The translations under genes were made by a program, and so were the position numbers. This document shows, piece after piece, positions 1 to 64,000 of a stretch of 64,000 nt of DNA (position 1 is its first letter; each line of letters begins with the position of its first letter). Source of the DNA: Candidatus Omnitrophota bacterium (GTDB lineage Bacteria > Omnitrophota > Gorgyraeia > Aquiviventales > Aquiviventaceae); the NCBI GenBank assembly GCA_030697665.1, contig JAUYPJ010000098.1, positions 60,544 through 124,543 on the forward strand, given 5' to 3'. Below the pieces are notes generated by a model. It did no database searches and had not been told where the DNA came from. It was given only the letters and a program-made list of their open reading frames with translations.

Positions 1-105
1 TATGGATCGACGACGGATTCCCCCACCGCTCCAGCGCGTCGGTCATGGCCTGCCTTACCTCCGGCAGCATTGGCGTCGAGGATGCGTAGTCGAGGTAAAT
101 CCGGC

Positions 106-555
106 TCATGGAAACTCCAGCCACGCGGTCTGTGCCTTGAGGTCCAGAAACACCTTGCCATCCTCCAACATATCCTGCATCCCCAGGATCAGTGGAACCT
201 CATCGGTTTGCGCCAAATAGGTGCGGAAACTTCGCCGGAGCTGACGTCCCTGCAGGTCTTCCAGCACGGCACCAATGATCCCTGCTGTCACTGAAATAGC
301 ACATTCCTTACGAGCGACAAGTCCTTGAAGCAGAAACGGCTTCAGTCGACGGACGTGCGTCTGAGACCACAACGAGAGCGGGATGATCGAAGTGGGCGCG
401 CCGGTGTCGATGATGGCCGGATAGGGGTCCGAAAGTCCCTGACGCAATGGAAACCGGACATCGCACAGCACCCGCACCAACCAGAAGCCTCGGTCGATAA
501 GCTCCACATCAGGCAGACGCTTAACGGTGAGCGCCAGACGAATAGACATGCCCAC
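106..555 (-). CDS. retropepsin-like aspartic protease family protein
   Basis: Translation has [14 protein letters not shown] (D-T-G-A motif) and a later hydrophobic LILGMQDML typical of clan AA small proteases. Confidence 0.55.
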
Positions 556-784
556 CCCGCTCGACGAAGATCACCGGCACATGGGCTTCGCCTGTCTTCG
601 CTCGCGCTGTCTCCTCTGCCTCTCTGAGATTGCGCGACGCGGCGACGGCCTTGTGGTTCACAATCACCACCCACTGGTTCCCGAAGCGCTTGGCAAGCTC
701 CCCGTAGTGGGCATATCCCCACTCCCGATCCTCCCAAAACCGCTTCGGCATGTCCGATCCGTTTTTCTTCATCTTCGTCCGCAT
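521..784 (-). CDS. small hypothetical protein (DUF5678-like)
   Basis: MRTKMKKNGSDMPKRFWEDREWGYAHYGELAKRFGNQWVVIVNHKAVAAS...; WVVIVNHKAVA-type core; slight overlap with the downstream protease-like ORF. Confidence 0.5.
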   Translation of the reverse strand: MRTKMKKNGSDMPKRFWEDREWGYAHYGELAKRFGNQWVVIVNHKAVAASRNLREAEETARAKTGEAHVPVIFVERGGHVYSSGAHR

Positions 785-940
785 GATCGCTCCTTGGTTC
801 AACTCTCCTTGACTCTCTGATGGATCCCTACCGCCACGATCTGTTTCTGTCCCGGCAGCACCGCCATCGCTGAGGCGTGGCGGCATCAATAGTTCAGTTC
901 ACTGTCTACGGTTGTACGCTAGAGCCCAACATCACCAGAC

Positions 941-1777
941 CTACTGCTGCATAGCGTTCAGCACAGAGAGCCCTTCTTTAACACGATTGACATCCTCGAC
1001 AATCCCGATCAGTTCGAATCGCGTTTCGAATACTCGCTGGAACACTTGCAAGACCCAGGCTCCCACACAGGCGGATGTCTTGAGAGCTGCCTTCAACGGT
1101 GACGGCGCGATGTTCAAGTACAAAGAATCGAACTGGATGAACTCTTCGGTCTGCTTGATCTGCATGTTAGGAAATACTGCGGACGGATTTGGATGAGCAC
1201 CGAGTTCGATGAGAAGTCCATAGAGATCTCTGACACCCGAGCCGAATCTTCCCTCTCTGGCCTCAAGCTTCTGCAAGATCGAACCCATATGGAACTTGTT
1301 CCGACGAACCTGCTTATCTCCCTCAAGCCAGGCACGCTTCGCTTCAGAATCAATGAAGATGAAATAAGCATACAAGGCATCTTCCAAGCCACCGCGCAAT
1401 ACCAGGTAAGCCTCTCTCAGCTGTCCACTCATTGCGAACCCAGCACCACCCAGATAGGCAGCATGTGATCGCGGTAGAAAAACTGCCTCCACTACTTCTC
1501 GCGTGTTCGTCAGATGATCAATGGCTTTCCTGAATACATGGTGGATGTCAAGAAGAAGGTTATACTCAGCTTTACATCGGACAAACGTTGCCCATGTATT
1601 CTGATGGCCCCTCCCGATAAAGGCAGAGACAAAATCATCTCCCCATCCAGATGGTGCACACTTTGAACGGTCAAAAGCTAACTGGCTCAGGTCTGCCGCT
1701 TCCCTTTCTGTAATCTCTGACATCCGGGATGCCCAATCCCTGCCTAACTTGTCCCCGGTACCCTCTCCGTCATCCAC
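941..1777 (-). CDS. hypothetical protein, mostly helical
   Basis: 278-aa ORF with coherent composition; family not recognised with confidence. Confidence 0.6.
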   Translation of the reverse strand: MDDGEGTGDKLGRDWASRMSEITEREAADLSQLAFDRSKCAPSGWGDDFVSAFIGRGHQNTWATFVRCKAEYNLLLDIHHVFRKAIDHLTNTREVVEAVFLPRSHAAYLGGAGFAMSGQLREAYLVLRGGLEDALYAYFIFIDSEAKRAWLEGDKQVRRNKFHMGSILQKLEAREGRFGSGVRDLYGLLIELGAHPNPSAVFPNMQIKQTEEFIQFDSLYLNIAPSPLKAALKTSACVGAWVLQVFQRVFETRFELIGIVEDVNRVKEGLSVLNAMQQ

Positions 1778-1815
1778 TCAGCGCTAGTGTAGTGTCTCGG
1801 GAAAAGTGGTACCGG

Positions 1816-1871
1816 TTCTGATTTCTGGCTTCGGACTTCCGGCCTCTGCCGTCTGCTTTCTGCCTTCCGAA
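1816..1871. repeat. degenerate heptamer array, TTCTGCC family
   Basis: ttctgat ttctggc ttcggac ttccggc ctctgcc gtctgct ttctgcc ttccgaa: period 7 in 8 consecutive units. Confidence 0.8.
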
Positions 1872-1887
1872 ACCTCGGAGGCGGTCC

Positions 1888-2268
1888 TCAGTGGGCCGCC
1901 TCGGCTGCCTTGGCAAATACCAGGTCTCGGATGTCCAGTTCGATGAAGAAGGTGTCGACCTTCTGGATGTTGCCGCGCACACGGACGGATGCGCCGACTT
2001 CCAACCGTCTCAGTTTTGGATATTTCCGTAGAGAGACGTTGCCGCGAATCATCCTCATGCTATACGGCTCGATATTGAAGTACAGGTGCGCCTCACCGGG
2101 ACGCCCCTCTTGAGCATTGGCGAACGTCAGAGGCCAATCACCTTCCATGCCGCAGTAGGCGCGCGCGGCCTGCTGCCGCATGAGTGGCGGCTGCGCCTTG
2201 ATCTCTTTGAAAATTGCTGAGAGGTCAGGCGTGTGAATCCTCGAAGCACTGTATGTTTTAGCTGACAT
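1888..2268 (-). CDS. hypothetical protein, possible OB-fold
   Basis: 126-aa ORF; GASVRVRGNIQKVDTFFIELDIRDL resembles an OB-like strand pattern. Confidence 0.5.
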   Translation of the reverse strand: MSAKTYSASRIHTPDLSAIFKEIKAQPPLMRQQAARAYCGMEGDWPLTFANAQEGRPGEAHLYFNIEPYSMRMIRGNVSLRKYPKLRRLEVGASVRVRGNIQKVDTFFIELDIRDLVFAKAAEAAH

Positions 2269-2476
2269 GGGTGTGCTCCCGCACCTCTTTCACGAGGCCC
2301 TTGATACCAACTCGCATGTCACGAAACCCGATTTCCATCTCATGCCGAACGCCTTGCAACCCCTGGCCGATCTTCCCGTCAAGATTTGTCACCTTCTCCG
2401 AAAGCACGTTGTACTGTCGCTCGACCCGCTCGAGCAACACGCTGAACTGCCGTTCCCCTTCGGATCCTCTCGCCAT
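2258..2476 (-). CDS. small coiled-coil protein
   Basis: 72 aa, heptad-like, overlaps start of the next minus-strand ORF (operon-like). Confidence 0.45.
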   Translation of the reverse strand: MARGSEGERQFSVLLERVERQYNVLSEKVTNLDGKIGQGLQGVRHEMEIGFRDMRVGIKGLVKEVREHTHVS

Positions 2477-2572
2477 GCCCTTCTCCCACGCCGGGCCGCT
2501 CAGCCACTGCCCAACTGTTCGCCAGCTCTTTGATCGAAGTCAGGAATCCTCGCGCCCGACGCTCCCTCGCCC

Positions 2573-2845
2573 CTACTTGAGGTACTCTTCCAATGGAATC
2601 GCAGGCAGGGTCTCGGCTTTCAGGCCAAGCTCATCAAACAATTCTGCGCTCAGCTTCGCGATCACCTTATCATGAGGCGCCTCGATGATTGAGATCAAGT
2701 CGTAACGGCCTAACGTGATGTAGGCGTGATGCAGCTTCGCTCCACGTCGCCTGATGATCTCTTTGGCCTTCTCAAGGCGTTTCTTGGCATCGGTCCCCAA
2801 TGAGTGCCGTTCGGTAAAACGCACAAGCCGCACGTAGAGCGCCAT
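2573..2845 (-). CDS. GYD domain protein
   Basis: LVRFTERHSLGTDAKKRLEKAKEIIRRRGAKLHHAYITLGRYDLISIIEAPHD matches GYD family pattern. Confidence 0.7.
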   Translation of the reverse strand: MALYVRLVRFTERHSLGTDAKKRLEKAKEIIRRRGAKLHHAYITLGRYDLISIIEAPHDKVIAKLSAELFDELGLKAETLPAIPLEEYLK

Positions 2846-2848
2846 CGG

Positions 2849-3178
2849 TTACCTCCTTTGACAGACTTCGCAAGGACACATCTTCCGCAAGCGGTCAAAC
2901 GCGTAGATCCCGGTGGAGTGGCCGTCGGACCACTGGATCGTGATGGCGTAGCTGCCGACGAGCTGGAGGCCCAGCGGCTTCACGTCGTCTGGGACCGACG
3001 CCGCCGTCACACGGCGTTCGCCCGTGACCTCATCCACGCAACCGGCGCACGGACACTGCAGCCGCAGATGCCGCGCCGGATAGACGCTCTCGTGCCCGTC
3101 CTGCCACGTCACCTTGAGGTCGAACAGATTCGCCCGCCCGATTTCCACCGGTACGGGCATCGTAGGATCAGCCGTCAT
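2849..3178 (-). CDS. DUF971 (gamma-butyrobetaine hydroxylase N-terminal-like) protein
   Basis: LFDLKVTWQDGHESVYPARHLRLQCPCAGCVDE...YAITIQWSDGHSTGIYAFDRLRKMCPCEVCQ; start at internal Met preferred. Confidence 0.75.
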   Translation of the reverse strand: MTADPTMPVPVEIGRANLFDLKVTWQDGHESVYPARHLRLQCPCAGCVDEVTGERRVTAASVPDDVKPLGLQLVGSYAITIQWSDGHSTGIYAFDRLRKMCPCEVCQRR

Positions 3179-3366
3179 CCTCGATGTTTCGTGGGACGTT
3201 CGTGACGTGCGAGCAAGGACATTCGGTTTTTTATCAAGTCGGGATTTGCCTGTAGAGCCCACTCAGCAAGTCCAAGGGCATACTGGAAGCGCTCCGAAGG
3301 AGACAATTTGAGCGCCTGGTCGACAAGGAGTTCTTTCGACGGATCCCGCGTACGTGGACGCTTCAT
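3175..3366 (-). CDS. small protein, putative partner of adjacent nucleotidyltransferase
   Basis: 63 aa, 4-bp overlap with upstream ORF. Confidence 0.4.
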   Translation of the reverse strand: MKRPRTRDPSKELLVDQALKLSPSERFQYALGLAEWALQANPDLIKNRMSLLARHERPTKHRG

Positions 3367-3887
3367 GATCGCACACGACGTTGGCGCGTTTTCTCTTGGA
3401 TCAGTTCAAGGTACTCCACATCTTGAAGGTCTTGGATCCGGCCTGCGGATCGTTTCATCGCCATGAGCGCAGACAGCGGCATCAAGGGGACGCGAACTCC
3501 CTGATGCTGGACGACCTTCCGGTGTTGATAGAGGTGTTCGAAGTCTTTCAACGGCCGCACCATGATATCCACCAGACGGAATGGCTTGCGATTCTCGGCA
3601 AACGAAAACACCTTCATGTTCTTCTGCTGCGTCCACTGCTGGCGCAGGTGAGGATCGGCCAGTCCAGTGATGGAAACCGGGGTCTTTGCGGAAAACCCAA
3701 GGCGGTTCATCACTCGTTCAAACTCTTTGAGGTTCTCGAAGTCCAAGTCAACAGCCAAATCCGTGTCAAATGTCGTGCGCGGGACACCGTGGAAGATCGC
3801 CGCGACCCCACCGACTACCAAATACCTGACATGCGCCCGATTGAGCGCATCCAAGATATCTGCCGGATCATGAGGAAACCGTTTCAC
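3363..3887 (-). CDS. nucleotidyltransferase-like protein (AbiEii/DUF6036 type)
   Basis: VRYLVVGGVAAIFHGVPRTTFDTDLAVDLD: G-G ... D-x-D nucleotidyltransferase signature. Confidence 0.65.
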   Translation of the reverse strand: MKRFPHDPADILDALNRAHVRYLVVGGVAAIFHGVPRTTFDTDLAVDLDFENLKEFERVMNRLGFSAKTPVSITGLADPHLRQQWTQQKNMKVFSFAENRKPFRLVDIMVRPLKDFEHLYQHRKVVQHQGVRVPLMPLSALMAMKRSAGRIQDLQDVEYLELIQEKTRQRRVRS

Positions 3888-3908
3888 TGATTCCCCTTGT
3901 GTTCCGTC

Positions 3909-4994
3909 CTAAAACGTGACTTTCACCGGTGGCGCAAGCTCGCCCTGCATCGCGCGGATGCTGACCTGGGCGGCGAGCTGCTCCGCCGCGTTGACGAAGG
4001 CCTTCGCGGCGGCTGAGTCCGGGTGCGTGAGCACGATGGGCGTTCCTGCATCCGAGGTCTCGCGAATCGAGGTCTCGAGCGGAATCTCTCCTAAAAAGGG
4101 GATGCCCATGCGCTCCGCCGTCGCTTTGGCACCGCCGCTCCCAAAAATATCATCACGTGTGCCGCAAGAGCGGCACACGTGAGCGCTCATGTTTTCGATG
4201 ATCCCCAAGATGGGCGCGTTGAGCTTCCTGAACATCGCAATCGCCTTCTGCGCGACGTTGAGCGCGACGTCCTGCGGCGTCGACACGATCACCGCCCCGG
4301 TAATCGGAATGATCTGACACAGGGACAGTTGCACGTCGCCGGTCCCGGGGGGCATATCGCAGAGCAGGTAGTCGAGCTCGCCCCACTCGACGCCGCCGAG
4401 GAACTGCTCCACCGTCTTATGGAGCATCGGGCCGCGCCACACCACCGCCTCCTCCGGCTTCATGAAGAACGCCATCGAGATGACCCTCAGGCCATGCTGC
4501 TGGACCGGGATCATGCGGCGCTCAGGCGTCACCTCGGGGGAGGCGGTCAGGCCCAGGATGGTGGGAATGCTTGGGCCATAGACATCCGCATCCATCAGTC
4601 CCACCCGCGCGCCGGTCTTGGCCAGGGCCAGCGCCAGGTTGGCGCTCACGGTAGACTTGCCCACCCCGCCCTTGCCGCTGGCAATCGGGACGATGTTCTT
4701 CACCGATCGAGCCAGCCGAGCAGCGGGCTGTGAGGACAGGGAGGCGCGCACCTGCGACGTCATGGTGATGTCCACCTGCGAGATGCCTGCCAGGGCCTGC
4801 ACCGCCGCGCGCGCCTGCTCCTTCAGTTGCTCCCGGACCGGACAGGCCGGCGTCGTCAGCTCGATGGTGAACGCCACCCGTCCGCCCTGAATCGTCACGC
4901 CCTTGACGAAGCCCAGCGAGACGATGTCGCGCTTGAGGTCAGGGTCCTGAACCGCGCGCAGCGCGCTAAGAACGTGTTCAGCAGTAACGGCCAT
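3909..4994 (-). CDS. mrp: Mrp/ApbC/NBP35-family iron-sulfur carrier P-loop ATPase with N-terminal DUF59 domain
   Basis: GKGGVGKSTVSANLALALAKTGARVGLMDADVYGPSIP and DMPPGTGDVQLSL motifs. Confidence 0.93.
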   Translation of the reverse strand: MAVTAEHVLSALRAVQDPDLKRDIVSLGFVKGVTIQGGRVAFTIELTTPACPVREQLKEQARAAVQALAGISQVDITMTSQVRASLSSQPAARLARSVKNIVPIASGKGGVGKSTVSANLALALAKTGARVGLMDADVYGPSIPTILGLTASPEVTPERRMIPVQQHGLRVISMAFFMKPEEAVVWRGPMLHKTVEQFLGGVEWGELDYLLCDMPPGTGDVQLSLCQIIPITGAVIVSTPQDVALNVAQKAIAMFRKLNAPILGIIENMSAHVCRSCGTRDDIFGSGGAKATAERMGIPFLGEIPLETSIRETSDAGTPIVLTHPDSAAAKAFVNAAEQLAAQVSIRAMQGELAPPVKVTF

Positions 4995-5013
4995 CGGTAG
5001 GACTGGGGGTAGG

Positions 5014-5104
5014 TAGTGAACGGTTTACAGTGAACAGTGTACAGTTGACCGTCAGCACGCGAAGCGCCACCTCGTCGTCACTGTACACTGTATACTGTAC
5101 ACTC
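5014..5104. repeat. palindromic heptamer array, CAGTGTA family
   Basis: acagtga acagtgt acagttg ... cactgta cactgta tactgta cact. Confidence 0.8.
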
Positions 5105-5124
5105 CACCGAGCGAAGCGAGGTGG

Positions 5125-8100
5125 CTAGCCTTCCTTGGCGCTGACGACCTGCTCAAGCTTCGCGCCCGTGCCGCGCGGCACGACCATCCAGAAAAGTCCT
5201 TGCACGTCGTCCCAGGTGGTCAGGATCTCCAACGCGCGGGGGCTCTTCGTCGCCACAAAGTGGCGCTCCAAGAGGGTGCGCACGTTCTCGATCTCCTCGG
5301 AGCCCTCCAGCCGCATCAGCTCCACCAGCTCGAGGTTGACGCGCCGCTCAAACACGCGCGCCTCATCCAGGACGTAGGCGCGGCCGCCGGTCATGCCCGC
5401 CCCGAAGTTGCGTCCGGTCTCACCCAGGATCACCACGATGCCGCCCGTCATGTACTCGCAGCCGTGGTCGCCGAGACCCTCGATGACCGCCATGGCCCCG
5501 GAGTTGCGCACCCCGAACCGCTCCCCCCCACGCCCGGCGGCATAGAGCACCCCGCCGGTGGCTCCGTAGAGACACGTGTTGCCGAGAATGACGTTCTTGT
5601 GCCAGACAAAGGGCGCCTCCTCCGGCGGCCTGATGATGAGCTCGCCTCCGGCCATCCCTTTGCCGACATAGTCGTTGGCTTCCCCGATGAGGGTCAAGCG
5701 CATCCCCGCGATGCAGAACGCGCCGAAGCTCTGCCCCGCCACGCCCCGGAAGGTCACATCGACTGTGGCGGCTGGCAGCCCGTTGTCCCCATACCGTTTG
5801 GCGATTTCACCCGCCACCCGCGCGCCGACCGCCCGATGGATATTGCGGATCGGGTAGGTCAGCGTGACCTTCCCGCGCCCTTCCAACGCCGCCTGGGCAT
5901 CCCGGATGATGTCGTTGTCGAGCGGCCGATCCGACGCCCAATCGTTGCGCGGGACCGTATGAACACGCGGGCCGGCATCCACCGTCGTCAACAGGAAGTC
6001 GAGATTCACCGTCGCGGCCTTCTCGTGCAGCTCCAGGCGACGCCTGGTCAACAAGTCGGTGCGGCCGATGACCTCATCGAGCCGGCGGGCCCCCAACGCC
6101 GCCAGATACCCGCGCAGCTCCTGGGCGATGAACCGCATGTAGTGGACCACCATCTCCGGCGTGCCGGTGAACTTCGCGCGCAGCTTCGGATCCTGCGTGG
6201 CCACGCCGACGGGACAGGTGTTGAGGTGGCACTGGCGGGTCATCACGCATCCGGTGGCGACCACCGCGGCGGTGCCGAATCCGTACTCCTCGGCCCCGAA
6301 CACCGCCGCCAGGAGGATATCGCGCCCGGTCTTCATGCCGCCATCCGCCCGGAGCACGACCTTCTCGCGCAGCCCGTTCAACCGCAGCGTCTGCTGGGTC
6401 TCCGCCAGCCCGAGCTCCCACGGCAACCCCGCGTTCTTGATCGAGCTCAGCGGGCTCGCCCCGGTGCCGCCGTCGTGCCCTGAGATGAGCACGGTGTCGG
6501 CGTGCCCCTTGGCCACGCCGGCCGCAATCGTTCCCACCCCCGCCTCGGCCACCAGCTTCACGTTGACCCGCGCGGCGGGGTTGATCATCTTCAGATCGTA
6601 GATCAACTGGGCCAGATCCTCGATCGAGTAGATGTCATGGTGCGGAGGCGGCGAGATCAGCGAGATGCCGGGAATCGTGTGACGCACGCGGGCGATCTCC
6701 TCTGAGACCTTGTAACCCGGGAGCTGCCCGCCCTCGCCCGGCTTCGATCCCTGCGCCATCTTGATCTCCAGCTCCCGCGCCGACATCAGGTACTCGGGCG
6801 TGACGCCGAATCGGCCGGAGGCCACCTGTTTGATCGCCGAGCTGCGGTTCATGTTCGGATCGGCCGGATGGTAGCGCGCCGGATCTTCCCCGCCCTCGCC
6901 GGAGCCGGACTTGCCGCCGATGCGGTTCATCGCAATCGCCAGCGTCTCATGCGCCTCGAGCGACAAGGCCCCATACGAAATGCTGGCGGTCGCAAACCGC
7001 TTCGTGATCGCTTCGACCGGCTCCACCTCCTCGAGGGGCACGGGTGGTCCCAGCGGTTTGACGTCCAGCAGATCGCGCAGCGCCGTCGGCGGGCGGGTGT
7101 TCACCGAGGCGGCGAACCGCTGATAGAGCGCGTAGTCACCGGTCTTGATCGCCTGCTGGAGGAACCGCACCATCTCCGGGTTGAACGCGTGGTATTCCCC
7201 GTCGCGGCGGTACTTGTAGAACCCGCCGGCATCCAGGTGCAGCGGCCCCTGCGGGTGGTAGGCGTTGCGGTGCCACGACAGGACCTCCTGCGCCACGTGC
7301 TCGTAGGTCAGGCCGCCGATGCGCGAGGGGGTGCCGGGAAAACAGTCCTCGATCAGCTCATCGGACAGCCCCAGTGCTTCGAAGATCTGCGCGCCGCGGT
7401 AGCTGCCCACCGTTGAGATGCCCATCTTCGACATGACCTTCAAGACGCTCTGATCCACCGCTTTCTTGAACTGCGCCATCCCCTGATCAAACGTCTGCGG
7501 GGCCAGGCGGCCGGAACGCTCCAACTGCTTGAGCGTCTGGCAGGCCAGGTACGGGTAGACGGCGGAGGCGCCGTAGCCGAGGAGGCAAGCGACCTGGTGG
7601 ACCTCGTGGACGTCGCCCGCCTCGACGACGATGGCCACCTTCATCCGGCGGGAGGTGCGAATGAGGTGATGGTGGACCGCCGCGGTCGCCAGGAGCGACG
7701 GGATCGGGGCGTGGGACTCATCGAGCCCGCGATCGCTGAGGATGAGAATCGTCGAGCCCCCATCCACCGCCTTGATCGTCTGCTCGCGCACGCGCTCGAT
7801 GGCTGAGCGCAGGGCCGCCGGGCCGTGAGCCGCTTCAAACAGGATCGGAATCGTCGCGGACTTCAGATCGGAGCGCCGGAGCGAGCGGAGGGCGGAGAAC
7901 TCCTGCGGCAGCAACACGGGGCTTGTGGCGAACACCATGCGCTTGGGCGCCGGGCCCTCCTCCAGGGGATTCGGGCGCGCCCCCAACAGCGTATTGAGCG
8001 ACATCACCAGCTCCTCGCGGATGGGATCGATCGGCGGGTTGGTGACCTGGGCGAAGAGCTGCTTGAAGTAGGTGAAGAGGGGCCGGGCCCGTTTCGAGAG

Positions 8101-9630
8101 CACGGACAGGGGCGTGTCGTCCCCCATCGAGAAGATCGGTTCCTTGCCGGTCTTGGCCATCGGCTCGATGATCATCGTGAGCTCTTCGTCGGTGTAGCCG
8201 AAGGCGATCTGGCGCCGCGTGAGCGACTCCGGCTCCATCGCCACCTCCTCCGCCGCGGCCCCCATCACCACCTGCTCAAGCGGCAGGAGGCTCTGGTCCA
8301 CCCACGTGGCATAGGGCCGCTTCGAGGCGTACTCCCGTTTGATCGCGTCGTTGGTCAAGAGCCGCTTGCGCTTGGTGTCCACGGCCAGCACATGGCCGGG
8401 ACCGAGCCGCCCCTTCTCCACGATGCGCGAGGGATCCACGTCGAGGACGCCCACCTCTGAGGCCATGACGACCATCCGATCGGCCGTGACCCAGTAGCGC
8501 GCAGGACGCAGGCCGTTGCGGTCCAGGGTGGCGCCGACGATGACGCCATCGGTGAACGTCAGGGCCGCCGGACCGTCCCACGGCTCCGCGAGCATGGCGT
8601 GATACTGATAGAACGCCTTGACGCGGGGATCCATCTCCGGCATGCCCTGCCAGGCGTTCGGCACCAGCATCATCATGGCGTGCAGGATGTCGCGCCCGGA
8701 CATCACGTACAGCTCCAGCACGTTGTCCAGACTCATCGAGTCCGAGCCGCCGGGCTGGATCAGCGGGAAGAGCTCCTTCAACTGCGCGCCCCACCGGGCC
8801 GAGGACAGCTCTGGCTCCCGCGCCGCCATCCAGTTGCGGTTGCCCTGGAGCGTGTTGATCTCCCCGTTGTGCCCGAGGAAGCGGAAGGGCTGCGCGAGGA
8901 ACCAGTTCGGAAAGGTGTTCGTCGAGTAGCGCTGGTGGAACACCGCAATCGCCGAGGCGTAGTCCGGATCGGACAGGTCGCGATAGAAGAGCGACAGTTG
9001 CGGAGCGACCAGCAGCCCCTTGTACACAATCGTCCTGGAGGACAACGACGGGATGTAGCACTCCGCCAGGCGCGCGCCCTCCCAGCGTTGCTCGATCCGC
9101 CGGCGGATGAGGAAGAGCCGCCGCTCAAACTCCTCGGCGGCAAGGACGGGTCTTCGCGCCATGAAGACCTGCCGGATCACCGGCAGCGTCTTGCGCGCCT
9201 TGTCGCCCAGCACCGAGGGATCAACCGGCACGTCACGCCAGCCGATCAGCCTGAGGCCGCCGTCCGTGATCATCTCTTCGACGATCCGCGCCGCTTGGGA
9301 GCGGACCGCCTCTTCCTGGGACAAGAAGACCATGCCCACCGCAAGATCCCCGGGGGCAACCGGCGCATCCCGGAGCTCCTGGACCACCTTGGAGAAGAAC
9401 GCGCGGGGAAGCTGCGTGAGGATGCCGGCTCCGTCACCCGTTTTCGCGTCAGCGGACAGCGCCCCCCGGTGGGTGACGTTGCAGACGCACTGGATGGCCG
9501 CCTGGACGATCGCGTGGCTGGGAACGCCGTCAATGGAGGCGACAAACCCCGTCCCGCAGGCATCGTGCTCGTATGCCGGGTGGTAAAGCCCGATCGGTTG
9601 TGGCATGTCTGATGCACTCATCCTACGCAT
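5125..9630 (-). CDS. gltB: glutamate synthase large subunit
   Basis: 1501 aa; N-terminal amidotransferase HDACGTGFVASI; FMN/central domains SISYGALSLEAHETLAIAMNRIGGKSGSGEGGED; C-terminal GXGXG domain. Confidence 0.97.
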   Translation of the reverse strand: MRRMSASDMPQPIGLYHPAYEHDACGTGFVASIDGVPSHAIVQAAIQCVCNVTHRGALSADAKTGDGAGILTQLPRAFFSKVVQELRDAPVAPGDLAVGMVFLSQEEAVRSQAARIVEEMITDGGLRLIGWRDVPVDPSVLGDKARKTLPVIRQVFMARRPVLAAEEFERRLFLIRRRIEQRWEGARLAECYIPSLSSRTIVYKGLLVAPQLSLFYRDLSDPDYASAIAVFHQRYSTNTFPNWFLAQPFRFLGHNGEINTLQGNRNWMAAREPELSSARWGAQLKELFPLIQPGGSDSMSLDNVLELYVMSGRDILHAMMMLVPNAWQGMPEMDPRVKAFYQYHAMLAEPWDGPAALTFTDGVIVGATLDRNGLRPARYWVTADRMVVMASEVGVLDVDPSRIVEKGRLGPGHVLAVDTKRKRLLTNDAIKREYASKRPYATWVDQSLLPLEQVVMGAAAEEVAMEPESLTRRQIAFGYTDEELTMIIEPMAKTGKEPIFSMGDDTPLSVLSKRARPLFTYFKQLFAQVTNPPIDPIREELVMSLNTLLGARPNPLEEGPAPKRMVFATSPVLLPQEFSALRSLRRSDLKSATIPILFEAAHGPAALRSAIERVREQTIKAVDGGSTILILSDRGLDESHAPIPSLLATAAVHHHLIRTSRRMKVAIVVEAGDVHEVHQVACLLGYGASAVYPYLACQTLKQLERSGRLAPQTFDQGMAQFKKAVDQSVLKVMSKMGISTVGSYRGAQIFEALGLSDELIEDCFPGTPSRIGGLTYEHVAQEVLSWHRNAYHPQGPLHLDAGGFYKYRRDGEYHAFNPEMVRFLQQAIKTGDYALYQRFAASVNTRPPTALRDLLDVKPLGPPVPLEEVEPVEAITKRFATASISYGALSLEAHETLAIAMNRIGGKSGSGEGGEDPARYHPADPNMNRSSAIKQVASGRFGVTPEYLMSARELEIKMAQGSKPGEGGQLPGYKVSEEIARVRHTIPGISLISPPPHHDIYSIEDLAQLIYDLKMINPAARVNVKLVAEAGVGTIAAGVAKGHADTVLISGHDGGTGASPLSSIKNAGLPWELGLAETQQTLRLNGLREKVVLRADGGMKTGRDILLAAVFGAEEYGFGTAAVVATGCVMTRQCHLNTCPVGVATQDPKLRAKFTGTPEMVVHYMRFIAQELRGYLAALGARRLDEVIGRTDLLTRRRLELHEKAATVNLDFLLTTVDAGPRVHTVPRNDWASDRPLDNDIIRDAQAALEGRGKVTLTYPIRNIHRAVGARVAGEIAKRYGDNGLPAATVDVTFRGVAGQSFGAFCIAGMRLTLIGEANDYVGKGMAGGELIIRPPEEAPFVWHKNVILGNTCLYGATGGVLYAAGRGGERFGVRNSGAMAVIEGLGDHGCEYMTGGIVVILGETGRNFGAGMTGGRAYVLDEARVFERRVNLELVELMRLEGSEEIENVRTLLERHFVATKSPRALEILTTWDDVQGLFWMVVPRGTGAKLEQVVSAKEG

Positions 9631-9633
9631 AAC

Positions 9634-9707
9634 AGGTGAAAGGTCAAAGGGTAAAGGTAAAAGGGGCAGGGTTCCCTTTCACCTATACCCTTTCACCTTT
9701 GACCTGG
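9634..9707. repeat. palindromic heptamer array, AGGTGAA family
   Basis: aggtgaaaggtcaaagggtaaaggtaaaagg...ccctttcacctatacccttt cacctttgacct. Confidence 0.88.
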
Positions 9708-9852
9708 TTATTCTACCGTGTTTTGGGCCGTCCCGCACCCGAAATCCGGCGGGGAATCCAGGTTGAAGAGGTTGACGCACCAGCCCACCAATCCCAGCGT
9801 TCGCATCCGAATCCGTGCGAGCTGATCCACCATCTGGTAGATGATCGGGTAG

Positions 9853-9930
9853 AGGTTAAAGGTGATAGGTGAAAGTGGAGCCTCCCTCTAACCTTTTACC
9901 TTTTACCTTTCACCTTTCACCTTTTACCTT
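9853..9930. repeat. palindromic heptamer array, AGGTGAA family
   Basis: aggttaaaggtgataggtgaaag...accttttaccttttacctttcacctttcaccttttacctt. Confidence 0.88.
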
Positions 9931-9939
9931 GACTACGAC

Positions 9940-10209
9940 TTAGCGGTACCGCAGCACAAACGCCACGACCCCGCCGAAGAGCAGCGTGTTCACAATGGTA
10001 AACACCCTGAAGATGTGATCCGGCGACGCCAGGCCGGAGGGCAGCATGGCCAGAATGCACGCATAGACGCCCAGCGCCCAAGCGAGGCTGATGTCTTTGG
10101 ACGATTTGCGCTTGGCAATCCCGATCATGAGCGGGATGTTCCAGAACGGCATCGCCACCGCCGCCACCAATCCCAGATGCTCCAGCATATCTTCACACCA
10201 CGGAACCAC
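9940..10209 (-). CDS. PQ-loop / SemiSWEET-like small membrane protein
   Basis: Three hydrophobic helices; IPLMIGIAKRKSSKDISLAWALG PQ-loop-like motif. Confidence 0.6.
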   Translation of the reverse strand: MVPWCEDMLEHLGLVAAVAMPFWNIPLMIGIAKRKSSKDISLAWALGVYACILAMLPSGLASPDHIFRVFTIVNTLLFGGVVAFVLRYR

Positions 10210-10290
10210 GGAAGCGCCACGGAAGCACGGAAACGGCTTCTCGAAGATGGCTCCGTGTCTCCGTGGAATTCCGTAGCCTCTGTGGTATCA
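10193..10290. repeat. palindromic short repeat array, CCACGGAA family
   Basis: accacggaaccacggaagcgccacggaagcacgg ... ccgtgtctccgtggaattccg. Confidence 0.72.
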
Positions 10291-11148
10291 CGAGCGTTTT
10301 CCGCAGCCTGCCAAGGCGAGCCGTCGCCTGAGCAGCGCCGCCTCGTAGTCCGGGTAGCAGAGCCGCAAGCCCTTCACGAATGGCCGCAAGGGAATCTGAC
10401 CCAGCGAAGGCGACAGGTGCGTGTAGGTCAGCAGCGAACCCGCCAGCGGGAACACGAAACGGGAGATCGTCCCCTGGACCCCCATCGCGATCGTGACAAG
10501 ACGGCGCGCCTTGTGGCGAAAGGTGAAGCGCAGCAGCCGTTCCACGTCGTGTGGCCGCCTGGCGAAGGCGGCGATCTTCACAAGGTCCGCCCGAAGCGAC
10601 CTGGCCCGTTCGAGCACGCCCTCCAGCGCCGAGTCCGGTGGGGTGCCGGCGAAGTGATGGAAGGAGACCAGCAGCGTCTTGCGATGCCGGCGGGTGAGCG
10701 CGATGACCTCCGCCAGGATGGAAGGGGAACTCAACTCAACGTCCACGGCATCCACCACCGGGACGAGGGCTGCAAACAGGGCCAGGCGCTGGGTGTCCTT
10801 CAACTCAGCCCGTCCCCCTTCTTGATGGCTGCGCACCGTCCCAATGACCGGCAGGCCGTGCCGTGCGATCGCGCGCACGTCGCGCGCCACGGATGGGACA
10901 TCGAGCCGGCGGAACTGATCGACCCTCGCCTCGATGAGGTCCACGCCCTCCCATGCGGCGCGACGCAACGCCACGCTGTCGCCGCATACGCTCAGGACGA
11001 GACGCGGGACATGACCTAGTTGGACATCGCCAATCTGCAGCAGCGACTCGCCCCTTCCACTGTCCCTGACCCTCCAGCGAGACACGTCCCCAGGAGAGGC
11101 GTCAAGCCATGGCGAGGAACGCCGCACCCTGATCCTGTTCGAAGGCAA
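10288..11148 (-). CDS. aroD: type I 3-dehydroquinate dehydratase-like protein
   Basis: DLIEARVDQFRR, VIGTVRSHQEGG, VDAVDVELSS, LLVSFHHFAGTP, LVKIAAFAR, VTIAMGVQG follow the AroD strand order; 5' end overlaps the neighbouring ORF so the start is uncertain. Confidence 0.72.
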   Translation of the reverse strand: MPSNRIRVRRSSPWLDASPGDVSRWRVRDSGRGESLLQIGDVQLGHVPRLVLSVCGDSVALRRAAWEGVDLIEARVDQFRRLDVPSVARDVRAIARHGLPVIGTVRSHQEGGRAELKDTQRLALFAALVPVVDAVDVELSSPSILAEVIALTRRHRKTLLVSFHHFAGTPPDSALEGVLERARSLRADLVKIAAFARRPHDVERLLRFTFRHKARRLVTIAMGVQGTISRFVFPLAGSLLTYTHLSPSLGQIPLRPFVKGLRLCYPDYEAALLRRRLALAGCGKRS

Positions 11149-11434
11149 GGAGCACCTCGCGGCGCGCGCGTAAGAGCGTCTCGATCTGGCCGGTCGAAGA
11201 GTTACCCAGGCGAATCCATACGACCTTCGGAGGAGGCCCGAACACGAGGCTGCGCTGATGAAAATCTATGTCCTTGGAAACAATGACCAGCCCATGCCCC
11301 GCGGCATAGCTCCACACCACCTCATCAGCAGCATCCCGCAGGCCGACCTCGCGCACATGGACTGAACCCGGATACGCGTCTGCCAGGGAAGCGACCAACA
11401 GGTGGGAAAGGTTCTGGTCGAAAAGAAGTTTCAC
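11102..11434 (-). CDS. DUF5615 PIN-like toxin
   Basis: MKLLFDQNLSHLLVASLADAYPGSVHVREVGLRDAADEVVWSYA. Confidence 0.78.
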   Translation of the reverse strand: MKLLFDQNLSHLLVASLADAYPGSVHVREVGLRDAADEVVWSYAAGHGLVIVSKDIDFHQRSLVFGPPPKVVWIRLGNSSTGQIETLLRARREVLLAFEQDQGAAFLAMA

Positions 11435-11658
11435 ACGGGTGGAATGGCGAGTAGCTTGCGCTCACGATCCGCGGCGAATGCAAGACATGCCCGGATGTCT
11501 TCGCGGGTCAAATCAGGAAAATCGCGCAGGATGTCATCCTCCGACATGCCTGAGGCCAGATACTCCAGCACATCGTAGACGGTAATACGCATCCCGCGGA
11601 TGCACGGCTTACCGCCGCGCTTTCCCGGTTCGATCGTGATCACATGCTGATAGTCCAT
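11431..11658 (-). CDS. DUF433 antitoxin
   Basis: ITIEPGKRGGKPCIRGMRITVYDVLEYLASGMSEDDILRDFPDLTREDI; 4-bp overlap with DUF5615 gene. Confidence 0.8.
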   Translation of the reverse strand: MDYQHVITIEPGKRGGKPCIRGMRITVYDVLEYLASGMSEDDILRDFPDLTREDIRACLAFAADRERKLLAIPPV

Positions 11659-11678
11659 CGCTCATCACGCTCCCCCGA

Positions 11679-11707
11679 AGTGTAGCATACGGGAGGCACC
11701 CGCGCAA
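11679..11707 (-). promoter_or_regulatory. putative sigma70 promoter of the DUF433/DUF5615 pair
   Basis: Minus strand TTGCGC-N17-TACACT with extended -10 (ATGCTACACT). Confidence 0.45.
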
Positions 11708-11869
11708 CTTCAGGACTGGCCTCGCATCATCCCACGCCCTGCGGGAGCCCGCCGCAGGCGGGCGCGCGGCGGACTGTATCTGTCGTTGTCGCATCTCCCC
11801 GTCCACCGCGCTCGCAGCAACACTCCAGGAGTTCCATCCTTGTGTCGCTGCGACCAGCAGGGCGTGGGA

Positions 11870-12412
11870 TCACTCTTCCCAATTCACGATGTCGTCTTGG
11901 CCCTCAACCCCATCCCTCCCCAGCGACAACAGATCGTAGTCATGCGTCCGGTGGGTCCCAGGGCTTCGGTACTGGTAGGATTTGCCCCAGGGGTCCAGCG
12001 GCACACGCTCGATGTACGGCCCCTTCCAATTCTTGGCGGAGGCCGGGGCGGCCGTCAGCGCCTTCAACCCCTCATCGCCCGTCGGGAAGACCCCGTTATC
12101 CAGCTCGTACAGCTTCAGCGCAGTTGCCAGGTTGAGGTCGATGTCGGCCTTGGCGACGGATTTCCGCGCCTCCTCCGACCGGCCCGCCATGCGGGGGATC
12201 ACCATCGCCCCCAGGATGCCGATGATGATGACGACCAACATCAATTCCACCAGCGTGAAGCCTCGCTGTTTCCAGTAGGCGGTAGGCAGTAGGCAGTAGG
12301 CAGTCACGGGCCTTCTGCCTTCTGCGTTCTGCCTTCTGCGTTCTCGACTGTGGACGTCTCGCACATGTGCTCTCATCCTCTCACCTCTCACCTGACTTAC
12401 TGCTCCACCCAC
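11870..12412 (-). CDS. gspG: major pseudopilin GspG; start uncertain, leader in repeat array
   Basis: RGFTLVELMLVVIIIGILGAMVIPRMAGRSEEARKSVAKADIDLNLATALKLYELDNGVFPTGDEGLKALT. Confidence 0.92.
   Translation of the reverse strand: MGGAVSQVRGERMRAHVRDVHSRERRRQNAEGRRPVTAYCLLPTAYWKQRGFTLVELMLVVIIIGILGAMVIPRMAGRSEEARKSVAKADIDLNLATALKLYELDNGVFPTGDEGLKALTAAPASAKNWKGPYIERVPLDPWGKSYQYRSPGTHRTHDYDLLSLGRDGVEGQDDIVNWEE
12272..12398. repeat. composite heptamer arrays GGCAGTA, TTCTGCC and CTCACCT
   Basis: ggcagtaggcagtaggcagt ... ccttctgccttctgcgttctgccttctgc ... ctctcacctctcacct. Confidence 0.88.
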
Positions 12413-13248
12413 TGCTTGACCCTTCCCTCCCGCGCATCGAGCACGATGGCGTAGCGCTGGGCTGCTCTCCCGACGACCGTGGTGTCCACCATCAGGGTGA
12501 ACGTCGTCGACCTGACGCCCAGCAACCCCTGGCTGATCAGTTGGATCAGGGCGGCCTCCTGGGCGGCGAACAGGGGGCCGGTGGATCGAAGCGTCTCGAC
12601 GATGGTGCCTGCCTCCTCGAACGCCCCGTCATCCGCCGTTCCGGCTTCCCCGTCCTCGCCGGTGCGGAAGGCGACGATGAGCTCCGCCAGCCGGTCGTCG
12701 AGCCCGAGCGCCCGCAGGACCTCCGGCGCGGCGGTGTTGATGTTCACCGCCCCGCTGCCGTAGACGGTGAGGAACGGGCCGGCCTGCTGGACCATCGGCT
12801 CCGCAACCTCCTCAACCAGCCTCAGCTCTTCCTTCACGTGGAACGGCCGCAAGGTGGCGCTCGTGACGGCGACGGCGCCGTCGAGGGTCAGCCCGGGGAC
12901 GCGCGCCAGCATCTCTTGCGTCGCGCGGTTGAGGGGAAGCCGGCTCTCCTCATCGAGGAGCGTGTACCGGAACGCGCCGCGACCCAGCTCCTGCCGCTGC
13001 TCGGCGCGCAGCTCCTGCATCGTCTCATAGGGCGTCTCGTCGTCCTGCCGCAGCGCCCAGGCGTGCCGCACGGCGGCGTGCGCCAACGCCGCAGAGACCA
13101 CGCGATCTTCGAACCGGCCCGCCAGGCGAAGCTGCGACGAGGTGATCCGCGAGATGCCGATGCCGAGGATGGAAAACGTCGTCAGCGCCCAGATCGCAAT
13201 GATCAGGAGGCTGCCTTTGCAGTCCATAGTCGATAGTCGATAGTCCAT
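12397..13248 (-). CDS. gspK: GspK-like minor pseudopilin
   Basis: CKGSLLIIAIWALTTFSILGIGISRI...; helix-hairpin NINTAAPEVLRALGLDDRLAELIVAFR. Confidence 0.82.
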   Translation of the reverse strand: MDYRLSTMDCKGSLLIIAIWALTTFSILGIGISRITSSQLRLAGRFEDRVVSAALAHAAVRHAWALRQDDETPYETMQELRAEQRQELGRGAFRYTLLDEESRLPLNRATQEMLARVPGLTLDGAVAVTSATLRPFHVKEELRLVEEVAEPMVQQAGPFLTVYGSGAVNINTAAPEVLRALGLDDRLAELIVAFRTGEDGEAGTADDGAFEEAGTIVETLRSTGPLFAAQEAALIQLISQGLLGVRSTTFTLMVDTTVVGRAAQRYAIVLDAREGRVKQWVEQ

Positions 13249-13292
13249 AGTTGAACCTGGTTTGGCTATGGACTATGGACCATGGACTATGA
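13221..13292. repeat. palindromic heptamer array, CTATGGA family
   Basis: agtccatagtcgatagtcgatagtccatag...ctatggactatggaccatggactatg. Confidence 0.9.
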
Positions 13293-13297
13293 ACTCT

Positions 13298-13975
<678 letters not shown>

Positions 13976-13982
<7 letters not shown>

Positions 13983-14527
13983 GTGGGGCCTTCCTCCCCT
14001 GCCGCGGGGGGCTTGTAATCGAGGTAGGTGGCCAACACCGCATCCTGCGTTCTCCGACCCTCCTGCCACGACAGCCTGAAGCGCGCGCTGGCGAGCCTGA
14101 TCGGGGGTTCTTGAGTCTCGGGGCCGGCTTGCTCCTGCGCCATGCCGTGTGGCAGGAGCGCCTCAGGCTCCAGAGGCACGATGTCGAGGGTCCAGGTGGC
14201 CTGTCGATGGCGCAGCGCGACGGCGCCGCTGCGCGTCTCGGCCGCCACACCGCCTTGGCTCTCCGCCTCCTGCCGCAGCTGTGCCAACTTGGCGTCAAGG
14301 AACTGGATCGCTTCCAGCCGATCTTCCACCGAGTCGAGCGTCGCCGATGCCGCGAGCAGCCCGCGCCCCACCATGACCAGGCCGATCGCCAGGATCGAGG
14401 AGGCCACCATCAACTCAACCAGCGTCAATCCTGCGATGACTGAAGAACGGAAGAACGGAAGAACGGAAGAACATGAGACGATCTCGCGTGTTCTTCGGTT
14501 CTTCAGTTCTTGAGTTCTTCGGTCCAT
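13976..14527 (-). CDS. gspI: GspI-like pseudopilin; N-terminus in octamer repeat array
   Basis: AGLTLVELMVASSILAIGLVMVGRGLLAAS; gene order. Confidence 0.72.
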
Positions 14528-14572
14528 TGGTTCTTCAGTTCTTCAGTTCTTCCGTTCCTCCGTTTATGGAAC
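14437..14572. repeat. palindromic octamer array, GAAGAACG/GTTCTTCC family
   Basis: gaagaacggaagaacggaagaacggaagaac ... gttcttcggttcttcagttcttgagttcttcgg ... ttcttcagttcttcagttcttccgttcctccg. Confidence 0.9.
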
Positions 14573-15088
14573 AACGAAGCTGATGGTGGTATCGACCCGC
14601 AGCGAGCTGGCCTGCTCATCTTTCGGCGTGAGGGAGAACCGGTCGACCTTGATCAGGAAACGGCTGTCCTGCAAGTGATGGAGCAGCGTCAAGAATTGCG
14701 CCATGCTCGCTTCAACCTTGAGCTGCGCCGCATACGTCGTCCGGCCGGCCGCCTTCGAGGGCTGATTGTCCGGGATGAGATCGACGATGGCGGCCCCGGA
14801 CTCCTGAGCGATACGCTCGGTCTCCTGCAGGAACGCCGCGATCCGCTCCCGGTCATCGGCCGGAGCAAGGAAGTAGCCGGCGTACTTCTTCTGATCGCTG
14901 AGGATCGCGGCCTTGCGCTTCTGCATCCCAATGCTCGTTCTGAGCTTGACCTCCTCCGCCGTGATCTGCTGGCGCAGCGTCCGGTGCCTAGTGCGCACGC
15001 CCGACAGCAGAAACCGCTCGCCCAGGAAGGCAACGGCCAAGGCCCCCATCACGCCCCATAACAGCCGTTCTCTCGTCTTCCCTTTCAT
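14564..15088 (-). CDS. gspM: GspM/PilO-like inner membrane platform protein
   Basis: N-terminal TM, coiled region, ferredoxin-like C-term; position between pseudopilin and GspL genes. Confidence 0.6.
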   Translation of the reverse strand: MKGKTRERLLWGVMGALAVAFLGERFLLSGVRTRHRTLRQQITAEEVKLRTSIGMQKRKAAILSDQKKYAGYFLAPADDRERIAAFLQETERIAQESGAAIVDLIPDNQPSKAAGRTTYAAQLKVEASMAQFLTLLHHLQDSRFLIKVDRFSLTPKDEQASSLRVDTTISFVVP

Positions 15089-15106
15089 CCGATCTCCCTG
15101 GCCTTT

Positions 15107-15137
15107 ACTATGGACTATCGACTATGGACTATGGACG
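15107..15137. repeat. heptamer array, CTATGGA family
   Basis: actatggactatcgactatggactatggac; supplies TAG stop of gspL on minus strand. Confidence 0.85.
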
Positions 15138-16562
15138 ATATTGCAGCGCCAGCTCAAACTCCGTGGTGTCCTTGTCGCGCGAGCGCTTGCGGCGCGTGTA
15201 CTTGGTCTCCACGTGATCCACGAAGGCCGATTGCTCCAGCGTCGAGATGAACGCAAAGACGTGCGATAGCTGGAGCGCCTGCCCGCGGATGACGCCCCGC
15301 TGGCGCTCATCCACGCTCAAGAACTCAAGCGCAATGTCCTGGGGGAGGAGCTGCTGCAGCTCCGCCAGGTAGCGGAGGGGCAACCCCCGAAGCCGAAGGG
15401 ACTCTTTGACCAGCTCGAGACGTTTGGACTGCGTGACGAGCTCGCCGATCTCTTGCGTGATCGCCGCGTTCCTGGCCTGGAGCTGGTTCAGGTAGGCCTG
15501 ATGGCGATACACTCGGCTCATGCCGATGCCGATGAGGAGCGTGATGAGGTAGGCGCTGAGGCTCCCGAGGAGCACCAGCTCGCGCGTCTTTTGCCTGAGC
15601 GACTGCTTGATCTGCATCTCCGGCAGCACGAACGACATGAGCTGCTCGCCCTGATCGGTCGCCAGCTCAGTCACCGCCGTCAGGGACACGGTGGGAGGCG
15701 GCTCTGCAGGACGGGCCCCCTTGCCTTTGGGGGGCAGGATCGACGGGGGGCTCACGCTGACGACCGGCAGCTTGAGGTCCCGGCCGATCGCCTGCTTGAG
15801 CGGCTCGAGGCTCCCGGCGGCCCCTGAGAGAAACGCCTTGATAGGCCGCTTATTGGTCTCTTCGCTCTGAAACACCTCCAACGACTGGCTCACTTCCCCG
15901 ATGAGCTTGCTCATCCCCTCCTCGCGGACCGGTTGATCGGCCTGGAGGGCGATGCTGCGGCTGAAGAGCGCCTGCTCGCGGGAGCAGATGATGCAGTCGA
16001 GGAACGTCGCATCCGCATCCACCAGCAGGAACAGCTCCTGCGCGGTCATCTCCGACTTGTGGCGCGCAGCCGCCCACTGCCAGACCCCGTGTGAGCTGAG
16101 CAGGATGCGCTCGATCGAGAGGCCCGCAGACTCCAGGATGCCGGTCTGCCGCTTGACGAGATCCCGGTGGACGATCGCCAGCATCACCTTGGTGTAGCCG
16201 ATATCATCGGCCCCCAGGAGCCGATAGCTTGAGACGACCTCCTCCTTCCGGTAGGGGACCATGCGGGTGACGTTCAGGTCGATCATCTGGGCGATCTCGC
16301 GGGGATCCTGCGAGGGCAGGTGGAGGTTCCGCAGCGTCACGAGGCAGCGGGGGAAACTCACCGTAACAGGCCTCGCCTTCAGCTTCAGCTCGCGAAAGAC
16401 CTGTTTGACCGTCTGAGTGATCTGTCCGTCGCTGAAGCCGGCGATCGGCTTGACGACGCACGCGAGGAGGCGGGGCGGACGGGTGGCCGGCTTGGCGACG
16501 ACGACCTTCAGCCAGCGCTCGCTGATCTCGACGGCAACCGGAGGCCGCATCATCCCACGCAC
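15129..16562 (-). CDS. gspL: GspL / PilM-PilN fusion-like platform protein
   Basis: Actin-like N-term (VAVEISERWLKVVVAK; IDLNVTRMVPYRKEEVVSSYRLLG), TM at LVLLGSLSAYLITLLIGIGMSRV, PilN-like C-term. Confidence 0.72.
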   Translation of the reverse strand: MRGMMRPPVAVEISERWLKVVVAKPATRPPRLLACVVKPIAGFSDGQITQTVKQVFRELKLKARPVTVSFPRCLVTLRNLHLPSQDPREIAQMIDLNVTRMVPYRKEEVVSSYRLLGADDIGYTKVMLAIVHRDLVKRQTGILESAGLSIERILLSSHGVWQWAAARHKSEMTAQELFLLVDADATFLDCIICSREQALFSRSIALQADQPVREEGMSKLIGEVSQSLEVFQSEETNKRPIKAFLSGAAGSLEPLKQAIGRDLKLPVVSVSPPSILPPKGKGARPAEPPPTVSLTAVTELATDQGEQLMSFVLPEMQIKQSLRQKTRELVLLGSLSAYLITLLIGIGMSRVYRHQAYLNQLQARNAAITQEIGELVTQSKRLELVKESLRLRGLPLRYLAELQQLLPQDIALEFLSVDERQRGVIRGQALQLSHVFAFISTLEQSAFVDHVETKYTRRKRSRDKDTTEFELALQYRP

Positions 16563-16668
16563 ACGAGGTGCGAGGTCAAAGGTAAAAGGTCAAAGGTAAA
16601 AGGGAAAAGGTTCCCTTTCACCTTTAACCTATCACCTTTCACCTGAATCTGGCCTTTCACCTGAGGTT
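16563..16668. repeat. palindromic heptamer array, AGGTGAA family
   Basis: aggtcaaaggtaaaaggtcaaaggtaaaagggaaaaggttccctttcacctttaacctatcacctttcacct. Confidence 0.9.
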
Positions 16669-17908
16669 ATCTGACCGACTGGGTCACCTGGAAGATCGGC
16701 AGCAAGATGGACAGGACGATGGTCCCCAGCACGCCCCCCAACCCCAGGATCATGACCGGCTCAATGAGGGAGCTGATCACGGTGATGTCCGCCTCAATCT
16801 GCTGAAGGTACGCGCGGGCAATCTCCCCCAAGACCTCATCGAGCCGTCCCGACTCCTCCCCAATGGCAATCATCTTAACAAAAAACAGGGGCAGTGCGGC
16901 ATGTGTTTGCAGGCTGGAGGAGAGGCGCTCCCCTACGGCGACCTGCTCGCACACGCGGCTCATCTGCCGGCGCAGCCGGGGATCGCCCAGGCTCGGCGTG
17001 ACCAACTGCAGGGAGCGCAGCGCGGGCACCCCGCTGCGCAACAGGAGGCTCAGGGAGCTGGCGAAGTGGAGCATCTCCTGATTGCCGGCGAGCCGGCTGA
17101 ACACCGGCAGCTTGCGCAGCACCTCAGCCGCCAGCCGGGCCAAGGCGGCGCCTCCCCGCCGCCAGATGACGACGGCCAGCGTCGCCCCCGCTCCGAGCGC
17201 GACCCAGAGCGAGCTCTTTTGGGAGAGGTGGCTCAGGTGCAGGATCAGCCGCGTCATGAACGGCAGCTCATGTCCCAGGTCGAGGAAGAGGTGCTCCAGC
17301 TTGGGGACCACAAAATTGATCAGGATCGCGATGCTCCCCAGCCCCACCGCCAGCAGGAGGATCGGATACGCCAAGGCCGCCTTCACCTTCGTCTTCAGCG
17401 CTTCATCGCGCGCCAAGGAGTCCGCCAACTGCCCCAGGGCGACGTCGAGTTTGCCCGTGGCTTCGCCCGCCTTGACGATGCTGACGAACAGGGAGGCAAA
17501 CACCGTGGGAAACCGCGCGAGCGACTCCGAAAACGTCTGGCCCTCTTTGGTCGCCTGGTAGATGTTCAGCAGCAGCGCCTTGAACGTCCCGGCAGGAGCC
17601 TGGTCGTGCAGGATCCGGATGGCCGCCAGCAGATCGATCTGCGCGCGCAGGAGGGTCGCCAGCTTCTGCGTGAAGAGCAGGAGCTCCTTGGAGCCGACCC
17701 GGACCACGCGAGGCAGGACGGAGCGTTGCGCGGGGAGCGGCTCGGCGGCGGCCGCCCGGGGGACGGCCCCGGAGCGCGCTTCAAGCTGAATGGGATAGAG
17801 TCCCTGCTCCACGAGGCGATGGACCGCCGCCTCCTGGCTGTCGGCCTCGATCACGCCTTCCAGTGTTTCCGTGAGGCCTTTCTTCGCGGTGTAGGCAAAT
17901 TGCGCCAT
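16667..17908 (-). CDS. gspF: T2SS inner membrane protein GspF
   Basis: MAQFAYTAKKGLTETLEGVIEADSQEAAVHRLVEQGLYPI...; two GspF domains. Confidence 0.92.
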   Translation of the reverse strand: MAQFAYTAKKGLTETLEGVIEADSQEAAVHRLVEQGLYPIQLEARSGAVPRAAAAEPLPAQRSVLPRVVRVGSKELLLFTQKLATLLRAQIDLLAAIRILHDQAPAGTFKALLLNIYQATKEGQTFSESLARFPTVFASLFVSIVKAGEATGKLDVALGQLADSLARDEALKTKVKAALAYPILLLAVGLGSIAILINFVVPKLEHLFLDLGHELPFMTRLILHLSHLSQKSSLWVALGAGATLAVVIWRRGGAALARLAAEVLRKLPVFSRLAGNQEMLHFASSLSLLLRSGVPALRSLQLVTPSLGDPRLRRQMSRVCEQVAVGERLSSSLQTHAALPLFFVKMIAIGEESGRLDEVLGEIARAYLQQIEADITVISSLIEPVMILGLGGVLGTIVLSILLPIFQVTQSVR

Positions 17909-17927
17909 CAGTAGCTCTGGCAGTCGA

Positions 17928-17998
17928 TAGTCCATAGTCGATAGTCCATCGTTGCCCTCTGTTTGGCTATGGACTATGGACCATGGACTATGGACTCT
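17928..17998. repeat. palindromic heptamer array, CTATGGA family
   Basis: agtcgatagtccatagtcgatagtccat ... ctatggactatggaccatggactatggact. Confidence 0.9.
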
Positions 17999-19900
17999 TT
18001 AGGGACTCGTCACGGCCTGCGCGCTCACCAGCGCTTCCGCCTCGGTCACGCGCAACACTTCCTCGGGCGTGGTGATCCCCATATGGACCTTCTCGACGCC
18101 GACGTCAAACAGCGTGCGGAAGCCCAGCGCCTTCGCCCGCTGCCTGATCTGCGCCGCCGAGGCCTTGTTGAGGATCAGCTCCTGGATCTGGGGCGTCAGC
18201 AGGATGATCTCGTGGATCGCCGTCCGCCCCCGATAGCCGATCGACTTGCACGCATCGCACCCTTTCCCGTAGAAGACCGCCGCGTGCCGGAACGGCTCCG
18301 GCAGGAGGTCTGTGTCCTTCCGTTCGGTCTTGCACTCGGGACAGATGACCCGCACCAGGCGCTGGGAGATGAAGGCGTTCACCGAAGAGGCGACGAGGTA
18401 CGGTTCGATGCCGATGTTCAACAGGCGGGTTGCGCCGCTGGCCGCGTCGTTCGTGTGCAGGGTCGAGAAGATCAGGTGGCCCGTGAGGGCGGTGCGGATC
18501 GCCAACTCCGCGGTCTCAAGGTCCCGCACCTCACCCACCATGACGATATCCGGGTCATGGCGGAGGATGCTGCGCAGGGCCGCCGCGAACGTCAGGCCGA
18601 TCTCCGGCTTCACCTGGAACTGCATGATCCCGCCCAATTCGTACTCGATCGGGTCTTCAATCGTGATGACCTTGACCGCCTCCTTGTTCAGCACGCTCAG
18701 GCACGCATAGAGGGTCGTGGTTTTCCCGCTGCCGGTGGGGCCGGTGACGAACACCACCCCGTGGGGCTGCTGCATGAGTACTTGCAGCATCTTCAGCTCG
18801 GAGGGCAAGAAGCCCAGATCTTCCAGCGTGAGCAACAACTCAACCGGCAGGATCCGGATGACGACGTTTTCCCCATAGAGGCCGGGGATGATGGAAATGC
18901 GCAGGTCCACCTGCTTATCGACGATCTTGATAATGGCGCGCCCGTCTTGAGGCAGGCGCCGCTCCACGACGTTGAGCTTCGAGACGATCTTGATGCGCGA
19001 GACGATGGCCGAATGGAGGTAGCGCATCTCATCCGGCATGTGCATGTCATACAGGATCCCGTCGATGCGGTAGCGCACGCGCACCCGCTCGCGGAACGGC
19101 TCGATGTGGACGTCGGAGGCCCGCGACGTCACGGCCTCCGACAGGAGCTGGTTGACCAACTTGATCACGGAGGCGTCATCGGCTGAACGGGTGACGTCTT
19201 CGATCTCCTCGACCTTGGCCAGATCCTGCGCTTCCCTCGCCTCCCGCCCCGCAACATCCCGCGTGAGGATCTGCTCGACGGTCTCCGAGCCGACCCCGTA
19301 ATAGCGGCGGATCGCCGCCTGGATCTCCTTCTCCGGCGCGAGGACCCGCTCGATGTCATAGCCCAGGTTCAACCGCAGATCCTCCGTGACCCAGACGGCC
19401 ATCGGATCAGAGACCGCCACCTTCATGACGGTGCCTTTGAGCTCCAGCGGCATGAACTTGTAGTGCAGGACAAACCGGGCGGGCACGACCTTGATGAGCT
19501 GGTCGGCCACCTGGACCTCTTTCAGGCTGGGGGCGAACGTAATCCCCAGTTGCTCGGCGAGCACCTGCAGGAACTGCTCCTCGGCCACCAGCCCCATGCG
19601 CAGGATGGTCTTGCCGAGAATCTCACCCCGGCGCTGGCTCTCGCGCAGGGCGGCTTCCATCTGCTGAGGATTCGCCAGCCCCTTGCTCACTAGGAGCTGT
19701 CCGAGATTGGGATAAAAGGCGATCCCGAGCTGCTCGGCCAGCACCTGCAACAACTGCTCGCCGCTCACCAGCCCCAGGCGGATCATCGTTTTGCCGATGA
19801 GCTCGCCGCGGCGCTGGCTCTCCTTGAGCGCGGTCTCCACCTGCTCCCGCGTCATCAGCCCTTTGTCCACGAGCAACTCGCCGATCCGTTTTCTCGCCAT
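17999..19900 (-). CDS. gspE: T2SS/T4P assembly ATPase GspE, with duplicated N-terminal domain
   Basis: GPTGSGKTTTLYACL, GEVRDLETAELAIRTALTGHL, CxxC zinc motif CPECKTER...CDACKSIGYRGR. Confidence 0.94.
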   Translation of the reverse strand: MARKRIGELLVDKGLMTREQVETALKESQRRGELIGKTMIRLGLVSGEQLLQVLAEQLGIAFYPNLGQLLVSKGLANPQQMEAALRESQRRGEILGKTILRMGLVAEEQFLQVLAEQLGITFAPSLKEVQVADQLIKVVPARFVLHYKFMPLELKGTVMKVAVSDPMAVWVTEDLRLNLGYDIERVLAPEKEIQAAIRRYYGVGSETVEQILTRDVAGREAREAQDLAKVEEIEDVTRSADDASVIKLVNQLLSEAVTSRASDVHIEPFRERVRVRYRIDGILYDMHMPDEMRYLHSAIVSRIKIVSKLNVVERRLPQDGRAIIKIVDKQVDLRISIIPGLYGENVVIRILPVELLLTLEDLGFLPSELKMLQVLMQQPHGVVFVTGPTGSGKTTTLYACLSVLNKEAVKVITIEDPIEYELGGIMQFQVKPEIGLTFAAALRSILRHDPDIVMVGEVRDLETAELAIRTALTGHLIFSTLHTNDAASGATRLLNIGIEPYLVASSVNAFISQRLVRVICPECKTERKDTDLLPEPFRHAAVFYGKGCDACKSIGYRGRTAIHEIILLTPQIQELILNKASAAQIRQRAKALGFRTLFDVGVEKVHMGITTPEEVLRVTEAEALVSAQAVTSP

Positions 19901-19908
19901 CTGGGGAC

Positions 19909-21455
<1,547 letters not shown>

Positions 21456-22307
21456 TCAGCGCGCCACCTTGAGCCGCGCGGTCGAGATCTCGCGGATGGA
21501 CGTGTCGGCCAGGGCATGCCGATGCTTCACGTACTGCAGCCCCAGTTGGTGCTGCATCCGCGAGAGCTCCTGATCGCTGCCCTCGAGGTGCATCACCCGC
21601 GCCGCCAATTCCGCGAGCTTGCTTGAGACGAACAGCGCCGAGAGGGTCACGTCGAGCCATAGGCTCACCAGCCCCTCGATCACCTGCTCCATGGATGGTT
21701 CCACGAAGCACGGGTGTACCGGGCGCGCGGGACGTGCCGCCTCAAACAGCGCTCGGCTCGGCAGCACCTGCTCTTCCTCGATATGTTGGGACGTCATGCT
21801 CACGAACTTGGCGTAGACGACCACGACCCGCCCGAAGCGCCCGGCGAGATAACCCTCCACCAGGTATCGCTTCAGCGCGGCGACGTGCGCCGCATCAAGC
21901 TCTTCCGGCACCCCGGGAAAGGCGACGAACGATTCATTCAGCTCTTCCAGGGCGGAGGCCCCTCGCTCGCCCAGCACGACTAACTGGTCGCTTCGGGCGG
22001 CGTCCCGCGTGTCCAGCGCCGCGTTGATCAGCAGGGTGTTCAGCTCTCCCGCAAACCCCTCATCGGAGGTGATGACCACCGTGCACGAGGGGAGGTCTTG
22101 GCGAGCGACCACAAAGGGATGCTCGATGCCCCGCACATCCAGCAGGCGCGCCGCCTCCCTCAACTGCTGAGCAAACGGCTCATAGAAGTGGACCCCGCCC
22201 TGCAGGCGCCGTAACTGGACCGCCGCGCTCACCTTCAGGACATCGACGATCCCGCCGAGGCTCCTGTTGAACTCCAGGTTCTGCTTGAGCTGCGCCAAGG
22301 GCACCAT
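21456..22307 (-). CDS. atpG: F-type ATP synthase gamma subunit (diverged)
   Basis: Position between alpha and beta; VVITSDEGFAGELNTLLINAAL resembles gamma LCGG(Y/F)N region. Confidence 0.72.
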   Translation of the reverse strand: MVPLAQLKQNLEFNRSLGGIVDVLKVSAAVQLRRLQGGVHFYEPFAQQLREAARLLDVRGIEHPFVVARQDLPSCTVVITSDEGFAGELNTLLINAALDTRDAARSDQLVVLGERGASALEELNESFVAFPGVPEELDAAHVAALKRYLVEGYLAGRFGRVVVVYAKFVSMTSQHIEEEQVLPSRALFEAARPARPVHPCFVEPSMEQVIEGLVSLWLDVTLSALFVSSKLAELAARVMHLEGSDQELSRMQHQLGLQYVKHRHALADTSIREISTARLKVAR

Positions 22308-22318
22308 CTCTCACACCA

Positions 22319-22402
22319 CAGGTGATAGGTTAAAGGTGAAAGGTGAAAGGTTAAAGGGGAGGGGTCCCCTTTTACCTTTAACCTTTTACCTTTTACCTTT
22401 CC
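22319..22402. repeat. palindromic heptamer array, AGGTGAA family
   Basis: aggtgataggttaaaggtgaaaggtgaaaggttaaagggg ... ccccttttacctttaaccttttaccttttacct. Confidence 0.9.
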
Positions 22403-23853
22403 TTGATGGTTCTGAAATAGTCGAGGATCGCCTGATCCAGCTCCCGCGTGACGTCCTGGGTCAGGGTCTGCTCCCGCGCGAGCCGCTCCACCATGGCGGC
22501 GTGACGCTGGCCGCAGAACGCGAAGAACTCCCTCAGAAAGCGCCGGAGATCTTCCCCCGGGAGGACTTCGAGGATCTTCCGCTTGAACGCGTAGAACAGC
22601 AGGATGATCTCCACGAGCGCGACCGGCTTGGCCGCCTCCTGGACGAACAGCTCCCGCAACACCTCCCCGCGCCTGAGCTGGGCCATCGTCTCCTCTGAGA
22701 GCCTGGTGCGCAGCCGCGTCATGCGCAACAGGTCCCGATACTGAGCATACACCAGGCGCAGGCCTTCGCTCAACTCGCGGATGGCGGGGCACTGGACCTT
22801 GCCCCCGATCCTCGACACCGACAGCCCCAGGTCGATGGCGGGCTTGAACCCCTCGCGGAACAGCGAGGCGTTGAGGTAGATCTGCCCGTCCGTCATCGAC
22901 ACCAGGTTGGACTGGATGTAGCCGGTGAAGTCGCCCTGCAGCGTCTCGGCGATCGGGAAGAAGGTCATGGTGCCGCCTCCAAGGTCCGCCTTCAGCCTGC
23001 CGGCCCGCTCCATCAGTTGGGAGTGCACGTAGAAGATATCGCCGGGGTAGGCCTCCCGGCCCGGCGCGCGCTCCATCAGCAGCGAGAGCTGGCGGTACGC
23101 CCAGGCGTGCTTCGTCAGATCGTCGAACACCACCACGACGTCCCGCCCGCGCGCCATGAAGTACTCGCCCAGCGTCGCGGCGGTATACGGGCAGAGGTAC
23201 TGCTCAGCGGGTGAATGATCCGCGAACGCGCAAACCGCGACGGTGGATGACAGGGCCCCCGCCTGCGTGAGGAGGTGGAGGATCTTCTTGAAGGCCGTGA
23301 GGCTCCCGCCGATCCAGCAGTAGATGCAGATGAGGTCCTGCCCCCGCTGATTCAAAATCGCGTCCAGCGCCAGGCTGGTCTTGCCGGTCTGGCGATCGCC
23401 GAGAATCAGCTCCCGCTGCCCCTTGCCGATCGGGATGACGAGGTCCACCATCTTCGCGCCGGTGAGGAAGGGCTCGCTCAGCGGCTCCCGATCCATGACG
23501 CTCGCGCCCTCCCGAAACACGGGACACAGTTCCCCCGCTGGAATCGGCTCCCGCCCGTCCAGCGGCTCGCCCAGGCAGTTCACGACCCGTCCGACGAACG
23601 CCTCTCCGACGGGAACCGACACGAGCTCCGACTGGCCGGAGACGGTGTCCCCCACGTGGAGCCGCCGATCGTCCCCCAGCACCATGACGGACACGGCGGA
23701 AGGATCGAAGCCGATCACCATGCCCTTGACGCCGTCGCCAAGCTCCACCACCTGGCCGTACAGGCATGACGGCAGCCCGTGCACCCTCACGATCCCGTGC
23801 TTGATCTCCCGCACGGTCCCGATCTCTTTGATCTCCAGGCTCGGGATCTGCAT
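22393..23853 (-). CDS. atpA: F-type ATP synthase alpha subunit
   Basis: ELILGDRQTGKTSLALDAILNQRG, VFDDLTKHAWAYRQLSLLMERAPGREAYPGDIFY. Confidence 0.95.
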   Translation of the reverse strand: MQIPSLEIKEIGTVREIKHGIVRVHGLPSCLYGQVVELGDGVKGMVIGFDPSAVSVMVLGDDRRLHVGDTVSGQSELVSVPVGEAFVGRVVNCLGEPLDGREPIPAGELCPVFREGASVMDREPLSEPFLTGAKMVDLVIPIGKGQRELILGDRQTGKTSLALDAILNQRGQDLICIYCWIGGSLTAFKKILHLLTQAGALSSTVAVCAFADHSPAEQYLCPYTAATLGEYFMARGRDVVVVFDDLTKHAWAYRQLSLLMERAPGREAYPGDIFYVHSQLMERAGRLKADLGGGTMTFFPIAETLQGDFTGYIQSNLVSMTDGQIYLNASLFREGFKPAIDLGLSVSRIGGKVQCPAIRELSEGLRLVYAQYRDLLRMTRLRTRLSEETMAQLRRGEVLRELFVQEAAKPVALVEIILLFYAFKRKILEVLPGEDLRRFLREFFAFCGQRHAAMVERLAREQTLTQDVTRELDQAILDYFRTIKER

Positions 23854-23861
23854 CTGTTCTC

Positions 23862-23932
23862 TTAAGGTTAAAGGTTAAAGGGGAAAGGTCAAAGGGTCCC
23901 TTTCACCTTTTACCTTTCACCTTTCACCTTGT
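23862..23932. repeat. palindromic heptamer array, AGGTGAA family; encodes atpF C-terminus KVKGER*
   Basis: aaggttaaaggttaaaggggaaaggtcaaagggtccctttcaccttttacctttcacctttcacctt. Confidence 0.9.
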
Positions 23933-24650
23933 TATTGCGGAGAAACTGCGTCGCTTTGTGGAGCCGATTCCGCAGGCTTCCGTCGATCACGAGGGAGCCG
24001 ATGTGAATCACCAGGCCCGTGATCAGCTCGGGGTCGAGCCGCTCCTCCAACGTGACCTCGGCGCCCAGCTTCTCCGACAGCGCCCGGCGCAACCCGGACC
24101 GCTCATCGGCCGTCAGCGCGCATGCGGAGGTGACGACGGCCTGCGTCGCGCGGTCCGAAAAACGATCCGTTCCTAACGCGCTGATCTCCCCGATGAGCTC
24201 ATTGAGGACGTGGTGCTGGAACTCCGCCGTGTTGGCGTGGGTCAACACGTGCCGGATCATTTCCGTTGAGAGCGCCATCGCATCCGTCTCGATCGCGGAG
24301 GAGAGGTTCACCCGGATTTTCTCAAGCTCCGCCTTGCCTCGCGCCAGGATCTTCTCCGCTTCTTGCTTCGCCTGGGTTTCGGCGTTGGCCCGCGACGTTT
24401 CGGCGTCCTGTTGCGCCGCTTCCACCAGGAGACGCGCCTCCTCCCTGCCCCGCTCCACTTCGGCGGCCCGTTCCTGCTGGGCCCGGTGGAGCTCGTCTTT
24501 GAGCTGGGACTCTTTCACCAGCGCCTCCTCCTGCAACGCCTGCAACCGCTGGAGCGCAGTATTCAGTTGCCGGTAGAAGAGCAACCGGAGGGCGATGAGA
24601 AGCCCCGCAAACGTCAGCACTTGTAATACCACGAGCTGCCACGCCGGCAT
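23910..24650 (-). CDS. atpF: F-type ATP synthase b subunit fused to delta-like C-terminal domain
   Basis: N-terminal TM plus long helix, C-terminal SALGTDRFSDRATQAVVTSACALTADERSGLRRALSEKLGAEVTLEERLDPELITGLVIHIGSLVIDGSLRNRLHKA (delta signature). Confidence 0.82.
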   Translation of the reverse strand: MPAWQLVVLQVLTFAGLLIALRLLFYRQLNTALQRLQALQEEALVKESQLKDELHRAQQERAAEVERGREEARLLVEAAQQDAETSRANAETQAKQEAEKILARGKAELEKIRVNLSSAIETDAMALSTEMIRHVLTHANTAEFQHHVLNELIGEISALGTDRFSDRATQAVVTSACALTADERSGLRRALSEKLGAEVTLEERLDPELITGLVIHIGSLVIDGSLRNRLHKATQFLRNNKVKGER

Positions 24651-24659
24651 CTTTTTCCT

Positions 24660-24741
24660 CAAGGTGATAGGTGAAAGGTCAAAGGTGAAAGGAACTTCCT
24701 TCCCTTTCCCCTTTTACCTTTAACCTTTTACCTTTCACCTG
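24660..24741. repeat. palindromic heptamer array, AGGTGAA family
   Basis: aaggtgataggtgaaaggtcaaaggtgaaagg ... ccccttttacctttaaccttttacctttcacct. Confidence 0.9.
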
Positions 24742-24951
24742 TTATTTGAAGAGCGTGTACACCATCAGCAGCGCCAAGATGGCGATCGCCTCGGCGAACA
24801 GGAACGCCACGATCATCGAGAGCAGGATCCGGGGCGAGGCCGAGGGGTTTCGGGCGACCGCTTTCACGGCGGCGTAGCCCACCACCCCGATCACCGCGGC
24901 GGGCCCCAGCGTGCTCAACACCATAATCAAGATGATCGTCAGATGCTGCAT
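24742..24951 (-). CDS. atpE: F-type ATP synthase c subunit (69 aa)
   Basis: Two-helix hairpin with GYAAVKAVARNPSASPRILLSMIVAFLFAEAIAILALLMVYTLF. Confidence 0.92.
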   Translation of the reverse strand: MQHLTIILIMVLSTLGPAAVIGVVGYAAVKAVARNPSASPRILLSMIVAFLFAEAIAILALLMVYTLFK

Positions 24952-24954
24952 CGT

Positions 24955-25172
24955 TAAAGTAGGCAGAAGGCAGAATGCAGAAAGCAGACTTCCAGATCCC
25001 TATGCCCATGCATCACAGTCGCCCTCCGCCTACTGCCTTCCGCCTTCTGTCTTTTGCTGCCTTCTGCCATCAGCCTTCTGCATTCTGTCTCTTGCTGCCT
25101 TCTGCCTACTGCCTTCTGCTTTCTGGAGGCTATGGACTATCGACTATCGACTATGGACTATGGACTATGGAC
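24955..25172. repeat. long composite array: GCAGAAG / TTCTGCC then CTATGGA
   Basis: ggcagaaggcagaatgcagaaagcag ... gccttctgcctactgccttctgctttctgg aggctatggactatcgactatcgactatggactatggactatggact. Confidence 0.9.
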
Positions 25173-25451
25173 TGCTGTAGTGGTTTCGACGAGGACGACG
25201 AGCTCGTTCCCCGTCATCCGCGCGATCCCCTCCCGAATTGGAACGGCCGCCTCGACGCGGGACGCGCGGCGGCCGCCCGCGCGCTCCCGCGGGCCCTTCG
25301 TCACGACCTGCACGATCCCCTCCCGCAGCCGGCAGAGAAAGGGATGATGAAAATCGAGGACGCACAGCTCGCCCTCCTCACCCGGGAGGAGCACCTCGCC
25401 GGCGTTGCCCTCGTACCATGATCGCCACGCGTCGAGCACCGATACCCTCAT
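25158..25451 (-). CDS. atpC: F-type ATP synthase epsilon subunit lacking the C-terminal helical hairpin
   Basis: EVLLPGEEGELCVLDFHHPFLCRLREGIVQV beta-sandwich; position at head of operon. Confidence 0.75.
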   Translation of the reverse strand: MRVSVLDAWRSWYEGNAGEVLLPGEEGELCVLDFHHPFLCRLREGIVQVVTKGPRERAGGRRASRVEAAVPIREGIARMTGNELVVLVETTTAVHSP

Positions 25452-25456
25452 CGTTA

Positions 25457-25490
25457 AGGTGAAAGGTAAAAGGTGAAAGGTGAAAGGGAA
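25457..25490. repeat. heptamer array, AGGTGAA family
   Basis: aaggtgaaaggtaaaaggtgaaaggtgaaagg. Confidence 0.87.
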
Positions 25491-25491
25491 G

Positions 25492-25872
25492 TCATCGGCG
25501 TTTGGACTCAAGGGCACGCTCGAGGCCCTTCAGCATCTTCCCGCATTCATCATAGCGTGCTTTAAAACCCGTATAGTTGGGTTCGTTCAGGTACCCCTTT
25601 CGAAAGGCGACGTAGAGGTGGTGGCGCGTTTCTTGAAGTTCGCCCTGCGCTCGATTGACTCCCTCAAGATAGACATTCAGGTGTCGGTTACTCCAGCCCT
25701 CGGCGAGGTTCGCCGGTGCAGAGTTCGAAGAACGCCGAATCTGTGAACCGAGCTCATACAGCTCAAACTTCGGAAAGGTCAAGGAGAGCTCGTGAATCTC
25801 CACGTGCAATTCAACGAGCTTCCTGTACACCTCCAAATCCTCAACTCCCTTCACCTCTCTCATCTGCGCCAT
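25492..25872 (-). CDS. four helix bundle protein (S23/IVP family)
   Basis: VEDLEVYRKLVELHVEIHELSLTFPKFELYELGSQIRRSSNSAPANLAEGWSNR. Confidence 0.78.
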   Translation of the reverse strand: MAQMREVKGVEDLEVYRKLVELHVEIHELSLTFPKFELYELGSQIRRSSNSAPANLAEGWSNRHLNVYLEGVNRAQGELQETRHHLYVAFRKGYLNEPNYTGFKARYDECGKMLKGLERALESKRR

Positions 25873-25951
25873 TTCCCCTTTTACCTTTCACCTATCCCCT
25901 TTTCCCTTGGGCCTCTCCCCTTTCACCTTTAACCTTTCACCTTTCACCTGT
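25872..25951. repeat. heptamer array, TTTCACC family
   Basis: ccccttttacctttcacctatccccttttcccttggg...cctttcacctttaacctttcacctttcacct. Confidence 0.85.
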
Positions 25952-25953
25952 AG

Positions 25954-26829
25954 TTACGCGAGACAGACGCGGTTTTTGCCTCCGTCTTTGGCCTGGTAGA
26001 GCGCGGCGTCCGCCTTGGCGATCAGCGCCTCCGCATCGGCGCCATCCCCCGGGAAGGTGCTCACCCCGATGCTCACCGTCGAGGGGGTGTAGAGCTCCGT
26101 CAGCGTTCGGATCCGATCCGCGACGAGCGACGCATCCCCTTTGCCGGCCCGGTCCAAGAGCGCCACGAACTCCTCGCCGCCGTATCGAAACACCAGATCG
26201 CCCTGGCGCACCGCGCCCTGGAGCACCTGCGACAGCTTGCGCAACAGCTCATCGCCGCCCAGGTGACCATTCGTATCGTTGTACTTCTTGAAATCATCCA
26301 AGTCGATGAGCAACAGCGAAAAGCGCTCAGGAGTGGATTTGGCCGTCGCCAGCTTGTTGGCCAGGCACATCTTGAAATACCGGTGGTTGTAGACCCCTGT
26401 CAATCCATCCTTCACCGACAGCTCGGCGAACTGCCGCTTCTCCGTGTGGGAGGACAACAAATTGAAGCGCTCCACCGCCCGTTGCACCACGATCCGGACT
26501 TCAGCCGCGTTGAACGGCTTGGTCACGTAGCCGTAGGCGCCCGCCTCCATCGCTTCCACCGCTGAGCTGATGAAGGTGGAGGCCGTGGCTACCACGACGT
26601 TGGTCTCCGGCGAGACCTTGAGCATCGCCTTGGCGAGCTCCACGCCGTTCATGCCGGCGCTGCGCAGCTCCGTCACGACGGCCGCCACCCGCGTCTGTTG
26701 GACCAGCTCCAGGCCGCGTTTTGGCTGATCGACGACCCAGACCTTGTAGCCGGCCTGCTTGAGCGTCTCTTCAAGAAACCGGCCGGCCTGCTGGTCGTCC
26801 TCGATGATCAACACGTTGATCTCGTCCAT
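25954..26829 (-). CDS. response regulator with GGDEF diguanylate cyclase domain
   Basis: NVLIIEDDQQAGRFLEETLKQAGYKVWV receiver; VFRYGGEEFVALL (GGEEF). Confidence 0.87.
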   Translation of the reverse strand: MDEINVLIIEDDQQAGRFLEETLKQAGYKVWVVDQPKRGLELVQQTRVAAVVTELRSAGMNGVELAKAMLKVSPETNVVVATASTFISSAVEAMEAGAYGYVTKPFNAAEVRIVVQRAVERFNLLSSHTEKRQFAELSVKDGLTGVYNHRYFKMCLANKLATAKSTPERFSLLLIDLDDFKKYNDTNGHLGGDELLRKLSQVLQGAVRQGDLVFRYGGEEFVALLDRAGKGDASLVADRIRTLTELYTPSTVSIGVSTFPGDGADAEALIAKADAALYQAKDGGKNRVCLA

Positions 26830-26844
26830 CACATCTTCGATGAG

Positions 26845-26912
26845 TCCATAGTCGATGGTCGATAGTCCATAGTAAACCGCCAACCATGGACTATGGACTA
26901 CGGACTATGGAC
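26845..26912. repeat. palindromic heptamer array, CTATGGA family
   Basis: gagtccatagtcgatggtcgatagtccatag ... catggactatggactacggactatggact. Confidence 0.9.
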
Positions 26913-27693
26913 TGCTTTTCAGGAATGCCACCCACGCCTCCTCCATCTCTGAAAGATTCCGAAACCCGTACACCGTCTTGAGCGCGTCGCGCCACTCCTG
27001 CCCGTCCCGCATGCGCCGGCAGTAGTCGACGAACCGCTCCTGTCCGTGCTGCCGGAAGAGAAACTCGATGAGGCTAGCCGCTTCCGCGTAGAACGGCTCA
27101 GGCTCGACCAACTGCTCCTTCCTCAGCGCGCAGAGCCGCTCAAGCGGGATGAACCGCTCCGAATCCACGAGCGCCTTGGCCGCCGTCAGCCGCGCGGATT
27201 TCCGCCCCTCCTCCAGGAAGCATGCGATCCCCTCGTCGAGCCACAGCGGCAGGGGCCGCCGGGAGCCGATGAACTCGCGAAAGATGATGTGCCCCAACTC
27301 ATGGGGCAGGACCAGCTCCAAAAAATCCTCCATCTCGACGTAGGTATGGAGTTCCCGCTCCACGACATTCGCGCCCGCCTCAGACCATTCCGGTTGATGG
27401 GTCATCCGCTGGTATTCGTCCCGGTCACGGTAGAGGTAGATCTTGGCGCGCTCCTCCCACGTCCAGAACCCGTCGAAGCGGGTAAAGCCGAGCTGCGTCG
27501 TGATCTGGTGGTAATGGCGCTCGGCCCTGGCGATCAGTTGGTCAAGGTACCGGGGCGGAGCGTCATGGAAGTAGACGACGAAGTGATCGCTCTTGGCGAC
27601 CTCCCACGCCTGCGGGGACGGGTCGGCCGCGGCGCGCCCCAGGGTGCTCAACAGCATGATCAAAATCATCGTCAGTCGCTGGACCATGTCCAT
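26905..27693 (-). CDS. exported gluzincin-type (peptidase MA-like) metallopeptidase
   Basis: HELGHIIFREFIGSRRPLPLWLDEGIACFLEE zinc motif; signal peptide MVQRLTMILIMLLSTLGRAAA. Confidence 0.75.
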   Translation of the reverse strand: MDMVQRLTMILIMLLSTLGRAAADPSPQAWEVAKSDHFVVYFHDAPPRYLDQLIARAERHYHQITTQLGFTRFDGFWTWEERAKIYLYRDRDEYQRMTHQPEWSEAGANVVERELHTYVEMEDFLELVLPHELGHIIFREFIGSRRPLPLWLDEGIACFLEEGRKSARLTAAKALVDSERFIPLERLCALRKEQLVEPEPFYAEAASLIEFLFRQHGQERFVDYCRRMRDGQEWRDALKTVYGFRNLSEMEEAWVAFLKSSP

Positions 27694-27694
27694 T

Positions 27695-27803
27695 AAGGTG
27701 AAAGGTGATAGGTAAAAGGGGACCTCTCCCCTCTTACCTTTTCCCTTTCACCTTTAACCGTTTACCTTCCCTTTCCCCTTTTACCTTTAACCTTTCACCT
27801 TTC
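27695..27803. repeat. palindromic heptamer array, AGGTGAA family
   Basis: aaggtgaaaggtgataggtaaaagggg ... cttaccttttccctttcacctttaaccgtttacc...ttttacctttaacctttcacctttc. Confidence 0.9.
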
Positions 27804-28595
27804 TTTGATGATCCGCTCGATGTCGTCCGGGCCGATCGGCTTGTCCGTGGTGGCCTGCCGAGGCTGGGCCCCGGCCGCCTTCGGCGCCGTCGAGGATGCC
27901 GTCCCGAAGGTCGGCGCGGTAATGGTCTTCAGTTGCTTGTGCCAGATGATGTAGAAGCTCACCCCCAGCAGGCCCAGGAACAGCACGATCCCGACGAACA
28001 GCTTCCAGACCATCACCACGGCGGTCTTGGGCCTGGCCTGGGTCAGCAGGCTCCGGGCGATCAGCAGCTCCGCTTTCACCGAATCCAAGAGCGCCAGGTT
28101 GTCCCGGTGGTCGGAGATGTGCTTCTCCGGGTTGACCGCCGGGACGCGCTGCCGCTCGATGATCTTGTTCACCTTCGCCTCGATGACGGCCCTCAGAAAC
28201 TCCCCCCGCTCCTGAAAATCGGTGTGCTCCAGCAGCTTGGCCGTCTTCTCCGCCTCCGTCCGGAGCGACTCCAGCTCCTCGATGGGAATCTGCCAGATGT
28301 CCTTGATCTCAATCTCCCGTTCGAGCGTCTCGCCCGGCTTGAGGTCGTACGAGCCGTAGACGAAGTAGGCGCCCTGCTGGCTGTCATAGGCCACCTCCAG
28401 GTCGCCCACATCCAGGATATCCTCGGACTGGAGCTCCTTGGGCAGATAGGCCTTCACCTCCGCCTTCTGCGTCTGGTCCTTGGAGGGGTTGATGGCCATG
28501 ATCCGCAGCGTGATCTCCCCCTCCGCTCCTGCGGAGCAACTGAAGAACGGAAGAACGAAAGAACTGAAGAACCATAGAACGAAGAAACGTTTCAT
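27795..28595 (-). CDS. exported/membrane protein of unknown function
   Basis: Signal peptide MKRFFVLWFFSSFVLPFFSCSAGA (octamer repeat-encoded) and C-terminal TM LFVGIVLFLGLLGVSFYIIW. Confidence 0.6.
   Translation of the reverse strand: MKRFFVLWFFSSFVLPFFSCSAGAEGEITLRIMAINPSKDQTQKAEVKAYLPKELQSEDILDVGDLEVAYDSQQGAYFVYGSYDLKPGETLEREIEIKDIWQIPIEELESLRTEAEKTAKLLEHTDFQERGEFLRAVIEAKVNKIIERQRVPAVNPEKHISDHRDNLALLDSVKAELLIARSLLTQARPKTAVVMVWKLFVGIVLFLGLLGVSFYIIWHKQLKTITAPTFGTASSTAPKAAGAQPRQATTDKPIGPDDIERIIKER
28538..28593. repeat. octamer array inside signal-peptide codons of the 27795-28595 gene
   Basis: gaactgaagaacggaagaacgaaagaactgaagaaccatagaacgaagaaacg; period 8. Confidence 0.88.
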
Positions 28596-29083
28596 GAGGT
28601 GCTCCTGACTTTGGCACAGAATGCCTTTAACTGCCGAGCGATATTCTCAGCCTTGGCGAGCTGGTCCGCATGGATCTGCGCAGTGATATACCCGTCATCC
28701 AATGCGCAGTCTAAACAACCGGCGACTTCGTTTACGGAAGCAAGGGCATTGTTGAGGAACCGACTAAAATCGGTGTCAGAGTAACGCTCCGCGCCTTCAG
28801 CGATATTCAACAGAATCGAATCGAGTGCTCTCCACAGTTGTGAAGTGAGCGCGTATTGCTCCTCCCGAGGAAAATGCTGCTTGCTGAGCTCCTTCAAGAC
28901 CTTGCGAAACCGTCTTGCATCTTGATAGACAGGGAACTCCCTGAATCGGAAGATGCTTTTCTGCTTCCGTTCCTCAGTTCTTCGGTTCTTCAGTGCTTCC
29001 GTTTCTTGTCCCATCTGTCCTTCAGTCTCCCCGTTCTTCCGTTCTTCAGTTCTTCCGTTATTCAGTTCTTCAGTGGTATTCAA
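28592..29083 (-). CDS. four helix bundle protein (S23/IVP family), N-terminus in octamer array
   Basis: FPVYQDARRFRKVLKELSKQHFPREEQYALTSQLWRALDSILLNIAEGAERYSDTDFSRFLNNALASVNEVAGCL. Confidence 0.7.
   Translation of the reverse strand: MNTTEELNNGRTEERKNGETEGQMGQETEALKNRRTEERKQKSIFRFREFPVYQDARRFRKVLKELSKQHFPREEQYALTSQLWRALDSILLNIAEGAERYSDTDFSRFLNNALASVNEVAGCLDCALDDGYITAQIHADQLAKAENIARQLKAFCAKVRSTS
28968..29078. repeat. octamer array, GTTCTTCC family
   Basis: ttccgttcctcagttcttcggttcttcagtgcttccg ... ccgttcttccgttcttcagttcttccgttattcagttcttcagtgg. Confidence 0.85.
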
Positions 29084-32000
29084 CGGAATTCAAACCACGT
29101 CTGCGTGATCGGCTTGTTGGCAATGTTGTCCACCATCTTCTGGTTCATCTCCATCGCCGCCTTGAGCTGCTGGGCCTTGTTCTTCAGGTAGACGATGTCT
29201 TCCTTCTTGTCTTTCGACACCTGGTAGAGCTTCTCGAGGTTCATGCCGGTCTGGCCCGTTAGATCCTTGATCACGTCGGCCATCTTGCTCAACTGGCCGT
29301 GGACGGACGTCAGCTCGTTGGCGGAGGCCGCGACCGCTTCGAGCTTGCCCGCCATGTCCCCGCTGATCTTGGCGAGCGCGCTCTCCAGGACGCTGAACTG
29401 GCTGTTGACCTCGCCCGTCAGCGCCCTGAGATCCATCACCCCCGCCTTGACCGCGCCGATCTCGGAGGTGCTCCCCATGACGGCGGACACCTGCCCGGCG
29501 ACCTCCTCGATGCTCGACGACAGCGCTGTGATGATGGCGGCGTCCATCGTGCCTTTGGTCGACTCCGAGCAGACGATGGTGAAATCGCCCCTGCCCCACG
29601 TGTTCAGGAACGCCACCGCGTACTCGTAGATCCCGCTCTGGCCAATCTCCGTCATGGGCGCCATGTTGATGCGCGGGACGTTGCGCCCGTCATAGAGATC
29701 GAGGATCGGCGCAAGGCCCGGATAGGTGCGGTAGCGGATCATCAGCGTCTCGCCGAGCTTGACCGTGCTCTCGCGGTTGAGGATCTCGGACTTGCGCGCC
29801 GTCTCGACCTCCTGGCGCGCCGCCTCGACGTCCTTGCGGGTCTCCTCGATCTTCGAGGGCAGGGTCGTATCGGTCGCGGTCAGGATCTTCTGCGCGTCGG
29901 CTTTGACGTCGGCGACCTTCGCCTGGGTCGTCTGTGATTCAGCCGCGACCTTGGCCTGCGTGGCCTGCGATTCGGCCGCGATCTTGGCCTTCGTCAGCGC
30001 GGATTCGGTGGAGATCTTCGCCTGGGTCGCCTGCGATTCGGCCATCACCCGGAACTCCATCAGGCTCCGCGTGGCCTCGGCCTCGCTCGCCACCGTGGTC
30101 TGGACACCGGCCACCTCGGATTTGATCTCATCCGTGAGAATTTTCAGTCGGGCGCTGATGCCGATGTCGAATGTCGTGACGGCCGTGTAGGCCACGTTCG
30201 TCTCCAGGATGGGCCCACCGTAGCGAACGGCCAGCTTCGCGAAGTAGGTCCGTCCGCTGACGAACTTCGTGGAGGCCACCGCCTTGTCGATCTTGAACCA
30301 GTAGTTGCCGTTCGCATCGGGCTGCGGCAGCGACGTCTCATAGATCGGCGTGGCGGCGTCCGAGCTGTCAAACACCTGCAACGTGCAGCTCTTCAACGTA
30401 TTGATGGGGTCAGACAGCACCTGCCGGCCGCGCTTTTCCAGCCGCACCGAGGCATTGACCCGATCGACCGGCTCATCGTAGACGAAGTTGCTGAGGACGC
30501 GGTAGTCGGCCAGCGACTCCGCGACCGAGGTGACGAAGACCGTCCAGATCACGTTGGCATCGTAGGCGCCATCTACGACGTCCGCCGCCACGTCGGCCAA
30601 CTTCTGGACCGTCGTCTCCACGTAGGCCTCCTTCGTGAAGTTGAAGTCATAGGTCCCAAACGGCAGCGAGAAGATGAAGGGGCTGTTGCCGGTCATCGGG
30701 TTGGTCAGGCCCGTCACGGGCTGGCCCGTGGCGGCATCCATGATCTTGAGCGTCACTTCGGTCAGCGCGCCGCCGTTGACGGAATCGATCGCTTTGGCGG
30801 TGATGGCGAACTTCTCGGCCACCGTCACGGTGCTCGACGCGCCGGTTTCGGTCAAGCCGGCACCCGTCGCGTTGACCGTCAGGATGGCCGGGTACGCCGC
30901 GCAGGTCACCGCGAAGTTGTTGAACGTGGCCACCCCGGATTCGGTCGGCACCGTGTCGGCGCTCCCGAGCTTCGTCGTGCAGCCGACGGACGGCATCATC
31001 TTCACCGTCGCCGCCCCGGGCGTGGCGTTCCCATAGGCGTCGGCCACGCTCACCTTGAACAACCGCCAAGGCGCACTGGCGACCGCCACAGGCTCAGGCT
31101 GCGTGTGCCACGACAGCTTCGCCGGCGTGCCGCCGGTGACGATCAGCTCCAGGTCATCCTGCGAAGAGGTCGCGATCATGACATCCGACGTGGCCGCCTT
31201 GACCGCCACGCCCTCCGCCTTATAGAGGGTCATCGAGACCGCTGAGGTGTTGCGGCCGTTGAGAAAATCGACCAGCGTCACCTGCCCGAACTCCATCGGC
31301 ACGCCGGCGAAGTTCGTGCAGGTGGGTTTCTGCCCGCTCGTTGAAGGGTTGGCCCCGCTGAAAACCAGCTCCTTCGGGCCGGCGTACTGGGTATCGAGGT
31401 TGCCGTTCACATCCGTAGCGCTGACCGTGATGGCCATCGGCACCCCGGCCGCGGCGGTCGCGCCGATGCCGAGGACGACGAACTTCGTGGCCGTGACGTC
31501 CACGGTCAACGAACTGATGAGCGCGTCCGCCGCCGGAAAGCTCGACCCCACCGGATCCACCATGAGGTCGTCGTTCGGGTCGATGTCAAAGGCGAGCTTC
31601 TTGCCGTCGATGCCCGCCGGCAACAGCGGCTTGAGGTAGAGGGTCAACGTGTAGGTCTTGCTCGTGCCGTTCGCCACGGTGAAGACGGTGCTCGTCCCGC
31701 TGCCGAAGGCGAGCGCATCCGCGGTGACCGCCCCCAGCATCGTCGTGGAGCCATCCGACAGGGACGCCCCGCCGATCACGTTGAGCCAGCCGCCCGTCGT
31801 ATCGGCCGTCGTCCCGCGGGTGATCGCCAGTTGCTTGATCTTGATCGGGTAGCCGTCCACGCCGGTGTCCGTCACCTTGACGTCGAAGACCGCAACCCGG
31901 CTCTCAGCCGAGTAGGCGGTCGAGGAGAGCGTCGCCGGCTCAGCCAGCGCGCCGGATGTCAGCGCGCCCTCCACGCCGGTGCTCAGCGTGATCCTGAACG

Positions 32001-35000
32001 AATAGACGTCCGGCGCCACCTTGCTGCTCGAGGAGGCCCTGAGGTAGATCGGCTCAGGATAGGAGTAGTTGATCCCGCTGAAGGCCGCCAGGCCGTTCGT
32101 CGTGGTCACCGTCAGCGCATCGCCCGTCAGGGCGCCGTTGGTCACCGGCGTGAACGTCCCATTCGTCAGCGAGGCGGTCAGCGTGATCTGATCCGAGGCT
32201 GAGGTGCTGGGGTTGCCGTACTGATCCGCCACCGCGACCTTCGGCTGCTGCGCAAGCGCCACGTTCGTCAGCGAGGTAGTGGACGGCTGCTGGTAGAACG
32301 ACAGCTTGGCCACCGGCCCCGCCACCACCTTGATCGCGTTGGAGGCGACGTCGGCGCCGGTGAGATCCGTCGCATGGGGGATGACCGACGTCGCCTGCGC
32401 CCGGTAGAGCATCGTCGTCAGCAGCGTCGTGGAGAGCCCGTTCAGGAACGAGACGGAGTTCGTGTAGGCGTCCGCGGTGGATCCGTCGGGTGAATCGGCT
32501 GTCCCGCTCAACGCGTAGGTCACGATCTTGTCCCCGCTGTAGAGCGCGGAGCCGCTTCCGCCGTCCGCCACGTTGTCGTAGCGGTCCACCGCCTGCAACA
32601 CCCCCAGGACAAACGGCACCCCGGCCTCGAACTTGTTGGCCGGCTGCGGCACCGGAATGCTCCCCTTGAACATCACGTGATCGGCCGGGCCGTGGCGGAC
32701 CGTCACGCTCAGCGCATCGGTCTCTGCGGTGGCCAGCGAGCCTGAGGTCGCCTTGACGGCGGCGGTCTCCACCTTGTAGAGCTTCATCGAGCAACTCGCC
32801 GCCCCGTTGGTGAACGTCATGGTCATCGGCGTGCCGAAGGCGACGTCCGAGCCGGCCTTATCCGTGCAGGCTGGGTTCTTGGCCGATGGGCTTGGCGAGG
32901 AATTCGCGCCTGAGAACGTCACGCTCTTGTCACCGGTGTACGACGCCGCCACGTTCCCGTAGGTGTCATACGCGGTGATCGTGAGGGTGGCGGCCACGCC
33001 GGTCACCGCCGCGGTCTCCCCGCTGACCGCCAACCGGACCGCCGGCGCCGCAGTCACGTTGAGGCTGTGCGAGGCGTTGGCGAGGCTCGCATGGGTGGTG
33101 GCGATAGCGTAGGCGCCGACCTTCTCATCGAGATACCAGCAATCGCCCCGCGCCATGCCGTCCGCCAGCGTCAGGTGCGTGATGGGGGTGCCGCCGGTCG
33201 CCGCGTCGTAGAACGCCTTGCCGGCGGAGACGCTGGAGGAGGTGAGCGGAACCGTCAACCCGCCATGGGCCGGCTGCGCGTTGCCGAACCGATCCTGCGC
33301 CGTCACCGTGTAGCGCGCGCGGGCGCCCACGACCACCGAGTCCCCTGCAGGCACCGTCGTGAACGCCAGCTTGTTGGCCGCCGCCGGGCCGACCGCCACG
33401 TCGGCGCTGGTCGCCGACGTGTAGCCTCCGCCTGAGGCGGTGATGGCCATCGTCTCCGCTTTCTGGTACGACAGGTCGCCGAAGGTCGCCACACCGCTCA
33501 CCACGGTCTTCGTCAGCGCGCCCTGGAGGCTCGCCGTGCCCTTGCCCACCGCCAGCGTAATCGCCGTGGCGTTGTCGCTGGTGACCGTGTTGCCGAGCGT
33601 GTCCTGCACCGCCGCCTTCACCGTGAACGGCGAGCCTGCCGCCATGGCAGAGGGTGGCTGCTGCGTGAAGCCCAGTTGAGTCGGCGCAGCCGGGGTGACG
33701 GTGATGCCGCTCTGCGTGCTGCTCAAGGTGGACAGCACCACGTCCTGCACCTTCACCGACTGCTCACCCACCGCCTTCAACGTGACCCCTTTCGGGAAGG
33801 TGTGGGTGCCCACCGCGCCCGCCGTCGTGTTGTACCCAAGGTTCACCTCGCTCAGGACCGGAGTGGACACGGCGGCAGCAGCGGAGAGGCCCGTGCCGCC
33901 GTTATAGAGAGTGGCGATCTCCTCAGCCGAGAGCGCCCGGTTCCAGATGCCGACTTCGTCGAGCTGACCGCCGAACGGCGCACACGAACCTGCGGTTCCG
34001 ATTGTTAGAGGGTCATTATTGAGAGCTCCTAAGCTGCCAGCCCCAGAGGCATTCGCTACTCCGTTGAAGTAAAGGCGAAACGTTGAGCCGTCAAACGTCC
34101 CGACGATATGCGTCCACGTGTTGAGGGGGAGATTTGATGACGACGTGCCTACCCCCCACCCCATGCTGCTAGTACCCCAGTGCATTTGGTAATTGATCGC
34201 AGGCGTGCAACCTGTTCGCTTTCCGAAAAGGTGTTGTGGGGAAGAGCTACTGGTCCGATAGGCCCAGAACGCCACGGTCATCGGACCTGAAAAATCAAAG
34301 TTTGACTCATTGGCCACGCTCACAGACCCACCATTCATGGCGCGGGCGTTGCCCAGCTTGCCAGCCACGACGGCTGTGCCTGTTGCGGTGCCCGCGTTGG
34401 CGCCGACCGCATCAGCGACCGTTGAGCCGCTCGCCTCATCCATGTTCCAGTAGCTCACCAGGCCGTTCGCCGGGGCGCCGGCGAGGAACGCCTTGTAGCG
34501 GACGAACTTCTGGCCGTTGTGGCCGGCATGGATCGGCGCGCCCGGCGTCGTGTAGTAGCTGTTCGCGGTCCCGTCAGGCCCCTTGTAGCTCCAGGTGAGG
34601 TTGTCGTTGTTCGTGGCCAGTTGGAACTTCACGCCGGTTCCGGCGGGTGCGCTCGCGGTCCAGGAGAGCGTCCCGAACGAATCCGCCTTCACCTCTTTGG
34701 TGGACGATTCCAGTGTGCCGGAGGAGACATACGCTGTGGCGTGCGAGATCGTCACGTCCTTGAGCGTTGGCGTCACTGAGGGGTTCGTGGTCGAAAGCTG
34801 CGCCTTCCAGCGCAGGTCGCTGCCAGGAGCCGCGAAGGTGTGCGTCGTGAGGTTGGTTGCCAGCTCCCAGGTCTTGCCGCCATCCGCGGAGAGGAAGTAG
34901 CTGATCGCGCTTCCGGCGGGCAGATCCGCCGTCGCGTTGAGCGTGGCTGAGGCAATCGAATCGGCGATGGCATCGACGGTCAGCGACTGGGCCACAGCGC

Positions 35001-38000
35001 TTGGCGCATACTTCACCACCGACGCCAGCCCCTTTTCGTAGACCGAGGCGACGTCGGCCGGCGCGAGCGCGCGGCTGAACACCGCCACCTCATCGATCAG
35101 CCCGTTGAAGAAGCCGGCGCCAGGATCGCCGGTATGCCCGATGGCGAAGTTCGGCCTGTCCGTATCCGCCTCCCACGGGAAGATTCCCTGCGTGTGGGCC
35201 AGCGGGTTGCTCGTCGAGCTGTCCAGCAGGCCGTTCACATACACCCTGATCTCCGTGTCGTTGTAGACCCCGGCCACCTGATACCACGTCCCCGGGACCA
35301 GCGCCGTCGCCCCCACCGCGTTGCGCTCAGCCGTGCCGTTCTCGGACAGGCTGAAGACCACTTTATTGGCGCTGTCAAGCGCCAATAACCAGTGGCGGTG
35401 CTCCGGCTTGCTTAAGGAGACGATCCCCATCGGGCTGCCAACGCCGGCAGGTTTCACCCAGGCGCTGACCGCAATCGGCTGATCCGCGCCGGTGATGCGC
35501 AGCGCCGATGTCGCGGCGTCCAGGGCGGAGACGGTGATGACCAGCGCCTCGCTGCCGGCGGCGGCAAGCTGGGCGCTTCGTTCCCCCTCCTTGTTCTCAG
35601 CGCTGCTGGCGACTGTATTGATGTCCCCCAGGGTGTTGCCCTTGCCCGTCGCATCGGCTCGGACGCCGCCGGCCTCCTCGAACAGCCAGGCGCCGGCCAG
35701 CGAGGCATCGGCCTTGTAGTCCGGTGTTAACCGCACCACCCCGCGCGCCTCGTCCCATTCGGCGGTCGTTGAGGAATCGCGCAACGTCGTCATGGAGAAC
35801 CCTTCGGTAAAGGTGACCGGGGCGTCCAGCGACAGCACGACGTCCGCCGCTTCACCCCTGCCGGAGATCGCCGCGTTGGACAGCGTGCCGGCGGAAAAGT
35901 CCGCATCCGAGGTCTGCACCCACCCCGCTGACGCCCCGCTCGTCCCGAACGAAAAGTCCGGCGGCAGCGCGGCCTTCGGGTCGCTTGAGGTAAAGTGGAT
36001 CGTGCCGGTGTAATCGGTGGCGAGGTTGCCGAACTGATCGCGGATCGTCACCATCACGTCGCTGGGATCGCCCGCCGCGATCGGGTCGGTGATGCCGCTG
36101 ATCGAGATGGCCTTGGCGGTGGCGGAGCCGATGGCGATCGGGGTGCTGAGCGCCGCGGCGGCGTTCGGAGAGGCGACGGCGTTGAGGGCGATGTTCTCCG
36201 ACAGGTTATAGCTCAAGCCGGTGAACGCCGCCACCCCGTTGACCACCTTGACGGTCTTGGTCCCTGTGAGTGCGCCGGTCCCTGTCGCCAGCAAGAGGGT
36301 CACCTCGGTGCTCTGATCCGTGGTGATCGTCTGGCCGCTCAACGTCTGGACCGCCACCTTGGGCTGCTGGGCAAACGCCACGCCGGCCGTCGCGGTGCCG
36401 GACGGCTGCTGGATGAACGTCAGCTTCGGCTGCTTGATCGCAAAGGCGGCATCCGACAGATCAGAGAGGATGGTTGTGGAGTCGTAGTTGATCGTGAGAT
36501 CATCCAGGCTCGGCGTCACGGTGAGATCGCTTGTCGCCATCGACACCTGGTACTGGAGGTACCGATCCCCGTCCTTCACGCACCCCCCGCTGAGGTCCTG
36601 CCCGCTCGTCAGGAATGGACACGTCACAAAATCCGGCGCCCCGGTTATCGCCGGGTCATTGGACGAGCGGGCTCTGAGAAATGGGAGTGAACCAGTCTGA
36701 TACACCGCCACGACCTCACCTGCGGTCAGCACCCGGTTGTAGATGCGGACTTCATCGATGAGGCCACCAAAATACCCACTGACATCCCACGGGGCCATTC
36801 CGATTCTCGTGCCGCCAGACCCCACATAATCGGAAGCGGCAGTATCGCTGGCGGTCAGCACGCCGTCCCTGTAGATTTTCCTCGCATTCGTTGCGCCATC
36901 GTAGGTGCACACCCAATGATGCCACTCATTGACATCGGGGTACGTCGCTGACGTATCAAGGTCGTTACCGTAAAACCCACAGGTAAAACTGTTGGCTGCT
37001 CGGTACATCATGGTAAGTCCCTGATTAGTCGCTCCTACACCCTGGAGCACGATGACATCCCCAGTCCCTGAGCTGGCTCGCTTGGCCCACGCTGCCAGGG
37101 TGAACGACTTATCAGTACCACCAAGTTGCACGCTCGCGCCGTTTCCAAGATCGACATAGTCATTCGTCCCATCGAACTGTAAGGCGTTGCCGACCTTGCC
37201 GGTCGTCCAGGTGGGCCCATTGGTCAGCGTGCCAGTGTTGCTGCTCCCTGATTTATCCGCTGCGATGGTGCCGGTCGTCTCATCAAAGTGCCAGGAGCCC
37301 ACCGTCCCGACATCAGCGGAGAGTAGCGTCCCTGTCCACGCGACCGTCCCGAAGCCGGTGTTGCCGCCGGTGTCGAAGATCCGCGAGGTAAAGGTTCCAG
37401 AGGGGACGTAGACCGTGCCTCCCCCTACAGTGATACCGGTGCCACCGTTATACAGGGCAGCAATTTCCTCGACTGAGAGCACCTTGGGGTAGATGGCCAA
37501 CTCGTCAATGAGGCCGTTGAAATAGTTGGTGTCATAGCCCGGGGACCCAGGGGTGTGCGAACCGCCGATGCGCGCCGCATTATGATCGGTCCCATAGCTA
37601 ATCGCCGCGTTACCGTCCCCCCAAGGTGTGGCGGTCTGTTTGACGCCATCGATATAGAACGTGACGGTGGGCGGAGTGGATGTCGCGTTGGAGACGGTGA
37701 CGGCCACGTGATACCATCGATTGGTTTGTGAGATGCTGTTGGTCGGACTCGACGAGACGCTCCATGACCAATGCCCCTTGCCGGTTTGAAGGAACAGGCT
37801 GTTGCTGTTGATCCCATCGTGGCCGGTGTTGATGACCCCCATCCCGACGCCAAACGTCGCGCCCGATGAGACCCCGCCTTCCCTCACATTTAGGGTCGAG
37901 AAGAATTTCCTTCCATCCCCTTGGGAGGCTGAGAGCTTAATCCAGCCCGCGATGGTGAAGGCGTCTCCTGAAGCGATTGGGAGTGTTTGCAAATCCACAT

Positions 38001-41000
38001 AATCATCCACCCCATCGAAGCTCAAGCCGTTGCCGAGCTTGCCCGTCGTCCAAGTGGGCCCATTGGTCAGTGTACCGGTGTTACCCTTCCCAGAGAGATC
38101 CACCGTGGTGGCGCCACTCCCTTCCTTAAAGTTCCAGGCGCCAAGCGACGGTAGCCGGCTGACTTCCTGGTCCTTTGCCAACTGCACCTTCGCGCTCAAG
38201 CCGGTGCCGGAGAGCTCGGTATTGGTCAGCGTCCCCAGGCCGAAGTCAAAGCTCGATGCGTCCTTGAAGAAGCGGGCAAAGGCCGTGGAGAGCTTGACCT
38301 TCACCGTGTCGGAGAGATCCCAGGGAATCGTCCAGTCGAACATCCCGTCGTTGGCTTCGCCGGTTGCGAGCGTCTTGAAGGTCGCGCCATCTTTGGTATA
38401 TTCCAGCGTGAGGGGATAGGGGATCGCGCCGCTTGAGGTCCAGGTAATGGGGCGGATCTCACTCGGCGACCACGCCTCTCCGCCGTTGGGCGAGGTGATC
38501 TTCAGGGTGGGCTGGCCGATGGTGAGCGTCGCATCGGAGACATCGTTGGTCGTCCCATCGTCAACGTCTACAATCTTCACCTTCACCTGGCTTGAGAGCA
38601 CATCCGGCACGGTCCAGGCTTCAGTGCCGTCATTGGGGGTCGAGTCGGCGATCGGATGCGGGTAGCCGTCCGCGCCGTTGTTGAGCGAGTACGACAGCTT
38701 GACGTTGGGGATCGGCCCCTGGCTGGTCCAGGTGATCGTCGTGGGCTGGCCGACTGCCAAGCCCTCGCCGCCGTTGGGCACGGTGATCGTCAAGGTGGGG
38801 CCGACGGTGAACGAGCGCACCACAGAAACGGGGGACCAGACGTTCGATCCCGCCGGGTCAATCGCATGGGCTTTCCAGTAGTAGGTCTTGCCCCGAACCA
38901 GATCCGTCTGGAGCGTGTAGGTCGCGGTGGTGCCGGACGCATAGGCCTTGCCCCCATCCGCATCCTGGCCTGACCAGCCGACTTGCGAGGCGGTCTGGTC
39001 GAACGTCTGCAATCCCACGCTGAACGCTGAATCCTCAGCCAGGACGATCTTGTAGCGCAGGTAGTCTCCATCAGCATCCGTGGCTTTGAACGTCAGGGTC
39101 GGCTTGCGTCGCTGATGCGTGGCTTTATCGGCCGGCGTGAGCAGCATCGGTGCAACAGAGATTCTGGATTCGATGATCGTCCCGGCACCTGCAGGACCGA
39201 ATCCGGCGCCCCCAGTCGCACTCAGGGTTCCAGTGTAGGTTTTCGCCGCATAGTAGAGCGCCATACGGCCCCCTCCACCTCCACCACTTGCACTAGATCC
39301 CCCGTTCACTGAAATGGAACCTGAGCCACCTAACGTACCAACCTCAGTCCACACGCTCCCCCCTGAGCCACCACCGCCCCAGTGTACGCCATTCCCACCC
39401 ATGGCCGATATCGTCCCATTCACCGTGAGGGTGCCGCCTACCACGAACTTCATGGAGCCTGCTCCTGAACTACCGCTGCCCTCACAGCCTCCACCCCCTC
39501 CGGAGCCCATATCGGTTGGTTGGGTTGAGGAACCGTAGGTGCCACCTCCTCCTCCGCATGTTCCCGGGCTTCCAACCCCCCCATACCCACCCCCGCCCCT
39601 GTGAGAACCACAACCAGCACTACACCCTGCTCCAGGACCTGAGGATGGGCCATACCCTCTTCCATCCGCTGAGATCGCCGCGCCAGCATCAATGGTGAGG
39701 TCGCCGATCACGTTCACGACGATCTGGCCGGCCCCGCCGCCCTTGTTGAACGAATCCACCGTCACGACCGCGCCGTTCGTGATGTGGAGGTTCGTAAACG
39801 TCTTGTCAGCGTTCCAGGTGACGGCGCCGGTCAGTGATTCACCCTCCAGGGTCGTCACATCGGCGGCGGTCTCGGCATTGCCGCCGAAGGCCACCCACCG
39901 GCTGTAGTTGCCCTTACTGTCTTTGACCCTGGCTCGCCAGTGGTAGGCCTTCTGGCCATAGGCTATGTCGGTTTTGGTCACGGTTCCCGTGAGGGCGGCG
40001 CCAGCGTAGGCGACCGCCGGGCCTTCGAGGACACCACTCTCATTAAAGGGCACCCCGACCTCCTTGACCTCGATCTGCGGGGTGAGCGTGGCGGAACGCT
40101 CCTCATGCGTCATGGAGAACTTGAAGACCGCCATCTGGTTGTTTGTGGCCTGACCGGTCGGGATGGCCGTCACCCCATCCGCCTGGAACTGGCCAACCGA
40201 CGTCGGCGGGTGGGCCAACTCAAGGCTAATCGTTCCTGCGCCGCCGGCACCGCGTCCAGTGCCCCCAGCGGCAGTCAGTGTCCCAGCAAAAGTTTTGGCC
40301 GTGTAGTAGACTACGATCCGGCCGCCTGCACCACCACCACTCCCGTCACCTCCACCAGCTCCATTTCCACCATTGGCTGAGATGGAGCCTGTCCCTGCGA
40401 GCGTGCCAGCCTCAAACCAGAGGCTCCCTCCTGAGCCACCCCCCCCGCATCCGCCTTGACCATTACACCCCACAAGGTCACCACCGTTTGCAGAGACGGA
40501 TCCATTCACCGCGAGGGTGCCGGTTACCGTAAGCTTCAGTGCGCCACCACCTGAACCACCTCCCCCTGTAGTGCTCTGACATGGCTCATGAGCATGCCCC
40601 CCTCCAGATCCCATATCGATCGGCTGGCTGGCGGACCCATAGGATCCACCGCCTCTGGCGTATCCAGCACCTCCGGCGCCGCCATACCCAGCGCCACCAC
40701 CACCTGTCCGAGCACAGGCATAAGTAGCACCTCCCTGTCCAGGGCCAGAGGTTGAGCCATAGCCTGTCCTATTCGCCGTGATCGAGGCTCCGGAATCGAC
40801 GACAAGGTTGCCGAGAACCTCCGCGGTGATCTGGCCGGCGCCGCCGACCTTGTTGATGGAATCGACGGTGACGACGGCGTTGTTGGTGATGAGGAGGTTC
40901 GTGAAGACCTGGTCGTCGGCCCACGTCGTGTTGGCGTTGATCGTCCGACCGGTCAAGGTCATGAGGTCGGTCTCGGTTTCCGCGTTCCCGCCGAAGGCGA

Positions 41001-43314
41001 CCCACGGGGAGACCTGGCCGGTCTGATCCTTCACCCGCGCCCGCCAGTGGTAGGTCTTGGCCGGCGCGCTGAAGGTGAAGTTGGTCTTCGTGACGGTGCC
41101 GGTCACCGCGGCCCCGGCATAGGCCACCGGCGAGCCTTCAAGAAGGCTCCACTCCGCCCTGTAGAGGTTGGCGACCTCACTCGCGCTCAGGGCCCGGGAC
41201 CAGATGCCGACTTCGTCGATCTGGCCGTTGAAAAACGTACTCGTCACCCCTACCCAGTTCTGACGATACACACCGATGGATGCGGGCGCCGAAGCATAAT
41301 TCACCGTGGTAGCCCCTAAGGCACGGCTGGCGACCTCGACCCCATCTCGATACGCATAGAGCGTCCCATTGCTGCCGGTAGAGCGCAGTACGACGTGATG
41401 CCACGCTCCGTCATTGACTGCGCCAGTCGTCGCGGTGAGTTCATGATACACTGCCTCCGTTCCACGCACGGCAACACTCAGAAATCCGCTCCCCGTCACT
41501 AAAAAATGAACGTACGGGTTGTGGGCATTGCCGTCATCTTGCCGGAAATAAATGAGTTGACCTGTTGTCGCAGACGTTTTGATCCAGGCGGCAATCGTAA
41601 ACCCTCCCGTGCCAAAATCCCAGGCGGTCTTGTTTCCTAAGTCAACGTACTGCGTCGTCCCGTTGAAGCTCAGGGCGTTGCTGAGCTTGCCCGCCACGAT
41701 CGTGGGGCCGTTGACGGCGGTACCGTCGTTGGAACCCTTGGCATCCCCGACCACACCACTCCCGCTGGTTTTGTCCATCTGCCAGTAACTGATCAGCCCG
41801 GTGCCGAGGGTCCCGCTCGCGTCAGGGTCGAAGAGAGATCCGTCGAAGGCCCCTCCCACCTCCTTGATCTCGATCTGGGGGATCAATGTCGCAGAGGCGA
41901 GAGTCGGGGCGGCGCTGCTGGGCGACATCGAGAACGTGAACGTCGCCGCGTTGGTCGTGATCTCCCCACCGATGGCGATCGGAGTCGTACCGCCAGCTTG
42001 GAGCTGCGTGAGCGCTGTGGGGGCCTTCGGAGGGCCGCCCACGAAGAAGTCGGCTCCGAGGTCGTTGCCCGCCCGCACGTCGCCATCCAGGTCGGTGGTC
42101 ACGGGCAGGTTCGTATCCGTCGCCATGCCCGGCCAGCCCGCCCCGCGCAGCCTCGAGGCGAACAGCAGGTGGAGATCTTCGCCGCCGACCGCGAGGGTGG
42201 TCAGGTGGCCGGAAGCGTCCAGGCCGGTTGTGTCGTTTGCGCCGCTCCTCCCCGAGGGGGTGCCGGTGTAGGCGTTGTAGTCGTCGGTCAACGCGCTGCC
42301 GCCGGTATTGTTCAGCGGGGTGCTGGAAAAGCCAAACACCACGTTGCTCTTCACCACAAGCGGCGAGGAGGCGGAGAGGTTCTTCAACAGATCCGCCGCG
42401 TTGCCGCTGGAGTAAAAGGTGTTGCCGTAGAGATAGCTGGTGCCGGAAGCTGAGGAGGTGAGGTAGAGTTGGCAGTCCGTGGCGTTGCGGTGGCTGTCGA
42501 TGAGGATGTTGCTGGAGAGCTTCAGAGCGCCTGAGGCCACCGAGACGACATAGCCGGACGTCGCAGAGGATGACTTGCGCAGGAGACACCCTGAGACGCG
42601 CGCCTCGCTCGTACCGCTTGTCAGGCTCATCAACGGACTTGTGCTGCTGCCGGTTGATTCCAGATACAGGTTGGTCAAACGCAGGTAGCCCACCCCTGAG
42701 GCAAGGAGCGAGCCGGTTGAGCCGGTGAACTTGACCCCTGCTCCGCCTTGGCCCACGACCCCCTTGTGCCGTTGGCTTGAGGCGGCGCGAATCTCCACGT
42801 AGTTGGCCGCCGACGTCTTCCAGGCGCCCAGCGTCAGCGTGGAGGCGAGGGTTTCTTGGAGGGACGTCTCCGCCACGGCGATCGCAGAATTGCCGGCGTC
42901 CGAGATGGTGACGTAGTTGGTCGTGCCCCGCTGCACCCGCTCACCGGACAGGAAGACGCCGTCGATCTGCTTGAGGAGGATCTGGGTGGAGGTGGCATGG
43001 ACCATGATGGCGGTCGCGCCTGATCTGGCGCCGACGACCGATGAGCCGTCCGGGATCGCACCGGTGATGCCGCTGTGGGCGAACACTTTGGTGGTCGCCG
43101 CGGTGAGATCGCAGGCCCTCGCATCCCAGGTGATGAGGCTGGTGTAGTCGCCTCCGGTGGCCTTGATCGTGGAGACGAACTCCGTCGCCGCGTAGGCAGT
43201 CGATAGTCCATAGTCCATAGTCCATAGTCCACAGACGACGGCGAGAAGCGCCAGCCGCTTCAGACTCCTGACACCTCCGACGATGGGGTGACGTTGACGC
43301 CGCGGCGCGCTCAT
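29080..43314 (-). CDS. giant (4744 aa) secreted surface protein with about five LamG/concanavalin-like modules, Ig/filamin-like modules, two Gly-rich modules and a C-terminal coiled coil
   Basis: Single uninterrupted ORF; repeated GAWNF..GLSFDGVDDYVDLG LamG signatures; TAQDRFGN Ig-like repeats; ESQATQAK repeats near C-term; signal peptide ending STAYA-ATEF. Confidence 0.92.
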   Translation of the reverse strand: MSAPRRQRHPIVGGVRSLKRLALLAVVCGLWTMDYGLSTAYAATEFVSTIKATGGDYTSLITWDARACDLTAATTKVFAHSGITGAIPDGSSVVGARSGATAIMVHATSTQILLKQIDGVFLSGERVQRGTTNYVTISDAGNSAIAVAETSLQETLASTLTLGAWKTSAANYVEIRAASSQRHKGVVGQGGAGVKFTGSTGSLLASGVGYLRLTNLYLESTGSSTSPLMSLTSGTSEARVSGCLLRKSSSATSGYVVSVASGALKLSSNILIDSHRNATDCQLYLTSSASGTSYLYGNTFYSSGNAADLLKNLSASSPLVVKSNVVFGFSSTPLNNTGGSALTDDYNAYTGTPSGRSGANDTTGLDASGHLTTLAVGGEDLHLLFASRLRGAGWPGMATDTNLPVTTDLDGDVRAGNDLGADFFVGGPPKAPTALTQLQAGGTTPIAIGGEITTNAATFTFSMSPSSAAPTLASATLIPQIEIKEVGGAFDGSLFDPDASGTLGTGLISYWQMDKTSGSGVVGDAKGSNDGTAVNGPTIVAGKLSNALSFNGTTQYVDLGNKTAWDFGTGGFTIAAWIKTSATTGQLIYFRQDDGNAHNPYVHFLVTGSGFLSVAVRGTEAVYHELTATTGAVNDGAWHHVVLRSTGSNGTLYAYRDGVEVASRALGATTVNYASAPASIGVYRQNWVGVTSTFFNGQIDEVGIWSRALSASEVANLYRAEWSLLEGSPVAYAGAAVTGTVTKTNFTFSAPAKTYHWRARVKDQTGQVSPWVAFGGNAETETDLMTLTGRTINANTTWADDQVFTNLLITNNAVVTVDSINKVGGAGQITAEVLGNLVVDSGASITANRTGYGSTSGPGQGGATYACARTGGGGAGYGGAGGAGYARGGGSYGSASQPIDMGSGGGHAHEPCQSTTGGGGSGGGALKLTVTGTLAVNGSVSANGGDLVGCNGQGGCGGGGSGGSLWFEAGTLAGTGSISANGGNGAGGGDGSGGGAGGRIVVYYTAKTFAGTLTAAGGTGRGAGGAGTISLELAHPPTSVGQFQADGVTAIPTGQATNNQMAVFKFSMTHEERSATLTPQIEVKEVGVPFNESGVLEGPAVAYAGAALTGTVTKTDIAYGQKAYHWRARVKDSKGNYSRWVAFGGNAETAADVTTLEGESLTGAVTWNADKTFTNLHITNGAVVTVDSFNKGGGAGQIVVNVIGDLTIDAGAAISADGRGYGPSSGPGAGCSAGCGSHRGGGGYGGVGSPGTCGGGGGTYGSSTQPTDMGSGGGGGCEGSGSSGAGSMKFVVGGTLTVNGTISAMGGNGVHWGGGGSGGSVWTEVGTLGGSGSISVNGGSSASGGGGGGRMALYYAAKTYTGTLSATGGAGFGPAGAGTIIESRISVAPMLLTPADKATHQRRKPTLTFKATDADGDYLRYKIVLAEDSAFSVGLQTFDQTASQVGWSGQDADGGKAYASGTTATYTLQTDLVRGKTYYWKAHAIDPAGSNVWSPVSVVRSFTVGPTLTITVPNGGEGLAVGQPTTITWTSQGPIPNVKLSYSLNNGADGYPHPIADSTPNDGTEAWTVPDVLSSQVKVKIVDVDDGTTNDVSDATLTIGQPTLKITSPNGGEAWSPSEIRPITWTSSGAIPYPLTLEYTKDGATFKTLATGEANDGMFDWTIPWDLSDTVKVKLSTAFARFFKDASSFDFGLGTLTNTELSGTGLSAKVQLAKDQEVSRLPSLGAWNFKEGSGATTVDLSGKGNTGTLTNGPTWTTGKLGNGLSFDGVDDYVDLQTLPIASGDAFTIAGWIKLSASQGDGRKFFSTLNVREGGVSSGATFGVGMGVINTGHDGINSNSLFLQTGKGHWSWSVSSSPTNSISQTNRWYHVAVTVSNATSTPPTVTFYIDGVKQTATPWGDGNAAISYGTDHNAARIGGSHTPGSPGYDTNYFNGLIDELAIYPKVLSVEEIAALYNGGTGITVGGGTVYVPSGTFTSRIFDTGGNTGFGTVAWTGTLLSADVGTVGSWHFDETTGTIAADKSGSSNTGTLTNGPTWTTGKVGNALQFDGTNDYVDLGNGASVQLGGTDKSFTLAAWAKRASSGTGDVIVLQGVGATNQGLTMMYRAANSFTCGFYGNDLDTSATYPDVNEWHHWVCTYDGATNARKIYRDGVLTASDTAASDYVGSGGTRIGMAPWDVSGYFGGLIDEVRIYNRVLTAGEVVAVYQTGSLPFLRARSSNDPAITGAPDFVTCPFLTSGQDLSGGCVKDGDRYLQYQVSMATSDLTVTPSLDDLTINYDSTTILSDLSDAAFAIKQPKLTFIQQPSGTATAGVAFAQQPKVAVQTLSGQTITTDQSTEVTLLLATGTGALTGTKTVKVVNGVAAFTGLSYNLSENIALNAVASPNAAAALSTPIAIGSATAKAISISGITDPIAAGDPSDVMVTIRDQFGNLATDYTGTIHFTSSDPKAALPPDFSFGTSGASAGWVQTSDADFSAGTLSNAAISGRGEAADVVLSLDAPVTFTEGFSMTTLRDSSTTAEWDEARGVVRLTPDYKADASLAGAWLFEEAGGVRADATGKGNTLGDINTVASSAENKEGERSAQLAAAGSEALVITVSALDAATSALRITGADQPIAVSAWVKPAGVGSPMGIVSLSKPEHRHWLLALDSANKVVFSLSENGTAERNAVGATALVPGTWYQVAGVYNDTEIRVYVNGLLDSSTSNPLAHTQGIFPWEADTDRPNFAIGHTGDPGAGFFNGLIDEVAVFSRALAPADVASVYEKGLASVVKYAPSAVAQSLTVDAIADSIASATLNATADLPAGSAISYFLSADGGKTWELATNLTTHTFAAPGSDLRWKAQLSTTNPSVTPTLKDVTISHATAYVSSGTLESSTKEVKADSFGTLSWTASAPAGTGVKFQLATNNDNLTWSYKGPDGTANSYYTTPGAPIHAGHNGQKFVRYKAFLAGAPANGLVSYWNMDEASGSTVADAVGANAGTATGTAVVAGKLGNARAMNGGSVSVANESNFDFSGPMTVAFWAYRTSSSSPQHLFGKRTGCTPAINYQMHWGTSSMGWGVGTSSSNLPLNTWTHIVGTFDGSTFRLYFNGVANASGAGSLGALNNDPLTIGTAGSCAPFGGQLDEVGIWNRALSAEEIATLYNGGTGLSAAAAVSTPVLSEVNLGYNTTAGAVGTHTFPKGVTLKAVGEQSVKVQDVVLSTLSSTQSGITVTPAAPTQLGFTQQPPSAMAAGSPFTVKAAVQDTLGNTVTSDNATAITLAVGKGTASLQGALTKTVVSGVATFGDLSYQKAETMAITASGGGYTSATSADVAVGPAAANKLAFTTVPAGDSVVVGARARYTVTAQDRFGNAQPAHGGLTVPLTSSSVSAGKAFYDAATGGTPITHLTLADGMARGDCWYLDEKVGAYAIATTHASLANASHSLNVTAAPAVRLAVSGETAAVTGVAATLTITAYDTYGNVAASYTGDKSVTFSGANSSPSPSAKNPACTDKAGSDVAFGTPMTMTFTNGAASCSMKLYKVETAAVKATSGSLATAETDALSVTVRHGPADHVMFKGSIPVPQPANKFEAGVPFVLGVLQAVDRYDNVADGGSGSALYSGDKIVTYALSGTADSPDGSTADAYTNSVSFLNGLSTTLLTTMLYRAQATSVIPHATDLTGADVASNAIKVVAGPVAKLSFYQQPSTTSLTNVALAQQPKVAVADQYGNPSTSASDQITLTASLTNGTFTPVTNGALTGDALTVTTTNGLAAFSGINYSYPEPIYLRASSSSKVAPDVYSFRITLSTGVEGALTSGALAEPATLSSTAYSAESRVAVFDVKVTDTGVDGYPIKIKQLAITRGTTADTTGGWLNVIGGASLSDGSTTMLGAVTADALAFGSGTSTVFTVANGTSKTYTLTLYLKPLLPAGIDGKKLAFDIDPNDDLMVDPVGSSFPAADALISSLTVDVTATKFVVLGIGATAAAGVPMAITVSATDVNGNLDTQYAGPKELVFSGANPSTSGQKPTCTNFAGVPMEFGQVTLVDFLNGRNTSAVSMTLYKAEGVAVKAATSDVMIATSSQDDLELIVTGGTPAKLSWHTQPEPVAVASAPWRLFKVSVADAYGNATPGAATVKMMPSVGCTTKLGSADTVPTESGVATFNNFAVTCAAYPAILTVNATGAGLTETGASSTVTVAEKFAITAKAIDSVNGGALTEVTLKIMDAATGQPVTGLTNPMTGNSPFIFSLPFGTYDFNFTKEAYVETTVQKLADVAADVVDGAYDANVIWTVFVTSVAESLADYRVLSNFVYDEPVDRVNASVRLEKRGRQVLSDPINTLKSCTLQVFDSSDAATPIYETSLPQPDANGNYWFKIDKAVASTKFVSGRTYFAKLAVRYGGPILETNVAYTAVTTFDIGISARLKILTDEIKSEVAGVQTTVASEAEATRSLMEFRVMAESQATQAKISTESALTKAKIAAESQATQAKVAAESQTTQAKVADVKADAQKILTATDTTLPSKIEETRKDVEAARQEVETARKSEILNRESTVKLGETLMIRYRTYPGLAPILDLYDGRNVPRINMAPMTEIGQSGIYEYAVAFLNTWGRGDFTIVCSESTKGTMDAAIITALSSSIEEVAGQVSAVMGSTSEIGAVKAGVMDLRALTGEVNSQFSVLESALAKISGDMAGKLEAVAASANELTSVHGQLSKMADVIKDLTGQTGMNLEKLYQVSKDKKEDIVYLKNKAQQLKAAMEMNQKMVDNIANKPITQTWFEFR
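43198..43234. repeat. heptamer array inside signal peptide of giant gene, CTATGGA family
   Basis: gtcgatagtccatagtccatagtccatagtccac. Confidence 0.9.
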
Positions 43315-43322
43315 GCTAGACT
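43294..43322 (+). promoter_or_regulatory. reiterated TA-cassette promoter, copy 1
   Basis: TTGACG-N17-TAGACT with TGC extended -10; overlaps the minus-strand start of the giant gene. Confidence 0.65.
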
Positions 43323-43343
43323 CCTAACTAGGAGGGAGGAGAG

Positions 43344-43544
43344 ATGGGGCACGTCACTGATCGCCATGTGACCATCAAAGAACTGCAAAAAATGGGCTAT
43401 CCGGTCATTCCTGGTAACGAATACATCCCGAAGGAATGGCTGCCTAAGAAACCTGTGTCGTTGGAGACGGTGCGACGACGCCTTGCCAAAATCAGAGGCA
43501 GTCTGGCGCAGACCGTTGCCGACATGCGGGACGAGGAAAGCTAA
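43344..43544 (+). CDS. putative VapB-type antitoxin
   Basis: 66-aa ORF directly upstream of PIN toxin. Confidence 0.6.
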   Translation: MGHVTDRHVTIKELQKMGYPVIPGNEYIPKEWLPKKPVSLETVRRRLAKIRGSLAQTVADMRDEES

Positions 43545-43550
43545 CCCTCC

Positions 43551-44000
43551 GTGCTCTACTTCCTTGATACCAGCGCCCTGGTTAAACGCTATCGCGCCGA
43601 AACAGGCACTGAGATTGTCGATGGCTTGTTCCAGGAGGCAGTCAACACGCTGGTGATCTCCGCACTGTCGATAGCGGAAACTGCGCGAGCGGTGGATACC
43701 CATGTCAGGCGTGGCGAAATTTCCGTTGGCGATGCCCGCTTGGCCATTGCCCGCTTGTATACGGAGTGTCACCGGGGAACCCTCGCTGTGCTTGAGGTTC
43801 AGCGTCGCTACATCTTCCGCGCGAACGAATTGATCCTGCAATTCCACCTCACTGCCGCTGATGCGATTATCTTGGCCACTGCCCTGACCTTGGCTCCAGA
43901 AACCCCTCTCTTCGTCTGCGCCGATACCCGTTCCGGCCTGCTGCGCGTCGCTGAAGCTTGCGGGCTCTCCACCCTCAATCCCCTGAGTCCTTCCAGCTAG
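43551..44000 (+). CDS. PIN-domain toxin (VapC-like)
   Basis: MLYFLDTSALVKRYRAETGTEIVDGL ... LTAADAIILATALTL. Confidence 0.87.
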   Translation: MLYFLDTSALVKRYRAETGTEIVDGLFQEAVNTLVISALSIAETARAVDTHVRRGEISVGDARLAIARLYTECHRGTLAVLEVQRRYIFRANELILQFHLTAADAIILATALTLAPETPLFVCADTRSGLLRVAEACGLSTLNPLSPSS

Positions 44001-44200
44001 CCTGCCTCCTCTGCCATTCGCGCTTGCGGCGGTGAGGTCGCAAGCGATGGCATCCCAGGTGATGAGGCTCGTGTAGTCGCCCCCGCTGGCTTTGATGGTG
44101 GAAACGAACTCCGTCGCATCCGCGGCGAAGACGATGGATCGTCCACCGTCCACCGTCCACAGTCCACAGAGAACCAAGAAGCTAAAGAACGGAAGAACTG
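44000..44200 (-). pseudogene. truncated duplicate of the 5' end of the giant LamG gene
   Basis: Minus-strand reading CGLWTVDGGRSIVFAADATEFVSTIKASGGDYTSLITWDAIACDLTAAS versus giant protein CGLWTMDYGLSTAYAATEFVSTIKATGGDYTSLITWDARACDLTAAT, then sequence diverges. Confidence 0.8.
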
Positions 44201-44215
44201 AAGAACGGAAGAACT
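44136..44215. repeat. heptamer (CCACCGT) plus octamer (GAAGAACG) arrays next to truncated giant-gene copy
   Basis: ccaccgtccaccgtccacagtccacag; gaacggaagaactgaagaacggaagaac. Confidence 0.82.
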
Positions 44216-44271
44216 GGAATAGCTTTACACCTCGGAATAGCTTTACAGCGTCCTCGGTGCCTGCCGGCTGC

Positions 44272-44300
44272 TTGACGGCGGATGCCGCATCGGCTATACT
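44272..44300 (+). promoter_or_regulatory. promoter of second TA cassette
   Basis: TTGACG-N17-TATACT. Confidence 0.6.
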
Positions 44301-44322
44301 TAACTTCCGAAAGGAGAACATC

Positions 44323-44511
44323 ATGCGTCTCTCGCTTCAAGATGTCGAGCAGGCCATTGAGCAGTTTCCCGCTCAGGACCAACAGAAACTCTTAGCCGAG
44401 TTACCCCAGTTGCTGAAAATTTCGGCTGCTGATCTTGCGTACCTGAAGCTTGCCGAAGCGTCCTTCGAGTTCTGGGAGAATTCGGACGACGCGGTGTATG
44501 ACACCCTGTAA
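44323..44511 (+). CDS. putative antitoxin of a PemK/MazF module
   Basis: MRLSLQDVEQAIEQFPAQDQQKLLAELPQLL...; SD aaaggaga upstream; overlaps truncated PemK-like frame. Confidence 0.6.
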   Translation: MRLSLQDVEQAIEQFPAQDQQKLLAELPQLLKISAADLAYLKLAEASFEFWENSDDAVYDTL

Positions 44512-44599
44512 AGCGGGTGACGTCGTCCTGCTGCCGTTCCCCTTCACCGACCTCACGACCGTCAAGCAACGTCCCGCCGTCTTCACGGTTCTGGCCTAG
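44498..44599 (+). pseudogene. truncated PemK/MazF toxin (33 codons)
   Basis: MTPCKAGDVVLLPFPFTDLTTVKQRPAVFTVLA* = N-terminal PemK/MazF motif then stop. Confidence 0.72.
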
Positions 44600-44627
44600 C
44601 TCGTTTTGCATCACTGAGCCTCTACCC

Positions 44628-44664
44628 GTTTCTTCAGTTCCTCGGTTTTTCAGTGTTTCGGTGC
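44628..44664. repeat. degenerate octamer array after truncated PemK
   Basis: tttcttcagttcctcggtttttcagtgtttcgg. Confidence 0.65.
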
Positions 44665-44770
44665 GGCCTCGCCGCACGCGTTGACCCTTCGACTCGCTCT
44701 GCTCGCTCAGGGTCAATCCTGCCTCGCACCGAGTGCCGTGCTCGGCACGAGGTGAGCGAAGCCGAACGGA

Positions 44771-44799
44771 TTGACGCCGCGGCGGGCTCATGCTAGACT
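44771..44799 (+). promoter_or_regulatory. reiterated TA-cassette promoter, copy 2
   Basis: TTGACG-N17-TAGACT, nearly identical to copies at 43294 and 46255. Confidence 0.68.
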
Positions 44800-44820
44800 C
44801 CTGTTCAGGAGGTCAACAAG

Positions 44821-44970
44821 ATGAAGGCCGCAAATATGGTTGAACAGCTTGAGCGGAGCATCGTCACTCAAACGGCCGGCCTGCTTCGAGGGCGTTTGCC
44901 GGAAGGACGCGTGTATCAGCGACGGCTTCGACGCGAGTGGGAGCAGCAGCTCAAGCGCAGGGCCTCTTAG
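44821..44970 (+). CDS. small ORF downstream of repeated promoter
   Basis: ATG after aggaggtcaacaag; 49 aa basic peptide. Confidence 0.4.
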   Translation: MKAANMVEQLERSIVTQTAGLLRGRLPEGRVYQRRLRREWEQQLKRRAS

Positions 44971-44986
44971 CGAGGAGGGACATGGA

Positions 44987-45157
44987 ATGGCCTCATCGAG
45001 GTTGACAGTTGAGCAGTTCATCAAGTCTCGCGTAAGAGACCGCGAGGTCATCCGCAAAGCCTCCACTCGCATTGACGCCTTCCGCAAGCGGTATGGCCAG
45101 CCTGAAGCAGGATTTGACTCCGTGAAGATCCTGCGCCAGTTGCGAGCGGCTCGGTGA
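44987..45157 (+). CDS. putative antitoxin of PIN module
   Basis: 56 aa, overlaps start of PIN-like frame. Confidence 0.5.
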   Translation: MASSRLTVEQFIKSRVRDREVIRKASTRIDAFRKRYGQPEAGFDSVKILRQLRAAR

Positions 45158-45255
45158 CTGTCGTCTTGGACGCCTCGGTCCTGCTGAAGTGGTTCGTCCA
45201 AGAACCAGGATCGGACGCTGCGCTGGATTTGAAAACCCGCTACCTGGATGCATAG
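45154..45255 (+). pseudogene. truncated PIN-domain toxin, cut at heptamer repeat
   Basis: VTVVLDASVLLKWFVQEPGSDAALDLKTRYLDA*; the TAG stop belongs to TAGTCCATAG repeat sequence. Confidence 0.75.
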
Positions 45256-45330
45256 TCCATAGACGAGAGTCCATAGGAAGACCAACGCACTGAAGAACGG
45301 AAGAACTGAAGAACGGAAGAACCAAAGAAC
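45252..45330. repeat. TCCATAG heptamers then GAAGAACG octamers, at break of PIN toxin
   Basis: atagtccatagacgagagtccatagg ... ctgaagaacggaagaactgaagaacggaagaaccaaagaacg. Confidence 0.85.
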
Positions 45331-45342
45331 GCTCGCATGTCC

Positions 45343-45371
45343 TTGACGGACTCCACCGAGGCTGATATGAT
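45343..45371 (+). promoter_or_regulatory. promoter for leaderless gene at 45378
   Basis: TTGACG-N17-TATGAT; GTG start lies 7 bp downstream of -10. Confidence 0.6.
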
Positions 45372-45377
45372 GCGAGA

Positions 45378-45704
45378 GTGCGGACTGTATCTTATCTCTA
45401 TACCCTCTCATCTGAAGCCACAGATCGCTTGCGAGTCCGCGCCACTGTCCATCGAGGCGAGATTGTGGGGTTCGTCGTCCAGTATGAGGCGCGGCTTGGC
45501 GACGCATGGCACCCCATCGTCCGGTTCGATACAGCTCACGGCTTTGCGCACCGCGATCTGATCCATCCCAACGGTCGGATTGACAAACAGCCTCTGCCGT
45601 GGGCACACTATAGTGTGGCGCTGACGTTTGCCACGCAGGAGCTAAAGGCGAGCTGGCCTCGCTACCGACGCGCCTATGAGGAGGAACGGCGTCATGGAGC
45701 ATGA
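45378..45704 (+). CDS. conserved hypothetical, probable TA-like pair member
   Basis: VRTVSYLYTLSSEATDRLRVRATVHRGEIVGFVVQYEARLGDAWHPIVRFDTAHGFAHRDL...; GTG start. Confidence 0.65.
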   Translation: MRTVSYLYTLSSEATDRLRVRATVHRGEIVGFVVQYEARLGDAWHPIVRFDTAHGFAHRDLIHPNGRIDKQPLPWAHYSVALTFATQELKASWPRYRRAYEEERRHGA

Positions 45705-45948
45705 GACCGCTGTACGGAAGAACCTGGACCTCCATGCCGAATGGATGCGGTATACCTTCGAGCATCCGGAAGTTCTTGACCGGATCCCTGAGGGTGCCCA
45801 GTTGATTATCCTGCCGACTGATGATCCTGAGTTGGCGGCAGAAAACACCAAAACCCTGCTTGCCGCTAAGCAGCTGGGGACACCCCTCGTCGTGGTCCAT
45901 ATGGCGTCGCCGAAACTGCCGACCCCCCAGGTCGAAATCTTGGCCTAA
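45694..45948 (+). CDS. partner of preceding gene, conserved hypothetical (DUF5647-like)
   Basis: MEHETAVRKNLDLHAEWMRYTFEHPEVLDRIPEGAQLIILPTDDPELA; overlaps upstream stop. Confidence 0.62.
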   Translation: MEHETAVRKNLDLHAEWMRYTFEHPEVLDRIPEGAQLIILPTDDPELAAENTKTLLAAKQLGTPLVVVHMASPKLPTPQVEILA

Positions 45949-45984
45949 GATCGCCGCGATCAGCCGACGCAGGAGGCGCTCGCG

Positions 45985-46200
45985 ATGAAAATCAGTTACG
46001 ATCCGCACGTGGATGCCGCGTACATCCGCTTCAAGAGAGGTCGATTCCAGGTCACAACCCACCGGCTGACCGAAGACGTCGCGGTCAACTATGCGCCTGA
46101 TGGCTCGGTCGTCGGCATCGAAGTGTTGGAGGCCAGCCGGTATTTGGTTAGGCATCGCCGCCCTCAAATCGAACTCGAGAATCTCCAACCCGCAGCGTAA
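45985..46200 (+). CDS. DUF2283 family protein (orphan antitoxin-like)
   Basis: MKISYDPHVDAAYIRFKRGRF...TEDVAVNYAPDGSVVGIEVLEASRYL. Confidence 0.8.
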   Translation: MKISYDPHVDAAYIRFKRGRFQVTTHRLTEDVAVNYAPDGSVVGIEVLEASRYLVRHRRPQIELENLQPAA

Positions 46201-46254
46201 TTCCGCCACTCTCCCCTTCGCCGCGAAGACCGTCGACCGGCCATCGCCGTTGGA

Positions 46255-46283
46255 TTGACGTCGCGGCGGGCTCATGCTAGACT
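46255..46283 (+). promoter_or_regulatory. reiterated TA-cassette promoter, copy 3
   Basis: TTGACG-N17-TAGACT. Confidence 0.68.
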
Positions 46284-46310
46284 CCTGGTTAAGGGGGAAG
46301 GAGGCAATCC

Positions 46311-46496
46311 ATGCAAACCATTGAGGCCATCTATGAAGACGGCGTCTTACGGCCGCTCCACAAGCTTGTGCTCCCGGAGCACGCACAGGTCTCCCTGACC
46401 ATTGTTGAATTCTCTGAGGAGCTCCTGTTAGCCGCTCAACAACAGGCCGCCGCGCGCCACTGGGACGATCCGGCGCTGGATGTCTACAACGAGTGA
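46311..46496 (+). CDS. DUF104/AF2212-like antitoxin
   Basis: MQTIEAIYEDGVLRPLHKLVLPEHAQVSLTIVE. Confidence 0.82.
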   Translation: MQTIEAIYEDGVLRPLHKLVLPEHAQVSLTIVEFSEELLLAAQQQAAARHWDDPALDVYNE

Positions 46497-46860
46497 AGTC
46501 GCGCGTGGCGACGTTGTTGTGGTCTCCTACCCCCTGATCTCCACCGGCCTGGCGATCCGCAAGCTGCGTCCCGCTGTTGTGGTCTCTAACGATGTCAATA
46601 ACCGCCGCCTGCCCGACGTAACCCTGATTCCGCTGACCTCGAAGACGCAGCGCGCGCTGGAAGCCACTCACCTGTTCATCTCGCAAGACAGCCCGGAGGG
46701 CCAACAGGCGGGTATTCGTCTGGACTCGGTGGTCAAGGCCGAGACGATCCTGACGCTGCCCCGGTCGCTGATTCATAAGGTCATTGGCCATCTGCCGTCT
46801 CAGGTGATGTCGAGCATCGACCGTTGCCTTGCACTCGCCCTCGGCCTTCCACCGATCTGA
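46480..46860 (+). CDS. type II PemK/MazF toxin
   Basis: VARGDVVVVSYPLISTGLAIRKLRPAVVVSNDVNNRRLPDVTLIPLTSKT; overlaps DUF104 gene. Confidence 0.85.
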   Translation: MSTTSEVARGDVVVVSYPLISTGLAIRKLRPAVVVSNDVNNRRLPDVTLIPLTSKTQRALEATHLFISQDSPEGQQAGIRLDSVVKAETILTLPRSLIHKVIGHLPSQVMSSIDRCLALALGLPPI

Positions 46861-46938
46861 CGTGGGACGTGCCGTCCAGTGACGTTGGCACCCCTGCGCG
46901 GCTCCCCCGCGCGGGGTCTGTGTCCGGTGTCCGTTGGA

Positions 46939-46967
46939 TTGACGCCGCGGCGCGCTCATGCTTGCCT
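46939..46967 (+). promoter_or_regulatory. decayed copy 4 of the reiterated promoter (no cassette downstream)
   Basis: TTGACGCCGCGGCGCGCTCATGC then TTGCCT instead of TAGACT. Confidence 0.5.
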
Positions 46968-46987
46968 CCCAGGTGATGAGGGGGCGC

Positions 46988-49585
46988 TTACTGGGGGACG
47001 GTTGAAAGGCCTGGCGTCTGTCCATAGCCGGTCGGCTCCTTCAAGATTTCCTCGATCGCTTCCCGCTGCTTGAAGTACTTCAGCACGGGGGGCTTGCCCT
47101 GGTCTGACGCGTTGGACTTCAGATCGAAGAGGGTAAGGTCGATCTGGAACTTGCGGCGTCCCGCCAGGCGCGTTACCGGTTTGCCTTCCGCGTCCACCTC
47201 GCCTGTCGGCACCTCCACCGGACTCATCAACAGGCCGACGGCCTCCGGCGTGAGGTTCGCCTGGAGGATGAGGTAGCTGTTCTTCTCCGCCTCGGACCAC
47301 TCGGAACCGGCGGGCCTGATCAGCACGATGTCGCCTGCCTCATATCGCAACGCGTCCGTGGAAGGCTCGGCTCCGACCTCCTCGGTCACTTTGATGAGCA
47401 GCTCATGGGATGTCGCCGTGGGATCGGCGCTGACCGCATCGAGGACGGCGTATAGGTCCTCCATCGTCAGACCCTCCGAGGATGCCGGCGGGGCGGAGGC
47501 CACGCTCTGAGCCGGGGCCTTGACATCGGCCGATCCCTGAGACGGACGGGGAGCCGCCGCCCCGATCGCAAACGGCTCATCTGAGAGATCGAACCGGCTG
47601 GGATCGTGGCCGTCGGAGACCTTCACGAGCGCATCCGTCGACGCCAACTCCTCCGGCAGACTCCAGACATAGGTGCCGTCGTTCTCCACCGCATCCTGGA
47701 TCAGGTGGTACGTCTTGCCGCCATCGAGGGAATAGTCCAGCCTGATGGGGTACGTCATCTCGTAGCCGGATGCCGTCCACGTGATCTCATGTGAGCCTCC
47801 CGTGGCGATTCCCTCCCCCCCGTTGGGTGAGACGACGACGAGGTCGCCGGCCGCGTAGTCGATCGTCAGCGACTCAAGCGCGGGTGACCGCGTCGCATCG
47901 GTGGCGCGCAGGCTGACTTGAGCCTTCAGGCGCGTCCCCGGGGCAAAGGCGCGCTTCGAGGCGTAATAGTGGACGCCGTGGCGGCAGCCCGCCAGATACG
48001 AGACGCCCCCGTCAGCCGACAGGTCCACCGCCTCCGGCTGGCCGCTCCAGCGCGGCACGAGGATGCGGGTCACAAACGACGTGGAGAGCTCAGCCGACAG
48101 GTAGCGCCCGCCGGCCGAGGCATCCGCCGGCACGAGGTTGCCGTTCGGGGCGATGGCGGCATTCGTGAACACCGGTAGGTTCGTGGCCTCTTCCGGCGCG
48201 AGCGCGGTCTCCAGAGACACCGCCGGCGCCGGCTGGACCTCCTGCCGCACACGGATCCAGTCATACGAGGCGCTCCCGTCGGAGTGGAGACCGATCGCGC
48301 CGCTCGTCAGCCCGCCCGCGTCATCGTAGGTCACCGTCGCCTGCAGGTCGCCCAGCTCCGGGTCATACCGCTCGAAGGTCAGCGACGTGCCGTGGGTGAT
48401 GACTCGGTACAGAGACGGCGCCGTGGCGGCCACGGGCTTGGGGTCGTTGGCCTTGACGACGTTGCCCACGGCGACGGCGTGCTCCGCCCCGCCATACGCG
48501 GAGGCATAGACCACCTGGGCGGTCTCATCGGGATGGTCGGCGTCGGGGTCGCTGCGGCTGATCAGGCGGGCGTCGTCCTGGGCGGTCGCGGTGGTTGCCA
48601 GATACTCCACGACCCCATCCGCGAACCGGAAGGTCTTGGAGCGCATCGACGCGGACGTCAGGTGCGCCTGGGAGCCTGAGACCACGGCGCGCCCCTGGCC
48701 TTCGACGCGGATATCCCACGCCTTCGCATCCAAGCTGCCGCCCTCGAAATCGTCGAAGAAGTCGAAGACCGCGCGCCCATCCGACAGATCGGCCGCGGCG
48801 GGGTTGCCGTAGTAGAGGTACAGCGTCAGTCCCTCAGGAGGCAGATGAGGGATCCGCACCCACACCACGGCCATCCGACCCGGGCTGTCGCCCAACACGG
48901 CTTCTCGGTAGTGGGACAGCAGCGTCTGGCCGTCGGCGGTGGTGAATCGGATGTCGGCAAAGTCGCTGCGGAGACGTCCTGCGCAGTGGACGTCGGAGAC
49001 GGCGGTCTCTTCCGACTCGCCGATGAGCAGCGGCATCTGGTAGTGGAAGAGCGCGCCGACGCTTGAGCCGGTAATACGGATGGGCTTGCGGAAGGAGAAG
49101 CCCGACAGCCGCGGCTCGCCAAAGTCGCCGATCACGGCGGAGCTGTCGGTATACACGAGCTGCACTTCGGTGAGGCGACTGGCCGGTTCGAGCGATGCGC
49201 GCCACTTCAACCGGTTGCCGCCCGCCAGGGCTTCGCGCAGCGGCACGCCGTACACGGCCGGCGTGTAGTGGAGGCCGCCGTCGGCGCTGAGCTCCAACGT
49301 CACGCGCCCCTCGAAGGCCCACGTGGCGGTGATGCTCTTGATCTGGCCTGAGGTCGGAACGGCCTCGGGCAGCTCGTACGTGGTGGACTCCGCCGGCTCC
49401 GGGAGGGGATAGTCGCCTGCGCCGTCCGCCCGCCACACGAGCGCCGACTGCAGCGTGGCGGTGTCAGGGTTGGCCGCGGAAGGCGGCGCGCCAAGCGTGA
49501 GAGCGCTCACGAAGATGCTCAGCGCGCAACACAGTCTGTCCACTGTCCACTGTCCACTGTCCACTGACGCCCGCTGCCGTTTCAT
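46988..49585 (-). CDS. secreted surface protein with DUF2341-type module, related in style to the giant protein
   Basis: YRKP/FRKPIRITGSSVGALFHYQMPLLIG...LYLYYGNPAAADLSDGRAVFDFFDDFEGGSLDAKAWDI; Ser-Thr type domain VVSPNGGEGIATGGSHEITWTASG as in giant protein. Confidence 0.82.
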   Translation of the reverse strand: MKRQRASVDSGQWTVDRLCCALSIFVSALTLGAPPSAANPDTATLQSALVWRADGAGDYPLPEPAESTTYELPEAVPTSGQIKSITATWAFEGRVTLELSADGGLHYTPAVYGVPLREALAGGNRLKWRASLEPASRLTEVQLVYTDSSAVIGDFGEPRLSGFSFRKPIRITGSSVGALFHYQMPLLIGESEETAVSDVHCAGRLRSDFADIRFTTADGQTLLSHYREAVLGDSPGRMAVVWVRIPHLPPEGLTLYLYYGNPAAADLSDGRAVFDFFDDFEGGSLDAKAWDIRVEGQGRAVVSGSQAHLTSASMRSKTFRFADGVVEYLATTATAQDDARLISRSDPDADHPDETAQVVYASAYGGAEHAVAVGNVVKANDPKPVAATAPSLYRVITHGTSLTFERYDPELGDLQATVTYDDAGGLTSGAIGLHSDGSASYDWIRVRQEVQPAPAVSLETALAPEEATNLPVFTNAAIAPNGNLVPADASAGGRYLSAELSTSFVTRILVPRWSGQPEAVDLSADGGVSYLAGCRHGVHYYASKRAFAPGTRLKAQVSLRATDATRSPALESLTIDYAAGDLVVVSPNGGEGIATGGSHEITWTASGYEMTYPIRLDYSLDGGKTYHLIQDAVENDGTYVWSLPEELASTDALVKVSDGHDPSRFDLSDEPFAIGAAAPRPSQGSADVKAPAQSVASAPPASSEGLTMEDLYAVLDAVSADPTATSHELLIKVTEEVGAEPSTDALRYEAGDIVLIRPAGSEWSEAEKNSYLILQANLTPEAVGLLMSPVEVPTGEVDAEGKPVTRLAGRRKFQIDLTLFDLKSNASDQGKPPVLKYFKQREAIEEILKEPTGYGQTPGLSTVPQ
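49538..49566. repeat. heptamer array, CTGTCCA family
   Basis: ctgtccactgtccactgtccactgtccactg. Confidence 0.85.
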
Positions 49586-49694
49586 CTCACTGGAACTATA
49601 CCCGCAACAAGGGGTCAGCGCCTATCCGTAAAAGCCCCTCTTTTGCTTGCACAAACTACTTACTCGAACACCTGGGTGGTGTCCTCATTTGAGT

Positions 49695-49839
49695 GATTTC
49701 GCAGATTGAAAGATCGATTTCGCAGATGAACCAATCGGCGGAATCACGTGGTAATCGGCGGAATCGATCAAATTCGGACAGCACCAACACCTGATTTCAC
49801 TTGCGAAAACGTACTATTTGTACTATCGTTACTATTTGT
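49695..49839. promoter_or_regulatory. regulatory region with three sets of phased direct repeats
   Basis: GATTTCGCAGAT at 49695 and 49716; AATCGGCGGAATC at 49733 and 49753; TACTATTTGT at 49812 and 49830; between divergent genes. Confidence 0.55.
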
Positions 49840-49870
49840 GACCGTGTGAGATGCTTCAGGGTGAGGGGGG

Positions 49871-50692
49871 ATGAGTTACTATGCGGTGCTGGGCCTGGAC
49901 AAGGAGCCGTTTTCGACCAGCCCGGACCCGGACTTTTTCTATGAATCCAGGGAGCACCGCGCGGCGCTCACGCGGCTGCTCATCGAGATCCGCCTGAAGC
50001 GCGGCCTCAGCCTCATCCTCGGGGACGTGGGGATAGGGAAAACGACGCTCTCTCGAAAGCTGTTCCAGTTGTTGCACCAGCGGGAGGACGTCACCTTCCA
50101 CATGATCCTCGATCCCGCGTATGAGACGGAGACGCTGTTCCTGGAATCGCTGATCCGGACCTTCAAGATCGACCCGAAGGCTCCCGCGCCGTCCATCCTC
50201 GACTACCGAGAAGCCATCAAGGGCTACCTGTTCGAGCAGGGCGTGGAGCAACGCAAGACGGTCGTGCTGCTCATCGACGAAGCGCAGAAGCTGAACACCC
50301 TCTCCCTGGAGATCCTGCGGGGGCTGCTCAATTACGAGACGAACGAATTCAAGCTGCTGCAGCTCGTGCTGCTCTCCCAACTGGAACTCCTCCCCCGCCT
50401 CCGGGAGATCAAGAACTTCCTCGATCGCGTCTGCCTCAAGTACGTGCTGAATCCTCTCGATGAGCAGGACACCAAAGAGCTCATCGAGTTCCGGCTCAAG
50501 CAGGCGGGCTACGATTCGGGGCCGCCGCTCTTCAGCCGTGAGGCGATCCGGGAAATCCACCAGCACACCCAGGGATATCCCCGGCAGATCGCCCGGTTCT
50601 GCCACAACGCGCTGCGCGATCTCGTCGTCACTCATCATCCGGTCGTGGACGAGGACCTGATCCGCGCGCTCATCGCGCGCGAAGTCCGGTAG
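49871..50692 (+). CDS. GspA/ExeA-like AAA ATPase of general secretion pathway
   Basis: MSYYAVLGLDKEPFSTSPDPDFFYESREHRAALTRL; GDVGIGKTTLSR Walker A; VVLLIDEAQKL. Confidence 0.87.
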   Translation: MSYYAVLGLDKEPFSTSPDPDFFYESREHRAALTRLLIEIRLKRGLSLILGDVGIGKTTLSRKLFQLLHQREDVTFHMILDPAYETETLFLESLIRTFKIDPKAPAPSILDYREAIKGYLFEQGVEQRKTVVLLIDEAQKLNTLSLEILRGLLNYETNEFKLLQLVLLSQLELLPRLREIKNFLDRVCLKYVLNPLDEQDTKELIEFRLKQAGYDSGPPLFSREAIREIHQHTQGYPRQIARFCHNALRDLVVTHHPVVDEDLIRALIAREVR

Positions 50693-50716
50693 GTACATGT
50701 CGAGACGTGACGGCTC

Positions 50717-50756
<40 letters not shown>

Positions 50757-50760
50757 GTTG

Positions 50761-51395
50761 ATGTCCCAAGCGCAGGACACGCCGGAAGAAAAGCTCCTCC
50801 AGATCATCGACAACCCGAGCTTGGCGAAGCCCCGCTTGTCGACCCTCCTCCGGCGCAAAGCCGCCACGTTCGCGGCGGTTCCGCCGTGGGTGAGCCAATG
50901 GACGAAGGCCGGCGCCGGCGGACGCCCGATCCTGACGGCGCGCGCGGCCAACGCGCTGCTGGCCGGATTGTGCGTCCTGCTGACGATGGTCTGGGTGGTC
51001 GACTTTGTCTCCCTCCGGAGCCAGTTCCGCGCACGGCTTCAGATGGTCGAGCGGGCCCAGCTCGCCGCGCCTAGACAGGCGGAGGAATCGTCCACTCCCC
51101 GCCCGCAGCTCCAGGAGCTGCTCGAGGAGACGAAACGGCGCAACCTCTTCACCTTCCTGCCCCCGCCGGCCGAAGCGGCGTCGCCGTCCGTCGGGGAGCA
51201 GCTCGCCAGTCGCGTCCAGGAGCTGAAGCTGGTCGGCATCATCTGGTCGGACAACCCGCAGGCCATCATCGAGGACACGAAAGAGGGCAAAACCCATCTC
51301 CTCAGCGCCGGCGAGTCGCTCGGGCCGATAGGGCCCACGGTCAAGAAGATCCTGAAGGAAAAGGTGATCCTGGGCGAAGCGGACGGTCCGAAGGA

Positions 51396-51411
<16 letters not shown>
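50761..51411 (+). CDS. gspC: GspC/PulC-like T2SS protein
   Basis: TM segment, LQELKLVGIIWSDNPQAIIEDTKEGKTHLLSAGE HR-type domain; immediately upstream of gspD. Confidence 0.75.
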
Positions 51412-53232
<1,821 letters not shown>

Positions 53233-53234
<2 letters not shown>

Positions 53235-53330
53235 CACCACAGATGACACAGAATTCCACAGAAGCACAGAGTGCTGCTCGTCGAGACCTATTCTGTGTCT
53301 CTGTGGCCCTTCTGTGTTTCTGTGGTGTCA
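53233..53330. repeat. palindromic CACAGAA array; 3' arm encodes signal-peptide core of next gene
   Basis: caccacagatgacacagaattccacagaagcacag ... ttctgtgtctctgtggcccttctgtgtttctgtggtgt. Confidence 0.87.
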
Positions 53331-54655
53331 CCCTGGGTGTTTCAGCAACGGTCCATGCCCAGGAGGAGAGGGCCGTCGCGCCGCGGTCGTCCCCCCTCAC
53401 CGGCGAGCTGCACGAAGAGAACACCACCCTCTACCAAGTCCTCGAGACCTCCCTTCAGGAGATCACGACCCTGAGGCAGCGGAATCTGAATCTGCTGCAA
53501 CTGGTCTCGGAAGCCAAGCAGGGCCGCCAGAACCTCCAGGATCAGGTGGTGTCGCTGACCAAGGCGAACGCGGCCCTCGAGGCAAAGGCGAAGGAGCTGA
53601 TGCAGGCGCAGCAGGAGAGGGAGCAGTTGGCGCAGCAGCTCGCCGCGCTGAAGCGGAAGGCTCAGGTCGACGAGGCCCAGTTGACCGCCCTCCAAAAGAC
53701 CCAGAGCGCATTCGAAAGCAAGGTCACCACCCTCACCGACGCCAACACCGATCTGCTACGGCACGTGCACAACCTGACACGGGTGTATGAGGATAACCAA
53801 CGCCTGGAGACTGAGCTCTTCACCCTGCGCAAGGCGCTCCAAGAGGAACAGGCCAAGCTCGCCAGCCACCGAACCGAGGTGGAGACACTCACCCAGGCCA
53901 GGGCCGCTCTCGAGGCGAAGGCGAAGGAGCTGACGCAACTGCAGCAAGACCACGCGCGACTGGAGCAGGGGTTCGCTGCCCTGCGCACCCAGTCAACAGC
54001 CGACGAGGCGAAGCTGGGCAACCTCCAGAAGACCAACCGCGCGCTGGAGGGTCACGTCACAACACTCACCGAAACGACCACAAAACTCCGGCGACAGGTG
54101 GCTGAACTCTTGGGTCTGTATGACGACAAACGGCACCTTGAAGCCGAGCTTGCCGCGCTGCGCAAGGCCCTCCAGGAGGAGCAGGCGAAGGGAGGAGCCG
54201 GTCAACGTGACCTGCACACGCTCACGAAGGACAACGCCCACCTCAAGGAGACGGTCCAGGAGCTCAACGGGAGAGTCCACGAACTCACCCGGGAGAAGGA
54301 ACGGCTCGCCCTGGAGGGTGCGACAACGCCGTCATCCACGCCCCGCGCCCCGCAAGGATCCGTGGATCGGGAACGAGCTGCCTTGTATCAGGAGCTGGGA
54401 GCCGCCTATGCCAAAGCCCAACTCTTTGGCCAAGCCATTGACGCCTATCAGCGCTGCCTCGATGCGGATCCTGACAACGCCCAGGCGCACTACTCGCTCG
54501 GCCTGCTCTACCAGCACGCCCAGAACAACCGGCCGCTGTCCATCAGCCACCTCCAACAGTACCTGGCCTTGAGTCCCAACCTCAGCGCCAAGCAGCGCAG
54601 AGAAGTGGAGTATCTCATCCGGATGCTCACCGACGCGCAACAGGCGAAGCGATGA
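53243..54655 (+). CDS. exported coiled-coil TPR protein
   Basis: Signal peptide ...CVSVALLCFCGVTLGVSATVHA; long heptad region; TPR ALYQELGAAYAKAQLFGQAIDAYQRCLDADPDNAQAHYSLGLLYQ. Confidence 0.85.
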   Translation: MTQNSTEAQSAARRDLFCVSVALLCFCGVTLGVSATVHAQEERAVAPRSSPLTGELHEENTTLYQVLETSLQEITTLRQRNLNLLQLVSEAKQGRQNLQDQVVSLTKANAALEAKAKELMQAQQEREQLAQQLAALKRKAQVDEAQLTALQKTQSAFESKVTTLTDANTDLLRHVHNLTRVYEDNQRLETELFTLRKALQEEQAKLASHRTEVETLTQARAALEAKAKELTQLQQDHARLEQGFAALRTQSTADEAKLGNLQKTNRALEGHVTTLTETTTKLRRQVAELLGLYDDKRHLEAELAALRKALQEEQAKGGAGQRDLHTLTKDNAHLKETVQELNGRVHELTREKERLALEGATTPSSTPRAPQGSVDRERAALYQELGAAYAKAQLFGQAIDAYQRCLDADPDNAQAHYSLGLLYQHAQNNRPLSISHLQQYLALSPNLSAKQRREVEYLIRMLTDAQQAKR

Positions 54656-57156
54656 GCGCGGTCCGGCGCTCCATCGCGGCCGTCGGGTTGCTGGTCGCGG
54701 GAGGGGTTGTCTGTCACTGGGCATCCAAAGCGGAGGGAGCAACTCGTGGGCGCTCCCAAGAGGCCCGCGTGTTCCGCGACCAAGGCTACCAGGCTCAACA
54801 GCAAGGTGATTTCCAGACAGCCATCCGGTATTACGAGCAAGCCATCCAGGTGGACCCCGCCTACGCCACCCCCTATAACGACCTCGGAGCCGTCTACGAA
54901 ACGTTGGGGCAGCCCGACAAAGCCAAAGAGGCGTATCGCGTCTGCCTGAAGGCAAACCCCTCCTACCCAGACGCCTATGCCAACCTGGCGGCCCTGTATG
55001 AAGCACAGGGGGACATGATGAGCGCCGCGTCCTATTGGAAGCGACGCGCGCAACTCGGCTCACCGGATGATCCCTGGACGCAGAAGGCCCGCCAGCGCTG
55101 GGAAGAGCTGGCCAAGGGCGATCCCAGGCTGGCTCCTGCCAGGTCGCCATCAGGGGTCACGCCACGAGAGCAAGGAGCTGCCATCTCCCAAGCCCCCGTT
55201 GATCGTCAGGCGAAAGACGACGTGAGCGTCCTCTACAGGGATCACGAGATCACGAAATCCGAGCTCTCCTGGCTCACCAAGACGAATGATTCTCTCACAG
55301 AAATGGTCCAGGATATCAGTCACAACGTGCAGGATCTCACTCAAAAGACGCAGACCATTGAGCCGCTCAAGCAGGAACTTCAGGCCTCACGCAAGAGCCT
55401 GGATCGGCTGGAGCAGTTGCGAGAGGACCTGGTCGATCAACTCCGCCGTGAGCGCCTGACCGCCCTGGAGCAACTCGAAGAACTCAGAGAGGCGAACGCC
55501 ACCTTGGAGACGAGAGCGAAGGGGTTGACCCAGGCTCACGAGCAGGAGAAGGCGCGCCTGGAACAGGAGCTCGCCGCGCTCCACAAGCAGTCACAGACCG
55601 AGCTCGCCAAGCTGCAGCGCACCCTCAAGGAGGAGCAGGCGAAGGTCACGACCTCGCAGGGCGAACTCCAGACCCTCACCCAGGCCAAGACCGCCCTGGA
55701 GACGACGGCGCAGGAACAGGCCGGAGCGAACAAACGCCTCCAAGCCGAACTGGATACACTCCACAGCACCCTCAGGGAGACCCAGGCCACGGTGGCGACC
55801 CAGCAGGATGACCTGGAACAGCTCTCGCGTGCCAAGGCGGACCTCGAAGCGAAGGTCAAGGAGCTGACGCAGGTGCAGCAGGAGAAGGCGCGCCTGGAAC
55901 AGGAGCTCGCTGCATCGCGCAAAACCCTCCAGGAGGAACAGACCAAGGTGGCGGCGGAGCGGTATGAGGTCCAAACGCTCTCCCACGCCAAGGCCGCCCT
56001 GGAGACGACGGCGCAGGAACTGACGCGCACCCATCAGCAGGAGCATGGGCGCTTGGAAACCGAGCTGGCGACGCTGCGGCGCACTCTCCAGGAAAGCCAG
56101 ACCACGGTGGCGACCCACCGAGGTGAACTCCAGACGCTCACCCAGACCAACGCAGACCTCGAGACGAAGGTGAAGGAAGGAGTGGGCGTGAACGCCTACC
56201 TCCAGACCGAGCTCGCCGCTTTGCGCAAGAGCCTCCAGGAGGAACAGGCGAAGGTCAGGACCGCGCAGGGCGAACTCCAGACCCTCTCCCAGGGCAAGGC
56301 CTCCCTGGAGACGACGGTGCAGGAACTGACGCGCACCCACCAGCAGGAGACCCGGGAGCAGCAAGCCCAACTGGCGGCGGTGCGCAAGCTCCTCCAAGAG
56401 GAACAGACGAAGGTCGTCGACCAGAAGGTCGAGGCGCAGGAGCTCAGCCGGATCAATACCGCCCTGGAAACGAAGGTGCAAGGGTTGACGCAGGTGCAGC
56501 AGGAGAACACCCGCCTGGAACAGGAGCTCGCGGCGTCGCGCAAAACCCTCCAGGAGGAACAGGCCAAGGTGGCGGCGGAGCGGTATGAGATCCAAACGCT
56601 CTCCCACGCCAAGGCCGCCCTGGAGACGACGGCGCAGGAACTGACGCGCACCCGTCAGAAGGAAACCCAGGAACACCAGGCCCAAGTGGCGCTGTTGCGC
56701 AAGATGCTCCAGGAGGAACAGGCCAAGGTCGCCAGCCATTGGACCGAAGTGCAGACGCTCACCCAGGCCAAGGCCGTCCTGGAGACGCGGGTGCGGGAGA
56801 TGACGCCGGCCCACCAGCAAAAACAGCAACTGGAACAGCAGCTCACCGAGCTGACCAAAACCACCAAGTTCCAGCAAGAGACCCTGTACCATGAGTTGGG
56901 CGTCGCCTACACCCAGCTTCAGGCCTACACCAAGGCCATCGAGGCCTTCGAGAAAGCGTTGCGCCTCAACCCGGACAACCCCCAGACGCACTACCACTTA
57001 GGCTTGCTCTACAAGCAGGCGCGCAAGGATCTGCAGAAGGCGAGCCACCACCTGCGGACCTATCTCCAGCTGAGCCCTCAGGCCAGCGACCGAAAACAGC
57101 TCGAGGTGCTCCTGACGCTGATGCAACGGGAACGTCCCCAATCCCCCGCGCCATAA
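54652..57156 (+). CDS. coiled-coil TPR protein with tandem approximately 49-aa coiled-coil units
   Basis: N- and C-terminal TPRs flanking repeated LxEEQAKV...ELQTLTQAKxALET units. Confidence 0.87.
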   Translation: MSAVRRSIAAVGLLVAGGVVCHWASKAEGATRGRSQEARVFRDQGYQAQQQGDFQTAIRYYEQAIQVDPAYATPYNDLGAVYETLGQPDKAKEAYRVCLKANPSYPDAYANLAALYEAQGDMMSAASYWKRRAQLGSPDDPWTQKARQRWEELAKGDPRLAPARSPSGVTPREQGAAISQAPVDRQAKDDVSVLYRDHEITKSELSWLTKTNDSLTEMVQDISHNVQDLTQKTQTIEPLKQELQASRKSLDRLEQLREDLVDQLRRERLTALEQLEELREANATLETRAKGLTQAHEQEKARLEQELAALHKQSQTELAKLQRTLKEEQAKVTTSQGELQTLTQAKTALETTAQEQAGANKRLQAELDTLHSTLRETQATVATQQDDLEQLSRAKADLEAKVKELTQVQQEKARLEQELAASRKTLQEEQTKVAAERYEVQTLSHAKAALETTAQELTRTHQQEHGRLETELATLRRTLQESQTTVATHRGELQTLTQTNADLETKVKEGVGVNAYLQTELAALRKSLQEEQAKVRTAQGELQTLSQGKASLETTVQELTRTHQQETREQQAQLAAVRKLLQEEQTKVVDQKVEAQELSRINTALETKVQGLTQVQQENTRLEQELAASRKTLQEEQAKVAAERYEIQTLSHAKAALETTAQELTRTRQKETQEHQAQVALLRKMLQEEQAKVASHWTEVQTLTQAKAVLETRVREMTPAHQQKQQLEQQLTELTKTTKFQQETLYHELGVAYTQLQAYTKAIEAFEKALRLNPDNPQTHYHLGLLYKQARKDLQKASHHLRTYLQLSPQASDRKQLEVLLTLMQRERPQSPAP

Positions 57157-57203
57157 CGCGCAGAGGCGCCTCCCTTCTCACCCCTCCCCCCAGACCTCGG
57201 ACG

Positions 57204-57932
57204 ATGCGCAAGACGTTCTTGTTGATCCTGGGCGTGATCGCGCTGCTCGTGGTGGTGGCGCTCGGCATCGGGGTGTTGGTCCTCCTCTCAGAGCACAAGC
57301 GGCTCACCACGCAGTTGCGCCAAGGGGATGAGCTGTTCCAGAAGATGCAGCAGGAGGCGAGCCGGCTCGAAGCCGAAAAGGTCCAGCTCACCCGCAACTA
57401 CGAAGCCCTCCAGAACGACGCGGTGTCGTACGTCGCGCAGAACACGACCGTGCAAGAAGAGGCCAAAGACCTCCACAGCCGCTTGACGGACGCCGAGACG
57501 CTCCTGCGCGATCAGGCCAATGAGCTTCAGCGGCTCCAGCGCCAACTGGAACGGCTGCACCGGGAGGCCGCCCGCGCCAAAGCCGACAAACGCAAGGCGC
57601 TTTCCAGCGCCGTCACGGAGTTAAACGGGAAAATCGCCTCGCTGGAAGCCCGCCTCAAGCAAGAGCGCGCCGTGCACCAGTACAACCTGGGGGTCGTCTA
57701 CGCACAGGCGCAGCGGTACGACGAGGCAATCGAGGCGTACCAGCGGTCGTTGGAGCTTGACCCGAAGAACGCCGACGCGTATTACAACCTGGGGCTCCTC
57801 TACGAGCGGATCGAGGCGCAACCGGAGAAAGCCGCGTGGCACTATCGCAAGTACCTGGAGCTCAACCCGACCGCCCAAGACCAGGAAGAAGTCGAGCGCT
57901 GGATCGACATGCTCACCGCCGGGGTCAGGTGA
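57204..57932 (+). CDS. membrane-anchored coiled-coil TPR protein
   Basis: N-terminal TM [73 protein letters not shown]-type. Confidence 0.82.
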   Translation: [242 protein letters not shown]

Positions 57933-57938
57933 CGTCGC

Positions 57939-59279
57939 ATGGGGAACCGAGGGGAACGGCGCCTCTTAGCCGGCTTCGGCGTGCTGCTTGCGCTGACGGT
58001 CGCCATCGGCCTGACGAGCGGGGTCCAGATCCAATCCCTGGCCGCCACGATCCGGGCGTTCGGGCGGCATCACCTGCCCGTCGAGCGGGCGATCCTCGAA
58101 ATGAAAATCACCAACACCCTCTACGCCGTGGGGGTGCGCAACTCCGTCTTCTGGCGAACCGCCAAATACCTGCAGGCGGTCTCCATCGGCTCCGACGTCA
58201 AGGCCACGGAGCGGCCGCTGGCGGACTTCAGGCAGGCGCTCGCCTCCTACACCACCCTCGTCACCTCGGACCACGAGCGCGCGTGGGCCAAGCGCCTGGA
58301 CGAGTCCGCCGAGGAGCTACACGGCATGGGCCAGGAGATCATGCGGCTCGCCGAAGCCGAAGGAGAAGGACCCGCCAAGGAGCGCGTCCATCAGCTCCTG
58401 CTGACGTTTGAGAACGACTCCTACAAGCTGGACGAGCTGCTGACGGAAACCTTGAGCAAGGGCAATCTGGAAGCGATCGCCGCGCACCTGCAGCGGACCG
58501 ATGAGCAGCGACACGCCTCCCTGGCGGTCCTCGCGCTCAGCGTCCTGTGCAGCGTGCTGCTCGGCGCGGGCATCGCGCGGTTCGTCTACCGCAGCCTCAC
58601 GCAGGAGCGCCGGATGCGCGAGCGCCTGGCCCAGCGGATGATCAACTTGGAAGAGGAGGAGCGGAAGAACCTCTCGCGCCAGCTCCACGACCAGCTCAGC
58701 CAGGATCTCAGCGCCCTGAAGATCTACCTGGGGCTGATTGACGACGGCCTCCCGCCGGGGATGACGGAGCCGAAGGAACGGCTGGAGAAGAGCAAGAAGA
58801 TCCTAGGGACGCTGATTGAGCGGGGCCACAACATCTCCGAGTGGCTCCGGCCGTCGGAGCTCGATGAGCTGGGGCTGGTGGAAAGCATCGCGATCCTCGT
58901 GGCCGAACACGGGACGATCACCGGCTGCCAGTATCACTTTGACCGCCCCGCCGCCGAGATCCGGCTGGCGAGCGAGCAGAGCCTGGCGTTGTACCGCGTC
59001 GTCCAGGAAGCGCTGACCAACGTCGCCAAGCACGCCCGTGCCACGCAGGTGCGCATCGCGCTGCGGCAGACGCCTCATGCCGTCTCCCTGACCGTCACCG
59101 ATGACGGGGTCGGGTTTGACGATCGCCAGCTCCTCAACCGGCCGCGCCGGCGCAAAGAGGATACGCTGCAACTCGGCCTGCTGGGGTTGCGGGAGCGCAT
59201 GGCGTTACTGGGGGGAACCTTGCGCCTCCACACCGCCCCCGGCAAGGGAACGCGCATCCAGGTGGAGGTGCCGGTCTAA
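57939..59279 (+). CDS. NarX/DegS-type (HisKA_3) sensor histidine kinase
   Basis: EEEERKNLSRQLHDQLSQDLSALKIYL H-box; VVQEALTNVAKHARATQ; DDGVGFD. Confidence 0.9.
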   Translation: MGNRGERRLLAGFGVLLALTVAIGLTSGVQIQSLAATIRAFGRHHLPVERAILEMKITNTLYAVGVRNSVFWRTAKYLQAVSIGSDVKATERPLADFRQALASYTTLVTSDHERAWAKRLDESAEELHGMGQEIMRLAEAEGEGPAKERVHQLLLTFENDSYKLDELLTETLSKGNLEAIAAHLQRTDEQRHASLAVLALSVLCSVLLGAGIARFVYRSLTQERRMRERLAQRMINLEEEERKNLSRQLHDQLSQDLSALKIYLGLIDDGLPPGMTEPKERLEKSKKILGTLIERGHNISEWLRPSELDELGLVESIAILVAEHGTITGCQYHFDRPAAEIRLASEQSLALYRVVQEALTNVAKHARATQVRIALRQTPHAVSLTVTDDGVGFDDRQLLNRPRRRKEDTLQLGLLGLRERMALLGGTLRLHTAPGKGTRIQVEVPV

Positions 59280-59280
59280 G

Positions 59281-59313
59281 TGAGTGACGAGTGGTGAGTG
59301 GTGAGTGACGAGC
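59281..59313. repeat. heptamer array, GAGTGGT family, between kinase and regulator genes
   Basis: gagtgac gagtggt gagtggt gagtgac gagc. Confidence 0.85.
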
Positions 59314-59334
59314 AAACGATGCGATGAGATACCG

Positions 59335-59991
59335 ATGATTTCCGTGGTGATTGCCGACGATCATGACCTGATCCGCGAGGGCATCAAGACGATCCTGCGC
59401 AGCCACAGCGAGTACCGCGTCGTCGGCGAAGCGGTGGACGGCGAGGAGGCCCTCAACCACGTCAAGCAGCTCAAACCCGACGTCCTACTCCTGGACATCA
59501 CGATGCCCAAGCAAAGCGGGCTCGACCTGATCGAGCAGGTGCATCACCTCTGCCCCTCGACCAAGATCATCGTCATCAGCGTGCACCGCTCGCACCTGTA
59601 CATCACGAAAGCCCTGAAGTTGGGCGTCAAGGGCTACCTGCACAAGGATAACGCGACCGAGGATCTCCTGCCGGCGCTCCGGCGCGTCACCGCCGGCAGC
59701 ACCTACCTGAGCGCGGGGGTGGCCGACTCCCTCGCCGAACAGGTCGCGCAGCGGGAGCCTGGGGGAGCGGCGATCCCGCGAGAGGTCGCGCTGACGGAGC
59801 GGGAGGCGGATATCGTGCGGTTGGTGGTGGAGGGGAAGACCGCCAAGGAGATCGCGCGGGCGCTGTTCATCAGCCCGCGCACGGTCGAAAATCACAAACA
59901 GACGATCCTTAAGAAGCTCGGCCTGCGCAGGACCTCCGACCTCATCAAGCACGCCATCACGCACCGCCTCGTCGACCTCGAGGAGCCGTAG
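59335..59991 (+). CDS. NarL/LuxR-family response regulator
   Basis: VVIADDHDLIREGIKTIL; ALTEREADIVRLVVEGKTAKEIARALFISPRTVENHKQTILKKLGLRRTSDLIKHAI. Confidence 0.93.
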   Translation: MISVVIADDHDLIREGIKTILRSHSEYRVVGEAVDGEEALNHVKQLKPDVLLLDITMPKQSGLDLIEQVHHLCPSTKIIVISVHRSHLYITKALKLGVKGYLHKDNATEDLLPALRRVTAGSTYLSAGVADSLAEQVAQREPGGAAIPREVALTEREADIVRLVVEGKTAKEIARALFISPRTVENHKQTILKKLGLRRTSDLIKHAITHRLVDLEEP

Positions 59992-60011
59992 CAGCTCGGC
60001 CGCTTCAACGC

Positions 60012-61781
60012 TCAGCCATGCCCGACTGCCAAGCGGGTCTTGCCATGAAGAACCGGCGGCGTACCGGCTTCGGGCAGGATCGGTTCGACCGGGAACATTC
60101 CGGCCTTCGACCTTCCCATCTGCACGCGGTACAGCGCGCGCAGGTACGGCCACACGAACACCAGGAAGCGGGCATGCTTGCGCACGATGTCCCAAAGATA
60201 GCGGGCGTAGAATTTCACCCACCCCTCACGCGGCATGCTCGGACGCCGATCCAGACGGTACTTCAGCCGGAACAGGCCGCCCTCAAGCGGGTGAACCTGC
60301 TCGATGCGCGCGCAGGCGTGGAACGCCAACAGCTTCCCCATCATGTGTCGAGGCGGAAACCCCCACGCCTTGCCCTGCCGGATCAACGTCTCCACGTGCC
60401 CCGGCGTGTAATACGCGTCCCAGGCCTTGTGGTAAATGCCCTGCCATTCCTGCCGGGACATCTTCTGATGGTCCGTCGTGACGTGGGCGAGGTCGTAGCG
60501 GTTCATGTCCGAGTCCATCGCGACCCCGCGGTCATAGAGCGCGCGGTGATCCTGGGAGCCGGGAAGCGGTGTCAGGATGAAGAACTCCAGCAGGTCGATC
60601 GGCAGCTCGCGCTGGATGATCCCGATGTCCCGCAGGATGCTCTCGGGCGTATCCGCCGGGAAGCCGAGGATGTAGCCAGCCAGCGTCAGCGCGCCGACGC
60701 TGTGCCAGGCGTCCAGCATGGCGCGGTACTCCTCAATTTTGTTCTGCCGCTTCTGCGCGCCCACGAGCGATTCGGGGTTGATGTTTTCCAGGCCGATGAA
60801 CACGCGGTTGACGCCCGCCCGGCCGGCCTTCTGGATCAAGCCCGGGACTTTGTGGCTCAGCGTGTCGACCTGGATGATCAGCCTGATGGTGAACCCCTCC
60901 GCTTCCCGCAGGTGGATCAGCCGGTCGAGGATGGGCTCCCAGGTCTTGTTCCTGGCAAAGTTGTCGTCGCTGATGAAGAAGTTTTGCACGCCCTGAGCGG
61001 CGTTGACCCGCACGAGATGCTCGACGTCGTCCGGGCTCCGGAAACGGGATTTGCGCCCCTGCACGTTGATGATGGTGCAGAAGCTGCACTGGAAGGGGCA
61101 GCCGCGCCCGGCGTCGAAGCTCGTCTTGGACCCGGTCCGTCGGCGGATGACCTCCGCCGGCAGGAATGGCACCGGGCTGCCGCCCAAATCCGGCATGTCC
61201 TTCATATAGTTGTAGAGCGGCTTCATCTCGCGGCGGTACGCATCCTGGAGCAGCCCGTCCATGCGCCCCTCAAGCTCCCCCGCATACAGCGTCACGCCCA
61301 GCTCCAAGGCTTCCTGCAGGTCCGGCGGAACGCTCGGCAGCATCGCCAGGCAGCCGCTGACATGAAACCCGCCGATGCACACCTGAACACCCTCGGCGCG
61401 CAGCTGGCGGGCCAGATCCATCGCCCGTGGGTATTGGTTGGATTGGACGCCCACCAGCGCCACCATCCCTCCGCCGCTCGATGAGCGGATCAGCTCGGCC
61501 AGCCGCTTGGGCCGGATGCGCGTATTGGTCTCATCGTGTGCGTCGAGCTGGATCTCCACGTCCGGGCCGAGCACCTGGCGGCTGGCGGCATCGAGGGCCA
61601 ACCCGTAGAGCGCGGCCAGCGTATTGGAGGGAATCGAGGAGCGCACCCACTGGATGACGTACCCGTCGTCATCATAATGCGACGGCTTGATCAAGATGAG
61701 GCGGAAGACCTTGCGGCCCGGCATGGCATGACCGTTCGTGTGCCGTCTTGAGGAGTGGGGCATGCTGTTCAATTGTACCAC
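60012..61781 (-). CDS. B12-binding domain radical SAM protein
   Basis: FDAGRGCPFQCSFCTIINVQGRKSRFRSPDDVEHLV (CxxxCxxC); N-terminal B12-like fold. Confidence 0.9.
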   Translation of the reverse strand: MVQLNSMPHSSRRHTNGHAMPGRKVFRLILIKPSHYDDDGYVIQWVRSSIPSNTLAALYGLALDAASRQVLGPDVEIQLDAHDETNTRIRPKRLAELIRSSSGGGMVALVGVQSNQYPRAMDLARQLRAEGVQVCIGGFHVSGCLAMLPSVPPDLQEALELGVTLYAGELEGRMDGLLQDAYRREMKPLYNYMKDMPDLGGSPVPFLPAEVIRRRTGSKTSFDAGRGCPFQCSFCTIINVQGRKSRFRSPDDVEHLVRVNAAQGVQNFFISDDNFARNKTWEPILDRLIHLREAEGFTIRLIIQVDTLSHKVPGLIQKAGRAGVNRVFIGLENINPESLVGAQKRQNKIEEYRAMLDAWHSVGALTLAGYILGFPADTPESILRDIGIIQRELPIDLLEFFILTPLPGSQDHRALYDRGVAMDSDMNRYDLAHVTTDHQKMSRQEWQGIYHKAWDAYYTPGHVETLIRQGKAWGFPPRHMMGKLLAFHACARIEQVHPLEGGLFRLKYRLDRRPSMPREGWVKFYARYLWDIVRKHARFLVFVWPYLRALYRVQMGRSKAGMFPVEPILPEAGTPPVLHGKTRLAVGHG

Positions 61782-62100
61782 ACGAAGCCAGGGTTCACGA
61801 TCTCACCGATGAGCAGACGAACAAAGAACGGATCGGTTTCTGCACGAATTCAGGACGTTCTGCATGTCCCCACAAGCGGAACTTGCGCTGGACGTTCTGG
61901 AGGCTATGCCGGGCCTAGCTGTCTGACCACCGAGGGTCCAGAACGTATTGAGCCACCGCCCTCCGATATGCCTTACTGGACTTCCGCTTGGCAAAGCGTT
62001 TGGTCAACCGCTTTGATCGTCCGTCGACGTGATACCGTTCCTCGGACAGATCCGTATGATACCGTGCCGTCGTCTTATCGATGGGATGCATTTCTATCCT

Positions 62101-62319
62101 CTAGGAATGTGCCACCCACCGGATGTGTCGATGCGACTGCCCGCAGTCCCTCAGGTACAGATTAATCAGGTTCTGATACGGCACTTCCATGTCATTCGCC
62201 ATGGTCTTGAAGTAGTCGATGACATCCGCGCCCAACCGAATCGTCACCGGCTTCTTCAGCAGCTTGGCATAGGAGTTGCGACGGCCTCTCATTTTCGAAA
62301 AGTCGTATTCTTTTCTCAT
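62101..62319 (-). CDS. BrnA-like antitoxin / DUF4415 type
   Basis: MRKEYDFSKMRGRRNSYAKLLKKPVTIRLGADVIDYFKTMANDMEVPYQNLINLYLRDC. Confidence 0.75.
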   Translation of the reverse strand: MRKEYDFSKMRGRRNSYAKLLKKPVTIRLGADVIDYFKTMANDMEVPYQNLINLYLRDCGQSHRHIRWVAHS

Positions 62320-62387
62320 GTCGGTTCCCTCCGATACTGTTCCGCCTCGCGGCGAGAGGATTTGGCGCCTTCCGCTCGCCCGGGCGT

Positions 62388-62639
62388 TCACAACTTCGGT
62401 ACGAGCCGCCTCTTGAGGAAGGCGTGGCCGGAGCCGGATTTCAGATAGCGTTCGAAATCTTCGGCGACGGCACGATCTTTGAAAGCCAGGTAGGCTTCCA
62501 ATTCCCAAGGCGCGAACGTTCTGGTATAGGCACCGTCTCCGCGGTTGTGGTCAGTCAACCGCTTCTCAAGGTTCTGAGCACAGCCGATATACAGGCGACG
62601 TGCATTCTTCATGCTTCTCAGGATATAGACGTAGTGCAT
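62388..62639 (-). CDS. GIY-YIG nuclease family protein
   Basis: MHYVYILRSMKNARRLYIGCAQNLEKRLTDHNRGDGAYTRTFAPWELEAYLAFKDRAVAEDFERYLKS. Confidence 0.9.
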   Translation of the reverse strand: MHYVYILRSMKNARRLYIGCAQNLEKRLTDHNRGDGAYTRTFAPWELEAYLAFKDRAVAEDFERYLKSGSGHAFLKRRLVPKL

Positions 62640-62793
62640 ATTCGTTCTGCTTCGCTGCAGGTGCTTTCGCCCTGCAGCTTCGCAGCAACTTCTCCTTCGT
62701 CCCTGCTCTTAAATTGCTCCGAAGCCCCACCGCGAAAGCGGATGGGGCGAAGGAGAAGGGTCCCTTACCAGACCCGGCCTCCAACAAGGACCT

Positions 62794-63273
62794 TTGGCCT
62801 GGAACCCCGAGATGGAGGAGGCCGGCGAGCGCCCTCCCTATATCCTCATGATAGACAACTACTTCGCGATCTACCGGAGACGCCGCAGGGCACTCATCAG
62901 CGGAGAGGCCCCACCCGGGCTCAGCGGCGACCGGCCCCTGCACGCCCGCGCCTGGCGGGCCTACCAGCACCGGATGAGTGCGGAGCCGCCCTGGGAGCGT
63001 GCCGAGCGCTACCGCCGGATGATGCAGGAACAGAGCTCCCGAAGCATCCGGGCCATCGCCAGGGCCACCGGAGCGGACCATTCCCGGGTCGCCCGGGTCC
63101 TCAAGGTCCTCGAGCTGCCGGAACGCGTCCTGGCCGCCCTGCGGGCCCATGCGGACCACGCCCGCGTCCGGTCTCACTTCACCGAAAAGCACCTTCGGCA
63201 GATCGTGACAAGAGGCCGAGGTGAGGCAGCGATCCTGCAGGAGATCGAGCAGGTTACCCAGGGCCGTCTCTAA
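62794..63273 (+). CDS. ParB/KorB-type HTH protein
   Basis: RSIRAIARATGADHSRVARVLKVLELPERVLAALRAH HTH. Confidence 0.6.
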   Translation: MAWNPEMEEAGERPPYILMIDNYFAIYRRRRRALISGEAPPGLSGDRPLHARAWRAYQHRMSAEPPWERAERYRRMMQEQSSRSIRAIARATGADHSRVARVLKVLELPERVLAALRAHADHARVRSHFTEKHLRQIVTRGRGEAAILQEIEQVTQGRL

Positions 63274-63351
63274 CGCGACCCGGTTTGCGTTCACGTTCGC
63301 TAGCGTCCTCTCTCTTGCTTGTGCTAATTAACCTGATTTCGCTCCAGTTGC

Positions 63352-63996
63352 TTAGCGCTTAGAAACGGCGCAAGTACCTGTAGCACTCGCCCGATGGGGG
63401 CGTGATTCGCGATCTTCCTTGTTGGGCAGCTCATCTTCATCCATTCTCCGAAAACCGATCTTCTGCAGAAAAGCAGAGGGGTGCTCGTCTCGACGGCCGT
63501 CCGTGCTGCCGCCTGACCTGCGACCACCAGCCTGAAGATATCGTTGGGCGCCTGCTCTCTCAGTGGACCACGTAAAGACAATTCCCGCTCTGGCACGAGT
63601 CATCCCAACATACAACAGGCGACTCGCAGCTTCGATACCGTTTGAATCTGTTTCCCAGAGATTGACCTCAAGTCCTGGGATAAATGCATAGCGCGCGCCA
63701 AAGCCCTTCGAACTGTGAGTAGTGCTAAGCCTCACCTCGAATTGTCCCGCTCGGGTCATTTCAACCGACCGCTTAGCCGCCTCGATGATTCTTTCGGCAG
63801 AGAGTTTCTTGTCACTGATGATATCCGCAAACGAGCGCCACAGCTCAGATGCCTTGTATCCCTGATTCTGCAGATGCAGCAACACTGCATCAATCAGTTC
63901 CTTTGGGTTTGATATGGAGCGCCACGTCGATATTCTGTCCAAGGTAGCGGCAAGACGCGGCTCCTGTCGCATAGCTTTAATTTCGGTGGTTACCAA
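63352..63996 (-). CDS. UvrD/Rep-type helicase C-terminal part (runs off window)
   Basis: VRLSTTHSSKGFGARYAFIPGLE...EAASRLLYVGMTRARAGIVFTW. Confidence 0.78.
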   Translation of the reverse strand: MVTTEIKAMRQEPRLAATLDRISTWRSISNPKELIDAVLLHLQNQGYKASELWRSFADIISDKKLSAERIIEAAKRSVEMTRAGQFEVRLSTTHSSKGFGARYAFIPGLEVNLWETDSNGIEAASRLLYVGMTRARAGIVFTWSTERAGAQRYLQAGGRRSGGSTDGRRDEHPSAFLQKIGFRRMDEDELPNKEDRESRPHRASATGTCAVSKR

Positions 63997-64000
63997 GCTT

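Follow-up and report, generated by a model that had tools for sequence, protein, structure and literature searches.

How does an exported protein come by a new export signal? It is known that a single step can give a protein a signal peptide, take it away or exchange it for another, but the origin of the new sequence is usually unknown. In the Omnitrophota locus analysed here (a stretch of 64,000 nucleotides, referred to below as the window), the gene of a predicted exported metallopeptidase begins with a segment closely resembling the start of a neighbouring gene for ATPase subunit c. The sequence-only reading of this DNA had explained the resemblance by a duplicated gene start whose transmembrane helix found new use as an export signal next to similar arrays, and had named a nucleotide alignment of the two starts, a search for further copies and a look at orthologous peptidases as ways to check it. 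Our data support this interpretation, and the relatives supply the direction of the transfer. We regard it as very probable that a local copy of the subunit-c start now forms the core of the Sec-type signal peptide of the peptidase, this being the best explanation of the observations. The source can be assigned to one particular neighbouring gene, the direction and relative timing of the transfer can be read off, and the helix that was copied has apparently been turned round in the membrane, which makes the locus a traceable case of a bacterium building a new export signal from DNA at hand.

The segment common to the two gene starts

Both genes lie on the minus strand and start where they had been placed before, and the DNA strings quoted for them were correct. 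The subunit-c gene (atpE-like, F-type ATPase, 69 aa; 24742–24951, start at 24951) is recognised by Pfam PF00137 (40.9 bits, cut-off 24), and the acidic residue of its helix 2 is the Glu in AFLFAEAIAIL. The peptidase gene (262 aa; 26905–27693, start at 27693) matches PF13485, Peptidase_MA_2 (54.4 bits, cut-off 32.4), and its translation contains the zinc motif HEXXH in the form HELGH. Codons 2–19 of subunit c, covering the first transmembrane helix (24894–24948), align with codons 5–22 of the peptidase, covering the hydrophobic core and c-region of the predicted signal peptide (27627–27681), with 47/55 identical bases, no gaps and a reading frame common to both. The encoded segments, QHLTIILIMVLSTLGPAA in subunit c and QRLTMILIMLLSTLGRAA in the peptidase, are identical at 14/18 residues, so that the similarity claimed earlier is present in the protein as well as in the DNA. 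For this pair the blastn E value was 3e-13 when a 140-base query was compared with the window and 1.7e-10 in the self-comparison of the whole window; the longest exact word common to the two segments is about 10 bases, and 2.7 kb separate them on the same strand. The similarity is confined to these 18 residues: the two-helix hairpin of subunit c is absent in the peptidase, for which Pfam gives Peptidase_MA_2 alone. A degenerate pattern allowing up to 3 mismatches hit two places only in the 2.18 Mb genome, namely the subunit-c and peptidase starts, with 0 control hits, and these were also the only two places returned when the 25-residue leader was searched as protein. The search for further copies thus leaves two in the genome in all.

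Counted by codon position, the two segments match at 17/18, 16/18 and 13/18 bases, and this excess of change at third positions is expected if both copies remained coding and were selected as protein. It bears directly on the possibility that the copy has been preserved chiefly as a nucleic-acid element common to both starts, for example for joint translation control, with the encoded peptide being secondary. Both copies do lie at gene starts, and no obvious Shine-Dalgarno-like sequence is present upstream of either. Such a role is nevertheless very unlikely, given that the frame has been kept and the third positions have changed most, that a hydrophobic leader occupies this very place in orthologous peptidases and that the match has no clear extension into the 5' untranslated region. 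Even less probable is an assembly artefact or a chimera in the metagenome bin. The bin is a draft of 148 contigs with a contamination estimate of 5.94%, and the genus is represented by one genome, but the two copies differ at 8/55 bases with both frames open, and the gene order through the region agrees with that of the nearest relative, G020.

The identity of the two segments is far better than that of generic hydrophobic segments, the level to which it would have to fall if the earlier interpretation were wrong. For comparison, 2692 N-terminal 54-mers with 11 or more hydrophobic residues out of 18 were collected from this genome and the other loci retrieved. Leaving aside the peptidase itself, none of them matched the subunit-c segment at more than 29/54 bases (mean 17, sd 3.7), while the peptidase segment reached 46/54. 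Of the 13 common non-Met residues, 10 have the same codon, where codon usage would predict 5.0 (P = 0.002), and the identical codons include two TTG, which makes up 11% of the Leu codons here. The similarity therefore exists at the DNA level, and convergence of two N-termini merely through their richness in Leu, Ile and Met, which the hydrophobicity of both segments and the frequency of leucine-rich cores in signal peptides might suggest, is hardly credible for a pair that exceeds every hydrophobic segment of the null set, shares synonymous codons beyond usage and is unique in the genome.

Relatives, direction of copying and the donor ATPase

The named relatives retrieved with the peptidase place the genome in the phylum Omnitrophota. 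The peptidase is a long-standing neighbour of subunit c. In 22/22 loci of relatives that carry both genes, the two lie on the same strand, subunit c being 274–2025 bases downstream of the peptidase; these loci include a few genomes twice, the number of distinct genomes being slightly below 22. In these 22 Omnitrophota loci a Peptidase_MA_2 gene upstream of the ATPase cluster is therefore conserved.

The copy itself was found in none of the 22 relative loci with both genes, where the best ungapped match of the two starts is 23–30/54. Across the class, subunit c typically begins with M-[RK]-N-L-T-I-x-L-I-M-[FL]-[LI]-S-T-L-G-P-[AS], and the peptidase leaders of the same genomes are hydrophobic, unlike each other and unlike subunit c. 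Since the subunit-c start is conserved class-wide, the peptidase signals are unrelated and the copy is absent from all of these loci, the comparison indicates that subunit c is the donor and the peptidase the recipient. The orthologous peptidases, which the sequence-only reading could not consult, bear out its interpretation in this way.

The nearest relative, G020 (JACPSR010000048, a Candidatus Omnitrophota MAG), has kept the gene order and has a peptidase that is 63% identical, and its peptidase leader, MRWPHPTLTTALGACVVAVVSGEGRLWAADA, is unrelated to the copied segment. A family scan of 27 genomes for closer relatives found a clearly orthologous peptidase in G020 only. Because G020 combines the same gene order with an unrelated signal, the copying event is dated by this comparison to the time after the split from G020. 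The subunit-c segment is closer to the peptidase copy (47/55) than to its own G020 orthologue (40/55), and in a tree of the short segment the peptidase copy groups with the subunit c of its own genome, apart from all other c genes, with support 89. One residue could be taken to mean that the peptidase start was passed to subunit c instead: the peptidase has L where the relatives' subunit c has mostly L or F and the own subunit c has V. This site, however, shows just that subunit c was altered there after the copy had arisen, and as such a start is found in the subunit c of the relatives examined and in no other peptidase, transfer in the reverse direction is improbable in the extreme.

The donor belongs to an ATPase cluster (19959–25460, minus strand; Pfam) encoding epsilon, c, a b-delta fusion, alpha, gamma and beta, without subunit a. 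Subunit a was found on contig C38 only, together with another, canonical subunit c. The earlier label atpE consequently holds as far as it means subunit c, but the gene is not that of the canonical ATP synthase, whose a and c subunits are encoded on the other contig. The same window also encodes a T2SSF-type platform protein, N_methyl pseudopilins, a secretin and a 4744-residue ORF. In Omnitrophota, non-respiratory, possibly symbiotic F-type ATPase clusters adjoin type-4a pilus genes (PMC10066038), and the donor cluster resembles these in having pilus/type II secretion-like genes as its neighbours along with a giant ORF, with a second ATPase elsewhere. The published group is defined by an alpha subunit in the type-2/3 clade of an alpha-subunit tree. 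Judged from its content and neighbourhood, the donor cluster is the second, probably non-respiratory F-type ATPase of the genome. The main text of PMC10066038 mentions neither a peptidase nor signal peptides, in which respect the present locus differs. The beta subunit of this second ATPase (19959–25460, minus strand) matches the V/A-type C-terminal domain profile PF22919. A gene for a 23S rRNA-intervening-sequence protein (PF05635; 25492–25872, minus strand), with arrays on both sides, is situated between a GGDEF regulator and the epsilon gene and is absent at this place in G020.

From ATPase helix to predicted signal peptide

By inspection, the start of the peptidase reads MDMVQR-LTMILIMLLSTLG-RAAA, then DP, and the copied helix would provide a Sec-type signal peptide with its hydrophobic core. 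The core LTMILIMLLSTLG has the usual hydrophobic length of about 10–15 residues, and the A-A-A ahead of DP places small residues at −3 and −1, so signal peptidase I would probably cleave after ...RAAA and before DP. The leader is predicted to direct the export of the peptidase.

Subunit c of F-type ATPases has its two ends on the outer side, and its helix 1 runs from the outside to the inside, whereas a signal peptide runs the opposite way, with its N-terminus in. A flip of the membrane orientation was therefore probably needed: the helix which is inserted with the N-terminus outside in subunit c would be inserted with the N-terminus inside in the peptidase. The residue before the helix is H in subunit c and R in the peptidase, a change that fits the positive-inside rule and thus the change of orientation. 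The n-region of the peptidase, MDMVQR, contains one Arg and one Asp, and the Asp at position 2, which weakens the positive n-region, counts against our explanation. So do the presence of the copy in one genome only, the shortness of the segment (55 bases), the lack of a clear mechanistic footprint and the difference in family between the flanking arrays.

As to the way in which the replacement came about, local DNA copying probably put some 55 bases of the subunit-c start where the peptidase had its previous signal-peptide region, with the reading frame kept. The A-A-A cleavage site, whether preserved or newly formed where the copied DNA meets the older part of the peptidase gene, also fits the change of orientation. 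The copying may have proceeded by short-homology template switching or by a gene-conversion-like repair close to the arrays. The G020 counterpart of the junction reads GGG CGC CTC TGG GCT GCG GAT, and few bases are in common there (GGGC..GCCGCGG); judged from this one outgroup, they would fit a template switch at short homology.

In Enterobacterales, signal peptides have been gained via the insertion of whole N-terminal regions, and mobile elements, tested as a cause, were not present near the N-termini (PMC5952966). As in that study, a complete N-terminal signal segment changes here in one step between orthologues. The source was left without identification in those cases, while here the donor gene can be named; moreover, a cytoplasmic protein gained a signal there, while here one signal replaces another. 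In the open-access literature we found no direct precedent for a signal peptide whose source is a neighbouring gene or a tandem repeat. Signal-peptide replacement is thus known in outline, and what is new in the present case is the identified source in a neighbouring gene together with the probable reversal of the helix.

Seven-base arrays and other leaders of the genome

Both starts abut 7-base arrays. The similarity of the arrays suggested in the first reading does not extend to their families, which are of the CCTTTTA/TTTCACC type at the peptidase and of the TTCTGCC type at subunit c. The peptidase array (CCTTTTACCTATCACCTTTCACC; 27699–27805, minus strand), seen in the sequence and in blastn matches among the intergenic arrays, is directly upstream of the start codon, and the array region that precedes the start of subunit c (24958–25125, minus strand) has matches to 12314, 13896 and other places. 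In a lag analysis of 224 kb of the genome, 7 was the dominant short period. Intergenic heptanucleotide direct repeats, TAACTGA, are known in marine Beggiatoaceae and some Cyanobacteria (PMC4679880). The arrays described here are similar to these in consisting of 7-base direct repeats directly upstream of start codons, but they belong to several 7-base families, and several of them run into the coding sequence of leader peptides.

The gene that immediately precedes the peptidase (27795–28595, minus strand) provides an example: its leader MKRFFVLWFFSSFVLPFFS... is encoded by TTCGTTCTATGGTTCTTCAGTTC..., a 7-base array of the GTTCTTC type (28500–28595), and its G020 orthologue has a well conserved body and an unrelated leader. 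Array-encoded leaders were also found in the 4744-residue ORF (LWTMDYGLST), the secretin (LWTMDYGLWT), the ORF at 43311–44324, the TPR protein at 53243 and three pseudopilins. Leader or prepilin-leader coding DNA of these and other exported proteins that includes, or is made up entirely of, short tandem arrays, mostly of 7-base units, is located at 12270–12345, 13845–13925, 14410–14500, 43190–43314, 44130–44324 and 49530–49585 on the minus strand and at 51465–51503 and 53285–53330 on the plus strand.

With these other leaders encoded by 7-base array repeats, leaders here seem to absorb local DNA, and the atpE copy is a case in which the local source was the start of a neighbouring gene instead of an array. 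No other copy of a gene start was detected among 181 ORFs in 224 kb, beyond arrays, intergenic repeats and ordinary family similarity, so that subunit c is no general donor. A pair of starts sharing one Rossmann-fold motif, for instance, was set aside as ordinary protein-family similarity. Whether the leaders of exported proteins in this lineage have been repeatedly rebuilt from local DNA, mostly from 7-base arrays, with repeat-associated copying as a standing source, is a proposal we make tentatively, giving it slightly less than an even chance. Taken with the array-encoded leaders of the same genome, the present case makes the origins of signal peptides directly testable. In the window a promoter-like sequence, TTGACGCCGCGGCG..CTCATGCTAGACT, is present in four near-identical copies (43294–43325, 44768–44812, 46252–46297 and 46931–46969).
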